In this document: piece by piece, positions 1 through 64,000 of the stretch
How positions within the stretch are numbered: the first letter of the stretch is position 1
How the letters are laid out: every line of letters begins with the position of its first letter
DNA from: Actinacidiphila acidipaludis
GTDB taxonomy: Bacteria; Actinomycetota; Actinomycetes; Streptomycetales; Streptomycetaceae
DNA length: 64,000 nt
Direction: 5' to 3'
Assembly (NCBI RefSeq): GCF_019890725.1
Contig: NZ_JAINZZ010000005.1
Span: forward strand, 1 to 64,000
Position numbers and translations under genes: made by a program
Notes under the pieces: generated by a model
Database searches by the model: none
What the model saw: the letters and a program-made list of their open reading frames with translations, nothing else
What the model was told of the DNA's origin: nothing

Positions 1-48
1 ACTGCCTCTGCGACTCCCGGAACGGTCAGAGACGTGATCCATGCGCAT
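1..48 (-). CDS. Start of a gene running off the left edge (partial)
   Basis: Only the first codons are inside the window. On the minus strand a strong GAGGAGG sequence is followed four bases later by an ATG at 48 and ten bases later by a second ATG at 42. The open frame reads MRMDHVSDRSGSRRG to the edge. Too little is visible to name a product. It lies on the same strand as the GH127-importer operon and 394 bases beyond the last permease, so it may be another sugar-utilisation gene. The start is inferred only from the ribosome binding site. Confidence 0.4.
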   Translation of the reverse strand, partial: MRMDHVSDRSGSRRGS

Positions 49-441
49 GCTTCCTCCTCATGGGGGGTGGGACACAGCGGCGGGCTGTCGCCGTGCGGTG
101 TTCAGGAGGTGACGGTGACGGCTTGTAGGCACCGTGCGGCAGGGCGTTGAACCGGGACCCCGCCGGAGCACCACCCCGGCTGGGGACCCGAGTGGCCGCC
201 CCTGCGGTCAGCCGACGGCGAACAGTGTTGGGCGGAGCGTTCCCACTGTCAACAGTTTCGACCTCATCACCGAAAGCATCGGAACACCACATTCAGAGGC
301 CTGGACGGATATGCACAGCTCAGACACGTCCAACGCTTTGGCCACTGATGCGACTTCAGACCACTGCCACGATTTCTTCCCCTCGGATACCGCACAGATC
401 TCGAAACTTTCGGACCCTCTTCGTGCGCCCTGCGCACGGAG
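49..441. other. Intergenic region left of the first importer
   Basis: No convincing gene here; the short frames lack ribosome binding sites and have poor codon use. It is more AT-rich than its surroundings and holds a CGAAA-N-TTTCG palindrome at 402-412, so it is most likely the promoter region of the gene leaving the left edge. Confidence 0.45.
402..412. promoter_or_regulatory. CGAAA-N-TTTCG operator-like palindrome
   Basis: CGAAACTTTCG is an inverted repeat with one central base. CGAA-N-TTCG-type repeats are the reported operator of BxlR, the LacI-family regulator of xylo-oligosaccharide genes in Streptomyces, and similar repeats occur before xylanase genes. It lies just downstream of the importer permease and about 355 bases upstream of the gene starting at 48. 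Confidence 0.4.
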
Positions 442-1308
442 TCAGTCCTTGACGGCTCCGGACGTGACTCCGGCGGCGACGTAACGTTGAGCGAGCACGA
501 GCAGGGCGGTGGCCGGAACGGAAGCGACGACGGCGGTCGCCATGATCGCGTTCCACTCCTGGTTGTTGTTGCCGATGTACTTGTAGATGCCGAGGGTGAT
601 CGGCCGCATGCTGCCGCCCCCGTCGAGGGTGTTGGCGAAGACGAAGTCGGACCAGGCCCACAGGAAGCTGAACAGGGACACCGTCACGACCGCGTTGCGG
701 CTGACCGGCAGAACCACCGAGATGAAGGTGCGCCACACCGTCGCACCGTCGATCGTCGCCGCGGCCATGAGTTCGTCGGGGACACCCGACATGAAGGCCG
801 TGAAGATCATGACACCGAACGGCACGGCGATGGTCGAGTCCGCGACGACCAGGCCCCACCAGGTGTTCATGATGCCGAGGTTGAGAAAGATCCCGTAGAA
901 GCCCATGGCCATGACGATGCCGGGAATCATCTGGGCGATCAGCAGCAGCATGCCGACCGTGCCGCCGCCCCGGGGGCGGAGCTTGGCGAGCGCGAAGCCG
1001 GCGGGGGCCGACAGCAACAGGGTCAGGGCGACCGTTCCCAGTCCGACCAGCAGGCTCACCCACAGATACGGGAGCTGATCGTCCAGGACCGCGCGGTAAC
1101 CGCTGAAAGTGGGGTGCAGCGGCAGCAGGTCGGGAGGATCTTTCCGCATGTCCTGCTGCGGCGTCAGTGAGACGTTGATCATCCAGTAGATCGGGAAGAG
1201 CATGACCGCGGTCAGCAACAGGCCGATGGCCGTGCTGCGCCGCGACGTGCACCGTCCGCCACGGCGGCGCGCCGGCGATCGGCGGTGGGCGGATGTCGTG
1301 GTCGTCAC
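442..1308 (-). CDS. Carbohydrate ABC transporter permease, MalG type
   Basis: Inner-membrane permease of a CUT1 sugar importer, 288 residues. A hydrophobic segment near the N-terminus (GLLLTAVMLFPIYWMINVSL) and several more follow. The EAA loop that contacts the ATPase reads DELMAAATIDGATVWRTF, and the C-terminus ends GVTSGAVKD as in MalG-like partners. The GTG start at 1308 overlaps the stop of the upstream permease (GTGA), which shows translational coupling. It is last in the order GH127, binding protein, permease, permease. No ATPase follows, as usual for Streptomyces importers served by MsiK. The substrate is inferred from GH127 to be a beta-L-arabinofuranosyl oligosaccharide. Confidence 0.9.
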   Translation of the reverse strand: MTTTTSAHRRSPARRRGGRCTSRRSTAIGLLLTAVMLFPIYWMINVSLTPQQDMRKDPPDLLPLHPTFSGYRAVLDDQLPYLWVSLLVGLGTVALTLLLSAPAGFALAKLRPRGGGTVGMLLLIAQMIPGIVMAMGFYGIFLNLGIMNTWWGLVVADSTIAVPFGVMIFTAFMSGVPDELMAAATIDGATVWRTFISVVLPVSRNAVVTVSLFSFLWAWSDFVFANTLDGGGSMRPITLGIYKYIGNNNQEWNAIMATAVVASVPATALLVLAQRYVAAGVTSGAVKD

Positions 1309-2300
1309 CTGGACTGCCTCCTCTGCACCTGGATGTAGAGCAGCCCGAAGAGGAGCGCGATCAGGATCAGGATGTTGCCGACGGCGGCCCCGGGGCCGAA
1401 CGCCGGAAGCAGCGAACCGAAGCCCAGCCGGTAGGACCAGGTGGCGAGCGTCGAGGAGGCGTCCCCGGGACCGCCCCTGGTCATGATCCAGATCAGGTCG
1501 AACACCTTGAGGGTGTAGATGAGCCCGAGCAGCACGGTGATCGCGGAGACGGGCCGCAGCAGGGGGAAGGTGATCCGCCGGAACTGCTGCCAGGTATTGG
1601 CGCCGTCCAGACTCGCCGCCTCGTACAGCTCCGCGGGGATGGTCTGCAGGCCGCTGTAGAGGATGACGAGGTTGAACGGGATGCCGATCCAGATGTTCGC
1701 AATGATCACCGAGGTCAGGGCCCACGAGGGGGACGTCAGCCAGTCGACCTTGCCGAAGCCCATCAGGTGCAGGGCGTAGTTCACCACGCCCGACTCGCTG
1801 TTGAGCATCCACGACCAGGTCGAGGCGGACACGATCAGCGGCAGGAGCCACGGGATCAGGAACAGGGCGCGCAGCGTCGGCGCCAGGCGGAAGTTCCGGT
1901 TGAAGAAGACGGCCAGCGCCAGTCCGATTCCGTACTGGAACAGGATCGACGCGAGAGTGAAGACGAACGTGTTGCGCAGGGCGGTGGCGAACGTCGCGTC
2001 CCGCACGACCTGGTGGAAGTTGTCCCACCCTGAGAACGGCGCGTCACCCTGGACGAAGGAACGCACGGTGTAATGCCGCAGGGACAGGTCGGCGTTGCGG
2101 TACAGCGGATAGGCGTAGAAGGCCCCGAGATAGGCGATGACCGGGGCCAGGAACGCCCAGGCCGCCGTCCTCGAGGACCACGGACCGCCGCGGTCGCGCC
2201 GGTCGTGGGACCCGCGGGCCGACGCGGAACCGGGATCGGCGTCGGGGCCGCCGGGCACGGCCGGGGGCCCCTGCCGTCCGTCGGCATGGGTGATGGTCAT
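1305..2300 (-). CDS. Carbohydrate ABC transporter permease, MalF type
   Basis: First permease of the CUT1 importer, 331 residues with about six membrane segments after a charged 45-residue cytosolic leader. The EAA loop reads ELYEAASLDGANTWQQF at roughly residues 220-240. The start at 2300 is chosen because GAGGAGG lies just upstream of MTITHAD. It is separated from the binding-protein gene by 189 bases that include a stem-loop, and overlaps the next permease by four bases. It should form a heterodimer with the downstream permease. Confidence 0.9.
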   Translation of the reverse strand: MTITHADGRQGPPAVPGGPDADPGSASARGSHDRRDRGGPWSSRTAAWAFLAPVIAYLGAFYAYPLYRNADLSLRHYTVRSFVQGDAPFSGWDNFHQVVRDATFATALRNTFVFTLASILFQYGIGLALAVFFNRNFRLAPTLRALFLIPWLLPLIVSASTWSWMLNSESGVVNYALHLMGFGKVDWLTSPSWALTSVIIANIWIGIPFNLVILYSGLQTIPAELYEAASLDGANTWQQFRRITFPLLRPVSAITVLLGLIYTLKVFDLIWIMTRGGPGDASSTLATWSYRLGFGSLLPAFGPGAAVGNILILIALLFGLLYIQVQRRQSR

Positions 2301-2395
2301 GGTCCTCCTCGTTGAAAACCCTGTAGGGACGGGGCCGCGGCACGAGGCGTGCCGCACGCGCCTGCGCGGATGTCGGCCGTCCCACCGGCATGACC

Positions 2396-2426
2396 GCCGT
2401 GCCGCCGGGACGGTCGGCGGCACGGC
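2396..2426 (-). terminator. Stem-loop between binding protein and permeases
   Basis: An 11-bp perfect inverted repeat (GCCGTGCCGCC at 2396-2406 and its complement at 2416-2426, 9-base loop) sits between the binding-protein stop and the first permease. Such structures usually act as partial terminators or mRNA stabilisers that keep the binding protein in excess over the permeases. That role is inferred from position. Confidence 0.55.
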
Positions 2427-2489
2427 GGGGTTCGCGGGGTGCCCCGGGCGTGTCACGTCTTTCCCGGGTGGCGCGACGGTGCGACCGGA

Positions 2490-3734
2490 TCAGCTCTGGT
2501 GGTTCGCGGCGGCCTTCTGTGCGGCCTCGAGTGCCGACGCCGGGCTCTTGCTCCCGGACAGAGCTGCCTGCACCGCGCCCCACAACTGCTGCGAGATCAC
2601 CGGGTAGCGCGTGCCGAGGCCGTCGCTGGTACGACCGCGGGCAGCGGCGACCGCCTCGACCCAGGGCTTGAGTTCCGCCGCCGCGGACGTCTGCTGGTTC
2701 TGCACCGACTGCGTCGGGGCCACGTAGGACAGCGTGGTGTCGGTGGACAGCAGGTTGGCATCACTGGTCAGGCACGAGACGATCTTCGCCGAGGTCGCGT
2801 ACCGGGCCGTGTCCTTCTGGACGGGCACGGTCACGAACTCCCCACCCGTGGGGGCGGGGGCAGCGCCTCCGTCGCGCGCCGGGATGGCGATCACGCCGTA
2901 GGGGAATCCCGCCTTCTTGGCATTGGCCAGTTGCCATGTGCCGTTCTCCCCGAAGGCGTACTGGCCGGTCGCGAACTCCTGCCAACTGGTGGTCTGGGTG
3001 TTGTTCAGCACGTCGTTCGGGGCGAGCCCCTGGTCGACCCAGTCCTTCCAGAGGGACAGTGCCGCCTGGCCGTCGGCGTCGTCGAGGTGGGTCAGGTCGC
3101 CCTTGGCGCCCCAGAACCAGGGGAGGAACTGGAAGCTGCCCTCCTCGGTGCCGATCGCCGAGAAGGTGATGCCCTTCCTGCCCACGGCCTTCACCTTCCT
3201 CAGTGCCGCGGTGAGCGCGTCCCAGGTCGTGACGGAGGCGGGGTCGACGTGCGCGGCGGCCAGGACGTTCTTGTTGTAGTAGAGCGCCAGGGTGTTGGCC
3301 CCGATCGGCACGCCGTAGGGAGCACCGCCCACCACGCCGGCGCCGATGATGTTCTGCTGGATGGAGCCCGTCGGGACACCGACCTCGGTCATCTTGTTGA
3401 GGATCCCGGCGTCCACGAGGGTGGAGACCACGGGGTTGTCCACCAGCATCACGTCCGGGGCGTTGCCCTGCTGGGCGGCCAGGAGCGCTTTGTTGCCGAG
3501 GTCGGTGGTGTCGTAGGCGGTGCGCTTGACGGTGACGCCCGCTCTCGTCCCGCAGGTGCCGACCAGCTTGGCCCAGGCTGATGAGCCGTCGAACTGCGGA
3601 TAGGGGTCCCAGAAGGTGTAGGTGCCTGCATCGGCCGAGTTTCCCGGCGCTCCCCCGGATCCGCCGCAGGCGGCTGCGCCCGCGAGCGCGGTGCAGACCG
3701 CGACGGCGGCCAGGGCGGTGCGTGTGAGTCTCAT
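2490..3734 (-). CDS. Sugar-binding lipoprotein of ABC importer
   Basis: Extracellular solute-binding protein, family 1, 414 residues. The N-terminus MRLTRTALAAVAVCTALAG followed by AAACGG is a lipoprotein signal, so the mature protein is anchored to the outer face of the membrane by a lipidated cysteine. The ATG at 3734 was chosen because the signal peptide begins there; upstream in-frame codons would add a non-signal extension. Family signatures include the GANTLALYYNKNVL segment. It shares long stretches with the orphan binding protein at 23199-24446, for example KGITFSAIGTEEGSFQFLPW, so the two are paralogues probably binding related sugars. It lies between GH127 (62-base gap) and its two permeases. 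Confidence 0.9.
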   Translation of the reverse strand: MRLTRTALAAVAVCTALAGAAACGGSGGAPGNSADAGTYTFWDPYPQFDGSSAWAKLVGTCGTRAGVTVKRTAYDTTDLGNKALLAAQQGNAPDVMLVDNPVVSTLVDAGILNKMTEVGVPTGSIQQNIIGAGVVGGAPYGVPIGANTLALYYNKNVLAAAHVDPASVTTWDALTAALRKVKAVGRKGITFSAIGTEEGSFQFLPWFWGAKGDLTHLDDADGQAALSLWKDWVDQGLAPNDVLNNTQTTSWQEFATGQYAFGENGTWQLANAKKAGFPYGVIAIPARDGGAAPAPTGGEFVTVPVQKDTARYATSAKIVSCLTSDANLLSTDTTLSYVAPTQSVQNQQTSAAAELKPWVEAVAAARGRTSDGLGTRYPVISQQLWGAVQAALSGSKSPASALEAAQKAAANHQS

Positions 3735-3796
3735 GGCGGTCCTTGCTTGACGCGTGAGGAAGTGGGCGACGTCGTGCTGCGGGTTGCGGGAGGCCG

Positions 3797-5743
3797 TCAG
3801 AAGGCCGGGATCCACACCCGCATGGGGCCGTCCTCGCGGTTGGCCCAGGCGTAGTAGGGGATGGCGGTGAGGGTCAGCTCACCCTCCTGGTGGGGGTTGT
3901 GGTCCGGGCCGGTGCCGTCGGCCCTGGGGACGGAGCGGTAGGGCCACCAGCCGGCCTCGGCCGGTGTGCGGCGACGTCCGGAGGCGGTGACGACGGTGAG
4001 CCCGCCGAGGAGTCCGGGGCGCTCCACCGCGGACAGCGGCCGGGTCGTGTCGATGACGACGTCGTCCAGGCCGCCGCCCGGGTGGTCAACACCTTCGAGG
4101 CAGTGGACGAGCGGCCCCCGCTCGATCGCCACACAGCCGCGGACGGCGTCGACGCGGGCATCGGCCCCCACCAGGCGCGGCCGCATGTCCAGCTCGAGAA
4201 CGACCTCGTCGCCGGGCGACCAGGTACGTTCCAGCCGCAGCCAGCCGTCCCCGCCGGCTGGAGCCTCGATCCGCCGCTGCGCGACGGTCACGGTGTGGCC
4301 GGCACTCCACTGCGGGATGCGCAGGGAGAGCGTCCACGGGCGGTCCTGCGGGGATTCCTCGATGATCAGCCGGATGCGGCCCGACCAGGGGAAGTCGGTG
4401 TGAGCGCTAACAATCGTGGGCGCACCGCGTACCTCTCCGCCATAGCGGCCCGCGGCGTACTGATGGATCTGCAGCCCCGCGTCGTCCGTCGAGGCGACGT
4501 AGTGCTCCAGACTCGCCATCAGCCGCATGACGTTGGGCGGGCAGCACGCGCAGCGGAACCAGCGCGTGCGGCGTGCCGACTGGTCGCCGCCGCCGTCGGT
4601 GTGCCCGTCGCGGACCTGCAGCGGGTTGACGTACAGCCAGCGCTCGCCGTCCAGGGCGACGCCTGCCAGCAGGCCGTTGAACAACGTCCGCTCGATCAGG
4701 TCGCTGTAGCGGGCCCGCCCGGTCAGCAGGGCCATCCGCCAGCTGAAGTGGACGGACGCGACCGCCGCGCAGGTCTCGCAGTAGGCGCGCTCGGTCGGAA
4801 GCTCGTAGGCGTCGCCGAAGTCCTCCTCGTCGTGGTGGGCGCCGAGACCGCCCGTGATGTGCGTCTTCGTGGCCACCATCGCCGACCACAACCGCTCGCA
4901 GGATGCCGCCAGTTCCTCGTCGCCCGTCTCCGCGGCGAGGTCCGCGGCGGCCGCGAGCAGGTACAGCTGCCGGACCGCGTGCCCTTCGACGTTCTGCTGC
5001 GCTCTGAGCGGCACCCGGTCCTGGCAGTACGCCTCCCCGCCGAGAACACCGTGCCCGTGCCGGTCCACGAAGTGGCCCGCGAGCGTGAGGTAGCGCCGCT
5101 CACCGGTCTCCCGGTACAGCTCGACGAGTGCCGTCTCGACTTCGGGGTGACCGTCGAACCCGTCGATCGGTCCGCCAGGCCCGAAGGTCGCGTCGATGTG
5201 GTCCGCGAACCTCACCGCCACCTCCAGCAGTTCCTTCTTCCCCGTGCTGCGGTGGTGCGCCACCGCCGCCTGGATCAAGTGGCCCGCGCAGTACAGCTCG
5301 TGCCCCCACCGCAGGTCCTCGTAACGGCGACCGGCCCGGGTGACCTGGAACCAGGTGTTCAGATAGCCGTCGGGCTCCTGCGCGGCTGCCACCAGGCCGG
5401 TGATCCGCTCGACGTCACGGGCCAGCTGCGGGGTGTCCGCACGGGCCAGCTCCCACGCGGCGGCCTCCAGCCACTTGTAGACGTCGGAGTCCATGAAGGG
5501 AAAGTCGCCGCGGTACTCCCCCGGCTCGCCGCCGGCGGCGAGCCGGAGATCGTGCAGGTTGCCCGCCGCCTCGAGCAGCGCGGGACCTTGCGGGATGCAC
5601 ACATCGGCGTTGACGGCGCGGCGACGGTGCCAGAAGCCGCCGAGGATGGCCGCGTTGCCCACCGGACGCAACGCGGTGCGCGCTCCGGCCGTCAGGCGGA
5701 CGGGGCCCGCCGCGGGGGGCGGGTGCAGAGTGCTGCGAGACAT
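3797..5743 (-). CDS. GH127 beta-L-arabinofuranosidase
   Basis: Retaining glycosidase (formerly DUF1680) that releases beta-linked L-arabinofuranose, as in HypBA1 of Bifidobacterium. The 648-residue length is typical. The zinc-cysteine centre is intact: E323 and C325 in YCETC, then C400 and C401 in RCACCPPN. By spacing to HypBA1, C400 is the nucleophile, E307 in HHDEED the acid/base, and E323, C325 and C401 bind zinc. No signal peptide, so it works in the cytosol on imported sugar. First gene of an operon with a binding protein and two permeases; the LacI gene at 6004 is divergent. Oddly, an exact TGTGAGCGCTAACA operator sequence lies inside it at 4399-4412. Confidence 0.92.
   Translation of the reverse strand: MSRSTLHPPPAAGPVRLTAGARTALRPVGNAAILGGFWHRRRAVNADVCIPQGPALLEAAGNLHDLRLAAGGEPGEYRGDFPFMDSDVYKWLEAAAWELARADTPQLARDVERITGLVAAAQEPDGYLNTWFQVTRAGRRYEDLRWGHELYCAGHLIQAAVAHHRSTGKKELLEVAVRFADHIDATFGPGGPIDGFDGHPEVETALVELYRETGERRYLTLAGHFVDRHGHGVLGGEAYCQDRVPLRAQQNVEGHAVRQLYLLAAAADLAAETGDEELAASCERLWSAMVATKTHITGGLGAHHDEEDFGDAYELPTERAYCETCAAVASVHFSWRMALLTGRARYSDLIERTLFNGLLAGVALDGERWLYVNPLQVRDGHTDGGGDQSARRTRWFRCACCPPNVMRLMASLEHYVASTDDAGLQIHQYAAGRYGGEVRGAPTIVSAHTDFPWSGRIRLIIEESPQDRPWTLSLRIPQWSAGHTVTVAQRRIEAPAGGDGWLRLERTWSPGDEVVLELDMRPRLVGADARVDAVRGCVAIERGPLVHCLEGVDHPGGGLDDVVIDTTRPLSAVERPGLLGGLTVVTASGRRRTPAEAGWWPYRSVPRADGTGPDHNPHQEGELTLTAIPYYAWANREDGPMRVWIPAF
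4399..4412. promoter_or_regulatory. TGTGAGCGCTAACA operator sequence inside GH127
   Basis: Identical to the sequence upstream of the epimerase gene (21209) and within one base of palindromic. It lies about 1.33 kb inside the GH127 coding region, so a bound LacI protein could act as a roadblock or anchor a loop. The reading frame is undisturbed. Chance occurrence cannot be excluded. Confidence 0.5.
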
Positions 5744-6003
5744 GGATCTCCCCTGGAAGTACGGTCGGCGCCCGGTCGGCTCGGGGCGGGGCTGGGGTTC
5801 CGCCCACCGGGAGTCCCCGGCCCGGGCTGAGTCGCTTCTCTCGGCTCGCTGTGCGCAAAGCTTTTCTTTTGCAGAACGTAGAAGTGGCTTGCGTCACAAG
5901 TCAAGATGTCTGCGCAGTCCGCCAGCAGTCGGGCATAACACTTGGGATACGGTGTGCCGGCTGGCACTATGAACGCAGTTGCTCCGTGAGCAAAGGATTG
6001 CCC
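5744..6003. promoter_or_regulatory. Divergent promoter region GH127 / LacI regulator
   Basis: This 260-base region separates two divergent genes and must carry both promoters. The stretch 5851-5960 is clearly more AT-rich than its flanks and holds an imperfect repeat, GCAAAG at 5855-5860 against CTTTTGC at 5866-5872, centred on AAGCTTTTC. It is a candidate operator for the adjacent LacI protein; the repeat is weak. Confidence 0.5.
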
Positions 6004-7023
6004 GTGACCGAGACCGACCGGCGCCCGACGACGGGCCGCGTGACCCTGGCCGAGGTGGCCGGCATGGCCGGCGTCAGCGTGGGGACCGCGTCCAAGGCCC
6101 TCAACGGCAGCGGTCGTATGCGGCCGGAGACGCGCCAGCGCGTGCTGGACGCGGCCCGGCGGCTGGACTTCCAGCCGAACGAGGCGGCCCGCAGCCTGCT
6201 CGGCGGCAGAACCTGGACGGTGGGCCTGATCACGACCGACGGGATCGGCCGGTTCAGCACCCCGGTGCTGCTCGGCGCCGAGGACGCGCTGGGCGCGGGC
6301 AAGATCTCCGTCCTGCTGTGCGACACCCGCGGAGACGCCATCCGCGAACGTCACTACGTCGAGACGCTGCTGGCCCGTCGCGTGGACGGCATCATCGTCA
6401 CCGGCCGGCGGACCGATCCGCGGGAGCCCCTCAACGGCCTGCGGGGTGTACCCACCGTCTACGCCCTCACCCCGTCCACCGACTCCTCCGACATGTCCGT
6501 GGCCTCGGACGACGAGGGCGGTGCCCGACTGGCCGTGGAGTACCTCATCGGCGCCGGGCGCCGCCGCATCGCTCACATCACCGGCCCGGCCCATCATGCC
6601 GCGGCCCGCCACCGGGCCCGGCTGACCGAGGACCTGATCGGTCAGGCCTCCGTCGAACTCTCGGGCGGGCGTGTCCACTTCGGCGACTGGAGCGAGGCCT
6701 GGGGCCGCCGCGCCGCGCACACCGTCCTGCGCACGGCTCCCGACACCGACGCCTTCTTCTGCGGCAACGACCAGATCGCCCGCGGCGCCGCGGACACCTT
6801 GCGCGAGGAAGGGCACCGCGTCCCCGAGGACATCGCCGTCATCGGCTACGACAACTGGGACACCATGGCGCTCGCCTCCCGCCCGCCGCTGACGACGGTC
6901 GACATGAACCTCCCGGAGATCGGCAGGATCGCCGCGCTGCGGCTGCTCAACGCGATCGACGGCCGGGCCGTGAGCGGCGTGGAGACGGTTCCGTGCCGGC
7001 TGGTCATCCGCGATTCCGCCTGA
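6004..7023 (+). CDS. LacI-family transcriptional regulator
   Basis: Sugar-responsive DNA-binding regulator, 339 residues. The N-terminal helix-turn-helix reads VTLAEVAGMAGVSVGTASKAL with the hinge region through NEAARSL, followed by a periplasmic-binding-protein-like ligand domain ending in the family segment PEDIAVIGYDN. GTG at 6004 is preferred because AAAGGA ends six bases before it; GTG at 5986 and TTG at 5998 are in frame alternatives. It is divergent from the GH127-importer operon and most likely represses it, releasing DNA on binding an arabinose-containing sugar. The operator is not proven. It is one of two intact LacI genes in the cluster. Confidence 0.9.
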   Translation: MTETDRRPTTGRVTLAEVAGMAGVSVGTASKALNGSGRMRPETRQRVLDAARRLDFQPNEAARSLLGGRTWTVGLITTDGIGRFSTPVLLGAEDALGAGKISVLLCDTRGDAIRERHYVETLLARRVDGIIVTGRRTDPREPLNGLRGVPTVYALTPSTDSSDMSVASDDEGGARLAVEYLIGAGRRRIAHITGPAHHAAARHRARLTEDLIGQASVELSGGRVHFGDWSEAWGRRAAHTVLRTAPDTDAFFCGNDQIARGAADTLREEGHRVPEDIAVIGYDNWDTMALASRPPLTTVDMNLPEIGRIAALRLLNAIDGRAVSGVETVPCRLVIRDSA

Positions 7024-7047
7024 TCGGCCCCCGCCGGGCCCATGGTG

Positions 7048-7075
7048 CCGCTGGGCGCCCGTGGGCGCCCAGCGG
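7048..7075. terminator. Bidirectional terminator
   Basis: A 13-bp perfect stem (CCGCTGGGCGCCC and its complement) with a two-base loop lies between the convergent ends of the LacI gene and the GH39-like gene. Confidence 0.75.
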
Positions 7076-7085
7076 CCTCGGCGGC

Positions 7086-8822
7086 TCAGCGCGCGGTGAG
7101 CTGCCACAGATGGTCCGCGGTCCCGTTGTCCTCCCACTGCAGGACCTGGGCGCCGCTGCTGGTGCTCATGTTCTGCACACCCAGCAGGAGACCGCTGTTG
7201 CTGTTCACGATCTTGTAGGAGCCCGTGCCGTCCGGCACGACGCGCCACAGATGGTCCGCCGTTCCGTTGTCCGTCCAGATCAGCGCGGTGCCACCGTCCG
7301 CCGTGCTCATGTTGGTGATGCCGAGCAGCAGCCCGCTGGCCTGGTTGCGGATCTTGTACAGACCGGACCCGGCGGAGACCAGCGTCCAGGTCTGGGTGGT
7401 CGAACCGCCGGCGGTGGCCTGATCGACCGGCGTGCCCTGGCTCGTGCCCTGGTTCTGCGTGTCGAGCGCCAGCCCGCTGTTCTTGTTGGTGATCCGGTAA
7501 CTGCCGTCGAGCGTCCCGGCGCCGCTCGCCGGGGTGATCACGAGGTGGTAGGCGTAGGCGCTGTTCGTGGTCACCGGGACGGTGACGGATCCGTTGCTCA
7601 CCGCGTAGTCGGCCTCGGACACGGTGGTCGGCCCGGAGACCGCGACGGTGCGCCCGGGGGACGGGGTGTACTCGACCTTGACGTGCACGCCGGATCCGAA
7701 CGCGGCCAGCCCGCCGAGTCCGTTGACGGTCACCGCCGAGTCCCCGGAGCTGCCGCCGAAGACGACGTCGATCTCGTTGCCTGCGCTGTTGCGGGCCGCC
7801 GCGCCGTCGATGCCGGTCTGCGCGGGCGGCGTGGTCACGAGCATGCTGCCGCTCATGTCGGCGTACCACTTGTAGAGCCAGAACGCGCCGTTGGGACTGC
7901 CGCCCTGACCGGTGAGCAGGTCGCCCAGCGCCCCGGACTGGTTCCAGAAGGCCAGCTCGGCGTCGTGGACACCCAGCCGCTCGAACTTCGCGATGTAGCC
8001 GACCAGGGCTCCGGGGACGCCGACTTCCGCGGGGGCGGCGTACTCCTCGATCGCGATGGGCCGCCGGCTGATGCCGTACTTGTCCTCCAGCGAGGTGACC
8101 GTGGCCACGTCACCGGCGATCTTCGAGGCACGGCTCAGCTCGTGCCAGGCGATGATGTCCGGCACGGTGTTCGTGGCGACCGCGTTCCGCAGGAAGTTGT
8201 CCATGTCGCTGATGTTGTCGGAGAAGCTCGGCCCCTGGATCGGGGTCGAGGCGTCCTTCGCCCTGATCTCCCGGTAGGTCCTGGTCCAGAAGTCCTCGAA
8301 GGTGCCGTTGGAGTTGAGCCAGGTGTTGTCGGACTCGTTCCAGGGCGCGTAGGCGGCCAGGTTGGTGATGCCGGAGGCCTTCGTCTGCGCGATCTGGTCG
8401 TCGACCACGCTCAGCCAGTTGCTCCAGCTGAACTGGTACGGCCAGCCGGCGTAGTAGTCGGAGAGGCGGTTGACCACTTTCGCGCCCGCCCGGGCAGCCT
8501 TCGGGGCGACGGTGAGGATGTCTCCGGTCGGCTGCTGGTGGCCGCCCTGCGGCTTCTGCACGAAGGTGTTCGGCTTGATCGCCTGCACCAGGGTGTCGGA
8601 CGGGGTGTTCGCGTTCGCCAGGCCGTACAGACTGCCGGTCGCGACATGGGTGACGGGCCGCAGGACCTGGTCGGCCCGGACGACGAGCGTGGTGGACGGG
8701 GAAGCGGCCGCGTGGGCGGCCGGGCCGGTGAACGCGGCCGAGGCCGCCACCAGGACGGCGGCACCGAGACCGACGACGGAAGTCGGCCGGCACGAAGGTC
8801 GGGGATGCGCGATTCCACGCAT
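7086..8822 (-). CDS. Secreted GH39-like glycosidase with ricin-type lectin domain
   Basis: Secreted enzyme of 578 residues. Residues 1-39 form a signal peptide ending near AHAA. A clan GH-A style barrel follows to about residue 330, with E163 in WNESD as probable acid/base and E260 in IEEY as probable nucleophile. A beta-sandwich region and a C-terminal ricin-type module (about 440-578) complete it; the module carries repeats ending TADHLWR and TADHLWQ. The start at 8822 follows GGAGG and places the signal peptide correctly. Resembles GH39 xylosidase or arabinosidase-type enzymes, but the family is not certain and the substrate unknown. Distantly like 26082-27878 in architecture. Divergent from the GH12 gene. 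Confidence 0.7.
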   Translation of the reverse strand: MRGIAHPRPSCRPTSVVGLGAAVLVAASAAFTGPAAHAAASPSTTLVVRADQVLRPVTHVATGSLYGLANANTPSDTLVQAIKPNTFVQKPQGGHQQPTGDILTVAPKAARAGAKVVNRLSDYYAGWPYQFSWSNWLSVVDDQIAQTKASGITNLAAYAPWNESDNTWLNSNGTFEDFWTRTYREIRAKDASTPIQGPSFSDNISDMDNFLRNAVATNTVPDIIAWHELSRASKIAGDVATVTSLEDKYGISRRPIAIEEYAAPAEVGVPGALVGYIAKFERLGVHDAELAFWNQSGALGDLLTGQGGSPNGAFWLYKWYADMSGSMLVTTPPAQTGIDGAAARNSAGNEIDVVFGGSSGDSAVTVNGLGGLAAFGSGVHVKVEYTPSPGRTVAVSGPTTVSEADYAVSNGSVTVPVTTNSAYAYHLVITPASGAGTLDGSYRITNKNSGLALDTQNQGTSQGTPVDQATAGGSTTQTWTLVSAGSGLYKIRNQASGLLLGITNMSTADGGTALIWTDNGTADHLWRVVPDGTGSYKIVNSNSGLLLGVQNMSTSSGAQVLQWEDNGTADHLWQLTAR

Positions 8823-8942
8823 GAGGACATGTCCTCCAGACAGGTGTGTGTGAGGGGATGGCGAGGCCGGAAGACCGCCGTCAGCGACGCCGCCCGTCCT
8901 GCGGCGTCGTATCGGCCGGCTTCGGCTCACAGACCGTTGAAC

Positions 8943-8966
8943 AACAGAGCAACAGAGCAACAGAGC
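8943..8966. repeat. Three tandem AACAGAGC units
   Basis: Three exact copies of an 8-base unit followed by AAC, bracketed by the inverted hexamers CCGTTG (8934-8939) and CAACGG. It is about 120 bases upstream of the GH39-like gene on its promoter side. Function unknown; slippage-prone array or binding site. Confidence 0.8.
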
Positions 8967-9169
8967 AACGGTTTTTCCACCCACAACGTAGGAGCGCCGC
9001 GCGGAGAGGTCAAGGGAGCGCACGCCCTACGGCCGGAAGCGCGTCGTGATTGTCAACGGACGCCGATGCGGCGGGGGTTGACACGACGGGCGCGGTCGGG
9101 CAGCCTGCCGCCGTTGCTGCGCGCACATCCCTCTCCTCCTCACGGAAGGGCGAGACTCAACCGATGTGA

Positions 9170-9183
9170 TGTTAGCGCTCACC
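9170..9183. promoter_or_regulatory. TGTTAGCGCTCACC operator upstream of GH12
   Basis: Member of the recurring TGTTAGCGCTCACA family, 56 bases before the GH12 start. LacI-family proteins such as CebR/CelR bind palindromes of this length centred on GCGC, so it is probably a repressor site. Confidence 0.65.
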
Positions 9184-9238
9184 CTCTATCGGGGCCCGCT
9201 CCAGCTCCGATCCCCCACAGAGAAAGAGGAGCCAGCCC

Positions 9239-10420
9239 ATGAGAACCCCTCTGCGAGCCTTCCGCTCGACGCGCAATGCTCTGCTGTCAGCCGCGGTGGC
9301 CATCGGCCTGGTCGTCGCGGGTCTTGTCACCCTGACGACCGCCCCGGCCGCACACGCCGACACGCAGATCTGCGACCAGTACGGCTCCACGACCATCCAG
9401 GGCCGTTACGTGGTGCAGAACAACCGCTGGGGAACCACGGCGACCCAGTGCATCAACGTCACCGGCAGCGGATTCCAGATCACCCAGGCCGACGGCACGG
9501 CGACCAACGGGGGCCCGAAGTCGTACCCCTCGGTCTTCTACGGCTGCCACTACACCAACTGCTCGCCGGGTACGAACCTCCCCGCGCAGCTCAGCACGAT
9601 CTCCAGTGCGCCGACCAGCGTCGCGTTCACCTACGTCGGAAACGCCGTCTACGACGCCGCGTACGACATCTGGCTCGACCCGACACCCCGCAAGGACGGG
9701 GTCAACCAGACCGAGATCATGGTCTGGTACAACCACACCAGCCCCGTCCAGCCGGTCGGCTCCAAGGTCGGCACCGCCAACGTCGCCGGGCGCAGCTGGG
9801 ACGTGTGGACGGGCAACAACGGCTCCAACAACGTGATCTCCTTCGTCGCGCCCTCGGCGATCGGCAGCTGGAGTTTCGACGTCAAGGCGTTCACCGACGA
9901 GACGGTCAGCCGCGGCCTCGCCCAGAACTCCTGGTATCTCACCAGTGTCCAGGCCGGCTTCGAGCCCTGGCAGAACGGGGTGGGACTGGCCGTGACGTCC
10001 TTCTCGTCCTCCGCGAACATCGGCGGGGGCGGCACGTCCGGTGGGACCAGCACCGGCGGGACCACGGGTGGGACGAGCAGCGGCGGGACCACGGGTGGCA
10101 CGGGCTCCTCGTCCTGCAAGGTCAGCTTCACCCCGCAGACATGGGCGGGTGGTTACACCGCGAGCGTCACGGTGTCGAACACCGGCTCCGCCGCCGTCAA
10201 CGGCTGGCGGGTGGGCTTCACCCTGCCGTCCGGCCAGACCGTCACGAGCGCCTGGAACGCCACGATCAGCCCTTCCTCCGGGTCGGTGACCGCGTCCAGC
10301 CTCGCGTACAACGCACAGATCCCGGCCGGCGGCTCCCAGTCCTTCGGCTTCCAGGGCGCCTACTCCGGGACCTTCGCCCAGCCCAGCGGCTTCACCCTCA
10401 ACGGCACCAGTTGCTCCTGA
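9239..10420 (+). CDS. Secreted GH12 endoglucanase with CBM2
   Basis: Retaining endo-beta-1,4-glucanase of the CelB type, 393 residues. Signal peptide 1-40 ends AHA. The GH12 domain spans about 41-260 with nucleophile E159 (NQTEIMVWYN) and acid/base E242 (AGFEPWQNG). A Gly/Ser/Thr linker at about 262-295 joins a C-terminal CBM2 cellulose-binding domain bounded by the two usual cysteines (SSCKVSF and GTSCS). It is the only secreted enzyme of the cluster with CBM2 rather than a ricin-type module. ATG follows AAGAGGAG. A LacI-type operator lies 56 bases upstream and a strong stem-loop follows the stop. Confidence 0.93.
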   Translation: MRTPLRAFRSTRNALLSAAVAIGLVVAGLVTLTTAPAAHADTQICDQYGSTTIQGRYVVQNNRWGTTATQCINVTGSGFQITQADGTATNGGPKSYPSVFYGCHYTNCSPGTNLPAQLSTISSAPTSVAFTYVGNAVYDAAYDIWLDPTPRKDGVNQTEIMVWYNHTSPVQPVGSKVGTANVAGRSWDVWTGNNGSNNVISFVAPSAIGSWSFDVKAFTDETVSRGLAQNSWYLTSVQAGFEPWQNGVGLAVTSFSSSANIGGGGTSGGTSTGGTTGGTSSGGTTGGTGSSSCKVSFTPQTWAGGYTASVTVSNTGSAAVNGWRVGFTLPSGQTVTSAWNATISPSSGSVTASSLAYNAQIPAGGSQSFGFQGAYSGTFAQPSGFTLNGTSCS

Positions 10421-10429
10421 CCGCCTCAC

Positions 10430-10465
10430 GCCGCGCCGGCCGCCCACCGCGGCAGCCGGCGCGGC
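10430..10465 (+). terminator. Terminator after GH12
   Basis: An 11-bp perfect stem (GCCGCGCCGGC, 10430-10440, complement 10455-10465) with a 14-base loop begins ten bases after the stop. Confidence 0.6.
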
Positions 10466-10516
10466 TCGTCGGCTCCCGTGCCTTGACTGCTCTCGCGGTG
10501 ATCCGTAGTTTCCCCA

Positions 10517-10528
10517 CCGAACGTTCGG
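10517..10528. promoter_or_regulatory. CCGAACGTTCGG palindrome upstream of GH43
   Basis: Perfect 12-bp palindrome 56 bases before the GH43 start. It has the CGAA...TTCG arms of BxlR-like sites with a two-base centre. Probable operator. Confidence 0.5.
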
Positions 10529-10583
10529 ACATTGCGGCGAAACAATTCGCCGTTGACCGGCGCCCGGGAAGGGACAACGCGCT

Positions 10584-12119
10584 GTGCACCTCTACGACAA
10601 CCCCGTGATCAGCGGTTTCCACCCCGATCCCAGCGTGTGCAGGGTCGGCGACGACTACTACCTGGTCTGCTCGAGTTTCGAGTACTTCCCCGGCCTGCCG
10701 ATCTTCCACAGCAGGGACCTGGTGCACTGGCGGCAGATCGGCAACGTGCTCGACCGTCCCGGGCAACTGCCGCTGCCGATACCCGGGACGATGGCCTCCC
10801 GTGGGCTCTACGCCCCGACGATCCGCCACCATGACGGTCTCTTCTGGGTGATCAACACCAACGTCAGCGGCGGCGGCAACTACATCGTGACGGCTGAGCG
10901 TCCCGAGGGCCCCTGGTCGGACCCGGTGTGGATCGACCTGCCCGGCATCGATCCCGACCTGGCATGGGAGGAGGACGGCACGTGCTGGTGCGCCTTCTCC
11001 GTCCCCGGAGTCCGTCTGGCCCGGATCGACCCGGTCAAGGGCGAGGTACTGGAGGGGCCTTTCCCCACCTGGTCGGGCACCGGCCTGAAGTACGCCGAGG
11101 CGCCCCACCTCTACCGCATCGGCGACTGGTGGTACCTGCTGCTCGCCGAGGGCGGCACCGAACGCGGCCACGCCGTTTCCGTCGCCCGTGCGCGGTCACC
11201 CCGCGGTCCCTGGGAAGGCGCGCCGGGCAACCCCCTGCTGTCCCACAGCGGCACCGACCGGCCCATCCAGAGCACCGGCCACGCCGACCTGGTCACCGCG
11301 CCCGACGGCACGTGGTGGATGGTGCTGCTCGGCACGCGGCCCCGCGGCTACACCCCCAACTTCCAGGTGCTGGGCCGCGAAACCTTCCTCACACCGGTGG
11401 AGTGGGACGCCCAGGGGTGGCCCACCGTGGCTCCCGTCCCCGAGCGGCACTCCGCGCCCGCCGGCGCCTGGCACCCGGTCCCGGAGCTGCCCGCACGCGA
11501 CGACTTCGACGCCCCCGCCCTGGCCCCGCACTGGATCTCGCCCTACGCCCGCCCCGCCGATGCCTGGTCGCTGACCGACCGGCCGGGGTGGCTCTCCCTC
11601 CGGGCCACCGGTCCCACCCTCGACCGTCCCGGGTACACCTTCGTCGGCCGCCGCCAGCAGCACCACGACTGCTGCGTCGGGGTGTCGGTGGACCCGGGCG
11701 CGGGGCGCGGCGGTCTGAGCGTGCGCATGGACGAGGCCCACCACTTCGACCTGGAGGTCGGCGGGGGCGAGCTCAGCGTCGTCGCCCGCATCGGCCCGCT
11801 GCGCCAGACCGTTGCCCGCCGCCCCGTTCCCTCCGGCCCGCTCACTCTCACGGTCACGATCCGCACCGACGACATCGTGTCGCCGTCGCCCGAGGCCCCC
11901 GGAATCGAGCCGACCGGGCCGGACACCATCGCCTTCCGGCTCGGCGATCCCGGCTCCACGGACGCCGCTCAGCCGCTCGCGGAACTCGAAGGGCGCTACC
12001 TGTCCACCGAGGTGGCCACCGGATTCACCGGCAGGGTCATCGGCATGTACGCGGTGGACGGGACGGTGGCTTTCGACTGGTTCCACTATGCCCGGGTGCC
12101 CTCCGGCGACGTCACCTGA
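10584..12119 (+). CDS. GH43 beta-xylosidase / alpha-L-arabinofuranosidase, cytosolic
   Basis: Inverting glycosidase, 511 residues. Residues 1-300 form the five-bladed propeller with general base D15 (GFHPDPSV), pKa-modulating Asp near 123-125 (GIDPDL) and acid E172 (YAEAPHLY). A C-terminal beta-sandwich (about 330-511) is the usual xylosidase C-terminal domain. The motif FEYFPGLPIFHSRDL places it near GH43 subfamilies 11/12. No signal peptide, so it trims imported xylo- or arabino-oligosaccharides in the cytosol. GTG at 10584 starts exactly at the conserved N-terminus; upstream is GGGAAGGGA. Has its own palindromic operator. Confidence 0.9.
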   Translation: MHLYDNPVISGFHPDPSVCRVGDDYYLVCSSFEYFPGLPIFHSRDLVHWRQIGNVLDRPGQLPLPIPGTMASRGLYAPTIRHHDGLFWVINTNVSGGGNYIVTAERPEGPWSDPVWIDLPGIDPDLAWEEDGTCWCAFSVPGVRLARIDPVKGEVLEGPFPTWSGTGLKYAEAPHLYRIGDWWYLLLAEGGTERGHAVSVARARSPRGPWEGAPGNPLLSHSGTDRPIQSTGHADLVTAPDGTWWMVLLGTRPRGYTPNFQVLGRETFLTPVEWDAQGWPTVAPVPERHSAPAGAWHPVPELPARDDFDAPALAPHWISPYARPADAWSLTDRPGWLSLRATGPTLDRPGYTFVGRRQQHHDCCVGVSVDPGAGRGGLSVRMDEAHHFDLEVGGGELSVVARIGPLRQTVARRPVPSGPLTLTVTIRTDDIVSPSPEAPGIEPTGPDTIAFRLGDPGSTDAAQPLAELEGRYLSTEVATGFTGRVIGMYAVDGTVAFDWFHYARVPSGDVT

Positions 12120-12213
12120 GCCGGCCGGTGTGCCGGCCGCAGGCCCTCGGTGCGCGATGTATTGACGTGCCCAGGCCGACACCCTAGGGTTCCCGAAACG
12201 ATCGCTCCGAGTT

Positions 12214-12225
12214 CGAAATATTTCG
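12214..12225. promoter_or_regulatory. CGAAATATTTCG palindrome
   Basis: Perfect 12-bp palindrome 260 bases before the importer operon, of the CGAA/TTCG type known for BxlR-regulated xylo-oligosaccharide genes. Confidence 0.5.
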
Positions 12226-12344
12226 CTCTCGACTCTGGTGACCCTCGCACGGAAGGGCCGCCGGGAGAGGGGGCACCGCAGGGGCACCACCGCGGGTGAG
12301 CGTCTTCCGCACCCCGGTACGCAGGACCGGCGGCGAGGTCACGA

Positions 12345-12358
12345 TGTTAGCGCTCACC
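12345..12358. promoter_or_regulatory. TGTTAGCGCTCACC operator upstream of importer 2
   Basis: Same 14-mer as before the GH12 gene, here 127 bases before the binding-protein start. Confidence 0.65.
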
Positions 12359-12484
12359 CCGATACCGGTCGGTGACGACCGCTTGTCACAGCAGGCACCT
12401 GCTTCGGCAGGAAGCACGGCGCGCCCAGCCGACCACCGCTGTTCCCAGCACTCGACGCAATGACGACAGATCAGGGATCCGGGG

Positions 12485-13777
12485 ATGATGAGGAAAACAC
12501 ACAGCGCGACGGCCATCGCCATCGGCCTGGGCTTCGTTCTCGCCACCACGGGCTGTGCCGGCGGCGACGACAACGGCAAGGACTCATCCGGTGGCAAGGT
12601 CACGCTGACCTTCTGGGAGAACGCCTCGCCCGGGCCCGGTGCGCAGTACTTCGAGGACGCCGTGAAGAGCTACCACGCGCTGCATCCGAACGTCACGATC
12701 AAGATCCAGCGGATCCAGAACGAGGACTTCGACGGCAAACTGCAGACGGCGCTGAACTCGAGCTCCGCGCCGGACATCTTCCTCCAGCGCGGCGGCGGCA
12801 AGATGCAGGCCATGCTCGACGCCGGCCAGATCCAGGCGCTGGACCTCACAGCCGCCGACACGGCGAACGTCGGCACGGCGGCCCTGGCCGCCGACTCGGT
12901 CGACGGGAAGGTCTATGCCATCCCGCTCGACACGCAGCCCGAGGGCATCTACTACAGCAAGGACCTGTTCCGGCAGGCGGGCATCACCTCGACGCCGACG
13001 ACCATGGACGAACTCGAGTCCGATGTCGCGAAGCTCAAGGCGATCCATGTCGCGCCCGTCGCCGTGGGCGCCAAGGACGCCTGGCCGGCCGCGCACTGGT
13101 ACTACGACTTCGCCCTCAGGGAGTGCAGCCGGGACACCATGCAGCAGGCCGGCAAGTCGCTGAAGTTCACTGATCCGTGCTGGACGAAGGCCGGCGAGGA
13201 CCTCGCCGCGTTCCTGAAGGTCAGTCCCTTCCAGAAGGGGTTCCTCACGGCGTCGTCGCAGCAGGGCGCCGGCTCTTCGGCGGGCATGCTCGCCAACCAC
13301 AAGGCGGCCATGGAACTGATGGGCAACTGGGAACCCGGTGTGCTCGCCGGCCTGACCCCCGACCAGAAGCCGCTCCCGGACCTTGCCTGGTTCCCGTTTC
13401 CCGGTGTGGCCGGCGGGCAGGGCGACCCCAGCGCCATCATGGGCGGCAGCGGCGGATACTCGCTGTCGAAGAACGCGCCGAAGGAGGCCTTCGGCTTCCT
13501 CGAGTTCATGGTGACCAAGGAGCAGCAGGAGGCCTACGCCAAGGCGTTCGTCACCATCCCGGTCAACAAGGCGGCCCAGGGCGTCGTCACGGACTCCTAC
13601 AACATCTCCGCCCTGCAGGCGTTCAACAAGGCCGCCTACTCCATGCAGTTCCTCGACACCGAGTACGGCCAGAACGTCGGCAACGCCATGAACACCGCCG
13701 TCGTGAACCTCATCGCCGGCAAGGGCACGGCCGCCGACATCGTCAAGGACACCAACACCGCCGCCGAGAAGGGCTGA
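12485..13777 (+). CDS. Sugar-binding lipoprotein of importer 2
   Basis: Extracellular solute-binding protein, family 1, 430 residues, with a lipoprotein signal (GLGFVLATTGCAGGDD; lipidated Cys about residue 24). ATG at 12485 is used; ATG at 12488 is equally possible. The fold is typical (VTLTFWENASPGPGAQYF at the start, then the hinge and ligand domains). It is of the BxlE type that binds xylobiose and similar oligosaccharides, but the GH51 gene downstream points to arabino- or arabinoxylo-oligosaccharides. Eleven bases separate it from the permease; both are under two operator-like sites. Confidence 0.88.
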   Translation: MMRKTHSATAIAIGLGFVLATTGCAGGDDNGKDSSGGKVTLTFWENASPGPGAQYFEDAVKSYHALHPNVTIKIQRIQNEDFDGKLQTALNSSSAPDIFLQRGGGKMQAMLDAGQIQALDLTAADTANVGTAALAADSVDGKVYAIPLDTQPEGIYYSKDLFRQAGITSTPTTMDELESDVAKLKAIHVAPVAVGAKDAWPAAHWYYDFALRECSRDTMQQAGKSLKFTDPCWTKAGEDLAAFLKVSPFQKGFLTASSQQGAGSSAGMLANHKAAMELMGNWEPGVLAGLTPDQKPLPDLAWFPFPGVAGGQGDPSAIMGGSGGYSLSKNAPKEAFGFLEFMVTKEQQEAYAKAFVTIPVNKAAQGVVTDSYNISALQAFNKAAYSMQFLDTEYGQNVGNAMNTAVVNLIAGKGTAADIVKDTNTAAEKG

Positions 13778-13788
13778 GCGGCCCGACC

Positions 13789-14724
13789 ATGAGCAACCCC
13801 CTGGGTCGTGTGCGCCGCTCCGGGCGTGGCAGGGTGCGTCTGGAGATCGCGCTGCTGTCCGGACCGGCGACCATCGTGTTCCTCGCGTTCGTGGTCTTCC
13901 CGGTCGTGCTCGCCGCGTACTACGGCTTCTACCGCTGGCACGGCTACGGGGCGCCCACCGACTGGGTCGGCCTGAACAACTACCGGCTGATCCTCACCGA
14001 TCCGGCGTTCCGGCAGGTCCTGCGGCACAGTTTCATGATCATGGTGCTGTCGCTGGTCATCCAGGGACCGCTGGCGATCGCTCTGGCGCTGCTGCTGAAC
14101 CAGAAGGTCCGCGGCCGCTCGGTCATCCGCGTCCTGATCTTCGTGCCCTATGTCATCTCCGAGGTCGTGGTGGGCACCGGCTGGAGTCTGATGCTGCAGA
14201 GCAACGGCGCCCTCAACGACCTGCTGCGGCACAGCGGCCTGGGCTTCCTGCAGGCCGACTGGCTCTCCGACCCCAAGCTGGCCATCTGGACACTGCTGGC
14301 CATCATCTCGTGGAAGTACATCGGCTTCGCCGTGATCCTGATGCTCGCCGGCCTGCAGTCCATCCCGGACGAGCTCTTCGAGGCCGCTCAGATCGACGGC
14401 GCCTCCTACTGGCAGATCCAGCGCCGCATCACGCTGCCACTGCTGGGGCCGACCATCCGCATCTGGGCGTTCCTGTCGATCATCGGTTCGCTGCAGCTGT
14501 TCGATCTCGTCTACATCATCTGGGGTCCGTACGTCTCGGGGACCGCGGGCACATCGACGATGGCGATCTACATGGTCGCCCAGGGCCGTAACGCGGCCAA
14601 CTACGGGTACGGCAGCGCGATCGCGGTCGTGATGTTCCTGATCACGCTCATCGTCGCCCTGATCTACCAGCGCTTCGTCCTGCGCCGCGACCTCCGTGGC
14701 GCCGTCACCGAAGGAAGGACCTGA
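13789..14724 (+). CDS. Carbohydrate ABC permease, MalF type (importer 2)
   Basis: CUT1 permease of 311 residues with six membrane segments; the EAA loop reads ELFEAAQIDGASYWQIQ. The ATG at 13789 is the first start after the binding-protein stop at 13777. Its TGA shares bases with the next ATG (TGATG overlap), so the two permeases are translationally coupled. No ATPase gene is present nearby. Confidence 0.9.
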   Translation: MSNPLGRVRRSGRGRVRLEIALLSGPATIVFLAFVVFPVVLAAYYGFYRWHGYGAPTDWVGLNNYRLILTDPAFRQVLRHSFMIMVLSLVIQGPLAIALALLLNQKVRGRSVIRVLIFVPYVISEVVVGTGWSLMLQSNGALNDLLRHSGLGFLQADWLSDPKLAIWTLLAIISWKYIGFAVILMLAGLQSIPDELFEAAQIDGASYWQIQRRITLPLLGPTIRIWAFLSIIGSLQLFDLVYIIWGPYVSGTAGTSTMAIYMVAQGRNAANYGYGSAIAVVMFLITLIVALIYQRFVLRRDLRGAVTEGRT

Positions 14725-15635
14725 TGAGCGCGACAGCGGGGGCCGGCTACTGGGTTCGCCGCGGCGTGGATCCGGACGCGCCCCTCGAACCGGCCGGGCG
14801 TCCTCACGGGCGGCAGCGGCAGAAGTGGACGCAGCCCTTCGTCTACTTCGTGGCGCTGCTCTTCATCGGGGTCTGCGTCGCACCGGTGCTCTACGTCGTG
14901 GCCGGCGGGTTCCGAACCAACGCGCAGATCACCACGAGCCCAGCGGCGTTGCCGCACCCCTGGGTCACCGGCAACTACGCCGGTGTCCTGCGGTCCACGA
15001 CGTTCTGGGGCGAGTTCGCGAACTCCGTCATCGTGGCGCTGGCGAGCACCGTCGGCATCGTCGTGCTCGGCCTCATGGTGAGCTTCGTGCTCGCGCGCTA
15101 CGACTTCAGACTCAAGGGCGCGATGTACTCGCTGTTCGCCGCGGGCCTGATGTTCCCGCTGGTCATCGCGATCACCCCGCTGTACATCGTCGTCAAGGAT
15201 CTGGGGCTCGTCGACAACCTGCTCGGCGTGATCGTCCCGCAGATCGCGTTCGGTCTGCCGATGACGGTCATCATCCTGGTGCCGTTCCTGCGCGCCATAC
15301 CGAACGAGATCGAGGAGGCCGCCGCGATCGACGGCGCGAGCCGGCTCGGCTTCTTCTTCCGCATGGTGCTCCCGCTGTCGGTGCCAGGTGTGGTGACGGT
15401 GAGCATCCTGGCGTTCATCGGCAGCTGGAACAACTACGTCCTGCCCCTGTACGTCCTCAACTCCCAGGCCGACTTCACGCTTCCGCTCGGAGTCCAGGCG
15501 TTCTCCTCGCAGTACTCGACGGACACGGCGAAGGTCCTGGCGTTCACCTCACTGGCCATGCTGCCCGCACTGGTCTTCTTCTCGATCTTCGAGAGGCGGA
15601 TCGTCGGCGGTCTCACCGGCGCCGTCAAAGGCTGA
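14724..15635 (+). CDS. Carbohydrate ABC permease, MalG type (importer 2)
   Basis: CUT1 permease of 303 residues. A 35-residue cytosolic leader precedes six membrane segments; the EAA loop reads EIEEAAAIDGASRLGFFF and the protein ends GGLTGAVKG. The start overlaps the upstream stop by one base. The GH51 gene begins 48 bases after its stop, which supports a binding protein, permease, permease, GH51 operon. Confidence 0.9.
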   Translation: MSATAGAGYWVRRGVDPDAPLEPAGRPHGRQRQKWTQPFVYFVALLFIGVCVAPVLYVVAGGFRTNAQITTSPAALPHPWVTGNYAGVLRSTTFWGEFANSVIVALASTVGIVVLGLMVSFVLARYDFRLKGAMYSLFAAGLMFPLVIAITPLYIVVKDLGLVDNLLGVIVPQIAFGLPMTVIILVPFLRAIPNEIEEAAAIDGASRLGFFFRMVLPLSVPGVVTVSILAFIGSWNNYVLPLYVLNSQADFTLPLGVQAFSSQYSTDTAKVLAFTSLAMLPALVFFSIFERRIVGGLTGAVKG

Positions 15636-15683
15636 AGCACATCATCGCGCGCACCTGGGCCGCCCAGAGATTGGACCACCGCA

Positions 15684-17183
15684 TTGCTCCGCGCCCATAT
15701 CCACCTCGACCCGCAGGCCGTCGTCGCTCCTGTCCGGCGCCGCACCTTCGGCTCGTTCGTCGAGCACCTCGGCCGCTGCGTGTACACGGGGCTCTACGAG
15801 CCGGACCACCCCACCGCGAACCCTGACGGCTTCCGCATGGACGTCGTCGACCTCGTCAGGGAACTCGGAACGACGACCGTGCGCTACCCGGGCGGCAACT
15901 TCGTCTCCGGGTTCCGCTGGGAGGATTCGGTCGGCCCGCGTGACCAGCGCCCCGTGCGCCGCGATCTCGCCTGGCACGCGCTCGAGTCCAACCAGGTCGG
16001 CCTCGACGAGTTCGCGAGGTGGCTCAAGCTCACCGACTCCGAGCTGATGCTGGCGGTCAACGTCGCCACCCGTGGCATCCTTCCCGCCCTCGACCTGCTC
16101 GAGTACGCCAACCACCCGTCCGGTACCGCGCTGTCGGACCTGCGCGTCGCGAACGGCACGCCGGAACCGCACGACGTCCGCATGTGGTGCCTCGGCAACG
16201 AGATGGACGGCCCGTGGCAGACAGGCTTCATGACGGCGGACGACTACGGCAAGATCGCCGCGCGGACCGCCGCCGCGATGAAGATGGCCGACAAGAACCT
16301 CGAACTCGTCGTCTGCGGCTCCTCGGGCTCCGGCATGCCGACGTTCGGCGACTGGGAGCGCACGGTCCTCGAGCATGCCTACGACCATGTCGACTACGTC
16401 TCGTGCCACGCGTACTACCAGGTGCACGACGGTGACCTCGGGTCCTTCCTCGCCTCGGCCAACGACATGGACTACTTCATCGACACCGTCCTCGCGACCG
16501 CCGACCACGTCGGGCACAAGAAGCGTTCCGCCAAGAAGATCAACATCTCCTTCGACGAATGGAACGTCTGGTACCTCGAGGAGCACATGGCGTCCCAGGA
16601 GGCCGGCGACGAGTGGCGCCACGCCCCTCGGCAACTCGAGGACGTGTACACGGTGGCGGACGCCGTCGTGGTCGGCAACCTGCTGATGACGCTCCTCAAG
16701 CGGAGCGACCGCGTCACCTCGGCATCGCTCGCGCAGCTCGTCAACGTGATCGCACCGATCATGACCGAGCCCGGCGGCCCGGCGTGGCGGCAGACGACCT
16801 TCTACCCGTTCTCCATCACCAGCCGGCTCGCTTCCGGCGAGGTGATCCGTCCCGCGACCGAGACGCCGGCCTACGCGACGGCGCGTCATGGTGAGGCATC
16901 CGTCGTCGACGCCGTGGCGACCGTCGACGAGGATCGCTGCTCGGTCTTCCTCGTCAACCGCGACCTGCGGAAGAGCGCACAGGTCACGATCGACGTGCGC
17001 GGCCTCGGCTCGTCGCACATCGCGGAGGCGGTCACCCTCGCCGACGCCGATGTCTACGCGAAGAACACGCTGGCCGAGCAGCACCGGGTGACCCCGTACG
17101 CGAACACGAGTGCGGCGCTCGCCGACGGGGTGGTCACCATCGAGCTGCCGCCGGTGTCGTGGACGGCGATCGCCCTCCGCTGA
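15684..17183 (+). CDS. abfA: GH51 alpha-L-arabinofuranosidase
   Basis: Retaining exo-acting alpha-L-arabinofuranosidase, 499 residues, normal length for the family. The acid/base is E173 in CLGNEMDGPW and the nucleophile E292 in SFDEWNVWY; a C-terminal beta-sandwich follows from about residue 385. There is no signal peptide, so it acts in the cytosol on sugars brought in by the importer encoded just upstream. The start is a TTG at 15684 that matches the conserved N-terminus; no better start is in frame. A strong terminator follows. Confidence 0.93.
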   Translation: MLRAHIHLDPQAVVAPVRRRTFGSFVEHLGRCVYTGLYEPDHPTANPDGFRMDVVDLVRELGTTTVRYPGGNFVSGFRWEDSVGPRDQRPVRRDLAWHALESNQVGLDEFARWLKLTDSELMLAVNVATRGILPALDLLEYANHPSGTALSDLRVANGTPEPHDVRMWCLGNEMDGPWQTGFMTADDYGKIAARTAAAMKMADKNLELVVCGSSGSGMPTFGDWERTVLEHAYDHVDYVSCHAYYQVHDGDLGSFLASANDMDYFIDTVLATADHVGHKKRSAKKINISFDEWNVWYLEEHMASQEAGDEWRHAPRQLEDVYTVADAVVVGNLLMTLLKRSDRVTSASLAQLVNVIAPIMTEPGGPAWRQTTFYPFSITSRLASGEVIRPATETPAYATARHGEASVVDAVATVDEDRCSVFLVNRDLRKSAQVTIDVRGLGSSHIAEAVTLADADVYAKNTLAEQHRVTPYANTSAALADGVVTIELPPVSWTAIALR

Positions 17184-17187
17184 GCGG

Positions 17188-17226
17188 CCGACCGGGCAGC
17201 CCAGGGCAGCCCTGGGCTGCGGTCGG
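17188..17226 (+). terminator. Terminator after GH51
   Basis: An 11-bp perfect stem (GCAGCCCAGGG at 17196-17206 with its complement at 17210-17220) is extended by CCGACC/GGTCGG outer arms. It starts five bases after the GH51 stop. Confidence 0.8.
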
Positions 17227-17356
17227 ACACAGTAGGGGACTTGGACGCATCTGCACACCCTGATGAGCAGGTCTATTTCCACGTTCCTCGTGGCCGACCG
17301 CTGCCGTGTACCGCGGAACTGCCTGTCGCCACGGGCCGTTGAACGCGAGGGACTGA

Positions 17357-17373
17357 GATGAGTCGTACTCATC
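17357..17373. promoter_or_regulatory. GATGAGT-N3-ACTCATC operator before GntR gene
   Basis: Perfect 7-bp inverted repeat with a 3-base spacer, 94 bases upstream of the GntR gene. It contains the GT-N3-AC core typical of FadR-subfamily operators, so autoregulation is likely. Two related repeats occur at 33445 and 49559. Confidence 0.65.
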
Positions 17374-17400
17374 GCGGGCATATGCGCCAGTCGGTGTATG

Positions 17401-17420
17401 CTGCGGCGTTGACGCCGCAG
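17401..17420. promoter_or_regulatory. CTGCGGCGT/ACGCCGCAG inverted repeat
   Basis: Nine-base arms with a two-base centre, 47 bases before the GntR start. It could be a second operator or an RNA hairpin in the leader; the sequence does not decide. Confidence 0.35.
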
Positions 17421-17466
17421 TGGTGGCACGCCGCGTCGCCCGCGACGGAGGACGAAGGAGGGGTCG

Positions 17467-18246
17467 TTGGATGGCAACCCCGCACCGGCGGCAGCGGACG
17501 ACAGCGTCCCCGCGCAGGCGGTGGAGCAGACCCCGCCGGCGTACAGGCCCGGATACGAGCTCGTCGCCGAGGACATCCTGCAGCTCATCGCCGACACGAG
17601 ACTGCAGCCGGGCGATCGGATGCCCACGGAGAACCAGCTGGCCGCGCGCCTGGGCACGAGCCGCACGGTCGTGCGGGAAGCCGTCAAGATCCTCTCGGCC
17701 CTCGGGCGGGTGCGTGCGCACAAGGGGCGCGGGCTGTTCGTCGCCAACGACGAGGGAATGCTGGGCTCCTCACGCTGGGGAAGCTTCTTCCTGCCCACCG
17801 ACCTCGATCACGTCTACCGGCTGTTCGAGTTCCGCCGGGTGCAGGAGGTCGCCGCGAGCCGGCTCGCGGCGACCCGGGCGACCCCGGCGGATCTGCGGGC
17901 GATCGAGAAGGCCGCTCAAATGTGCCACGAAGGACACACGACCGGCCGGCGGGACCTGTTCGATCGCGGTGACGACGACTTCCACCTGAGCGTGGCCAAG
18001 GCCTCGCAGAATCCGTTCCTGGTGGACGCGGTCCGCGAGGTCCGCCGCCTCCAGCACCAGTCCAGCACCATCGGGCTGCACGGCACCGTCGGCGGCCACG
18101 CGGAGGAGGCGGTGGTGGAGCACGAGGCGATCTACCGTGCCATCAGGGAGGGCGACCCGGAGGCCGCGGCCGACGCGGCCACCGTCCACCTGGACCAGAC
18201 CCTGGAGGACTACCGCCGCGAGATCCAGCGCCGCGTCTTCGGCTGA
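17467..18246 (+). CDS. GntR-family regulator, FadR subfamily
   Basis: DNA-binding regulator of 259 residues. The winged helix (about 30-95) has the family recognition segment MPTENQLAARLGTSRTVVREAVK. An all-helical FCD ligand-binding domain follows (about 115-250), with metal-site histidines expected in FHLSVAKAS and HEAIYRAI. FadR-type proteins answer to sugar acids, sugars or other small carboxylates. TTG at 17467 follows a GAAGGAGGGG sequence; no ATG fits better. It follows the importer-GH51 operon but has its own promoter. The repeat at 17357-17373 is the likely operator. Confidence 0.88.
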   Translation: MDGNPAPAAADDSVPAQAVEQTPPAYRPGYELVAEDILQLIADTRLQPGDRMPTENQLAARLGTSRTVVREAVKILSALGRVRAHKGRGLFVANDEGMLGSSRWGSFFLPTDLDHVYRLFEFRRVQEVAASRLAATRATPADLRAIEKAAQMCHEGHTTGRRDLFDRGDDDFHLSVAKASQNPFLVDAVREVRRLQHQSSTIGLHGTVGGHAEEAVVEHEAIYRAIREGDPEAAADAATVHLDQTLEDYRREIQRRVFG

Positions 18247-18274
18247 ACCGGGTCCGCCCTTCGCTGATGCGGGT

Positions 18275-21083
<2,809 letters not shown>

Positions 21084-21208
21084 CGATGAGTCCCTTGCTG
21101 GATGGAGGACGGGCAGGGAGTCCGCCTCGTCGGACGCGGCGGCCCCTCCCGTCGGTGAGTGCGCGACCGTCCGTCGCGGCCGCGCCGATGAGCGTGACAC
21201 ACAAGGAA

Positions 21209-21222
21209 TGTGAGCGCTAACA
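21209..21222. promoter_or_regulatory. TGTGAGCGCTAACA operator upstream of epimerase
   Basis: Same 14-mer as inside GH127, here in promoter position between the epimerase start and the GH63-like gene end. Confidence 0.6.
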
Positions 21223-21379
21223 AGAGCGGGGAAAACGCTGAGACGTGCCAGACGGGTCATCAGATCCGACGACGGCACTGTGCACCGCGGCGGACCCGCT
21301 GTCAACCCCTGCCACAACCGTCCCTACAGCCGCACGAAAGGTGGCGCGGACATCGCCCCGCCGGCACGAGGGGTGGGCG

Positions 21380-23170
21380 TCACGGTCCCATGGCCGCCCC
21401 CGGCGACGGGATCTGCGCCGAGACCGCGGCGACGCCGCCGGGCATCGCCGCGGCGCGCCTGTGGTGTTCGTCCGCGAGCAGCAGGTACCCGCTGGCAGTC
21501 CAGGTGTAGGCCCGGTCCCGCAGTCCCTCTCCGGTGAGCGCGTCGAAGTTCTCGGCGAAGCCGGACTTCTCGCACAACGCACGGAAGCGGCGGCTGACCT
21601 CGTCGGCGAGACCGGTGTGGCCCGCCCGGCGCAGGCCGTCCTCGATCAGCACGGTCGAGGGCGCCCAGACCGGTCCGCGCCAGTAACCGTCGGCCTCGTA
21701 GAGCGGCGAGTCGGGGTGCTCGGTGGCCAGGCCGTGCGGCGTCAGGTGGGAGGCGATCCGCTCGGCGAGCCGGTCGCCCACCTCGTGCGGCAACCGCTCG
21801 CCCAGCACGATCGGCATCAGGTCCAGCAGGCTGCGGCTCTCCGCGAGACCGCCGCCGTACGGCGAACGGCTGCCGAAGCGGTCTCCCGTCCACAGTTGCT
21901 CCACCAGGGCCTCCTGGAGCGAGTCCGCGGCGCCCGACCACCGCTCGGCCTCCCCCTGCCGGCCCAGCAGCCCGGCGAGCTGCGACAGCTCGGACAACTG
22001 GAGCACGAGGAAAGCGGACAGGTCGGCGGTGACCGCGACGCGCCGGGCGTCGAACGTGGTGGCGTTGTCCCAGCCGCTGTCGTTGCCGTGCTGGTAGTGC
22101 GGCAGTCGGCGGCCGGGCGCGGTGCGGGCGGTCAGCCAGAAGTCCGTCCAGCGGGTCAGGTGGTGGTAGGCCGCGGCGAGTTGGCCGGTGCCGGGCGGCC
22201 GGGCCAGGCGTGCGCGAAGCCGTCGCAGGGCCCAGCCGTGGATCGGCGGCTTGACGAAGTTGTAGAGGACTTCGGAGTGGGTGACCGAGTCGGGCAGTGC
22301 CCCGGTCTCGTCCTGGTGGTCGAAGGGCAGCAGGAACTGGGCCCAGGCCAGGTCCGGCAGGCCCGGCGCGAGCGCGAGGGCGTTGAAGCAGTGGTCCCAG
22401 CTCCACACCTTGTCCATCCAGTGCTTGGACATCAGGACGGCGGGGCGGCGCACGAAACCGGCGGGTCGGACCGTGGCCGACCACAGGACGTACGCGGACA
22501 GTTCCGCCGCCGGAGCGGTGTCGGCGGGCACCTCGACGACGGCTGCCGCGAAGTTGCGGAACGCCTCCTCGCTGCGTGCCACGACGGTGGCGAACCCGGC
22601 GGTGGCGGTGTACGGCCGGCGGGCGCTGTCGATCTCCTCGACGGCGGCCTCCCACTCCGTCTCGTCGAACAGGGCCACGCCCCGGGCGGCCCCGGCCAGT
22701 GCCTCCGTGCCCCGCGGGCTCGCGGCGCCCCGCAGGACGGTGACCCGGTAGCGGCGCCCCGTCTCGTAGGAGGTGAAGTGGAACGAGCCGTCGACGGGGT
22801 CGCGGTAGAAGTAGGTGCCGCCGAAGGGGGTCAGCTCGGCGGTCACCGACGAGATCAGCATGCCCAGTCCACGGCCGCGCAGCCGGACGGTGTCGGCGCT
22901 CTCGTAGGCCAGATCGACGCGTCGGCCGTCGGCCTGCCAGGTCAGGCGGGCGGGCGTGGCCTGCCACACGGTACGGACGCGGTCCCCGGTCTCCGGACCG
23001 AGCGGCGTGAAGCGCAGCACCGGGTGCATGCCGTTCTGGTGGGAGACCAGGTGCAGGTCCGACGCCTGGGCGTGCTGCCCGACGACCGGCGAGATGCCGA
23101 ACCACGAACCGTGGCGGCTGAACGGAATCTCCCGGATCGGGAAGGCGGCGCTGCTGGGCGTGGCGGTCAT
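21380..23170 (-). CDS. GH63-like (alpha/alpha)6 glycosidase, cytosolic
   Basis: Predicted inverting glycosidase, 596 residues, no signal peptide. An N-terminal beta-sandwich (about 1-190) precedes an (alpha/alpha)6 barrel with family features: WMDKVWSWDHCFNALAL, a conserved GNDSGWDNATTFD segment with likely catalytic acids, and YWRGPVWAPSTVLIEDGL near the end. Related to the MGH1/GH63/GH37 group, which cleaves alpha-glucosides; the real substrate may be another terminal sugar. It starts 28 bases after an orphan sugar-binding lipoprotein and is probably co-transcribed with it, so it should process what that protein delivers. Confidence 0.75.
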   Translation of the reverse strand: MTATPSSAAFPIREIPFSRHGSWFGISPVVGQHAQASDLHLVSHQNGMHPVLRFTPLGPETGDRVRTVWQATPARLTWQADGRRVDLAYESADTVRLRGRGLGMLISSVTAELTPFGGTYFYRDPVDGSFHFTSYETGRRYRVTVLRGAASPRGTEALAGAARGVALFDETEWEAAVEEIDSARRPYTATAGFATVVARSEEAFRNFAAAVVEVPADTAPAAELSAYVLWSATVRPAGFVRRPAVLMSKHWMDKVWSWDHCFNALALAPGLPDLAWAQFLLPFDHQDETGALPDSVTHSEVLYNFVKPPIHGWALRRLRARLARPPGTGQLAAAYHHLTRWTDFWLTARTAPGRRLPHYQHGNDSGWDNATTFDARRVAVTADLSAFLVLQLSELSQLAGLLGRQGEAERWSGAADSLQEALVEQLWTGDRFGSRSPYGGGLAESRSLLDLMPIVLGERLPHEVGDRLAERIASHLTPHGLATEHPDSPLYEADGYWRGPVWAPSTVLIEDGLRRAGHTGLADEVSRRFRALCEKSGFAENFDALTGEGLRDRAYTWTASGYLLLADEHHRRAAAMPGGVAAVSAQIPSPGAAMGP

Positions 23171-23198
23171 CGGCGGGCGTTCGGTCCCTTTCGGATCG

Positions 23199-24446
23199 CT
23201 ACTTGGACGCGGCGGACTGCGCGGCGGACATCGCGTCCTCCGGCGACTTCGACCCGGTCAGGGCCGCCTGGACCGCGTTCCACATCTGCTCGGAGATCTT
23301 GGGGTACTTGGTGCCGAGGTCGTCGCTCGTGCGGCCCCTGGCCGCGCGGACCGCGTCCACCCACACCGTCATCTCCGGGCCGGTGGCCGACTGCTGTTCC
23401 TGGCCCGACCTGGTCGGCGCGACGTAGGACAAGGTGGCGTCGGTGGCCAGCAGGTTCCTGGCGCTGGTGAGGCAGGACACGATCTTCTGGGAGGTGAGGT
23501 AGCGGCCGCTGTCCTTCTGCACCGGAACGGTGACGAACTCGCCGCCTGTCGGGGCGGGGGCGGTGCCGCCGGACGCCGCCGGGATGGGGATCGTCCCGTA
23601 GCCGAAGCCCGTCTTCTTGGCGTTGGCCAGCTGCCAGGTGCCGTTCTCGGCGAAGGCGAACTGGCCGGTGGCGAACTCCTGCCAACTGGTGGTCTGGGTG
23701 TTGTTGATGACGGAGTTGGGGGCGTAGCCCTTCTTCAGCCACTCCTTCCACAGCGCCACCGCCGAGACGGCCCGGTCCGAACCGAGGTCGGTCAGCTGCG
23801 CCCCCGCGCCCCAGAACCAGGGCAGGAACTGGAAGCTGCCCTCCTCGGTGCCGATGGCGGAGAAGGTGATGCCCTTCCTGCCCGCCGCCTTCACCTTGGC
23901 CAGCGCCGCGTTCAGGCTCGCCCAGTCCTTGACGGAGGCGGGGTCGACGCCCGACGCCTTCAGGACGTTCTTGTTGTAGTACAGCGCCAGCGTGTTCGCG
24001 CCGATGGGCATGCCATAGGTCTTGCCCGCGCTCTGCCCCGCGGCCAGCAGGTTGGGCGACGCCTGGGTGGTGTCGACGTGGCTCTCGTCGGTGGTGGTCA
24101 GGACGCCGGCCTCGGCGAGTGTGGAGACGACCGGATTGTCGACGACGAGTACGTCCGGGGCGTCGCCCTGCTGGGCGGCGAGCAGTGTCTTGGTGGTCAG
24201 GTCGGTGGTGTCGAAGGCCGTGCGCTTGACCTTCACCCCTGCCTGGCGCCCGCAGTCGGTCAGCAGCTTGACCCACTTCGCGTTCCCGTCGAACTGCGGA
24301 TAGGGGTCCCAGACGGTGTACGTGCCGCCCGCCGCGGACGCGGAGGCACCACCGCCCGACGACGATCCGCATGCGGTGAGGGCGGACGCCGCGGTGACGG
24401 CGGCCAGCGCCGTGACCGCGAACCGCCGGCGGCTGGGTCTGCTCAT
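23199..24446 (-). CDS. Orphan sugar-binding lipoprotein
   Basis: Extracellular solute-binding protein of 415 residues with a lipoprotein signal (AASALTACGSSSGG). Family segments PIGANTLALYYNKNVL and GEFVTVPVQKDSGRYLTS are shared almost word for word with the binding protein at 2490-3734. No permease or ATPase gene adjoins it; instead a GH63-like glycosidase follows 28 bases downstream. It may present its ligand to the permeases encoded at 442-2300. The start at 24446 is set by the signal peptide and an upstream AAGGGA. A CGAATCGGTTCG site lies 95 bases upstream and is probably bound by the adjacent LacI protein. Confidence 0.88.
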   Translation of the reverse strand: MSRPSRRRFAVTALAAVTAASALTACGSSSGGGASASAAGGTYTVWDPYPQFDGNAKWVKLLTDCGRQAGVKVKRTAFDTTDLTTKTLLAAQQGDAPDVLVVDNPVVSTLAEAGVLTTTDESHVDTTQASPNLLAAGQSAGKTYGMPIGANTLALYYNKNVLKASGVDPASVKDWASLNAALAKVKAAGRKGITFSAIGTEEGSFQFLPWFWGAGAQLTDLGSDRAVSAVALWKEWLKKGYAPNSVINNTQTTSWQEFATGQFAFAENGTWQLANAKKTGFGYGTIPIPAASGGTAPAPTGGEFVTVPVQKDSGRYLTSQKIVSCLTSARNLLATDATLSYVAPTRSGQEQQSATGPEMTVWVDAVRAARGRTSDDLGTKYPKISEQMWNAVQAALTGSKSPEDAMSAAQSAASK

Positions 24447-24540
24447 GACGCCCGTCCCTTCGTGTCGTGCCCTGCCCGTGTACGGGCAGCGCCGAGGCCG
24501 GTCCGCGCGGAGGTCACCGGGTGGGAGCGAGGCGCCGTAG

Positions 24541-24556
24541 CGAATCGGTTCGACTG
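24541..24556. promoter_or_regulatory. CGAATCGGTTCG operator (site 1)
   Basis: The complement of this stretch begins CAGTCGAACCGATTC, an exact 15-base match to the site at 25830. It is in the promoter region of the orphan binding-protein operon, next to the divergent LacI gene. Confidence 0.65.
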
Positions 24557-24672
24557 TGAACGTAGAACCCGCTCGATGACGCGTCAATACCGTGCGTCGG
24601 CCCTTCTGCTGTCCCGCGACGTCGGCATGCCGGCCCGCCCTGTCGGTGCCGATCCCCTCGGAACCCACCCGC

Positions 24673-24684
24673 CGAACCGTTTCG
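24673..24684. promoter_or_regulatory. CGAACCGTTTCG operator (site 2)
   Basis: A one-base variant of the CGAACCGATTCG motif, 43 bases before the LacI start. Placement suggests autorepression. Confidence 0.5.
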
Positions 24685-24726
24685 CACGGAGTATGATCCC
24701 GCCCGCGGTACGTCGTGAGGAGCTGC

Positions 24727-25746
24727 ATGAACATCGGGGAGATCGCGCGACGAGCGGGAGTGTCGCGCAGCACGGTGTCGTACGCGCTCAGCGGCAAGCG
24801 TCCCGTCGCGGCCGCGACCCGCAGACGCATCCAGGACGTGATCGACGAGCTCGGCTACCGGCCCAACGCCACTGCGCGGGCCCTCAAGGAGGGCCGGACC
24901 CGGACGATCGGGCTGGTGATCCCCCCGGCCGGCAACCGGCTCAGCCACATGCAGCTGGACTTCGTCGCCGCCGTCGTCGACGCGGCGGCCCGCGTCGACC
25001 TGGACGTGCTGCTGTCGCCCTCCGGGGGCGACCACGACCGCTCCTTCGAACGGCTGGTCTCGGAGGGCCGCGTCGACGGGGTGATCGTGATGGAGATCCG
25101 CCTGCACGACACCCGGGTCGACCGGCTCCGCCAGGCGGGACTGCCGTTCGTCGGCATCGGGCACACCGCCGACGAGCGGGCGATGTGCTGGATCGACGTG
25201 GACTACGCCAGACTCATCGGGCACTCCGTCCGGCACCTGGCCGACCTCGGCCACCGGAAGGTCGCGCTGATCAGCCGCTCGAAGGAGCTCGTCGCGTCGG
25301 GTTACGGCCCGGCGCTCAGGGCCCGCGAGGGCTTCACGGCCGCCATCGCCGAGCGGGGCGTGCGGGGAGTCGAGGTCACCTGCGGGGACGACGCCCGTTC
25401 CGGCCAGGAGAGCATCGAGGAACTCCTGCGGGCCCATCCGGACCTCACGGCCGTCACCACCATCAACGAGGCCGCGCTGCCCGGCATTCAGCGTGCGCTG
25501 GCCGACGCCGGGCTGGCCGTGCCGTCCGACTTCTCGGTGACGGGCGTGGCCGCGCGGTTGTGGGCCGAGGACTTCCGGCCGCCCTTGACCGCGGCGGACG
25601 TCCCCGCCCTCGAGATGGGCGAGCAGGCGGTCTCCCTGCTCGTGCAGCGGATCGCCGAGCCCGGCACCCCGCCCCGGCACATCCTGCTCGCCCCGCCCAT
25701 CTCCCTGCGTTCCAGCACCGGGGCCGCTCCGGCCGTCCGGGGGTAG
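24727..25746 (+). CDS. LacI-family transcriptional regulator (second)
   Basis: 339 residues. The helix-turn-helix is NIGEIARRAGVSRSTVSYAL, followed by the hinge helix (PNATARALKEG) and a periplasmic-binding-protein-like sensor. The C-terminal part is slightly unusual: VTGVAARLWAEDFRPPLTA replaces the common VVGYDD motif. ATG at 24727 follows GAGGAG by five bases. It lies between the divergent binding-protein/GH63-like operon and the co-oriented GH39-like gene. Near-identical CGAACCGATTC sites flank it on both sides, so it probably controls both neighbours and itself. Confidence 0.9.
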   Translation: MNIGEIARRAGVSRSTVSYALSGKRPVAAATRRRIQDVIDELGYRPNATARALKEGRTRTIGLVIPPAGNRLSHMQLDFVAAVVDAAARVDLDVLLSPSGGDHDRSFERLVSEGRVDGVIVMEIRLHDTRVDRLRQAGLPFVGIGHTADERAMCWIDVDYARLIGHSVRHLADLGHRKVALISRSKELVASGYGPALRAREGFTAAIAERGVRGVEVTCGDDARSGQESIEELLRAHPDLTAVTTINEAALPGIQRALADAGLAVPSDFSVTGVAARLWAEDFRPPLTAADVPALEMGEQAVSLLVQRIAEPGTPPRHILLAPPISLRSSTGAAPAVRG

Positions 25747-25753
25747 CGAGTTC

Positions 25754-25773
25754 GGCCGGCGGAGCCGCCGGCC
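25754..25773 (+). terminator. Terminator after second LacI gene
   Basis: GGCCGGCGG and its complement CCGCCGGCC separated by AG, eight bases after the stop. The very short loop would open to about four bases in RNA. Confidence 0.65.
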
Positions 25774-25829
25774 GGCCGCTCCCACCTCATTGACCGCCCC
25801 GGCCCCCAGCCGTAGCATCCTGCCCGAAC

Positions 25830-25861
25830 CAGTCGAACCGATTCCTGCCAATCGATTCGAC
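25830..25861. promoter_or_regulatory. Paired CGAACCGATTC / CGAATCGATT operators (sites 3 and 4)
   Basis: CAGTCGAACCGATTC (25830-25844) exactly repeats site 1 in inverse orientation. Four bases on, CCAATCGATTCGAC (25848-25861) reads GTCGAATCGATTGG on the other strand, a second variant. The pair sits about 220 bases before the GH39-like gene and could bind two LacI dimers. Confidence 0.6.
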
Positions 25862-26081
25862 GCACGTCTCTCGACGGCTCGCAGCTACCGCGGAACGGGC
25901 CGCCGGCCGCACCCGGCGGGTCCCGCCGCCCTCACCACGGTCGGCCGCACGCTCTCGCCGGCCACATCCGCCGTCGGGCATCGGGATCCCGCGCCCTCGA
26001 CCGACCCTCGCGGCGCACGGCCGCGGATCCACCATCTCGCCGCGTCACGACGCCGTGACGCCAAGCCGGAGGAGGACATCG

Positions 26082-27878
26082 ATGAGGACAAGATCCGCAC
26101 CGGGCCGTCTGGCCACCGCTGCCGCCGCCGTACTCGGACTCGCAGCACTGATCCTGACGCCCGGCACGAGCCATGCGGCACCGGGTGAATCCCTGAGCGT
26201 GCACCTGAGTTCCACCCGCGGACCGTCGACCGGCGTGGGTGAGGGCTTCCTCTACGGCGTCAGCCAGGACGGCACCCAGCCGGCGGACCAGTACCTCCAG
26301 CCGCTGGGCCTCAACGCCTTCCGGGGCGGCGGCTGGTTCTCGGGCGGCTGGATCAAGGACAACTACTCCTACGGGTCCGCCACCAAGGCCGACATCGCCT
26401 CGATCACCGCGCAGGCCCGCCGGCTGACCCAGCCGCCGTACCACGCCCAGTACCAGGTGCTCCTGAGCGATCTGTGGGGCAACAACGGCGGGCAGCCCTC
26501 GAACGAGGTGTACCCGTGTGACAACGGAAACTGCTCGAACTGGTCGAGTTTCATCGACACCACCGTGGGCGCGCTGCAGGCGACAGGCCTGCCGTTCGCC
26601 TACGACATCTACAACGAGCCGGACATCTCGGCCTTCTGGACCCGCGGGATGAACAGCACCCAGTACTTCCAGATGTGGGACACCGCCTTCCGGGAGATCC
26701 GCCGCGTCGCTCCGAACGCGACGATCGTCGGTCCATCTCTCGCCTTCACCCCGCAGAGCAACCCGGGCGAGTGGAACACCTGGCTGGCCCACGTCAAGGC
26801 GGCGGGTACGGTCCCCGACGAGATCACCAACCACGACGAGGGCGACGTCGACGACCCGGTGACGGTGTCGCAGGCGATCGACAACGCGCTGTCCGCGAAC
26901 GGCGTCTCCGCCCGCCCGCTGTCGGCGAACGAGTACCAGCCCGCGGACCGCCAGACGGCGGGAGTCACCGCCTGGTATCTGGCCCGGTTCGCGCAGTCCG
27001 GGTACACCAACGCCATGCGTGGCAACTGGGTGTGCTGCATGACACCGAACCTGACCGGGGTGCTCACCCAGAGCGGCGGGACGTGGCAGCCCAACGGCAA
27101 CTGGTGGGCCCTGCGCACGTACGCGGACATGACCGGGACCCTGGTCAGCACCTCCGGCCAGGTCAACTCCACGGCGATCTCCGCCGCGGAGGACAGCACG
27201 GCCAGGCGCGCGGTGGCCGTGATCGGCGACAGCAACGGGTACACGGGTACCGCCTCCGTGACCTTCGACGGCCTGGCGTCCGTACCCTGGCTGGCGAACG
27301 GCGGCAATGTGAACGTGACGGTCGAACGCGTCCCGGACCAGGCCCCGCTCAGCGCGCCGCAGGTGGTGTACAACCAGAACGTCAGCGCCTCGTCCGGTTC
27401 CCTGACCGTGCCTTTCACCTTCCAGGCGGCGCACGACGCCTTCGCGGTCTACCTGACCCCCGCCGGGTCCGCGAGCGGTGGTACCAGCGGTGAACTGCAC
27501 GCGGTGGGCGCGGGCAAGTGCCTGGACGTGCCGAACTCGTCCACCACGGCCGGTACCCAGGTGCAGATCTGGGACTGCGCGGGCGGCTCCAACCAGATGT
27601 TCACCCGCACCTCGTCCAACCAGCTGACCGTCTACTCCGGCGGCAGCCAGATGTGCCTCGACGCCGACGGCCGGGGCACCAGTCCCGGTACCAAGGTGAT
27701 CGTCTACGGGTGCAACGGCCAGGACAACCAGCAGTGGGACATCCGCTCCGACGGCACCGTCACCAGCGCGCTCTCGGGTCTGTGCCTGGACGTGACCGGC
27801 GCCGGAACCACCGACGGCACGCTGGTCGAGTTGTGGACCTGCAACGGCGGCGCCAACCAGCGGTGGTCGCTCGGATAG
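26082..27878 (+). CDS. Secreted GH39-like glycosidase with CBM13
   Basis: 598 residues. Signal peptide 1-32 ends SHAA. The catalytic part (about 35-330) looks like a clan GH-A barrel, with probable acid/base E179 in IYNEPDIS and probable nucleophile E284 in SANEYQ. A beta-sandwich (about 350-460) and a C-terminal ricin-type CBM13 (about 473-598, three QxW repeats) follow. GH39 or a relative is the best guess; known activities there include beta-xylosidase and arabinosidase-type enzymes. The cysteines in YPCDNGNC may form a disulphide. ATG follows GGAGGAGG. Probably controlled by the LacI protein just upstream. Confidence 0.72.
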   Translation: MRTRSAPGRLATAAAAVLGLAALILTPGTSHAAPGESLSVHLSSTRGPSTGVGEGFLYGVSQDGTQPADQYLQPLGLNAFRGGGWFSGGWIKDNYSYGSATKADIASITAQARRLTQPPYHAQYQVLLSDLWGNNGGQPSNEVYPCDNGNCSNWSSFIDTTVGALQATGLPFAYDIYNEPDISAFWTRGMNSTQYFQMWDTAFREIRRVAPNATIVGPSLAFTPQSNPGEWNTWLAHVKAAGTVPDEITNHDEGDVDDPVTVSQAIDNALSANGVSARPLSANEYQPADRQTAGVTAWYLARFAQSGYTNAMRGNWVCCMTPNLTGVLTQSGGTWQPNGNWWALRTYADMTGTLVSTSGQVNSTAISAAEDSTARRAVAVIGDSNGYTGTASVTFDGLASVPWLANGGNVNVTVERVPDQAPLSAPQVVYNQNVSASSGSLTVPFTFQAAHDAFAVYLTPAGSASGGTSGELHAVGAGKCLDVPNSSTTAGTQVQIWDCAGGSNQMFTRTSSNQLTVYSGGSQMCLDADGRGTSPGTKVIVYGCNGQDNQQWDIRSDGTVTSALSGLCLDVTGAGTTDGTLVELWTCNGGANQRWSLG

Positions 27879-27889
27879 CCCGGATCACA

Positions 27890-27920
27890 CGCTGCCGGCC
27901 GCCGGTGGCGGCAGGCAGCG
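27890..27920. terminator. Bidirectional terminator
   Basis: Nested stem with outer CGCTGCC/GGCAGCG and inner CCGCC/GGCGG arms between the convergent GH39-like and (alpha/alpha)6 protein genes. Confidence 0.65.
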
Positions 27921-27940
27921 CTGAGACCGCCCTGCCGTGC

Positions 27941-29875
27941 TCACGACGCGCTCGTCTCGGCCGGATGCCCGTCGAAGGGCGAGCGGTAGGAGGGTGTCCG
28001 GGTGCGCAGGGCGAGTCGCAGGGAGAGGCGGATCCGGGACGAGCGCGGCAGGTCGACCCGCAGCCAGGGGCCGCCGACGTCGGTGGTGGCGGACTCGACG
28101 GCGGGCGCGCGGTGGCCGTAGTCGTACAGGTCGCCGATCCAGGACGGGTCGGTGCACGTGGAGTACTCCGCCGAGCGGATGGTGTGTTCGGCGAAGGCGC
28201 CGGCCTGAACGATCACCGGACGCGCGTGCTCGGGGTCGAGGTTGACCAGCTCGACGACGGTGGCCTCGGGGTCGATGGAGGAGACCAGGGCCGCCACGGA
28301 CGGCGGCAGGCCCGGACGGCCGGCGGTGGCGTCGTGGTAGCGCAGCCGGGCCTGCTGGAGGCCGCCGTTGTAGACGACCTGCGGGCCTCCCCAGGTGAGG
28401 TGGACCAGAGCCTCGGTGACGACGGGGTTGGACTGCTGCCACAGGTGGATGTCGGCTTCCGGGACGTCCCGGTCGCGGTGACGCTCCATGCGGGCCAGGC
28501 GGTGGCGTACCTGGGCCTGGGCGGCGGCCAGGATCTTCTCGGGGTAGTCCGGGTTGTCGCCGGCGAGGAAGGCGAGCCAGGGTTCCTCGTGGCCGGCTTC
28601 CTCCTTGCTGCGGAAGGGGCGGACCGTTCGCCAGTCGTGGCCGGCGGCCGCGCGCAGGTGCTCGATGCGGGCCCGGTCGGCGGCGCCTGCGGTGTGGTGC
28701 CACAGGGCGGTGGGGACCGCCATCAGCATCGGGTTGTGGTCGAACCAGCCCTGGTCGCCGTACCGGAAGGGGACGTGGAAGGTGGGGGTGTGCACGTCCT
28801 CACCCAGCTGCGGCATCCACTTGGAGCGGATGCTGGAGTCCGCCTCCGTGAAGGGCATCACCTTGCCGTGGGCGATGATCTCGTCCAGGGCCGGACGGAC
28901 CAGGTCCAGGCAGGAGTCGTCGCCGGTGACGGCGGCGCCGGCCAGGGCGGCGACGATGGCCGCGTGGCCGACGCTGTACCACCCGTGGGGCCAGGACCAG
29001 CCGTAGTGGCCGCCGTACCAGCGCCCTTCGAGCAGTCCGCCGACGTTCCCGTCCGGATCGACGTTGTCGGGCAGGATCCCCCCGTTGGCGGCGGCGCGGT
29101 CGCGCCAGGCGCCGACGTACTGCGCGATCCAGTCCGCGTAGCGCCGGTCGCCGGTGAGTATCCAGGCGTTGAGGACCAGGCCGGTGGCGGCGAGGTTGAC
29201 GGCGGTGTCGCCTGAGCCCATCCGGCGGCGCATCTCCGCGCCGAGCCGCGGGTCGGCGTCGAGCGGGGGCTGCTCGGCGCCGTACGGCAGTATCCAGTCC
29301 AGCGGAAAGCCGTACGTGTCCGCTTCCTTGGGCAGCCAGGGGTACGTGTCGCCGTCGAACAGTCCCTCGCGCCGCGGGTCGCTACCGTTGTGCGGGCGGC
29401 GGACGACGCGGTGCTCGGGGTCGTAGTTGCCGTGCCGGGGGTCCACGTAGAGCTCCGCGAAGCGCACCGCCCGCCCCCGCCACCGGTCGGGGGCGGCCAT
29501 GCACAGGAAGTAGAGCAGCAGCAGGCTCTCGCCCTGGTGGAACCAGTCGTAGCCGCGCTCGTACTCGTCCTTGAGCATGCCCAGCTCGGTGAGCTGGCGG
29601 GTGACGCCCTCCCAGTGCCGCTCGGCCTGTTCGAGCAGGTCGTCGGCTCCGCCGAGCAGGTAGAGCTGGGGCCAGTTGAAGAAGACCTCGTAGAAGTCGT
29701 CGACGCCGTCGCGGGAGGTCAGGGTCCCGCGGTAGCGCAGCCGTCCGTCCGGACCGGTGAAGTCGCGGGCGAACCGGCGCCAGGCCCGGTCGAGCAGGTC
29801 GAACAGCTGACGTTGTGCTGTCGCCCAGCCAGGCGGCTCCAGCAGCGGTACCGAAGCCGTGATGACGGGAAGCAT
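27941..29875 (-). CDS. Unrecognised cytosolic protein, probable (alpha/alpha)6 glycosidase
   Basis: 644 residues, no signal peptide and no membrane segments. I do not recognise the family. The helix-rich middle with repeated aromatic and acidic patches (FYEVFFNWPQLYLLGG, YDWFHQGESLLLLYF, WYGGHYGWSWPHGWYSVGHA) resembles six-hairpin glycosidases, and the last 150 residues look beta-rich. It is the last gene of an operon after a binding protein and two permeases, with a 100-base gap, which supports a role in cleaving the imported sugar. ATG at 29875 is chosen since GGGAGA lies eight bases before it; ATG at 29890 has no ribosome binding site. Catalytic residues cannot be assigned. Confidence 0.6.
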   Translation of the reverse strand: MLPVITASVPLLEPPGWATAQRQLFDLLDRAWRRFARDFTGPDGRLRYRGTLTSRDGVDDFYEVFFNWPQLYLLGGADDLLEQAERHWEGVTRQLTELGMLKDEYERGYDWFHQGESLLLLYFLCMAAPDRWRGRAVRFAELYVDPRHGNYDPEHRVVRRPHNGSDPRREGLFDGDTYPWLPKEADTYGFPLDWILPYGAEQPPLDADPRLGAEMRRRMGSGDTAVNLAATGLVLNAWILTGDRRYADWIAQYVGAWRDRAAANGGILPDNVDPDGNVGGLLEGRWYGGHYGWSWPHGWYSVGHAAIVAALAGAAVTGDDSCLDLVRPALDEIIAHGKVMPFTEADSSIRSKWMPQLGEDVHTPTFHVPFRYGDQGWFDHNPMLMAVPTALWHHTAGAADRARIEHLRAAAGHDWRTVRPFRSKEEAGHEEPWLAFLAGDNPDYPEKILAAAQAQVRHRLARMERHRDRDVPEADIHLWQQSNPVVTEALVHLTWGGPQVVYNGGLQQARLRYHDATAGRPGLPPSVAALVSSIDPEATVVELVNLDPEHARPVIVQAGAFAEHTIRSAEYSTCTDPSWIGDLYDYGHRAPAVESATTDVGGPWLRVDLPRSSRIRLSLRLALRTRTPSYRSPFDGHPAETSAS

Positions 29876-29975
29876 GAGGGGATCTCCCATTCAGGGCATG
29901 GCGGCGCGCGCCGTCCGTGCGGGACGGCGGAGGACGCCGCGTCGGGGCACCCGCGCGACGGGGTGTGCGGGTCGG

Positions 29976-30929
29976 TCAGTCCTTGGTGGCGCCGGCGAGC
30001 ATTCCGGCGACCAGGAAGCGTTGTGCGAAGAGGAAGACCACCAGGACGGGTGTGATCGCCAGCAGGGTCGCCAGAGCCAGTTCGGGGCGTTGGACCTCCA
30101 GGGCGCCGGCCGTGGGGTTGAACTGCGGGACCGAGTCCAGCAGCGTGCCCAGGCCCACCTGCACCGGGAGTTGGTCGTCCTGCGGCAGCATCACGTACGG
30201 CAGGTAGTAGTTGGTCCAGTTCGCCACGAAGCTGAAGAAGCCGACCAGGGCGATGACGGGAGCCGCCAGCGGCAGCGCCACCCGCCTGAAGACGCCGAAC
30301 TCCGAGCAGCCGTCCAACCGGGCGGCGTCCAGCAGTTCCCGGGGCAGGGCGGTGCTGAAGTAGATGTACGTCAGGTACACCCCGAACGGGTAGAACGCGT
30401 ACGGCAGCACGATCGACCACATCGAGCCGATCAGGTGGACCGCGTTGACCTCCAGGAACAGCGGTACGACCAAGGTGGCGTTCGGCATCAGCATCACCAC
30501 GAGCGTGGCGATCAGCAGCGCGCGGCGGCCGCGGAACTCGGTCATCGCCATGGCGTAGCCGGCCGGTACCGCCACGCACACGGTGATGACCAACGCGACG
30601 GAGGAGTACAGGGCGGAGTTGCGCAGCCACCTGAAGATCGCGTCGCCCTGGTAGGCGGTCAGCGCGTCCCAGTTGGCGCGCAGGGCGTGGAAGGAGCCGA
30701 AGGACAGGGGGTTGCCGCCGACCAGTTGGTCGTCGGTCTTCGTGGCGGCGAGCAGCAGCCACAGCACCGGCAGGACGAAGAAGGCCACGAACAGCAGCAG
30801 GACCAGGGCCGGCAGCGGATTGACACGGCGCCTCGCGGCACGGCCGATCCGCGCGGGTTCCCGCACCGCCGGTCCGGAGCGGATGCCGGCCGGGCCGGCG
30901 ACGATACCCCACCGGGTGTCAGTCCGCAT
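29976..30929 (-). CDS. Carbohydrate ABC permease, MalG type (importer 3)
   Basis: CUT1 permease, 317 residues, six membrane segments after a basic 35-residue leader. The EAA loop reads ELLDAARLDGCSEFGVF, and the end FLVAGMLAGATKD is typical. The ATG at 30929 lies within the upstream permease, an 11-base overlap. Part of the operon binding protein, permease, permease, putative glycosidase. Confidence 0.9.
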   Translation of the reverse strand: MRTDTRWGIVAGPAGIRSGPAVREPARIGRAARRRVNPLPALVLLLFVAFFVLPVLWLLLAATKTDDQLVGGNPLSFGSFHALRANWDALTAYQGDAIFRWLRNSALYSSVALVITVCVAVPAGYAMAMTEFRGRRALLIATLVVMLMPNATLVVPLFLEVNAVHLIGSMWSIVLPYAFYPFGVYLTYIYFSTALPRELLDAARLDGCSEFGVFRRVALPLAAPVIALVGFFSFVANWTNYYLPYVMLPQDDQLPVQVGLGTLLDSVPQFNPTAGALEVQRPELALATLLAITPVLVVFLFAQRFLVAGMLAGATKD

Positions 30930-31833
30930 CGAAGAACCCCGATCTGGCGACGAAGACGCCCGCCACGACCAGCCCGACCACCAGCAGTTCCACCGAGACG
31001 GCGGCCGCGGTGTTGACGTCGTTGTTCTGGAAGGCGAAGTCGTAGGCGAGCTGGTTGAGCGAGTAGTCCCGGCCCGCCACGCCGTTGCTGGCCTGGGAGA
31101 GGAGCTGCGGTTCGACGAACAACTGGGTGCCGCCGGCGAAGGCGAGGATGACCATGTAGACGATCCACTTGCGCAGCATGGGGATCTGGATCCGCCACGC
31201 CGTCTGCAGGGCTCCGGCGCCGTCGATCCTCGCGGCCTCCAGGATGTCGGCCGGGATGTTGTTCAGCGCTCCGTACATCACCACGATCCAGCCGCCGGCG
31301 CCGGTCCAGAACGCGATGAGAGTGAACAGGACCGGCAGGTGACCGGGGGCGATGACCTGGCCGAAGGCGTGGTAGCCCAGGGCACGCAGCAGGAAGCCGA
31401 CCGGGCTGACCGTGGGGTCCAGTACGAACAGCCACACCAGCACGCCGGCCGCCCCGGCCAGCGCGCCCGGCACGTAGTACAGGAAACGCAGGAGCCTGCT
31501 CAGCCCCTTCATCGCCATGCGGTGCACCAGCAGGGCCAGCCCGACGACGAACACGACCAGGGAGACCAGCCACCACGCCAGGTAGAGGACCACGTGCCCG
31601 ACCGCGGGGCCGAAGCGGAAGTCGTCGAAGGCTGTGCTGAAGTTGGACAGGCCCGCGAAGGAATCGGCGTTGTCGGTGAACGCGAAGTAGATCGCGTATC
31701 CGGTGGGGACCACGCCGAAGGCGACCAGCAGCACCGTGTAGGCGGCGACGAAGGTGTGCCCGGCGCTGCCGGGCCACGGTGTGCGCGTGCGGCGCGCCGC
31801 GGCCCGGCTCGCGCCGGTGGACGGCGCGGTCAC
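30919..31833 (-). CDS. Carbohydrate ABC permease, MalF type (importer 3)
   Basis: CUT1 permease of 304 residues with six membrane segments; the EAA loop reads DILEAARIDGAGALQTAW. GTG at 31833 overlaps the stop of the binding-protein gene (GTGA), so translation is coupled. The C-terminus carries a final hydrophobic segment LVVGLVVAGVFVARSGFF. No ATPase is encoded nearby. Confidence 0.9.
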   Translation of the reverse strand: MTAPSTGASRAAARRTRTPWPGSAGHTFVAAYTVLLVAFGVVPTGYAIYFAFTDNADSFAGLSNFSTAFDDFRFGPAVGHVVLYLAWWLVSLVVFVVGLALLVHRMAMKGLSRLLRFLYYVPGALAGAAGVLVWLFVLDPTVSPVGFLLRALGYHAFGQVIAPGHLPVLFTLIAFWTGAGGWIVVMYGALNNIPADILEAARIDGAGALQTAWRIQIPMLRKWIVYMVILAFAGGTQLFVEPQLLSQASNGVAGRDYSLNQLAYDFAFQNNDVNTAAAVSVELLVVGLVVAGVFVARSGFFDAD

Positions 31834-33200
31834 CGCGCCACCTTGTAGCCGTCGGCCCGGGCGTAGTTGACGATGGCGTCCTTCCAGGCCGGCAGGAGCG
31901 AGGTGACCGTCCTGCCGGCCGTCAGCTTCGGGGTCACCGTGGCCGCCCAGACCGCCTCCTGGCTGAACTGCCCGTAGCCCCAGCCGTCCCACACCTGGTC
32001 GGCCGCCGTCTGCAGGGTGCCGGTGATGTCGCCGGCGTAGTAGCCGGAGGACGCCTGCTGGGCGAGCCAGGCCGTGGCGGCCGCCTGGAAGGCCGGGTAG
32101 CCGGGCGCCGTCTTGCCCTGGTAGTCGTTCGAGGTCGTCACCCAGGTCATGAAGGCCGTGGCGGCTTTGAGGTTCGCGCTGTGCGCGGAAAGCAGCCAGG
32201 TCCCGCCGCCGACGTTGCCGGTCGACGGAGCGGTGTCACCGGACCACTGGGGCAGCGGTGCGGCCGCGATCTGGTGCGCGGGCGTCTTGAAGGTGCCCTG
32301 GAAGACCGAGCCGCCGTACCAGGACGGGCCGGCCAGCATCAGGACCTTGCCGGCCTTGTTCTTGTCGAAGTCCGAACTGAAGACGCTGCTCAGCGACATC
32401 GACTTGTTCTTGATCAGCGTGTCCAGCAGCGACGCCATCCGGGTGCAGTTCGGGCCGCTGGTGTCGACCGTGACCGCCTTGGGCCCGGTGACCTGGTTGG
32501 CCCCGCACTTGCTCGCCCACATGTAGACCTCGGGGGTCCACGGGTCACCTGCCGAGCCGATCAGGTACCCGGGGTGCTCGGTGGCCACCTTCTCCCCCAG
32601 GGCCTGGTACTCCTCCCAAGTCCTGGGAACCTGGTAGCCCCACTGCTTCATCAGCGGCTCGTTGTACCACAGCACCGCCTGGGACAGGTCGTTGCGCAGG
32701 CAGTACAGGGTGCCGTCGACGGTGCACGGGGCGTTGGCCCCCTTCGCCCAGCCGGACAGCGTCGAGGCGGGGATCCGGCCCTTGTTCAGTGGGGCGGCGA
32801 AACCGTCCTGCACCGCCCACGTCGCCTCGTTGTTCTGACTGCTGAAGACCACGTCCGGCCAGCCCTTGCGGGTGCGGTTGAACAGGCTGACCTTCGTGCG
32901 CAGGTAGTTGGAGCCGTTGGCGTCGCCGTCGTAGGTGACGATGTCCATCTTCACTTCGGGGTGCTGCCGCTGGTACAGCTTCGCCGCCGGCAGCCGTGTC
33001 GAGTCCACCCACACGGTCAGGGTGCCGCCGGTCTGCTTCACGGGGTGGAAGCCGCCGGAACCGCTCGTGCCGCCGCCACCGCCACTCCCGCATGCCGCGG
33101 TGACCGCCAGCACGAGCACACCCCCTGCAGCCACGAGCCCGGTGCGTCTGCGAGTCCTCCCGGATGCCTGTGCGCCGACCGCGCGGACCTTCGCTCTCAT
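31830..33200 (-). CDS. Sugar-binding lipoprotein of importer 3
   Basis: Solute-binding protein of 456 residues. A long basic leader precedes the lipoprotein signal GVLVLAVTAACGSGGGGG. The ligand domain is family 1 but clearly distinct from the other binding proteins of the window (start GGTLTVWVDSTRLPAAKLY). Four cysteines in the mature part (APCTVDGTLYC, SKCGANQ, GPNCTRM) may form two disulphides. The 333-base region upstream contains the ATGAGT-N3-ACTCAT repeat and a 16-bp palindrome. Ligand unknown; the operon partner is an unrecognised putative glycosidase. Confidence 0.88.
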   Translation of the reverse strand: MRAKVRAVGAQASGRTRRRTGLVAAGGVLVLAVTAACGSGGGGGTSGSGGFHPVKQTGGTLTVWVDSTRLPAAKLYQRQHPEVKMDIVTYDGDANGSNYLRTKVSLFNRTRKGWPDVVFSSQNNEATWAVQDGFAAPLNKGRIPASTLSGWAKGANAPCTVDGTLYCLRNDLSQAVLWYNEPLMKQWGYQVPRTWEEYQALGEKVATEHPGYLIGSAGDPWTPEVYMWASKCGANQVTGPKAVTVDTSGPNCTRMASLLDTLIKNKSMSLSSVFSSDFDKNKAGKVLMLAGPSWYGGSVFQGTFKTPAHQIAAAPLPQWSGDTAPSTGNVGGGTWLLSAHSANLKAATAFMTWVTTSNDYQGKTAPGYPAFQAAATAWLAQQASSGYYAGDITGTLQTAADQVWDGWGYGQFSQEAVWAATVTPKLTAGRTVTSLLPAWKDAIVNYARADGYKVAR

Positions 33201-33383
33201 GCAGCAACTCCCCTACGTCGTGGGCGCGTCGGCCCGGGAACGGGCAGGTGACGGGGTGGCCCGGCCTCACCCGTCAGAGGGCATGCCGCACCTAGGTCAC
33301 ACATAACAAGCGGTAACGGGTGCCGACGTCAACACAATGAGCATGCATATTCCAAGATCTTTCTTCTCAGACCTATGCGCATT

Positions 33384-33399
33384 CCGCCTAATTAGGCGG
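33384..33399. promoter_or_regulatory. CCGCCTAATTAGGCGG palindrome
   Basis: Perfect 16-bp palindrome 184 bases before the binding-protein start, followed by a partial repeat (AGGCGG at 33405-33410). Candidate operator or hairpin; no matching site was noticed elsewhere. Confidence 0.5.
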
Positions 33400-33444
33400 C
33401 ATTCAGGCGGTATTCACTAGAGCCTGGGCATTGAGACAGGGCAA

Positions 33445-33459
33445 ATGAGTACCACTCAT
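33445..33459. promoter_or_regulatory. ATGAGT-ACC-ACTCAT operator
   Basis: Same arms and spacer length as the repeat before the GntR gene at 17357, including the GT-N3-AC core. It is 245 bases upstream of importer 3, so the GntR protein may control this operon. Confidence 0.55.
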
Positions 33460-33486
33460 GTTGTCGTGGTTGGCTTCCTGAGTATG

Positions 33487-33537
33487 CTGACGTTCCCGGG
33501 GGCAGCGTGGGTGCACCGCCCCCGGGCACAGCGTCAG
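33487..33537 (-). terminator. Terminator of the GH59-GH29 genes
   Basis: CCCGGGGGC (33495-33503) pairs with GCCCCCGGG (33518-33526); outer arms CTGACG and CGTCAG extend the stem. The right arm overlaps the GH29 stop. Confidence 0.7.
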
Positions 33538-35516
33538 ACCCCGGTGATCGTCCACGCGTTGTTGGTGCTGGAGTTCGGTGTCCACAGCACCGTGGTCGAG
33601 CCGGCCGAGGTGCTGCCGGCACCGTCGAGGGCGGTGCCGGTGCCGCGGTTGACGATCTGATAGCGGCCGTTACCCAGGTTGGTGAGCGACCACTGCTGGT
33701 TGTTGCCACCGTTCCAGGTCGTCTGCCGGGCGGGGGCGCCGTTGGCGGTGTTGCCCCAGCTGTCGGCCACCATGCCGTTGGTGCGGTTGACGATGCGGTA
33801 GTAGCCGTCGCCGAGGTCCACCAACTGCCACTGCAGATTGGTGCTCCCGTCGTAGTTCCACTGCTTGAGGTTGGAGCCCGAGGCGACGTTGCCGCCGCTG
33901 TCGAGCACCAGTCCGGTGGTGACGTTGGCGATCTTCACGTATCCGGTGCCGATCCCCCCGCCGCCGAGTGCCGGGATCTGGCCGGAGAAGGTGAGTTTGA
34001 CCGTGTACGCCAGGGCGCTGAACGGCGCACTGGAGGAAGGCATGGCCAGGTGCAGGCCGGAGCCGTCCTGCGTCGGCGTGGGCAGGTTGACGTAGCTGCC
34101 GGCCGCGTTGTTCAGCAGCTGTGCGCTGGTCAGGCTGCTGATGGCGAACTGGTTGGAGTTGAGGGTCGAGATGGTCATGGTGCCGCCCTGCCAGCCCAGG
34201 GAGGTCGCGTAGAGCACCTTGTTGTCCTGGCTGCGGGTGAACCGGACGTCCTGCGCGACGCCGGCCTTGGGTCCGCTGAACGAGCCGCCCCCCATGGCGG
34301 TCGGGCCCTCGCCGTAGCTGCTCCAGGGGCGGGTGCCGTAGATCGCCTCTCCGAACCGGCCGAGCCAGTCACCCATGCCGCGCAGGATGGTCTGCTGGCC
34401 GGAGGGGATGGTGCCGTCGGCCATGGGGGCGATGTTCAGCAGCATGGTGCCGCCCTTGCTGGTCCGGTCGATCAGCGCGTGCAGCAGGGCCTGCGTCGTG
34501 TAGTAGCCGATGCCGTTGGTGTAGCACCAACTGGAGGACGAGATGCTGTCGTCGGTGAGCCAGTAGGGCGACATGAGGCCCGCGGGCCCGCCGCGTTCGA
34601 AGTCGAAGACCTCGCCCTTGTCGTCCAGGCCGTCCTTGTACGTCGCGGCGACGTCCTTGTTCCAGGACACGGCCTTGTTGTAGTAGTACGCCAGGAACTG
34701 CAGCCGGTAGGACTCCTGCACCAGCCCCAGGTCGAAATCCTGCCAGATCAGGTCAGGTTGGTAGCCGTCGATGACCTCGACCAGCTTGTTGTACCAGAGC
34801 TGGTTCTCGGCGGCCGTGCCCTGCTGCCCGTACAGGACGCGCAGGGTCGCGTCCGACTGGTACGGCACGTGGTCGTAGTAGCCGTTGAAGTGGTACGCGT
34901 GGTGCAGCGACGTCATGAACTTGAGGCCCTGGCCACGGATCGCCTGCGCGTGCAGGTTCACCAGGTCCAGCTTCGGGCCGTGCTGCACGGAGTTCCACGG
35001 GTTGGACCTGCTGTTCCACATGGAGAACCCGTCGTGGTGCTCGGCGACGGGGCCGGCGAACCGGGCGCCCGCCGCCTTGAACAGCTGCGCCCACGCGTCG
35101 GGGTCGAAGTTGCCGCCCGCCGAAGCCAGTTTGGGGGCGAACTGCACGAAGTTGCCGGCCTTGTCGCGGGCGCCGTCGATGAAGTTGTTGTACGGCCACG
35201 CCGACGGGTCACCGTAGGTGGCGATGTGGTGCTGGTTCTCGGCAGATCCGCCGATGTACATGTTGCGCGGGTACCACTCGTTGCCGAAGGCGGGGACGCT
35301 GAAGACGCCCCAGTGGTAGTAGATGCCGAACTTGGCGTCCTGGAACCAGGCCGGGGCCGGAGGGTGCTGGTCCACCGACGACCAGCTCGCGCTGTAGCTG
35401 CCCGGGCCGTCGGTCGCGGCGGCCTCGGGAGCGAACCGCAGCAGGCCGAACGCGGAGGCCGCGCCGGCCGCCGCCAGCAGCCGACGCCGGCTGATGGGGT
35501 GCGAGGAGGAGGACAT
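33534..35516 (-). CDS. Secreted GH29 alpha-L-fucosidase with ricin-type lectin domain
   Basis: Retaining fucosidase, 660 residues. The N-terminus SSSSHPISRRRLLAAAGAA is a twin-arginine signal. The GH29 barrel (about 45-420) shows FGIYYHWGVFSVP, a histidine pair in AEHHDGFSMW and the likely nucleophile D260 in PDLIWQDFD. A beta-sandwich (about 420-525) and a ricin-type module (about 527-660) with QQW-like repeats complete it. It starts 65 bases after the GH59 stop with AAAGGAC before the ATG at 35516, so the two are probably one transcript. It could remove fucose from xyloglucan or arabinogalactan chains. Confidence 0.88.
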   Translation of the reverse strand: MSSSSHPISRRRLLAAAGAASAFGLLRFAPEAAATDGPGSYSASWSSVDQHPPAPAWFQDAKFGIYYHWGVFSVPAFGNEWYPRNMYIGGSAENQHHIATYGDPSAWPYNNFIDGARDKAGNFVQFAPKLASAGGNFDPDAWAQLFKAAGARFAGPVAEHHDGFSMWNSRSNPWNSVQHGPKLDLVNLHAQAIRGQGLKFMTSLHHAYHFNGYYDHVPYQSDATLRVLYGQQGTAAENQLWYNKLVEVIDGYQPDLIWQDFDLGLVQESYRLQFLAYYYNKAVSWNKDVAATYKDGLDDKGEVFDFERGGPAGLMSPYWLTDDSISSSSWCYTNGIGYYTTQALLHALIDRTSKGGTMLLNIAPMADGTIPSGQQTILRGMGDWLGRFGEAIYGTRPWSSYGEGPTAMGGGSFSGPKAGVAQDVRFTRSQDNKVLYATSLGWQGGTMTISTLNSNQFAISSLTSAQLLNNAAGSYVNLPTPTQDGSGLHLAMPSSSAPFSALAYTVKLTFSGQIPALGGGGIGTGYVKIANVTTGLVLDSGGNVASGSNLKQWNYDGSTNLQWQLVDLGDGYYRIVNRTNGMVADSWGNTANGAPARQTTWNGGNNQQWSLTNLGNGRYQIVNRGTGTALDGAGSTSAGSTTVLWTPNSSTNNAWTITGV

Positions 35517-35581
35517 GGGAGTCCTTTCGGGTTGGTTGACGGGGACGTCCGGGTCGCGGCCCCGGCCGGTCACGGGGTCGC

Positions 35582-38113
<2,532 letters not shown>

Positions 38114-38121
38114 CTACGCGA

Positions 38122-39639
38122 TCACCCGAGCGTCCATTGCTGGTTGGATCCGCCGTTGCAGGTCCACAGCTCCGCCAGGGCGCCGTTGGCCGTCGACGCG
38201 CCGGTCACGTCCAGACACAACCCGGACTGCACCCCGGTGATCGTGCCGTTGGAGTTGAACGTCCACTGCTGGTTCGCCTGTCCGTTGCACGTCCAGGTCG
38301 CCACCTTCGTCCCGGGCGCCGTCCCCTGGTTACTGGCATCCAGACACAGCTGACTGCCGCCGCCGAACACCGTCAGCTGACCGGAGGACGTCCGCGTCCA
38401 CGACTGGTTCGCCTGACCGCTGCAATCCCAGATCTGCACCTGCGTCCCCGGCGTCATCGACGAGTTCGGCACATCCAGACACTTGCCCGCACCCACCGCA
38501 CGCAGCGCACCCGACGTCCCCCCACCGGAGCCACCGGTGGTGCCGCCCGTGGTGGTGCCGCCGGTCGAACCGCCGGAGCCGCCGAGGGCGGCGACCGTGG
38601 AGTTGTAGGCCGGCTTGGGCTGGTAGTTGCTGTCGTACATGGTGGCCGCGCCGTAGCCGGGGAAGGTGCCGGGGATCCAGGAGTGGCCGTCGTCCACGCC
38701 CCACTGGCTCACGCCGACGCAGCGCGCGACCGCCAGGCAGTCGCCGACCACGGTCGCGTAGTCGTTGGCCTGCTGCTGCAGGTTCGCACTGGTGGTGGGG
38801 AGCTGGATGCGGTCGTCCAGTTCGGTGACCGCCACGTCCAGGCCCAGGTTGGCGAAGCGCTGCATGTTGGCCAGCATCGACGAGGGGACCTGGCCGTCGA
38901 TGAAGTGGCTCTCCAGGCCTATGCCGCCCAGGGGCACGCCCTGGGACAGCATCGACTGGGCCAGGCTGTAGAGAGCGTTGCTCTTCGCGTTCTCGCCCTC
39001 GATGTTGTAGTCGTTGATGTACAGCTTGGCGTTCGGGTCGGCGTTGTGCGCTGTGCGGATCGCGTCGGCGAGGTAGCCGGTGCCCATCGCCTTGTAGAAG
39101 GCGTCCTGACGGAGGCTGCCGTCCTCGTTGAAGGGCTCGTTGATCACGTCCCAGGCGTAGATCTTGCCCTTGTAGTGGTTGACCTCGGTCGTGATGTGGG
39201 ACTCCATCGCGCCCTGGACCTGGTTCGTCGGCAGGCTGCTGACCCAGCCCGGCAGTTGCGAGTGCCAGACCAGGTTGTGGCCGCGCACGCGGGCGTTGTG
39301 CGCCTGCGCCCAGGTGACGATCTGGTCGCCCGGGCCGAAGTTGTACGACCCGTTGGACGGTTCGGTGGTGTCCCACTTCATCTCGTTGCCGGGGGTCACC
39401 ATGTCGAACTGCGCGTTGGCGATGGACATCTCACCACTGACGTTCAGGTCGCCGTCGGTCAGGGCGGTGCCGAAGTACTTGCCCTTGGCCTCGGCCAGCG
39501 ACCGGAGCGCGGACGCGGCGTGAGCGGGGGTGGTGGCCGCGAGCATCGCGAAGACCGTCGCCGTCGCCACCGCGGTCGCGGCGGTGAGAACGCCGAGGCG
39601 GGTGCGCCGGGATCGGGGCAGTGCTGTGCTGGGGGGCAT
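38122..39639 (-). CDS. Secreted GH10 endo-beta-1,4-xylanase with CBM13
   Basis: 505 residues. Signal peptide 1-41. The GH10 barrel (about 43-340) has acid/base E168 in DVINEPFNE and nucleophile E273 in VTELDD; HNLVWHSQLP is also typical. A Gly/Ser/Thr linker (about 350-372) joins a C-terminal CBM13 with three QxW repeats. The architecture matches the well-known Streptomyces xylanases of S. olivaceoviridis type. ATG follows GGAGG. The lectin module is almost identical in DNA sequence to that of the beta-helix protein 7 kb away (38130-38532 against 45337-45739). Confidence 0.95.
   Translation of the reverse strand: MPPSTALPRSRRTRLGVLTAATAVATATVFAMLAATTPAHAASALRSLAEAKGKYFGTALTDGDLNVSGEMSIANAQFDMVTPGNEMKWDTTEPSNGSYNFGPGDQIVTWAQAHNARVRGHNLVWHSQLPGWVSSLPTNQVQGAMESHITTEVNHYKGKIYAWDVINEPFNEDGSLRQDAFYKAMGTGYLADAIRTAHNADPNAKLYINDYNIEGENAKSNALYSLAQSMLSQGVPLGGIGLESHFIDGQVPSSMLANMQRFANLGLDVAVTELDDRIQLPTTSANLQQQANDYATVVGDCLAVARCVGVSQWGVDDGHSWIPGTFPGYGAATMYDSNYQPKPAYNSTVAALGGSGGSTGGTTTGGTTGGSGGGTSGALRAVGAGKCLDVPNSSMTPGTQVQIWDCSGQANQSWTRTSSGQLTVFGGGSQLCLDASNQGTAPGTKVATWTCNGQANQQWTFNSNGTITGVQSGLCLDVTGASTANGALAELWTCNGGSNQQWTLG
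38130..38532. repeat. CBM13 DNA repeat, copy 1 (GH10 gene)
   Basis: 403 bases that align without gaps with 45337-45739; I count about eight mismatches by eye, near 98% identity. It covers the whole CBM13 coding part and ends in the linker. Same strand, so a direct repeat. Confidence 0.9.
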
Positions 39640-39820
39640 GCGGAACCTCCATGTGGTTGTGAGTGGTCACCGCCGCCAGGGCAGGTGGGCGTGCCGGTGT
39701 GCCGGGCCGCGGACGGGCGCCCGTGGCACGGTTCGGCGGTCTGACGGCGGCTCGTGATCAGGTGGCGCCGGCCTCGCGCCCTCGGCGGTGAGGTGCGCCG
39801 GCGGCAGTTGCGGCTGGGGT

Positions 39821-39849
39821 AGGTCCTGCGGGCAGGGCCCGCAGGACCT
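39821..39849 (-). terminator. Terminator after GH54 (first copy)
   Basis: AGGTCCTGCGGGC and its exact complement with a three-base loop, 25 bases beyond the stop. Confidence 0.8.
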
Positions 39850-39873
39850 CCTCCCCCACCGGATGCGCCGGGG

Positions 39874-41388
39874 TCAGCGGTAGCCGGCCGCGACGATGTC
39901 GGCCTGCACCGCGTTGTCCGTGGCGTCGGACGGGTACCCGGCGACCACGGCTCCTTCGTAGAAGGTGCCGGCGCTCAGGTTGGCGCCGCCGCCGGGCTTG
40001 CAGCAGTCGCCGCCGCTTCCCAGGACGATCGCGCCCTGCTTCTTCATGGGGCTGTAGCCACTGGGCAGTCCGCCGTCCCACACGGTGGTCAGGCTGCCGG
40101 ACTGCGCGTCGGCACCCTTGAGGGCGAACCTCGACGTCCCGTTGTTCTTCAGCATGGCGGTGACGAACTTGCTCGGAAAGGCGCGCTGGCCGCTGTTCCA
40201 GGACTGGCTGCCACCGGAGTACAGGCCCCATTCGAGGTCCGCCTGCACCCAGGGGCCGCTGCCGGAGCAGCCGCCGAACCAGCACTCGGTGCCGAAGTTG
40301 ATGGCGTCCATGGCACCGGCGGCGTCGGCCTTGCGGTCCGTCTCGCTGTTGCCGTAGTCGAAGCAGCAGCCGCTGTTCACATGCGTGCCGCTGGTGACCA
40401 TGTACGCGCCCTCGGGCGCGCTGCCCGTCGGCACGCCCGTCAGGTGGCCGTCACGCCAGTAGCTGTTGCCGGGGTTGATGTACAGCGAGTACGCCTTCGT
40501 CCCGCCGGCCGTCAGCGACTCCGAGGTCGCCTTCGCCGGACTGCTCTGGCTCGATCCGGGCACCTGCGACGAGCCCTGGTACCACAGGTCGTTGCCGTGC
40601 CCCGACTGGTCGTAGACCACGGTGATCACGCAGGTGGTGCCCGAGCAGAAGGAGTCCTGCGCCGCCGCGTTGGCGTACCCGCCGGACGCGAGGACGCCGA
40701 TGTCCCTGGTCGCGCCGTCCGACGAGCGCCTGACCTGGTACAGGTTGCCGCTGTAGGAGCCGTAGAGCGCGCGGACGGTGCTGTGCGCGGCCACGCACGG
40801 CGTCCCGCCGGCGGCGTAGAGGTCACAGGAGTGCGAGCCGTTGGACGGCGGCGGCGTCGTCGACGACGTGCTCCACTTCTGGTTGCTCTGGCCGTTGCAG
40901 GTCCACAGGATGACGGCCGTGCCGTTGGCGGTGCCGGCCCCGCTGACGTCCAGACACAGACCGGACTGGACACCGGTGACGGAGCCGTCCGAGTTCTGCC
41001 GCCACTGCTGGTTGGCCTGCCCGTTGCAGGTCCAGATGATCACCGCGGTCCCGGGCGTGGTCTGCCCGTTGGAGGCGTCCACGCAACGGGTGTCGCCCAT
41101 CGTCCTCAGCTCACCGGCGGAGCTGAAGCCGAACGCCTGGTTGGCCTGGTGGTTGCAGTCCCAGATGTCCAGGGCGGTGCCCGGGGTGTCCACATTGCCC
41201 TTGACGTCGAGGCAGCGGGCCGAGGCCGAACTCACCAGCGGCGCGGTCGCCGCCGACGCGGGCACCGACCACGTCAGCGCGGTGACCAGCATCGTGGCCA
41301 GCAGCGCCATCACGCAGGCGGCGGCAGCCGCCGGGAACCGATGTCTGCTCGCCCGAGTGCTGCGGGGCGAAGCGGGGGAAGGCTGCAT
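39874..41388 (-). CDS. Secreted GH54 alpha-L-arabinofuranosidase with N-terminal CBM13
   Basis: 504 residues. After a long basic signal peptide (1-47) a ricin-type CBM13 (about 50-175) comes first, then the GH54 catalytic domain to the end, opening with [21 protein letters not shown]. Family marks include VVYDQSGHGNDL and SGCCFDYGNSETD; the latter segment holds the expected catalytic glutamate. There is an extra cysteine pair (GGDCCKPGGG) not seen in the other two copies. The lectin is N-terminal here and C-terminal in the other GH54 genes. It debranches arabinoxylan or arabinan outside the cell. ATG follows AGGAACAGGA. Confidence 0.9.
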   Translation of the reverse strand: MQPSPASPRSTRASRHRFPAAAAACVMALLATMLVTALTWSVPASAATAPLVSSASARCLDVKGNVDTPGTALDIWDCNHQANQAFGFSSAGELRTMGDTRCVDASNGQTTPGTAVIIWTCNGQANQQWRQNSDGSVTGVQSGLCLDVSGAGTANGTAVILWTCNGQSNQKWSTSSTTPPPSNGSHSCDLYAAGGTPCVAAHSTVRALYGSYSGNLYQVRRSSDGATRDIGVLASGGYANAAAQDSFCSGTTCVITVVYDQSGHGNDLWYQGSSQVPGSSQSSPAKATSESLTAGGTKAYSLYINPGNSYWRDGHLTGVPTGSAPEGAYMVTSGTHVNSGCCFDYGNSETDRKADAAGAMDAINFGTECWFGGCSGSGPWVQADLEWGLYSGGSQSWNSGQRAFPSKFVTAMLKNNGTSRFALKGADAQSGSLTTVWDGGLPSGYSPMKKQGAIVLGSGGDCCKPGGGANLSAGTFYEGAVVAGYPSDATDNAVQADIVAAGYR

Positions 41389-41540
41389 TGTCCTGTTCCT
41401 CGCATGTGTGGGGGGACGAAGATGACAGAGCGTGCACGGGTGTTTCGGGGGGCAGGCGATCGCCGAGGGGCGCCGGAACGGACCGCGCGTCCGAGTGCTC
41501 CCGGCGTACTCCCTGTGAGGGGTGGGAGAGGCCGCCGGTC

Positions 41541-41573
41541 CCGCACGGGCACGTCCGGGACGTGCCCGTGCGG
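41541..41573 (-). terminator. Terminator after GH54 (second copy)
   Basis: CCGCACGGGCACG and its exact complement with a seven-base loop, 14 bases beyond the stop. Confidence 0.8.
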
Positions 41574-41586
41574 CCCTCGTCTCAGT

Positions 41587-43182
41587 TCATCCGAGGGTCC
41601 ATTTCTGGTTGGATCCGCCGTTGCAGGTCCACAGCTCGGCCAAAGCGCCGTTGGCTGTCGACGCCCCGGTCACGTCCAGGCACAGCCCGGACTGCGTGCC
41701 GACGATCGAGCCGTCCGAGTTCAGTTGCCACTGCTGGTTCGCACCGCCGTTGCACGACCACGTCTCCACCTTGGTGCCCGCTGTGGTCTGGTTGTTGTAC
41801 GCGTCCAGGCACAGCTGGCTGCCGCCGCTGAACACCGTCAGCTCGTTGGAGGAGTTACGGGTCCAGTTCTGGTTCGCCTGGCCGTTGCAGTCCCAGATCT
41901 GCACCTGAGTCCCCGGAGTGGTCGAGGAGTTCGGCACGTCCAGGCACTTGCCCGCGCCGACCGCGTGCAGCGGGCCGGAGGTGCCGCCTGTGGTGGAGTT
42001 GGCGTAGCCGACGGAGGTGATGTTCGCCTGGACGGCGTTCTCGGTGGCGTCGGAGGGGTAACCGGAGGTCATGACGCCTTCGTAGAAGGTGCCCTGGGCG
42101 CCCTTGCTGTTGTCGCCGCCGGTGCCGAGGATGATCGCGCCCTGCTTCTTCATCGGGTTGTAGCCCGAGACGTTGGGGCGGACGCCGTCGTAGAAGGTGG
42201 ACAGGCCGCCGGACTGGGCGTTGCCGCCGCGGATGGCCCAGTGGTTCGGGCCGCCCTTGATGATGGCGGTGGTGTACCGGTAGTTGATCGTCGGGTCGCC
42301 CGCGTTGTAGTGCTGATCGACGCCGGAGAACAGGCCGTTCTCCAGGTCGGCCATGATCCAGGGGCCGTTGCCGGAGCCGTAGCCCCAGACCTTGATGTTG
42401 CCGAAGTAGATGGCCTCCATGGTGCCGTTGCCGTCGTCGTTGCTGTTGGTCTCGGCGTTCCCGTAGTCGAAGCAGCAACCGCCGTTGTAGTGGGTGCCGT
42501 CGAAGATCGCGTACATGCCCTCCGGATTGTCACCGGTGGCGATGCCGCTGGTGTGGTTGTCGCGGTAACCGGTCCCGGGGGCGACGAACACCCCGTAGGC
42601 CTTGTGGCCGCCGACCGTGGTGGGCGCGGCGGTGGCGTTGGCCAGATTGTCCGGACCGCCGGCGGCACCGCCCGCCGGTGCCTGAGTGAGGTTGTTCCCC
42701 CGCCCGGACTGGTCGTAGATGACCGTGATCACGCACGAAGTACCGGCACAGAACGAGTCCTGCGCGGACGCGTCGGCGTAACCACCGGCGGACAGCAGAC
42801 CGATGTCCTTCGTCGCGCTGTCCGACGACCGCCGTACCTGGTACAGCGGACCGCTGTAGGACGAGTACAGAGCCCGCGTCGTGCTGTGCGCCGCCACGCA
42901 CGGAGTACCACCGGCGGCATAGATGTCACACGGTTCGGACGTGGCAGCACGAGCGGTTCCGGTGGTGGCCGTCAAACCGGCCAGCGCACCGGCCACCAGG
43001 GCGGCCGCGGCTCCTGCGCGGGCGAGCACGGTGAGCCTGGAGGGGCGCGATCGGCCGGGTGGACGGGCCGGTGTTCCCTCCGTCACGGCGCCGAGCTCGT
43101 CGCGGCTCCGGGCCGTGACGCCGGGGGCCCGCACCACCCGGCTGGCGAGCCGCAGAACGTGTCGCATACGCGTGGTTCTCAA
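41587..43182 (-). CDS. Secreted GH54 alpha-L-arabinofuranosidase with C-terminal CBM13
   Basis: 531 residues. The catalytic domain (about 83-395) opens [21 protein letters not shown] and includes YDQSGRGNNLTQAPAGG and CCFDYGNAETN, very close to the Aspergillus AbfB type. A CBM13 (about 402-531) follows. The start is uncertain: TTG at 43182 has GGGAG six bases before it, and ATG at 43167 is in frame. Either gives an unusually long basic leader of about 45 residues before the hydrophobic signal core. A palindromic TGTTAGCGCTCACA operator lies 38 bases upstream of the TTG. Confidence 0.88.
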   Translation of the reverse strand: MRTTRMRHVLRLASRVVRAPGVTARSRDELGAVTEGTPARPPGRSRPSRLTVLARAGAAAALVAGALAGLTATTGTARAATSEPCDIYAAGGTPCVAAHSTTRALYSSYSGPLYQVRRSSDSATKDIGLLSAGGYADASAQDSFCAGTSCVITVIYDQSGRGNNLTQAPAGGAAGGPDNLANATAAPTTVGGHKAYGVFVAPGTGYRDNHTSGIATGDNPEGMYAIFDGTHYNGGCCFDYGNAETNSNDDGNGTMEAIYFGNIKVWGYGSGNGPWIMADLENGLFSGVDQHYNAGDPTINYRYTTAIIKGGPNHWAIRGGNAQSGGLSTFYDGVRPNVSGYNPMKKQGAIILGTGGDNSKGAQGTFYEGVMTSGYPSDATENAVQANITSVGYANSTTGGTSGPLHAVGAGKCLDVPNSSTTPGTQVQIWDCNGQANQNWTRNSSNELTVFSGGSQLCLDAYNNQTTAGTKVETWSCNGGANQQWQLNSDGSIVGTQSGLCLDVTGASTANGALAELWTCNGGSNQKWTLG

Positions 43183-43219
43183 TCTGGACTCCCTACCTGC
43201 GGCGCTCTGACCAGGGCTT

Positions 43220-43233
43220 TGTTAGCGCTCACA
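43220..43233. promoter_or_regulatory. TGTTAGCGCTCACA operator before GH54
   Basis: Core GCGC with arms TGTTA/TCACA, 38 bases before the GH54 start. Identical to the site at 43633. Confidence 0.7.
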
Positions 43234-43632
43234 AAGACTCAGCGACCACGCCGCTGCGAAGTGGGACTGCTGAGAGGTTTCGGGGTGAGACGGTGCTCTC
43301 CCTCTCGCGGGTCTGTCAAGAGTGCTACACGTTCGGCCCGTTCAGCGGGCCTGGGCGGCCTCATCGGCAGGAGTGGACCCGGCGGCGAACGGCGACCGCG
43401 CCGGGACCGGCGGCTCTCACGGCATCCGGTCGCACTCCGCTCGTGAGACCGCACCACTCCGGTATCGGCCACCCGTTGCCCTCGATTCCGGCGGGCAGGC
43501 CGGCGTCGGCGTGACCAACGTGACGCATGCGGGAGGGGTTGACAGGGGCATGCGGCATGATGCACGCTGCCGCCGTTACCTGTACGACACATAGCCTCTG
43601 ATGCATGGGCATGTGTCGGATACCCTTTCGCA

Positions 43633-43646
43633 TGTTAGCGCTCACA
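43633..43646. promoter_or_regulatory. TGTTAGCGCTCACA operator before GH5
   Basis: Identical to the site at 43220, 57 bases before the GH5 start. Confidence 0.7.
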
Positions 43647-43702
43647 GCTCCCCGAGCGCGGCATTCCTTGGCCGTCACCCCCCACCGCCAGGAGAGAACG
43701 CC

Positions 43703-45190
43703 GTGAGAAAGAGGATTCCGCGTCTGACCGCGGGCTTGGCAGCCACCGCCGTGCTCTCGGCCGGGCTGCTGGCGATCGGGCCGGCCGCACATGCCGCTCC
43801 TGCGGCGAGGCCGGCAGACGCCGCACCCGCGGCGGCAGCCGCGTCCACCAGCCAGTTCCACGGCGTCAACTGGGCCGACCCGAACGACAACTTCATCACC
43901 GGTCCCAACATTCCGGTGGGCCTGTCGGCGTCGGACAGCTACGCGACCGTGTACACGAAGTCGACCGCGATCCTGAAGGGCTTCCAGGGTCTGGGAGCGA
44001 ACACCGTGCGCATGGGCTTCAACGCCGCGACGACCTCCGGCTCCTGGTGGAACAGCTACACCGCGGCCCTGGACGCCGCGACCGCACTGGGCATGAACGT
44101 CATCGTCGCGCCCTGGTTGCAGGGCGGGAAGGTCAGCGACACCGCGTCGTTCACGCAGATGTGGGACACGATGATCAACAAGTACGGCGGTCACGGCAAC
44201 TTCTACTTCGACATCATGAACGAGCCGTACGGCTACAACGCCGGCGAACTGACCGACTTCGAGGCCGCCTGGCTCGCCCGCTACCCCAGCCTCCCCCGAG
44301 GCCACGTGATCGTGCCCGGGCTGTACTCGGACGGGAACCTGTGCGCCGTCGGCTCGGACACCAGGCTGTCCGGCACCCTGCTGTCGATCCACATCTACGG
44401 CATGTTCGGCGACTCCCACACCACCGAGGCCGCGTGGGTCGACGACTTCACCGGGAACCTGTGCGGGCACGCCGACCGGGCCGTGCTCACCGAGTTCGGC
44501 GTCCCCATGAACACCGGGTTCGACTACGACGGCCCCAAGGACGGCGTCAACGACCGGTCGTACCTCTACGCCATCACCGACACCGTGCGCGGTCTGGGCA
44601 TGGGCTCCGTGCTGTGGACCGGCGTCAGGGAGGCGAACCAGACCCAGGGACCGGGCCCGTGCGAGAACGCCTCGTGCGCCGTCACGGCCCTCAGCGGCAG
44701 CGGTACCGATCTCTCGGTGCACGTCACCAACCAGTCCGGGCTCGACCGGCTCCAGTGGGGCTGGGGCATCGGCACCAACCCCGGAGGCGGCGGCACCGGC
44801 GGCAACAGCGGCGTGCTGCGCGGCACCGGCTCCAGCCGCTGCCTCGACGTCCCCGGCGCCGGCTCCGCCAACGGCACGCAGACCGAGATATGGGACTGCA
44901 ACGGCGGTGCCAACCAGTCCTGGACCCTCGACGCCGCCAGGGAACTGGTGGTGTACGGCGACAAGTGCCTCGACGCCTACGGCAACGGCTCCTCTCCGGG
45001 CACCAAGGTCGACATCTGGGACTGCAACGGCGGCGCCAACCAGAAGTGGAGCCTCAACGCAGACGGCACGGTCACCAATGCCCTCTCCGGCCTCTGCCTG
45101 GACGTCACAGGAGCCTCGACGGCCAACGGCGCCATGGTCGAGCTGTGGACGTGCAACGGCGGCAGCAACCAGAAGTGGAGCCGCCAGTAG
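43703..45190 (+). CDS. Secreted GH5 glycosidase with CBM13
   Basis: 495 residues. Signal peptide 1-31 and an Ala/Pro-rich spacer lead into a GH5 barrel (about 50-350) with acid/base E174 (FDIMNEPYGY) and nucleophile E264 (VLTEFGV). A Gly-rich linker and CBM13 (about 370-495) follow. The subfamily and substrate are not clear; cellulase, mannanase and xylanase are all possible for GH5. The GTG at 43703 follows AGGAGAG. It is read from its own promoter with a LacI-type operator. A strong bidirectional terminator separates it from the convergent beta-helix gene. Confidence 0.87.
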   Translation: MRKRIPRLTAGLAATAVLSAGLLAIGPAAHAAPAARPADAAPAAAAASTSQFHGVNWADPNDNFITGPNIPVGLSASDSYATVYTKSTAILKGFQGLGANTVRMGFNAATTSGSWWNSYTAALDAATALGMNVIVAPWLQGGKVSDTASFTQMWDTMINKYGGHGNFYFDIMNEPYGYNAGELTDFEAAWLARYPSLPRGHVIVPGLYSDGNLCAVGSDTRLSGTLLSIHIYGMFGDSHTTEAAWVDDFTGNLCGHADRAVLTEFGVPMNTGFDYDGPKDGVNDRSYLYAITDTVRGLGMGSVLWTGVREANQTQGPGPCENASCAVTALSGSGTDLSVHVTNQSGLDRLQWGWGIGTNPGGGGTGGNSGVLRGTGSSRCLDVPGAGSANGTQTEIWDCNGGANQSWTLDAARELVVYGDKCLDAYGNGSSPGTKVDIWDCNGGANQKWSLNADGTVTNALSGLCLDVTGASTANGAMVELWTCNGGSNQKWSRQ

Positions 45191-45204
45191 TCCGCGGCCG
45201 GGTG

Positions 45205-45244
45205 GCGTCCAGGGCAGGTGCGACGGCGCGCCTGCCCTGGACGC
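45205..45244. terminator. Bidirectional terminator
   Basis: A 14-bp perfect stem (GCGTCCAGGGCAGG and complement) between convergent genes, 15 bases after the GH5 stop. Confidence 0.8.
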
Positions 45245-45328
45245 ACGGCGGCCGACACCCGCCCTGTGGTGCGGCAGGGCTACGGCCACGGCCGCTGTCG
45301 GCGACGCGCCCTCACGCGGTACCTCTCG

Positions 45329-47734
45329 TCAGGACAGCGTCCATTGCTGGTTGGATCCGCCGTTGCAGGTCCACAGCTCCGCCAGGGCGCCGTTGGCCGT
45401 CGACGCCCCGGTCACGTCCAGACACAACCCGGACTGCACCCCGGTGATCGTGCCGTTGGAGTTGAACGTCCACTGCTGATTCGCCTGCCCGTTGCACGTC
45501 CAGGTCGCCACCTTCGTCCCCGGCGCCGTGCCCTTGTTACTGGCATCCAGACACAGCTGACTGCCACCGCCGAACACCGTCAGCTGACCGGAGGACGTCC
45601 GCGTCCACGACTGGTTCGCCTGACCGCTGCAATCCCAGATCTGCACCTGCGTCCCCGGCGTCATCGACGAGTTCGGCACATCCAGACACCTGCCCGCACC
45701 CACCGCACGCAGCGCACCCGACGTCCCCCCACCGGAGCCCGTCACACCCGCCTGGGCCATCACCTGCTGTGCGCCGGACGGCCAGCTGGCGCCGCTGACC
45801 TGGACGTTTCCGGTCAGGACGTTGTTGTGCGGTGAGCCGGTGGCGACCTGCGTCGCCCCCGCGTTGTACCAGTTCCCGGAGAAGGTGCTGTCGCTGGTGT
45901 TGTTGGTGCTACTGGCGTTGGTGAAGGCCCACACACCCGAGTCCTGGATCACGTTGTCGCTCAGGCTCACGTAGCGCGAACCCTCGTCGAGGTACAGGCC
46001 GACCGTGTGCTGGTTGTCGTAGACGTAGTTGTGGTCGATGCTGGCACCCGGGTTGGCGGACAGGTTGTAGATGCTGCCGCCGTCGTGGAAGACCTTCTTC
46101 GTTCCGTGCACCAGGTTGTAGCTGACCACGGTGTTCTTCAGAGTGGTGGCCGTGGTGTAGACCGGCTGGTAGTCGTACAGGCCGCGGTTGCGGTAGTCCT
46201 GACTGCCCCCGGCGTCGTTGGCGCCCCAGCCCCAGCCGACGTCGATGCCGTCGTAGGCGAGGTCGGCGACCTCGTTGTGGCTGATCACCGCGTGGGTGAC
46301 GTAGGTCGACAGGATGCCGGCCATGTCCTTGTAGTCCTTGGCCACGTCACTGATCCGGTTGCCCTGGATGGTGATGTTCTGGTCGGTCATCGCGGGGTTC
46401 GACGGGTGGTGGGCGTCGGGCTGGACGCCGCCGACCACGATGCCCGCTCCGGAGTCGTCGGTGAAGGCGCTGCCCGCGACCGTGACGTTCGAGGCGCCCA
46501 GGCCCACGCCGGAGGCGTGGGCGTCGGCGTCGTTGCCGATACCGAGACCGACCTGGCCCAGATGGGCGAAGGCGTCACCGGTGAAGGTGATGTTGCCGGC
46601 GGCGGAGACCTGCACGGCCGCCGGAACCTGGTTCCAGCTGTTGCGGGCGGCCTCGAAGAGCCGGCATCCCGACTGGCAGGACGTCATGAAGTCCGAGGGC
46701 TGCGCGAAGGTCCGGGCCAGGAACGTACCGCTCTGCTGGTCCGCGTAGCCCACGCTGCTGCTGGGCTGCAGCCATGTCGTGTGCTCGAAGGCGATGCCCT
46801 GGAAGGTGATGTCGTGGGCCGGGCTCGAGTAGCTGCCGCCGACCTGGAGCAGCGAGCTGAGCTGCGGCAGTTCGATGTCGTGCGCGGTGGGCGACCAGCC
46901 GGCGGGCGCCTTGTAGTACAGCTGTCCCGCCTGCGGGTCGAGGTACCACTGGCCGGCGTTCTTCAGGAACGCGTAGGAGTTCTCGAGCTGCAGGGAACCG
47001 CCCGCGAAGGGGCTGGCCAGGGTGTCGTAGCCCCAGTTGTTGTTGTTCCACGCCGGCTGCTGCATCGTGACCGTGGAGCCGCTGATCGACTGCACCGGGG
47101 CGTAGCGGTCGGTGAAGGAGTTCTGGCTCTCCACCTCGATCCGGTTCTGCTGCGGCAGCGTGGCCAGGTAGTCGAGTGCCGCGTTGACGAGGGTCATCCC
47201 GCTCGCGGTGACGCGTACGTCGTTGCGCGAGATCGTGACGGCGGCCCGCGGGGCGAGCAGGTTGTCCACGTACAACTGCCGCGAGTCGGTACCGGCCGGC
47301 ACGGACGCGGCGTAGATGTTGTTCGCCGAGTCCTTCAGCGACCATCCCGTCACCTGCCGACCGCCCGAGATCACCGGCGTCACACCCGGGGCCGCCTGCC
47401 AGACCACGGCGTGCCCGTTGCTGCCGGAGTCCGCGGCACCCAGCGCGAGCGGTGCGGAGAGCCGGTACGTGCCGCCCGCCAGCTGCACCACGATGTCGCC
47501 GGTCATGTTGCCGTCGAGGGCCTCGACGGAGGCCTTCGCCTGCGTCAGCGAGCAGGGGGCGGCCGCGGAGCAGGAGGTGCCGCTGCCGGTGGGCGAGACG
47601 TACACGGTGGTCATGGTCGCCGCGTGCGACGTCACGGCGGGAGCGGCGGCGACGACGCCGGCGGCCAGCGCCGCGACGATCACCGCCCGCAGCGGTCGGC
47701 CTTCCGCAGGGCGTCTGCGCAGGGTGAACATCAT
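45329..47734 (-). CDS. Secreted right-handed beta-helix enzyme, GH141-like, with CBM13
   Basis: 801 residues, signal peptide 1-39. The N-terminal region opens TVYVSPTGSGTSCSAAAPC, followed by PVISGGRQVTGW, and a long parallel beta-helix with Asn/Asp/Gly turns (NITFTGDAFAHLG, NITIQGNRISDVA, AVISHNEVADLAYDG). The layout is like GH141, whose known members include a fucosidase and a xylanase; the family call is tentative. A C-terminal CBM13 (about 670-801) differs from the GH10 one by two residues only. ATG at 47734 (next ATG 47731) follows GAGAGAGAG. Likely substrate: a complex, decorated cell-wall glycan. Confidence 0.75.
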   Translation of the reverse strand: MMFTLRRRPAEGRPLRAVIVAALAAGVVAAAPAVTSHAATMTTVYVSPTGSGTSCSAAAPCSLTQAKASVEALDGNMTGDIVVQLAGGTYRLSAPLALGAADSGSNGHAVVWQAAPGVTPVISGGRQVTGWSLKDSANNIYAASVPAGTDSRQLYVDNLLAPRAAVTISRNDVRVTASGMTLVNAALDYLATLPQQNRIEVESQNSFTDRYAPVQSISGSTVTMQQPAWNNNNWGYDTLASPFAGGSLQLENSYAFLKNAGQWYLDPQAGQLYYKAPAGWSPTAHDIELPQLSSLLQVGGSYSSPAHDITFQGIAFEHTTWLQPSSSVGYADQQSGTFLARTFAQPSDFMTSCQSGCRLFEAARNSWNQVPAAVQVSAAGNITFTGDAFAHLGQVGLGIGNDADAHASGVGLGASNVTVAGSAFTDDSGAGIVVGGVQPDAHHPSNPAMTDQNITIQGNRISDVAKDYKDMAGILSTYVTHAVISHNEVADLAYDGIDVGWGWGANDAGGSQDYRNRGLYDYQPVYTTATTLKNTVVSYNLVHGTKKVFHDGGSIYNLSANPGASIDHNYVYDNQHTVGLYLDEGSRYVSLSDNVIQDSGVWAFTNASSTNNTSDSTFSGNWYNAGATQVATGSPHNNVLTGNVQVSGASWPSGAQQVMAQAGVTGSGGGTSGALRAVGAGRCLDVPNSSMTPGTQVQIWDCSGQANQSWTRTSSGQLTVFGGGSQLCLDASNKGTAPGTKVATWTCNGQANQQWTFNSNGTITGVQSGLCLDVTGASTANGALAELWTCNGGSNQQWTLS
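45337..45739. repeat. CBM13 DNA repeat, copy 2 (beta-helix gene)
   Basis: Direct repeat of 38130-38532 with equal length, no gaps and about eight mismatches. Two of these change amino acids (Lys to Arg in GAGKCLD, Gln to Lys in DASNQGT). Confidence 0.9.
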
Positions 47735-47774
47735 GAAGGGCTCTCTCTCGGGGGGATGAACTTCACGGGGCCGC

Positions 47775-47796
47775 CCCCGGCCGGTACGGGCCGGGG
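47775..47796 (-). terminator. Hairpin after GH54 (third copy)
   Basis: CCCCGGCC and its complement with a six-base loop between the third GH54 gene and the beta-helix gene. Likely a terminator; a second GGGCC hairpin lies nearer the stop. Confidence 0.5.
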
Positions 47797-47873
47797 ACGG
47801 CTCTGGCGCGCGACGGACGGCGGCCGCGCGGGAACGGGCCGGCCCGTGGCTCAGCCGCGGGCCGTGCGTGTGA

Positions 47874-49532
<1,659 letters not shown>

Positions 49533-49558
49533 TCACCGCTGCCGGGGATCCGGGCAGG

Positions 49559-49573
49559 ATGAGTCAGGCTCAT
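49559..49573. promoter_or_regulatory. ATGAGT-CAG-GCTCAT operator-like repeat
   Basis: Third member of the ATGAGT-N3-ACTCAT family with one mismatch in the right arm, 156 bases before the third GH54 gene. Confidence 0.45.
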
Positions 49574-49775
49574 GGGCAGGGGCGGGCGGAGGACCGCCCG
49601 GAAGCGGCCCGGACATCTCGCGGGAGGACGGCGGGGCGACTCGGTCCAGACGAGACCGGTCGCCGGCACGAGCCCTCCGCTGGTCCCAGCGGGAGCGGCG
49701 AATGGAGCCGGGTCAGGGCTGGTTTCGGGTCACAGGGACACTCCTGGAGGTGAGGAACGTGGCCGCTCCGTTAAA

Positions 49776-49787
49776 GTGAGCGCTCAC
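49776..49787. promoter_or_regulatory. GTGAGCGCTCAC palindrome
   Basis: Perfect 12-bp palindrome of the GCGC-centred LacI family, 373 bases before the third GH54 gene and 145 bases after the exporter gene end. Confidence 0.55.
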
Positions 49788-49931
49788 ATTCGCCGTGGGG
49801 GGTCACAGGCGTGCGCGATCGGCCACCAGGGGTGCACCCTGGCGTCCTGCCGGAATGAGACTGACACATCGTTCGGCAGTACCTCAAGGGGCGTGCAGCA
49901 CCAGCCTGTTGTGGTGTCGGGCCCGGCCGGG

Positions 49932-51143
49932 CTACTCCCGCGTCACGCGCCCGTTGAGCGGCTCTTCCGCGAGCAGAACGGCAAGACCCACGGCCGCCAG
50001 GCATCCACCCACCAGGGCGGTGCTGTGCGGGCCCCGGGCGTCCAGAAGGCGTCCGCCGAGCAACGACCCCAGGGCGATGCCCACGTTGAAGGCGGCTGAT
50101 CCCGTCGCCGAGGCGACGTCCACGTGTCCGGGGGCGATGCGCAGGACCCGGCTGGTCAGAGCGGTGATCATGGCGGAGACGGCGAAGCCGAGCACCGCCA
50201 CGCCCGTGACCGCCGCGGGCGCGTGCGAACCGGCGACCGCCAGCAGCACCAGAGCCGTGGCCACGAGCCCGACCGACAGGGTCATGGTGGCACGGGCGTC
50301 GCGGTCCGCCAGCGTCCCCGACGCGCTGGTGCCGATCAGGCCCGCCACTCCCCCCACCGCGAGGACCGCGCCCACGGTCTCCGGGGCGGTCCCCGTGACG
50401 CGCGTGAGGAAGACGGAGACGTAGGTGTAGAAGGTGAAGAAGCCGGCGACGACTAGCGCGACCGCCGTCACCAGCAGGGCGAAACGAACCCGGCTGGGCT
50501 CCGGCGCCCTGGCGGCCGGGTTGGCCTCGACCGGGGCGGTCGGCAGCAGGGCCACCACCACGGCTCCGGCGGCGAGACAGAGGGCGCCCATCGCCGCGAA
50601 CGGCACCCGCCAGCCGGCCTGTTGCCCGAGCCAGGTGCCGGCCGGCACTCCCGCCACCTGGGCGAGAGACGATCCGCTGAAGAGGGCGGCCACCACCTTC
50701 GCCCTGACCTGCGCGGGGAACATGCCCGCGGCGGTGGCGGCGACCACCGACCAGATGACCGCGTGGGTGAGCGCGATGAGGACGCGGGCCACGAGCAGCG
50801 AGCGGTAGCCGGGAGCGACGGCACACAGCACCGTGCCCGCGCTGTACGAACCCAGCAGCACCGCCAGCAGCAGGCGGCGGGGGACGCGGCGTGTCAGGGC
50901 GGTCAGGGGCACGGCGGTGACCGCGACGACGAGGGAGTAGCCCGTCACCAGCAGCCCCACCGACGGCAGCGAAACCCCCAGTCCGTGCGCGATCTGCGGC
51001 AGCAGTCCCACGGGCAGGCTCTCGACCGTCGTGCAGGCGAACAGCGCGGTGGCAAGCGCGGCCACCGCGAGCGCGGCCCGCTGTCGGCTGATCGGACCGG
51101 CGGTCGTCAGCTGCGCCTGCGCCGCGCTCACTCCCCCGGTCAT
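49932..51143 (-). CDS. MFS transporter, arabinose-efflux/DHA1 type
   Basis: Proton-driven exporter of 403 residues with twelve predicted membrane segments. Family marks include the loop after TM2 (LTRRVPRRLLLAV) and GTLADRDARATM between halves. Similar proteins export drugs or sugars; no substrate can be named. ATG at 51143. A TTCGGA...TCCGAA repeat 47 bases upstream matches half-sites of the TetR operator beyond the next gene, so the TetR protein may control it. Confidence 0.85.
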   Translation of the reverse strand: MTGGVSAAQAQLTTAGPISRQRAALAVAALATALFACTTVESLPVGLLPQIAHGLGVSLPSVGLLVTGYSLVVAVTAVPLTALTRRVPRRLLLAVLLGSYSAGTVLCAVAPGYRSLLVARVLIALTHAVIWSVVAATAAGMFPAQVRAKVVAALFSGSSLAQVAGVPAGTWLGQQAGWRVPFAAMGALCLAAGAVVVALLPTAPVEANPAARAPEPSRVRFALLVTAVALVVAGFFTFYTYVSVFLTRVTGTAPETVGAVLAVGGVAGLIGTSASGTLADRDARATMTLSVGLVATALVLLAVAGSHAPAAVTGVAVLGFAVSAMITALTSRVLRIAPGHVDVASATGSAAFNVGIALGSLLGGRLLDARGPHSTALVGGCLAAVGLAVLLAEEPLNGRVTRE

Positions 51144-51189
51144 GGCCCGTCCACCCCCGCACTCGACACCAGGACCTCTGACCGATTGT

Positions 51190-51207
51190 TTCGGAGTGCT
51201 TTCCGAA
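51190..51207. promoter_or_regulatory. TTCGGA-N6-TCCGAA repeat before MFS gene
   Basis: Six-base arms identical to the inner arms of the TetR-type repeat at 51903-51932, though with a shorter spacer. Candidate second site for the same regulator. Confidence 0.4.
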
Positions 51208-51296
51208 TGTCGAGGGGGATTCGTCGCGTGCCGGTCCGTCAGGTCACCCGCGTCGGGCCGTCCCGGGGTGCCGGCCGCGCCCGGCCCGCCCGGGCG

Positions 51297-51860
51297 TCAC
51301 GACGCGCGGTGGCGGACGCCTTCGAGGAAGAGTGCGACGTGCCTGCGCCAGTCGGCGGTGCCCGTCATGTTGGCCATGGCACCCCGCGTGACGAGGACGA
51401 AGTCCTCGGCGGCGAAGTCGGCGCGGAGATGGCCGGCGTCCACGGCGCGCCGCACGATGCGCTCGGTGATCCGCGAGAAGTCCGTCTTCTCCGCCGCGAT
51501 GTCCTTCCACCGTGGCTCTCCGGGACCGAGCAGCGCGAAGCGGAACGCGGCGTCGTTCTCGGCAGACTCCAGGTAGCCGTAGAGCAGCGTCTCGAACGCG
51601 GTCCACGGGTCCTCGGTCTCGTCCGCGGCCCGGGCGATCGCGGTCATCGACTCGAACCGGCGGCCGATGATCGCCGCGAGCAGGGCCTGCTTGTCGGCGA
51701 AGTGCCGGTACAGGGTGCCGACGCCGAGTCCGGCGCGCTCGGCGATCTCGTCCACCTGCACGGCGTCGCCCCGCTGGGCGAACAGTTCGCCGGCGGCGTC
51801 GAGGACGGCCTCACGGTTGCGCCGGGCGTCGGCGCGCAGCGGGCGTTCGGAAGCGGTCAT
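51297..51860 (-). CDS. TetR-family repressor
   Basis: 187 residues. The N-terminal helix-turn-helix (about 10-58: AVLDAAGELFAQRG, VDEIAERAGLGVGTLYRHF) is canonical; the rest is an all-helical ligand domain. It is divergent from an NmrA-like gene, with a 10-bp inverted repeat between them that includes the TATTCGGAAC arm. It most likely represses that neighbour and itself in answer to a small molecule. Confidence 0.88.
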   Translation of the reverse strand: MTASERPLRADARRNREAVLDAAGELFAQRGDAVQVDEIAERAGLGVGTLYRHFADKQALLAAIIGRRFESMTAIARAADETEDPWTAFETLLYGYLESAENDAAFRFALLGPGEPRWKDIAAEKTDFSRITERIVRRAVDAGHLRADFAAEDFVLVTRGAMANMTGTADWRRHVALFLEGVRHRAS

Positions 51861-51902
51861 GGTCGATCCACTGTAGTTGACGATCCGCGAGCGTCGTCCT
51901 TA

Positions 51903-51932
51903 TATTCGGAACCGGAGTTCATGTTCCGAATA
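51903..51932. promoter_or_regulatory. TetR-type operator TATTCGGAAC-N10-GTTCCGAATA
   Basis: Perfect 10-bp inverted repeat with a 10-base spacer between the divergent TetR and NmrA-like genes, ending 13 bases before the NmrA-like start. Confidence 0.7.
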
Positions 51933-51944
51933 ACGGAGGTTCCG

Positions 51945-52829
51945 ATGATCGTCGTCACCACACCGACCGGCCAGATCGGCGGCGAGCTGGTCCGTCTGCT
52001 GCTCGAACGCGAGGAGCGGATCCGGGTCGTCGTGCGGGACCCGGCACGCCTGGACGACGCCGTTCGGCAGCGGGTGGAGATCGTCAGCGGTTCCCACGAC
52101 GACCCCGCGGTGCTCGACCGGGCGCTGTCCGGGGCCGAGGCGCTGTTCTGGCTCGTCCCGCCGAATCCGCTGGCGCCGAGCGCGGAGGCGCACTACGTCC
52201 CCTTCGCGCGGGCAGGCGCAGCCGCCGTCGCCCGCCACGACGTGGGCCATGTGGTCGGGGTCTCCAGCGCCGGGCACGGCTGGCCCGAGCCGGCGGGCGT
52301 CCTGTCGGCCGCCTTCGCCATGGACGCCGAACTCCGCACGTCCGGTGCGGCGTACCGGGCCCTGTCCATGCCCTTCTACATGGAGAATCTGCTGCGCCAG
52401 CGCGCCCCCCTCTCCGAGCACGGCGCGTTCTCCCTGACGTGCGCGGGCGACGCGCCGCTGGCGACCATCGCGACGCGGGACGTCGCCGCCGTCGCCGCGG
52501 ACCTGCTCACCGACCTTTCCTGGGCCGGACAGGACGACCTCCCCGTGTTCGGCCCGGACCGTCTCACCCCCGAGGGGATGGCCGAGGTGATCAGCCAGGA
52601 ACTCGGACGCCCGGTCGCCTACCGCCGGATGGGCCTGGACGACTACGCGACGCTGCTGCGCTCCCAGGGCGCGAGCGAGCAGGCGGTCGGCGACCTCACC
52701 CAGGCGTTCGCCGCCCAGGACCACGGCATCTACGACGCGGACTGGGCGGTCGCGGCACCGGCTCCGACGGACTTCAGGACCTGGTGCCGGGAGGTCCTCA
52801 AGCCCGCCGTGCACGCCGCGAGCTCATGA
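51945..52829 (+). CDS. NmrA-like NAD(P)-binding protein
   Basis: 294 residues, atypical short-chain dehydrogenase fold. The nucleotide-binding motif TTPTGQIGGELV is at residues 5-16, a form of the GxxGxxG fingerprint. The rest matches NmrA/HSCARG-type oxidoreductases that reduce quinones or sense redox state. The ATG at 51945 follows GGAGG. It is divergent from the TetR gene and lies just after its operator, so induction by the TetR ligand is likely. Confidence 0.85.
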   Translation: MIVVTTPTGQIGGELVRLLLEREERIRVVVRDPARLDDAVRQRVEIVSGSHDDPAVLDRALSGAEALFWLVPPNPLAPSAEAHYVPFARAGAAAVARHDVGHVVGVSSAGHGWPEPAGVLSAAFAMDAELRTSGAAYRALSMPFYMENLLRQRAPLSEHGAFSLTCAGDAPLATIATRDVAAVAADLLTDLSWAGQDDLPVFGPDRLTPEGMAEVISQELGRPVAYRRMGLDDYATLLRSQGASEQAVGDLTQAFAAQDHGIYDADWAVAAPAPTDFRTWCREVLKPAVHAASS

Positions 52830-52907
52830 CCGGCACTCGGGACCCGGCACCCGGCCGCGCGTCGCGAGCCTGAACTCACCGTTCTCCCCGCGCAGTTGCG
52901 GTCGGCG

Positions 52908-53369
52908 TCAGCGCTCGTCCCGGTCTCGTCCTTCGGGGGGAGCGAGTACGGTCCGCAGCGCCTGCCGCAACTGCGTGGCCACGGCCGGGTCGAGCGGGGC
53001 GAGGAACCTGCCCTCCGCCGCCACGTAGGCCGCGTCGGCCTTCCGGTAGAGCGCGAGACCGCGCTCGGTCAGCTCGATCGCGTTGCGCCGGCGGTCGTTC
53101 GGGTCGGGTCTGCGGGTGACGGCGCCCCTGGCCTCGAAGGCGTCGATCAGGGCGACCATCGTGGTGCGGTCGACGCCGAGCTTGGCCGCGGCCTCCTGCT
53201 GCGACATGGGCGCGCGGCCGACGAGCACGCGCAGCACACCGAAGTCCTTGCTGTCGATCCCGAGCGGGGCGAGCGCGGCGTCGGTCAGCGCCGTCAGCCG
53301 CAGGTGTGCGTGCTTGACGAGGTAGCCGAGGGCGTCGTGCGGCTCCATGGGGGGCGGGGGCGTTGGCAT
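52908..53369 (-). CDS. MarR-family regulator
   Basis: 153 residues. The winged helix (about 45-115) reads MSQQEAAAKLGVDRTTMVALIDAFEARGAVTRRPDPNDRRR, the usual MarR recognition helix and wing. The start is taken as ATG at 53369; ATG at 53348 also fits. It is divergent from the epimerase-like gene, and an 11-bp inverted repeat lies between them. Confidence 0.87.
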   Translation of the reverse strand: MPTPPPPMEPHDALGYLVKHAHLRLTALTDAALAPLGIDSKDFGVLRVLVGRAPMSQQEAAAKLGVDRTTMVALIDAFEARGAVTRRPDPNDRRRNAIELTERGLALYRKADAAYVAAEGRFLAPLDPAVATQLRQALRTVLAPPEGRDRDER

Positions 53370-53390
53370 GACAGCATCGTATTCCGTAAG

Positions 53391-53417
53391 CTGATAGTCA
53401 GCAGCACTGACAATCAG
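53391..53417. promoter_or_regulatory. MarR-type operator
   Basis: CTGATAGTCAG and CTGACAATCAG form an inverted repeat with one mismatch and a five-base spacer, between divergent genes. Confidence 0.65.
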
Positions 53418-53440
53418 GGGCACGGACGAAGGAGACGGCA

Positions 53441-54388
53441 TTGATTCTCGTGACAGGCGGTGCGGGTTTCATCGGTTCGCACACCGTGCGCGCGCTGCAC
53501 GGGATGGGAGAGGAGTGCGTGCTCCTCCAGCGCCGCACACCCGCCGTCCCGGCGAGGCTGGCCGACCTGCGGGTGGACATGGCGCAGGGGGACGTCGCCG
53601 ACCTGGAGAGCCTGCGTGCGGTGGGCCGCCGGCACACCATCACCGGGATCGTGCATCTGGCCGTCACGCTGCCCTGGGAGGCCGGCAACGACGACGCGAT
53701 CGCGGCCGCGGGCCGCACCCTCGACGGATTCCTCAACATCGCGCGCGTCGCGCGGGAGTGGGGCGTGCGGCGCGTCGTCACCGCCAGCACCATCGGTGTC
53801 TACGGCGGCGTCGCCGTCGACGGCGCGCTCAGCGAGGACCTGCCCCTGCCGACGGGACACTTCCACGTCATTCCGACACTGAAGAAGGTCACCGAGCTGC
53901 TGGCCGGCCAGCTCGCGGCCGAGGCCGGCGTCGAGTTCGCCGCCGCACGCATCTCCGGCACCTGGGGTCCGGGCGGCCATCTGCCCGATCCGTTCTTCCC
54001 GGCTCCCTCCCTCGCCCACGCCGCCGCGCATCGCGTCGCACCCGACCTGACCGGCCTGGCACGCCCGCCGTACGCCGAGGACGCCCTCGATCTCTGCTAC
54101 GTCAAGGACACCGGCCGCGCACTCGCGCTCCTCCAGCTCGCGCCGGCGCTCCACCACGCGATCTACAACGTCGGCTCGGGCCGTGCCACGAGCAACGCCG
54201 AGGTGATCGCCGCGATCGCCTCCGTCGAGCCCGCGTTCCAGTTCGGGCTGCCCTCAGGGGACGTCCCGCCAGCACGTTGGCTCGACACGACCCGTCTGCG
54301 CGAGGACACCGGGTTCAGCCCCGAGTACGACACCGCCGCCGCGGCCGCTGACTACATCGCTCACCTGCGGGCGGGCAGCCCACGGTGA
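53441..54388 (+). CDS. NAD-dependent epimerase/dehydratase family protein
   Basis: 315 residues, extended short-chain dehydrogenase fold. MILVTGGAGFIGSH at the start is the NAD-binding motif. The active-site tyrosine is not in a clear YxxxK: the position after VIPT reads LKKVTE, so the usual tyrosine may be lost and the activity changed. TTG at 53441 follows GAAGGAG. Likely controlled by the divergent MarR protein. Confidence 0.83.
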   Translation: MILVTGGAGFIGSHTVRALHGMGEECVLLQRRTPAVPARLADLRVDMAQGDVADLESLRAVGRRHTITGIVHLAVTLPWEAGNDDAIAAAGRTLDGFLNIARVAREWGVRRVVTASTIGVYGGVAVDGALSEDLPLPTGHFHVIPTLKKVTELLAGQLAAEAGVEFAAARISGTWGPGGHLPDPFFPAPSLAHAAAHRVAPDLTGLARPPYAEDALDLCYVKDTGRALALLQLAPALHHAIYNVGSGRATSNAEVIAAIASVEPAFQFGLPSGDVPPARWLDTTRLREDTGFSPEYDTAAAAADYIAHLRAGSPR

Positions 54389-54422
54389 TCAGAAAGCTGT
54401 CGTCCTGTCAGGGGACGCCGCG

Positions 54423-55298
54423 TCAGGTCCGGTACGCCGCGATCAACCGCTCCAGCAGAGCGGTGGTGGCCTCGCCGGGCGCGGTCCGGGTCACGGCGTT
54501 GAATTCCCAGACGATGCGCTCTTTCAGAGGGACGACCGCGATGCCCTCGCTCGGCGGGATCAGCAGTTCGGGGAGCAGCGCGACGCCGAGACCGTTGGCG
54601 ACGAAGACCGGGATCGCGTGGGTCTCGGTCACCTCCGCCGTGACGTCGCGCACCACGCCGCGTGCGCCCAGCGCGGCGTCGAGGACGTCCCGGTTGCCGA
54701 AACCGGCGGGCGCGTCCACGAAGGGCTGGTCGGTAAGGTCCGCCAGCGCCAGTTCCGGGCGCGAGGCGAGGTCATGGCCGGCCGCGACGACCACCGCGTA
54801 AAACGTCGTGGCGAGCCGGTGCACGGCGAGCCCGGGGGCGGTGGTCGCCGGAAGCCCGTACAGACTGAGATCGAGGCGCCCCCGCCGCACGTCGTCGGCC
54901 AGTTCCGCCGAGCCGGACGCGGACGCGCGCAGACGCAGGTCGACGAGCGGGTGCTCGCGGTGGAAGGCGCCGATGACGCGCGGGATCGCGAGGTAGCTCA
55001 CGCTGGAGAACACCCCGATGCGCAGCTCGCCCCGCAGTTCACCGCGCGGGTCGGCCGCGGTGCGGGCGCGCGCCTCGGCGTCGGCGAGCGCGCGCAGCGC
55101 GGGCAGCACCGCCGCTCCGGCGGAAGTGATCCGCACTCCGCGCTGGTCCCGCTCGAAGAGGGCAGCGCCCAGCTCTCGTTCCAGCGCCCGCACGCCGGCG
55201 GAGACGGTCGACTGAGCCGCGTAGACCCGCTGCGCGGCCCGCGTGAAGCTCAGCTCGTCGGCGACCGCGATCGCGTACTCGACCAGTCGGGTTTCCAT
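54423..55298 (-). CDS. LysR-family regulator
   Basis: 291 residues. The N-terminal helix-turn-helix is LSFTRAAQRVYAAQSTVSAGVRALERELGAALF, and the rest is the two-lobed effector domain. It is divergent from an MFS gene 87 bases away, the usual layout for a LysR activator and its target. Loose GTCCGCAT/ATGCG-TT-GGAC arms in between may be its site. Confidence 0.9.
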   Translation of the reverse strand: METRLVEYAIAVADELSFTRAAQRVYAAQSTVSAGVRALERELGAALFERDQRGVRITSAGAAVLPALRALADAEARARTAADPRGELRGELRIGVFSSVSYLAIPRVIGAFHREHPLVDLRLRASASGSAELADDVRRGRLDLSLYGLPATTAPGLAVHRLATTFYAVVVAAGHDLASRPELALADLTDQPFVDAPAGFGNRDVLDAALGARGVVRDVTAEVTETHAIPVFVANGLGVALLPELLIPPSEGIAVVPLKERIVWEFNAVTRTAPGEATTALLERLIAAYRT

Positions 55299-55385
55299 CG
55301 CTCCAGGCGCTCCATCGTCCGCATCGATGACTGTGAGCAAGTGTATGCGTTGGACGCGATGGCAGGAGCCGTCGAGCATCGAGGC

Positions 55386-56597
55386 ATGACAACCATCGCG
55401 GCACCCGCCCAGACGCGGACCCCGGAAGGGCGCCGGCATCGAGCCGGGTTCTGGATCATCGCGCTCGTCTTCAGCACCGAGCTCGCGTTCTGCGCCCTCC
55501 CCACACCCCTCTACGCGATCTACCAGCAGCGGGACGGCTTCCCGACGATCGTCCTGACCGTCGTCTTCGCGGCATACGCCGTCGGGGTCATGCTGAGCCT
55601 GTATCTCGCCGGCCACGTCTCCGACTGGTTCGGACGCCGGCGCGTGATCCTCGGCTCGCTCCTGATCAACGTGCTCGCCGCGATCCTCTTCCTGGTCCGG
55701 AACGACGTCGCCGGCCTCATCGGCGCCCGCTTCATCAGCGGACTGGGCATCGGCGTGCTCACCGCCACGGCGACCGCACACCTTTCGGAGCTCGGCGCGG
55801 CGGCCAACCATGCCAGAAGTCGCGTCGCCCTGGTGTCGACCTTCGCCAACCTCGGCGGCATCGGCCTCGGTCCGCTGATCGGCGGTTGCATCGCGACGTG
55901 GTCCACGCGACCGCTCGTCACCCCGTACGTCGCCTTCGCCGTCCTGCTGGTCGCCGAAGGGATATCGGTCGCGTTCGTTCCCGAGACGATCGTGCGCCCT
56001 GAGGAGCGTCCCGCCTACCGGCCGCAGCGGGTCGCGGTCCCGGCCGCGGGCAGGGCGACGTTCTGGGCGGCCGGGGCGGCGGCCTTCGGAGCGTTCGCGG
56101 TGTTCGGCACGTTCATGGGACTGTCCTCGACCTTCCTCGTCGGTCTCCTCGGGCTGCACTCGCACCTGCTCGCCGGCCTGGCGCCATGCGTCGTCTTCAT
56201 GGCCGCCGCCGTCGCGCAGATCGTCACCGCGCGGCTGGCGCGGCGTCCGCAGATCGGACTCGCCATCGCGCTCGCCGCGCTCGGGCTCGGGAGCATCGGT
56301 GCTGCCGCCGTCGTCTCCTCGCTGCCGCTCTTCCTCGCGGGCGGCGGGGTCGCCGGCGCCGGGATCGGCATCCTGTTCCGGGCCGCCCTCGGCACCGTCG
56401 CCGCGGTGGCCGACCCGGAACGTCAGGGCGAGGCCCTCGCCGGTGTCTTTCTCATCGCCTACGCCGGCATGACCGTCCCGCCGCTGCTCACCGCCGCCGC
56501 GCTCCGGGTCTGGCCCGCGGTCGCCGTGCTCGTCGGCCTCGTCACCCTGGCCGCGGTCCTCGTCGCGGTCGCCGGCTCCCGGATGCTGAGCCGGTGA
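55386..56597 (+). CDS. MFS transporter
   Basis: 403 residues with twelve predicted membrane segments. The motif after TM2 reads GHVSDWFGRRRVIL, the MFS signature, and TPLYAIYQQRDGF is typical of this drug-exporter-like group. Divergent from the LysR gene. The substrate is unknown. Confidence 0.87.
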   Translation: MTTIAAPAQTRTPEGRRHRAGFWIIALVFSTELAFCALPTPLYAIYQQRDGFPTIVLTVVFAAYAVGVMLSLYLAGHVSDWFGRRRVILGSLLINVLAAILFLVRNDVAGLIGARFISGLGIGVLTATATAHLSELGAAANHARSRVALVSTFANLGGIGLGPLIGGCIATWSTRPLVTPYVAFAVLLVAEGISVAFVPETIVRPEERPAYRPQRVAVPAAGRATFWAAGAAAFGAFAVFGTFMGLSSTFLVGLLGLHSHLLAGLAPCVVFMAAAVAQIVTARLARRPQIGLAIALAALGLGSIGAAAVVSSLPLFLAGGGVAGAGIGILFRAALGTVAAVADPERQGEALAGVFLIAYAGMTVPPLLTAAALRVWPAVAVLVGLVTLAAVLVAVAGSRMLSR

Positions 56598-56901
56598 GAC
56601 CGGTGCACGCGGTCCAGCCGCACGGTGCTCCTGCTCCCCCCTTCGGCCCGCGCACCTTCGACGAGTTCCAGCGCCGCGCTCCGGTTTCCTGAATCTCCGC
56701 ACCCTGTCGTGGTCCGCCTTGGCCTCGCGCCCCGCGGTGCGGGAGTCCGTCGACTCCGACCACGACTACCGCTGTCCATCGCGGCCACGGCTCCCCTAAC
56801 CTGCCGGGACGGCGGCATCCGTCCGGCTGCGCCGTGCGTCTCACGTTCGGGCCGCACACTCCCATGTGGCCCTGGTGTCAGGACAATTGGAGCCACTCAT
56901 T
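56598..56901. other. Intergenic region MFS / DD-carboxypeptidase
   Basis: 304 bases. Short open frames here have no ribosome binding site. TTGGAG near 56887 is the probable ribosome binding site of the next gene. No clear terminator or operator is visible. Confidence 0.5.
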
Positions 56902-57792
56902 GTGATAACCAGCAGTAAGGCCCTGCGCCGCACGACCGTTGTGGCGGTCGCCGCCGGGGCGGTCGCGGCCACCGGGGCGCTCGCCGTCCCGGCCCAGGCG
57001 GCCACACCCGCACCGCCCTCGATCGTGGCCAAGGGCGGCTTCGTGATGAACAACGCGTCGGGCGCGGCCTACTACGCCAAGGCCGCGGACACCCGCCGGT
57101 CCACCGGCTCCACCACCAAGATGATGACCTTCGAGGTGGTGCTGCGGCAGAAGCACCTCAACCTGGACTCCCGGGTCACCGTCCAGAAGGCGTACAGCGA
57201 CTACATCGTCAGCAAGAACGCCTCGTCCGCCCACCTGATCGTCGGCGACAAGCCGACGGTCCGGCAGCTTCTCTACGGGATGATGCTGCCCTCAGGCTGC
57301 GACGCGGCCTACGCGCTCGCCGACAAGTACGGCGTCGGCACCACCCGCGCGGTCCGGGTCAAGCAGTTCATCGGGCAGATGAACTCCACGGCGAAGTCGC
57401 TGGGCCTGCGCAACACCCACTTCGACTCCTTCGACGGGATCGGCAACGGCTCGAACTACTCCACGCCGCGCGACCTGACGAAGCTGGCGAGCAACGCCAT
57501 GAAGTTCTCCACGTTCCGCTCCGTGGTGAAGACCCGCACCCTGAAGACCAAGGTGACCACCAGGACCAACGGGTACCGGTACTACAGCTGGACCAACACC
57601 AACACGCTGCTCGGCACCTACAGCGGCACGATCGGTGTGAAGACCGGCTCAGGACCGCAGGCCGGGTACTGCCTGGTCTTCGCCGCCACCCGCGGCAGCC
57701 GCACGGTCATCGGCACCGTCCTGGCCTCGTCCTCCGTCACCCAGCGGGCGGCGGACGCCAGGAAGCTGATGGACTACGCCTTCAAACGCTGA
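56902..57792 (+). CDS. Secreted D-alanyl-D-alanine carboxypeptidase/transpeptidase, K15 type
   Basis: Penicillin-binding serine peptidase of 296 residues, about the length of the Streptomyces K15 enzyme. Signal peptide 1-34 ends AQA. The three catalytic boxes are S70-T-T-K73, S131-G-C133 and K247-T-G249; the spacing between the first two (61) equals that of K15, and SGC instead of SGN is the K15 hallmark. GTG at 56902 follows GGAG and puts the signal peptide at the N-terminus; an upstream GTG at 56866 would add 12 residues. A terminator follows. Confidence 0.92.
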   Translation: MITSSKALRRTTVVAVAAGAVAATGALAVPAQAATPAPPSIVAKGGFVMNNASGAAYYAKAADTRRSTGSTTKMMTFEVVLRQKHLNLDSRVTVQKAYSDYIVSKNASSAHLIVGDKPTVRQLLYGMMLPSGCDAAYALADKYGVGTTRAVRVKQFIGQMNSTAKSLGLRNTHFDSFDGIGNGSNYSTPRDLTKLASNAMKFSTFRSVVKTRTLKTKVTTRTNGYRYYSWTNTNTLLGTYSGTIGVKTGSGPQAGYCLVFAATRGSRTVIGTVLASSSVTQRAADARKLMDYAFKR

Positions 57793-57812
57793 CGACGCGC
57801 CCGCGAACCACC

Positions 57813-57850
57813 GAAGGCCCCACGCACCATGCCACAAGCGCGGGGCCTTC
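57813..57850. terminator. Terminator after DD-carboxypeptidase
   Basis: GAAGGCCCC (57813-57821) pairs with GGGGCCTTC (57842-57850); convergent genes flank it. Confidence 0.7.
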
Positions 57851-57927
57851 GCCGCAGGGCGGGGCTTGAAGATCTCGACCCGCTGAGAGCGCCTGGCTTC
57901 GGCTTCTGCCTCCGGATGCCCGGCGGC

Positions 57928-58836
57928 TCACGCCGACGGTGTCCGGAGCGTGGCGTCGGTGCCCCAACTGACCAGCAGGCGCAGGGACTCGGCGGAGGGC
58001 GAGCCTGGTTCGGCGTGGAAGGTCACCAGGGACAGGTCGGGGTCGTCCGGGAGGCGGAATCCCTCGAAGTACAGCTGGATGTCGCCGACCAGCGGGTGGT
58101 GCAGACGCTTGACGCCGTGGTTCTTCTCCTTGACGTCGTGCAGCGCCCACATACGGCGGAATTCGTCGCTCTTGACGGAGAGTTCACCGACCAGGGCGGA
58201 GAGTTTGGGGTCGTCGGGGTAGCAGCCGGCGTCGGTGCGCAGGGCGCGCACGACGTCGATCGCCTTCTGCTCCCAGTCGGCGAACAGATCACGGTAGTCG
58301 GGGCGGAGGAACACCAGCCGGGCCCAGTTGCGCTCGGCGGCCGGCAGCTCGGACCAGTCGCCGAAGAGCGCGGCGGCCGCGCGGTTCCAGGCGAGGATGT
58401 CGGAGCGTCGCCCCACGACATAGGCCGGGACGCCTTCCATCGAGTCCAGGAGCTGCCGCAGCGCCTGCCGGGTCTGGGGCTGGCGTGCCGCCGGCTTCTT
58501 CTTGTGCTCCTTCGGCTTCACCAGGTGGGTGAGGTGGGCGTACTCGGCGTCGGTCAGACGCAGGGCACGGGCGATGGAGCCCAGGACCTCCGTGGAGACG
58601 TTGCGGCCGTTGCCCTGTTCCAGGCGCGTGTAGTACGCGACGGAGACCCCGGCGAGCTGGGCGAGCTCTTCGCGGCGCAGCCCGGGCACCCGGCGGTGGC
58701 GTCCGGCGCCGGAGAGTCCGACGTCCTCCGGCTGCAGCCGGGCCCGCCTGTTGCGCAGGAACTCGCTCAGCTCGGCCCGGCGGTCCAGGGGCCGGCCTGC
58801 GGTTGCTCCGGGCTGATCTTCACTGCCACCTTCCAT
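57928..58836 (-). CDS. XRE-family regulator with MmyB-type ligand domain
   Basis: 302 residues. The N-terminal helix-turn-helix (VPGLRREELAQLAGVSVAYYTRLEQG, about 50-75) is followed by the MmyB-like domain (about 130-295: SDILAWNRAAAALFGDW, NWARLVFLRPDYR). This group is often divergent from a dehydrogenase it controls, as here with the alcohol dehydrogenase at 59022. ATG at 58836; three GTNGTACG boxes lie just upstream. Confidence 0.9.
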   Translation of the reverse strand: MEGGSEDQPGATAGRPLDRRAELSEFLRNRRARLQPEDVGLSGAGRHRRVPGLRREELAQLAGVSVAYYTRLEQGNGRNVSTEVLGSIARALRLTDAEYAHLTHLVKPKEHKKKPAARQPQTRQALRQLLDSMEGVPAYVVGRRSDILAWNRAAAALFGDWSELPAAERNWARLVFLRPDYRDLFADWEQKAIDVVRALRTDAGCYPDDPKLSALVGELSVKSDEFRRMWALHDVKEKNHGVKRLHHPLVGDIQLYFEGFRLPDDPDLSLVTFHAEPGSPSAESLRLLVSWGTDATLRTPSA

Positions 58837-58862
58837 ACCACCAGTATCGTTGCCGTTCGCTG

Positions 58863-58914
58863 GTCGTACGCAGGACAGCCTGACCCTGCCAGTAGTACGC
58901 ACGGCAGTCGTACG
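58863..58914. promoter_or_regulatory. Three GTCGTACG-like boxes
   Basis: GTCGTACG at 58863-58870 and 58907-58914 and GTAGTACG at 58892-58899, in direct orientation, between the divergent XRE and dehydrogenase genes. CGTACG is itself palindromic. Probable XRE-regulator sites. Confidence 0.5.
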
Positions 58915-59021
58915 AAAACCGGGGGGAAGGTTCTTCCCCTCGATCCGGGTCAGACTCGGAGCGTGCAGATCGTGCCCGGCAGCAAGGCATCGGGCACGCG
59001 AACCGCGAGGAGAACCACGGC

Positions 59022-60065
59022 ATGACCACTGTCGCCGCATACGCCGCGCCCGCCCCCAAGGCCCCCCTGGAGCGGACCACGATCGAGAGGCGTGCGGTCC
59101 GCGAGAACGACGTCCTGATCGACATCAAGTTCGCCGGCATCTGCCACTCCGACATCCACCAGGTCCAGGACGGCTGGCGCCCCGGTACGTTCCCGATGGT
59201 GCCCGGACACGAGATCGCCGGCGTCGTCTCCGAGGTCGGTCCCGGTGTGACGAAGTTCGCTGTCGGCGACCGTGTCGGCGTCGGCTGCATGGTCGGCTCC
59301 TGCCAGGAGTGCGACTACTGCAAGGCCGGTCTGGAGCAGTACTGCGCCAACGGCGGCCCGATCTGGACGTACAACGGCACCGACAAGGACGGCACGCCCA
59401 CGCACGGCGGCTACTCCGAGAAGATCGTCGTCGACGAGAACTTCGTCGTCCGGATCCCGGACGCGCTGTCCCTGGACGTGGCGGCTCCGCTGCTGTGCGC
59501 CGGAATCACCACGTACTCGCCGCTGAAGCACTGGAACGCCGGCCCCGGCAGGAAGGTCGCGGTCGTCGGCCTGGGCGGCCTCGGCCACATGGGCGTGAAG
59601 ATCGCTCACGCGCTCGGCGCCGAGGTCACCGTGCTGTCGCAGTCGCTGCGCAAGAAGGACGACGGTCTGCGCCTGGGCGCCCACCACTACTACGCCACGA
59701 GCGACCCCGAGACCTTCGAGAAGCTGGCCGGCACCTTCGACATCGTCCTGAACACCGTCTCGGCGGGACTGGACTACGCCCGCTTCCTTTCGCTGCTGCG
59801 CACGGACGGCGCGATGGTCAACGTCGGCCTCCCGGAGGAGACCGTGGAGCTCGACCTCAAGTCCCTGTTCGGCCGGCGCCGTGTGATGACCAGCTCCAAC
59901 ATCGGCGGCATCCCCGAGACCCAGGAGATGCTCGACTTCTGCGCCGAGCACGGTCTCGGCGCCGAGATCGAGCTGATCTCCGCCGACCAGATCAACGACG
60001 CCTACAAGCGTGTCCAGGCGAGCGACGTGCGCTACCGCTTCGTGATCGACACGGCAACCATCTGA
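59022..60065 (+). CDS. Zinc-dependent alcohol dehydrogenase (aldehyde reductase type)
   Basis: 347 residues, medium-chain dehydrogenase of the YahK/CAD type, normally NADPH-linked reduction of aldehydes. Catalytic zinc ligands C41, H63-E64 and a later cysteine ([11 protein letters not shown]) are present; structural zinc cysteines are C94, C97, C100 and C108. The nucleotide-binding motif is [16 protein letters not shown] follows GAGGAG. Divergent from the XRE regulator, a likely control pair. Confidence 0.92.
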
Positions 60066-60076
60066 TCTTCCCCCGC

Positions 60077-60104
60077 GCCGGCCGGGCCCTGTCTTCCGGC
60101 CGGC
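60077..60104 (+). terminator. Terminator after alcohol dehydrogenase
   Basis: GCCGGCCGG and CCGGCCGGC pair around a ten-base loop 12 bases after the stop; the gene beyond is convergent. Confidence 0.65.
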
Positions 60105-60175
60105 ACGCCGGGGTCGGTCCGAGGCGTGCGCGCCCGGTGGCACACCTTCTGAGGTACACCATGGGTCCACCCCAC

Positions 60176-61312
60176 CTAGGAGGACGCGTAGGGGTTGATC
60201 AGAGGGCTGACGTCAGCAGCCACCTGGGACCGTACCGGGCGCATCTTGGGCCCGGCCACGTAGTACGTGCCTCGGGCTTTGCCTCGCGGTTCGAGCCACC
60301 CAGCGTGGCACAGCATCCGGATGTCACGGCTGGCCGGCTGTTCGGACAGTTCAGCGTCCTCCTGGTACAGCGAACGCCGCACCCGCTGGTTGAAGAAGGC
60401 GGGCTGCAGGGCGAACAGCACCCGCTCGTCATGGCCCTCTTCTGCGATCGCCCGACCGAGGGCGACCCATGCCTTGGACTGGGTGTCCACCAGTCGCTGG
60501 GCGTACTGAGCCTGCTCATGATGGGCGCGCAGGCAGAACCGGATCCATGGGTGGGTGTCGCGTTCGGGTGACCACTGCGGCCCGCCTACTTCCTTCAGGA
60601 CGTCGTAGTAGGCGTAGGTGTGGTCGGGATAGCCCAACCACTCCTCGATGGAGGAGAATTCCGGCGGCATCAACGCCTCACGGGAGAAGACCAGGGTGGA
60701 AAGCGCCCGTGACATCCGTCCGTTGCCGTCGTGCCAGGGATGAATCTTGACCAGGTTCAGGTGCGCCATCGAGGCGCGCACATGAACCGGCGCGTCGAGG
60801 TCTCCCTGGTTCAGCCAGTCCACCAGTTCGGCCATCAGGCTCGGTACCTCCCGGTCGCCCGGGGCCGTGTAGTCCCGCACGTCCGGCCTGCCCGGGGCGT
60901 TGACCCACACCTCACGGTTACGCCATCGTCCGGGACGCTTGTCGAGATGCCTGCTCTGGATCATGAAATGTATGCCGTTGAGGAGGCCCTCGTCGTAGGT
61001 GAAGTGCGGCGCGTCGGACAGCGACTGGATGTAGGTCATGGCCTGCTGGTATCCGGCGATCTCCCCGGTGACTTCCTCGCCGGCTTGCAGCGGCTGCTCG
61101 CCCGTCATGATCGCTTCCACGTCGTCGACGCTCGCGGTGTACCCCTCGATGGTGTTGGACCCCGCTACGGCGCGGGCGGCCATGTGCCGCCGCAGGGGGC
61201 GGTCCCATTGCAGCTGGGCAGCCAGGTAGATCCGCAGCTGCTGACGCATGCGCTCGATCTCCTGCAGGACTTTCTCATCCTGGCCGTCCAGGTCAGGCAC
61301 GCTGTACAACAT
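60176..61312 (-). CDS. Fic-family protein (probable AMP-transferase)
   Basis: 378 residues. The Fic motif HPWHDGNGR is complete at 191-199, so the protein should be able to transfer AMP or a similar group to target proteins. The inhibitory motif SNTIEG (52-57) precedes the Fic core, as in class II self-inhibited Fic proteins. A C-terminal winged-helix-like region (about 290-350) is common in bacterial Fic proteins with a DNA-binding part. Codon use is less GC-biased than its neighbours. No antitoxin gene adjoins. An 11-bp inverted repeat stands directly before the start. Confidence 0.92.
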   Translation of the reverse strand: MLYSVPDLDGQDEKVLQEIERMRQQLRIYLAAQLQWDRPLRRHMAARAVAGSNTIEGYTASVDDVEAIMTGEQPLQAGEEVTGEIAGYQQAMTYIQSLSDAPHFTYDEGLLNGIHFMIQSRHLDKRPGRWRNREVWVNAPGRPDVRDYTAPGDREVPSLMAELVDWLNQGDLDAPVHVRASMAHLNLVKIHPWHDGNGRMSRALSTLVFSREALMPPEFSSIEEWLGYPDHTYAYYDVLKEVGGPQWSPERDTHPWIRFCLRAHHEQAQYAQRLVDTQSKAWVALGRAIAEEGHDERVLFALQPAFFNQRVRRSLYQEDAELSEQPASRDIRMLCHAGWLEPRGKARGTYYVAGPKMRPVRSQVAADVSPLINPYASS

Positions 61313-61319
61313 GCCGCAA

Positions 61320-61346
61320 TTAAACCATCATCCCTTGATGGCTTAA
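61320..61346. promoter_or_regulatory. TTAAACCATCA-N5-TGATGGCTTAA repeat before fic
   Basis: Inverted repeat with 11-base arms (one mismatch) eight bases upstream of the Fic start. It is AT-rich, overlaps the expected promoter and may be an autoregulatory operator. Confidence 0.6.
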
Positions 61347-61379
61347 CGCTTGAGTGCAGTTCGTGACCATGTCCGGCCA

Positions 61380-61612
61380 GGCAACCGTCCCCGGGGCGTC
61401 GCCGGCGATCACACCGAAGGCGGTCATCGGGCCACCTCGGCCCTCCTCGCCCAGGAGCCGCCTCGTCGCGTCCAGAGACAAGATGGCCATCCGCACGCGA
61501 ACCGTGCCGCCGAGCGTGCCGGGCTGAGCATTACCAAGGACGTCTCCGTCGTTGGCTACGCCGACCCAGCGGGGCTCGATCTGATCTGTCCCCTCATCAG
61601 TAATAGGGCCCC
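61380..61612 (+). pseudogene. Decayed LacI-family regulator fragment
   Basis: Pieces of a LacI sensor domain lie in different frames. VAGDHTEGGHRATSALLAQ resembles the segment after the hinge, DKMAI (second frame, near 61477) matches the usual D-MA-G part, and AAERAGLSITKDVSVVGYAD (first frame again) is the C-terminal family signature. The N-terminal helix-turn-helix and most of the sensor domain are gone. It is a remnant after deletion and frameshift, not a functional gene. Confidence 0.55.
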
Positions 61613-61613
61613 A

Positions 61614-62081
61614 TCAGGGGGCCGACCGCCAGTCCGGGAGGTCGATGAGGTGCACGTCATAGCGGTCCTGCACGGGAACGAGGGACGCGAAATCCAGCTC
61701 GCCACGGCTGATGGCGGCCAACTGCTCGAAGTAGGCGAACCGTTCGATCCCAGGGCTGAGGAAGACCACGACGTCCGCCGTCTCGCCCTCCGCCGCCCCG
61801 AAGGCGTGCGGCAGACCTGGCGGAATGATGACGAGACCGCCCTTCCCCACGGTGGTCACGGCGTCTCCTAGGCGGAAGACCATCGTCCCGTCCAGCAGGT
61901 AGAACGTCTCGTGGGACAGCTTGTGACGGTGCGGAGGCGCCCCGTCCGCGCCGGATGCGAGGGTCAGCCGGCTGGCGCTCACGGCGCCGCCGTCGGCGAG
62001 CAATTCGAACGTGCCGTCCGTGAGCGACGCGGTGCCGGCGTCACCCGGCTGCACGACAAGTGCGGTGGTCGTGTCTTCCAT
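61614..62081 (-). CDS. Cupin-domain protein
   Basis: 155 residues, single cupin barrel. Motif 1 (PPHRHKLSHETFYLLDG) supplies two histidines and a glutamate for a metal; motif 2 (PPGLPHAF) supplies the third histidine. No signal peptide. Function could be a dioxygenase, isomerase or sensor. ATG at 62081 follows AAAGGGAAG. Confidence 0.85.
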   Translation of the reverse strand: MEDTTTALVVQPGDAGTASLTDGTFELLADGGAVSASRLTLASGADGAPPHRHKLSHETFYLLDGTMVFRLGDAVTTVGKGGLVIIPPGLPHAFGAAEGETADVVVFLSPGIERFAYFEQLAAISRGELDFASLVPVQDRYDVHLIDLPDWRSAP

Positions 62082-62396
62082 GGCGCTCTTCCCTTTCAGG
62101 GCGATCTCCGCCGGGCCACGCCGAGGGCCGTCACCTGGCGCGCATTGAAAGAAGGACCCTTCGGCGGCGGCACTCGGGTGGATGCGCGGGCGCCCTCATT
62201 TTAGTTTCAGACCTGGACATCTTCGAGCGGAAAGACGCCCCCAGCGGCGCCGCCACGCCTGCCCTCGTTCCGGCGTCTGAGCCTCGCCCGGTATCAGCGG
62301 CTGTGCGGTGTTCGGTAACGAATCGGTGACTTCGGGCATTCGATTCCGAGGCCGCTGCCACGATCACCCACACACACGACCGAGGGGGGAACACTC
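62082..62396. other. Divergent intergenic region cupin / PASTA lipoprotein
   Basis: 315 bases. The stretch around 62150-62240 is AT-richer than its flanks. Nothing gene-like is supported; promoters for the two divergent genes should be here. CGAGGGGGGA before 62397 is the ribosome binding site. Confidence 0.5.
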
Positions 62397-63068
62397 ATGC
62401 ACGCCCGCAAGGCTGTTGCGATCATCGCCTTACTCACCGCCACCTGCGCAGGGGTCGCCGCCTGCAACCCGGACGCCACCACCGACAGCAGCCGGACGGC
62501 GGCTCCCACCGCGACCGCGGCCACAGCCGACACGGCCAAGGCGGTGCCGAACTTCGTCGGCATGGGCCTGCAGGACGCACAGGACGCCGCCCAGGCCAAG
62601 GGCTTCCACGACCTGACCTCACACGACGCCACCGGGCAGGGCCGGCATCAGATCCTCGACCGGAACTGGACCGTGTGCGACCAGACGCCCGCCGCAGGCT
62701 CCCCCGCCGCCGGCAGCGTCACGATCGACATGGGCGCGGTCAAGACCGACGAGACATGCCCCTCCGCCTCGCCTTCCGCATCACCCACCGCGTCACCCAG
62801 CCCGACCCCGTCACCCACCCCGGCCCCCACATCCCCGCACCCCAAGCCCAGCCCCAGGCCGACGCACCACGCGAGCACCAGCAGCGGCGGCAGCGGAGGA
62901 ACGTCGTCCAGCAGCGGCGGGAGCGGCGGCGGAAGCACGCACACAGATCCGCCGGTCGACGACCACGGCGGAGCAACCGCGCTGTGCAACGACGGGACGC
63001 TGTCCTTCTCCGCCCACCATCGCGGCACCTGCTCCCACCATGGCGGGGTCGCCGTGTTCTACCACTAG
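62397..63068 (+). CDS. PASTA-domain lipoprotein with DUF3761-like C-terminus
   Basis: 223 residues. Lipoprotein signal: ATCAGVAAC, lipidated Cys23. A PASTA domain (about 49-112: VPNFVGMGLQDAQDAAQAKGF) could bind peptidoglycan or beta-lactam-like ligands. A Pro/Ser/Thr-rich spacer (about 120-160) and Gly/Ser stretch follow, then a short C-terminal domain (ALCNDGTLSFSAHHRGTCSHHGG) like DUF3761. Codon 12 (62430-62432) is TTA, so translation should depend on the bldA tRNA. The stop overlaps the end of the convergent gene (CTAG). Confidence 0.85.
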   Translation: MHARKAVAIIALLTATCAGVAACNPDATTDSSRTAAPTATAATADTAKAVPNFVGMGLQDAQDAAQAKGFHDLTSHDATGQGRHQILDRNWTVCDQTPAAGSPAAGSVTIDMGAVKTDETCPSASPSASPTASPSPTPSPTPAPTSPHPKPSPRPTHHASTSSGGSGGTSSSSGGSGGGSTHTDPPVDDHGGATALCNDGTLSFSAHHRGTCSHHGGVAVFYH

Positions 63069-63472
63069 GGGGCCGGGGCATCCGCGTCCGGCGGTGGTGG
63101 CCCGATGATGCGGGTGACCGTGACCACCACCTCGACGGGCTCTGGTGACCCGTCCCCGCTCACGTGGGAGACCACCGCTGCCCGCACCTGATCGCGCACG
63201 TCGCGGGCGACGTCCAGGGCCCGGCGGTCCCGGTCGAGCACGCATCGGACGTCGAGACGCCAACCGGCGGAGCCGGGGACACGGTCGGCGCGGACACCTC
63301 CCTGAGACGACGGGGACGACGGGGACGGCGCGCCGACGGCGCGCCTGACCCAGGTGGCGGCTCCGGCCAGGCGCTGGCCGAGGCCGGGCTGCAGTTCCGC
63401 GACGCCGGGCACGGCCAACGCCGCCCGTGCGGCCACGTGTTGGACGCTCGACGTGTCGCTGTGGTTCATCAT
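63065..63472 (-). CDS. Asp23/Gls24-like protein (short)
   Basis: 135 residues. The pattern VQHVAARAALAVPGVAELQPGLGQ followed by a beta-strand and helix-rich part fits the alkaline-shock Asp23/Gls24 fold, though the loop region is long and Ser/Pro-rich. The start ATG at 63472 (second ATG at 63469) lies four bases after the stop of the upstream gene, so the two are coupled. Membrane segments are absent. Exact role unknown; relatives act in cell-envelope stress. Confidence 0.7.
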   Translation of the reverse strand: MMNHSDTSSVQHVAARAALAVPGVAELQPGLGQRLAGAATWVRRAVGAPSPSSPSSQGGVRADRVPGSAGWRLDVRCVLDRDRRALDVARDVRDQVRAAVVSHVSGDGSPEPVEVVVTVTRIIGPPPPDADAPAP

Positions 63473-63476
63473 CGGC

Positions 63477-64000
63477 TCACGCGGTGCGTCGGCGGGCAGC
63501 GGCCGGGAACGCGACCGGTTCGAGGATCGACACGAACGTCACGTCGATCCGCCCGACGGCCAGGCCGAGTTGCTGTCGGGCGGCGTCGGCGACGGCTCGG
63601 CGTACCTCGGTTCCGCGCTCGGGCAGGGGCAGTTCGAGGGTGGCTGCCAGTGTCATGGCGACATCCACGACGAGGCCGTCGCTGTGGAGCGTGAGGCGGC
63701 AACTGGCCGCCCGGACGCCGTGGATACGGTCGGCGGCACCGCGCAGCACCTTGGCCGCCTGGACCTCGGCGATGCGCAGGTCCCGCCCGGGGTCGTCCAG
63801 CGGAACCATCCGGCCGAGCCGTGCCTCGGCGCGTACGGCGGTGATGACCCGCTGCGCGACCACGCGGGCACTGGGACGCTGCGTGCGCAGGGTGCGAGTC
63901 GCCCGGTCGAGGGCTGCCAGCCCCTCGACCGCCTGCCGGCAGTACGCGCAGCGTGCGGTGTGCGGATCGGGGTCGTCCGGATGCGCGCGGGCCTGTTTCC
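63477..64000 (-). CDS. Asp23/Gls24-like protein with zinc-finger N-terminus (partial)
   Basis: The frame stays open to the right edge, so the N-terminus is missing. Visible residues start KQARAHPDDPDPHTARCAYC; the H-x3-C-x2-C pattern (HTARCAYC) is like the zinc-binding anti-sigma finger. The later part (RVITAVRAEARLGR, VDVAMTLAATLELP) fits the Asp23/Gls24 fold. Upstream genes outside the window may include a sigma factor, which would fit this finger. Confidence 0.7.
   Translation of the reverse strand, partial: KQARAHPDDPDPHTARCAYCRQAVEGLAALDRATRTLRTQRPSARVVAQRVITAVRAEARLGRMVPLDDPGRDLRIAEVQAAKVLRGAADRIHGVRAASCRLTLHSDGLVVDVAMTLAATLELPLPERGTEVRRAVADAARQQLGLAVGRIDVTFVSILEPVAFPAAARRRTA

Follow-up and report, generated by a model that had tools for sequence, protein, structure and literature searches.

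The locus

The window analysed here, a stretch of 64,000 nucleotides from Actinacidiphila acidipaludis, encodes the target protein as the final member of an ABC sugar-importer operon. Upstream of it, and likewise on the minus strand, lie the genes for two permeases (PF00528) and for a solute-binding protein (PF01547); 100 bases separate the stop codon of the nearer permease from the target gene (Table 1). The longest open reading frame at this place runs from 27941 to 29890 (649 aa). The ATG at 29875 was preferred as start because it is preceded, 8 bases upstream, by a GGGAG stretch and because several close homologues start at the equivalent position; residues are numbered throughout on the 649-aa version (P0001). 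The same frame of the plus strand contains an internal stop between 27941 and 29875. Codon-position GC (0.73/0.50/0.93) follows the pattern of real genes and homologues 72-88% identical to the target were found in the best 80 of 312 loci, so that a chance reading frame can be discarded. Hydropathy gave no sign of a signal peptide: among 19-residue segments starting within the first 40 residues, the highest value is 1.1. The first-pass annotation had given the same coordinates and 644 residues, a protein devoid of signal peptide and a position directly after a sugar importer, all in agreement with these data.

The listed start of the MalF/UgpA-like permease overlaps the solute-binding gene and its true start is therefore probably further in. 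Upstream of the importer and in the same orientation lies a gene for a GH29-type enzyme with a twin-arginine-like N-terminus and a ricin-type lectin domain; it belongs to a cluster of sequences (cluster 14, 44-84% identity) with members in 10 of the 80 loci. The GntR/FadR-type regulator is separated from the solute-binding gene by about 13.6 kb; most of the related loci have a 71% identical relative of it next to the importer, in divergent orientation. The window also encodes a GH127 protein.

Table 1. Features of the target gene and of its surroundings in the window (residue numbers of the 649-aa version)
Feature	Position	Strand	Basis
Target gene, 644 aa	27941..29875	minus	ORF finding, codon-position GC, start-site inspection
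Predicted (alpha/alpha) helical barrel, residues ~20-500	28391..29833	minus	AlphaFold2 secondary structure; structural matches span 19-568
Predicted C-terminal beta domain, beta-sandwich-like, residues ~516-630	28001..28345	minus	Strands in AlphaFold2 model
Invariant D61, D64, D65, E68, in the N-terminal turns of helix 60-68	29687..29710	minus	25/25 sequences; AlphaFold2 helix
Invariant D115, W116, H118, E121, on the loop leading to helix 119-132 and at the helix start	29528..29548	minus	25/25 sequences
Invariant D228, N232, start of helix 229-246	29195..29209	minus	25/25 sequences
Invariant W291, Y296, W298 in WYGGHYGW, loop before helix 306-322	28997..29020	minus	25/25 sequences
ABC sugar permease, MalG/UgpE-like	29976..30929	minus	PF00528, 1.4e-15
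ABC sugar permease, MalF/UgpA-like	30919..31992	minus	PF00528, 3.1e-9
Importer solute-binding protein, lipoprotein-like N-terminus	31830..33200	minus	PF01547, 2.3e-18; lipobox judged by eye
GH29 alpha-L-fucosidase-type enzyme	33534..35516	minus	PF01120, 3.2e-86, and lectin domains
GntR/FadR-type regulator	17467..18246	plus	PF00392/PF07729

Distribution and gene context of the relatives

Relatives of the target were found in 312 stretches among 84,980 species genomes, and the best 80 of them, some short, were studied as loci. The family is real and wide, covering actinobacteria, haloarchaea (36-38% identity) and alphaproteobacteria (30-32%). Its 17 plasmid copies are annotated as 'hypothetical protein' (12) or carry no annotation (5). 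Among viral contigs, 83 stretches fitted a pattern and none encodes a relative.

In actinobacteria, a solute-binding gene lies upstream of the target in 68 of the 72 loci with at least 4.5 kb of upstream sequence, and a divergent FadR gene beside the importer in 65. Permeases were called in 58 of these loci; their lower number probably reflects the ORF-caller artefact to which 'cluster 9', a set of short opposite-strand ORFs (17 loci), was attributed by eye. Of 75 actinobacterial loci, 38 have a COG3618-type, fucono-lactonase-like gene at most 1.6 kb downstream of the target, and 37, the window included, have none in that interval. Counted without a distance limit, genes in the 80 loci were a Zn-dehydrogenase (26), an aldo-keto reductase (20), rhaM (15), KduD (15), a KDPG aldolase (10) and a PfkB kinase (KDG kinase, 9), those for KduD, KDG kinase and KDPG aldolase lying downstream of the target in some Streptomyces operons.

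Outside actinobacteria, the context was examined in 10 of the 12 haloarchaeal plasmid records bearing a relative (H11 and H13 were left out). Uronate or pectin genes occur near six of the ten copies, namely a pectate lyase or GH28 in four stretches, a glucuronate isomerase in one and a mannonate dehydratase in one, while in the remaining four (L100, L102, L104, L105) no gene is annotated as pectin-related or as a uronate isomerase. In each of the two alphaproteobacterial stretches, a galactonate-type MFS carrier gene immediately precedes the target homologue, KdgD is nearby, and the encoded homologue has a Tat-like N-terminus. Distant relatives (family f8) have the reductase and the lactonase near the target in three of six stretches (L106, L107, L109), such a close pair being absent from the other three; in L106, a separate DUF2264/GH154 protein is encoded about 6 kb from the target homologue.

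The lactonase is nearest to L-fucono-1,5-lactonase (closest solved chain, 4dlf), the aldo-keto reductase is closest to solved L-galactose dehydrogenases, and the rhaM product is a mutarotase. GH29-type or beta-helix genes are present in 29 of the 80 loci, and a GH141 insertion domain was recognised in one of the beta-helix clusters. All these genes, like the GH29-type gene upstream of the window importer, would suit an intracellular alpha-L-fucosidase or alpha-L-galactosidase that handles no uronate and feeds L-fucose/L-galactose oxidation, a narrower and overlapping form of the explanation favoured below. We hold it to be unlikely, since it leaves unexplained the acid-sugar carriers and KdgD of the alphaproteobacteria as well as KduD and KDG kinase of Streptomyces, and since four haloarchaeal copies adjoin pectin genes.

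Sequence comparison with established families

A profile HMM search, which the first-pass annotation had proposed as a check, was run against Pfam and NCBIfam and gave no match to an established family. The target matched 0 families at E<=1 in either collection. For 17 diverse members, NCBIfam gave no match and the best Pfam value (E 0.045, Spatacsin_C) is attributable to chance. Weak Pfam matches to alginate lyase (2 of 17 members, best E 0.068) and C5-epimerase (1 of 17, E 0.068) appeared beside four plainly unrelated families matched by members at E 0.045-0.54. PDB sequence searches retrieved nothing at E<=10 with P0001 or with family profile A2; the two solute-binding chains obtained with family profile A1 (E 0.014) were taken as chance.

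Small protein sets representing GH88/105, GH127, the alginate lyases and GH154/DUF2264 were compared with the target family one by one, by profile or BLASTP. With hhalign, probabilities against the target family were 0.29 for GH88/105 (6 proteins), 0.70 for alginate lyases (4) and 8.5 for GH127 (25). Six control pairs among these three sets scored 0.07-1.1, which indicates that such shallow profiles are blind to relations between toroids of this kind. A C5-epimerase was present in only one of 60 genomes and no profile was possible. In the literature, nothing was recognised as describing the target family, which is weak evidence because the family has no name.

As judged from these searches, the family is without a curated model in Pfam or NCBIfam; an existing CAZy family, as modelled in dbCAN, may still accommodate it. 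The earlier statement that the protein fits no known GH family holds for Pfam, NCBIfam, PDB sequences and the small sets named above. For a family in 312 stretches and three distant groups the gap is of some consequence: its reaction, once named, would define a step in the use of acidic or fucosylated plant sugars by soil streptomycetes, salt-loving archaea and others, and would provide annotation for several hundred genes at once.

Predicted fold and invariant residues

The AlphaFold2 model (pLDDT 79.7, pTM 0.87) consists of a helical (alpha/alpha) barrel, a toroid of alternating helices, and a C-terminal beta-sandwich-like domain; the barrel folded alone gave a worse model (pLDDT 68.4, pTM 0.76). 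The model and its structural matches support, as a predicted fold, the (alpha/alpha) barrel announced by the first-pass annotation; the comparison that it had also suggested returned neighbours of little specificity. At E<=0.001 Foldseek gave nine rows, made up of AGE epimerases/isomerases, of GH127 and of GAGase II (8khv), a glycosaminoglycan lyase. AGE epimerases and sulfoquinovose isomerases had the best values (1.5e-4 at the top), and GH76 and GH88 ranked lower. VIA rows were mostly GH76, GH47, AGE and GH88 (Z 11.6-13.9), and the same list contained the non-glycosidase toroids 7tkv, 3t33 and 8sao; a Z of 13.9 is a level that helical models reach through common arrangement alone. Most matches of the model are generic (alpha/alpha) toroids, and some toroids are not sugar enzymes. 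The GH76 and GH47 alpha-mannosidases headed the VIA list (Z 13.9 and 13.3, at about 9-14% identity), tied with other toroids; the target has no Pfam match to either family. The viral structure library gave no match to the model at E<=0.001.

Alignment of 25 diverse sequences from five groups revealed the invariant residues listed in Table 1. Seven of them are Asp or Glu, situated in the model at or near loops preceding alternate helices; judging from this alternation, we read the helices behind the invariant residues as the inner ones of the predicted barrel. Several loops holding key residues have pLDDT below 50, among them residues 113-117 (the D115/W116 loop) and 292-304 (the WYGGHYGW loop). 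The named segments contain a single invariant Tyr (Y296) and no fully invariant Arg or Lys, K429 being kept in 23 of 25 sequences. H118 is the sole invariant His, no second His and no Cys being kept in at least 23 of the 25.

These residues bear on two of the structural neighbours. GH127 proteins (PF07944; Foldseek E 2.5e-4) resemble the target in their helical barrel, further beta domains and similar length, and gave the highest hhalign pair, above the controls but not significant (E 0.0039 over 92 columns). Neither the target nor the 17 members matched PF07944, and the Cys-Zn catalytic centre of GH127 is absent from the target family, as no conserved Cys was found. The AGE superfamily shares the (alpha/alpha) barrel and has the best Foldseek values, which would fit a sugar epimerase/isomerase of AGE type or some other barrel protein that does not hydrolyse. 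Catalysis in AGE enzymes relies on two His, whereas the target family has one invariant His; the listed AGE chains are about 390-425 residues long and have, to our knowledge, no C-terminal beta domain of the kind that the target adds. A protein of this type is regarded as very improbable.

Comparison with uronate-active enzymes

GH88/GH105 (PF07470) share with the target an (alpha/alpha) barrel and a uronate context, and the GH88 structures 2fv0 and 1vd5 were present in the VIA and Foldseek lists. The spacing D228-x3-N232 resembles what we take to be the Asp-x3-Asn motif of GH88. An analogous unsaturated uronyl hydrolase would act on imported unsaturated disaccharides released by pectate or rhamnogalacturonan lyases, in keeping with the pectate lyases encoded next to four of the ten copies from haloarchaea. 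The own genome encodes no GH88/GH105 at E<=1e-20, so that a substitute could be needed. Neither the target nor the 17 members, however, matched PF07470, and the hhalign value was low, albeit against a shallow profile; solved chains of these families have about 377 residues, without the extra C-terminal domain. KduI/KdgF were not recognised when the gene clusters of the conserved operon were surveyed, and KdgD and glucuronate isomerase, found near relatives, act on saturated uronates. Such an activity is quite improbable.

GH154 (DUF2264, beta-D-glucuronate dehydratase; BcGDH, BT3677; 9o4u, 9nwf, 8oi4) likewise groups sugar enzymes of uronate clusters also found in haloarchaea. This family was found to be a dehydratase (PMC12269599). 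Membership, raised by the uronate context, was rejected: the DUF2264 protein used for comparison matched solved dehydratases, whereas the target did not match that protein (BLASTP best E 1.0), and PF10022 was absent among the families matched by the target and 17 members at E<=1. The 50 rows listed by Foldseek and the 50 listed by VIA contain no GH154 entry, which by itself proves nothing. The haloarchaeal plasmid from which the DUF2264 protein was taken is named for a PL8 locus in PMC13260240, and we infer that the compared gene is the GH154 of that report. A uronate dehydratase or lyase acting like BcGDH would remove water from a terminal uronate, another enzyme then freeing the unsaturated sugar for KduD, KDG kinase and KDPG aldolase. 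The latter genes in Streptomyces operons, the uronate genes near haloarchaeal and alphaproteobacterial copies, the DUF2264/GH154 protein of L106, GAGase II among the Foldseek rows and the weak alginate lyase and C5-epimerase matches are all consistent with it. We nonetheless find it rather unlikely, since a GH88/GH105 partner is missing from the own genome at E<=1e-20, and since the two Tyr and one Arg proposed as catalytic in BcGDH (PMC12269599) seem to contrast with the single invariant Tyr and lack of invariant Arg in the named segments of the 25 sequences. A non-hydrolytic uronate enzyme would also be important, given what GH154 turned out to be (PMC12269599).

Proposed function

The explanation that we favour, and hold to be somewhat probable, is that the target is a cytoplasmic, (alpha/alpha)-barrel, most likely exo-acting glycoside hydrolase for short oligosaccharides bearing uronate and/or L-fucose/L-galactose. 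The invariant carboxylates and the gene neighbourhood fit a glycosidase, a non-hydrolytic sugar enzyme being the less probable alternative. Secreted lectin-bearing enzymes of the plant-cell-wall cluster, whose families were matched and which include the GH29-type fucosidase, would trim a presumed plant polysaccharide. The three-gene ABC importer would bring in a short oligosaccharide, which the target may cleave in the cytoplasm by means of a pair of invariant carboxylates, candidates being D64/D65/E68, D115/E121 and D228. The sugars released could then enter an L-fucose/L-galactose-type oxidation through the aldo-keto reductase and lactonase and, in a minority of genomes, the putative KduD, KDG kinase and KDPG aldolase path. 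For the most part, the uronate context and the L-fucose/L-galactose context were seen in different relatives, and one shared substrate is not required. The lack of a fully invariant Arg or Lys is unusual for an enzyme binding a uronate carboxylate.

A more specific version, possible if doubtful, is a new GH family of actinobacteria, haloarchaea and alphaproteobacteria that splits acidic disaccharides of a uronic acid and a 6-deoxy or L-hexose, either in the cytoplasm, once the ABC importer has delivered them, or in the periplasm, next to a carrier for acid sugars. Side chains of rhamnogalacturonan or of arabinogalactan-proteins are examples of sources for such disaccharides.

A full Streptomyces L-galactose route via KDG (reductase, lactonase, Zn-dehydrogenase, KduD, kinase and aldolase) was also considered, and can only be suggested because the acid-sugar dehydratase that it requires was not recognised in the conserved operon. 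A close KduD is missing from the own genome (best match 39% identical). That genome encodes a reductase-lactonase pair, whose locus also contains genes for an acid-sugar dehydratase, for an SDR and for a sugar importer.

Target gene and operon

The first-pass annotation had proposed a candidate new glycosidase family of (alpha/alpha)6-barrel appearance encoded in an importer operon. As regards the gene itself this was sound: a real ORF (649 aa; codon-position GC 0.73/0.50/0.93) lies directly after an importer permease, 100 bases from its stop codon, in a minus-strand operon ordered solute-binding protein, permease, permease and target, and its product lacks a strongly hydrophobic N-terminal stretch. 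The start yielding 644 residues is preferred on sequence grounds, because a GGGAG stretch lies 8 bases 5' of its ATG and several homologues have the same start. Residue numbers refer to the 649-residue version.

Coordinates of the target and related features (L-numbers denote loci outside the window)
Feature	Position	Strand	Remarks
Target ORF	27941-29890	-	649 aa; preferred start 29875 (27941-29875, 644 aa)
GH29-type gene with lectin domain	33534-35516	same direction as target	upstream of target operon
FadR-type regulator	17467-18246	+	71% identical to the regulator divergent from the importer/target operon in 65/72 relative loci
GH127-family gene	3797-5743	-	PF07944, 320.7 bits
Ricin lectin protein	7086-9023	-	remainder without Pfam match (E ≤ 0.01)
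Ricin lectin protein	26055-27878	+	remainder with sub-threshold GH39 match only
Lectin-domain protein	45329-48130	-	weak GH141 insertion-domain match; 31% identical to beta-helix gene beside target in other genomes
Alphaproteobacterial homologue	L095:8917-10758		twin-arginine signal-like N-terminus; directly after MFS carrier
Alphaproteobacterial homologue	L096:about 8908-10740		twin-arginine signal-like N-terminus; directly after MFS carrier
DUF2264 gene	L106:17347-19329	-	about 6 kb from target relative
Own-genome locus (contig C97)	L149:2807-11447		enolase-superfamily acid-sugar dehydratase, SDR, three-gene monosaccharide-type importer, aldo-keto reductase, fucono-lactonase-like gene, GntR regulator

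Family membership and distribution

The target matched no Pfam or NCBIfam model at E ≤ 1 and no PDB sequence at E ≤ 10; a profile search of the PDB gave a chance-like match (E 0.014), absent with a wider profile. Judged against Pfam, NCBIfam and the PDB, with CAZy's own models lying outside the comparison, it would be a new family at the sequence level whose fold belongs to a known class. The novelty proposed earlier stands against these databases; the glycosidase assignment is probable.

A search of 84,980 species genomes gave 319 pattern matches, 312 of which encode a relative; the best 80 of these, which were studied, are actinobacterial according to their titles and 72-88% identical to the target. 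Relatives were present in 2 of 396 genomes of a phylum sample (one being the window's own genome), in 7 of 150 genomes of a sampled family, f8, possibly Microbacteriaceae (one as a fragment only), and in 17 of 72,556 plasmid records; none was found on viral contigs. According to these counts the family is widespread and thinly distributed. The plasmid copies, annotated as 'hypothetical protein' in 12 cases and not annotated in 5, were actinobacterial (3; 50-74% identity), alphaproteobacterial (2; 30-32%) and haloarchaeal (12; 36-38%). A second subfamily (loci L090/L092, L087 and L088/L091) is 31-36% identical to the target, and both subfamilies occur in one genome, G458.

Predicted fold

The AlphaFold2 model (pLDDT 79.7, pTM 0.87) drew on 57 aligned sequences that share 71-88% identity with the target; it has alternating helices up to about residue 500 and strands at 516-630; the barrel folded without the C-terminal part gave a poorer model than the full length. 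Foldseek against the PDB returned nine rows at E ≤ 0.001 (best 1.5e-4), comprising AGE epimerases/isomerases, GH127 and the lyase GAGase II, with GH76 and GH88 ranking below them and the unrelated complement C5 also appearing at E 2.7e-3; TM-scores among the 50 rows listed reached 0.36 (query) and 0.54 (target). VIA rows were mostly GH76, GH47, AGE and GH88 (Z 13.9-11.6, identity 7-14%), together with the non-glycosidase toroids 7tkv (Z 13.5), 3t33 and 8sao, and a common helical arrangement alone gives helical models similar Z. For this reason the comparisons, which bear out the predicted (alpha/alpha) barrel, support a fold class, the (alpha/alpha) toroid, and single out no particular family. 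An AGE-type epimerase/isomerase or another non-hydrolytic barrel protein would agree with the top rows; AGE enzymes work with two catalytic histidines, against one invariant histidine (H118) in the target family, and we regard this alternative as quite improbable.

Invariant residues and comparison with known families

Conservation was assessed over 25 sequences from five groups: five from the main actinobacterial group, five made up of f8 relatives and a Streptomyces plasmid copy (L097), three from a second group that is paralogous, ten from haloarchaea and two from alphaproteobacteria. Invariant in all 25 were D61, D64, D65 and E68 (helix 60-68 of the model), D115, W116, H118 and E121 (a loop and the start of helix 119-132), D228 and N232 (start of helix 229-246), W291, Y296 and W298 (loop preceding helix 306-322) and W382, on a strand. 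From the helix alternation, these segments should line one mouth of the modelled barrel. Further invariant positions were N155, D405, W22, Y148, W254, Y258, W262, W397, W438, N550 and R265 (helix 249-268), the sole fully invariant arginine. K429 was conserved in 23 of 25 sequences, being absent from both alphaproteobacteria, and no cysteine was conserved in at least 23. The many invariant carboxylates and aromatics suggest a glycosidase-like pocket, and the target is probably a glycosidase.

GH154 was the first suspect because of the uronate context. It corresponds to DUF2264: the solved chains named 'beta-D-glucuronic acid dehydratase' are matched by a DUF2264-annotated protein encoded in a PUL on a haloarchaeal plasmid. 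The target has no DUF2264 match, and one f8 stretch, L106, carries a separate DUF2264 gene. For BcGDH, the glucuronate dehydratase of former GH154, a Tyr/Arg lyase or dehydratase pocket has been proposed (PMC12269599), which the target's invariant residues appear to fit less well than a glycosidase pocket. Alginate lyases gave no match in profile comparison with the target family. A uronate dehydratase or lyase, to which the GAGase II row would correspond, is unlikely. GH88/105 likewise gave no profile match; an unsaturated-uronide hydrolase, which the GH88 structure rows and the pectinolytic neighbours reported below would suit, seems more doubtful still. The profile score with GH127 was above control pairs and not significant.

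Genomic neighbourhoods

Neighbours were counted by ORF clustering in the best 80 of the 312 loci, some of them short, with cluster names taken from a single representative each. A solute-binding gene lay upstream in 68 of the 72 loci whose upstream sequence extended to 4.5 kb or more; in these 72 a permease was called in 58 and a divergent FadR regulator in 65. A COG3618-type lactonase followed within 1.6 kb in 38 of the 75 loci that had 1.5 kb or more downstream. Counted at any position, 42 of the 80 loci had a lactonase, 26 a Zn-dehydrogenase, 20 an aldo-keto reductase, 15 a rhaM mutarotase (PF05336), 15 KduD (TIGR01832, 326 bits, cut-off 338.85), 10 a KDPG aldolase and 9 PfkB. Genes of GH29 or beta-helix type (clusters 12, 14, 20 and 24) occurred in 29, and one protein of the beta-helix cluster 12 has a GH141 insertion domain. 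The lactonases (nearest solved chain 4dlf) appear related to NF052480, below confirmation because their 200 and 138 bits fall under its cut-off of 400. The nearest solved chains to the reductase are L-galactose dehydrogenases.

In three of six f8 stretches (L106, L107 and L109) reductase and lactonase lie near the target relative, with an RraA-like gene between them in L107; in L110 the lactonase is about 8 kb away. The second-subfamily copy in L108 has neither; it is accompanied by an enolase-superfamily enzyme and by an importer of its own; in L111, also second-subfamily, few ORFs passed the filter. The Streptomyces plasmid copy has the reductase without the lactonase.

Haloarchaeal neighbourhoods were examined for 10 of 12 records. 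Four (L094, L098, L101, L103) contained pectate lyase or GH28, L093 a mannonate dehydratase together with a TRAP carrier, and L099 a glucuronate isomerase; none of these was seen in L100, L102, L104 and L105. Galactonate-dehydratase-like enzymes (two tested: 203 and 234 bits, cut-off 311) were encoded in L099, L100 and L105, as well as at the edge of L104, and an ABC importer and GH4 in L102.

Both alphaproteobacterial proteins open, judged by eye, with a twin arginine and a hydrophobic stretch. Scores of 425.5 and 425.6 bits (cut-off 395) place the MFS carriers directly upstream of them in the D-galactonate transporter subfamily, and KdgD is encoded close by on the opposite strand (L096, 431 bits, cut-off 374; the L095 gene, annotated kdgD, is 72% identical). 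Because of these N-termini and carriers, the enzyme is probably periplasmic there, beside an acid-sugar carrier, the best hint of an acidic sugar among the products; the actinobacterial and haloarchaeal enzymes probably act inside the cell.

In the target's own genome, the reductase and lactonase homologues (46% and 48% identical) are adjacent on another contig, C97, in what looks like an L-fucose-type oxidation operon; its acid-sugar dehydratase had no NCBIfam match above cut-off. Searches of that genome gave no close KduD (best match 39%) and no GH88/GH105 at E ≤ 1e-20, and those of the window no match at E ≤ 1e-6 to the lactonase, Zn-dehydrogenase, reductase, mutarotase, KduD, aldolase or kinase representatives.

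Taken with a slight leaning in its favour, the target would be an exo-acting (alpha/alpha)-barrel hydrolase splitting a short oligosaccharide in which a uronic acid, a unit of L-fucose/L-galactose, or both are present. The uronate hints and the L-fucose/L-galactose hints were for the most part found in different groups, and subfamilies may differ in substrate. A plain fucosidase (alpha-L-fucosidase/alpha-L-galactosidase) would suit the lactonase, the L-galactose dehydrogenase-like reductase and the GH29-type gene upstream of the importer, with the uronate-type neighbours on the other side; it is a minor candidate, though the foremost of the alternatives. These gradings are judgements and do not total one, since the fucosidase reading overlaps the preferred hydrolase.

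Other features of the window

Ricin-type lectin domains were present on 11 of 27 scanned ORFs between 7086 and 49505. The enzymes bearing them were varied and included GH62, GH29, GH59, GH10, three alpha-L-arabinofuranosidases of B type, a GH5-like and a GH141-like protein. Beside the window's FadR-type regulator lie an importer other than the target's and a gene of arabinofuranosidase type.
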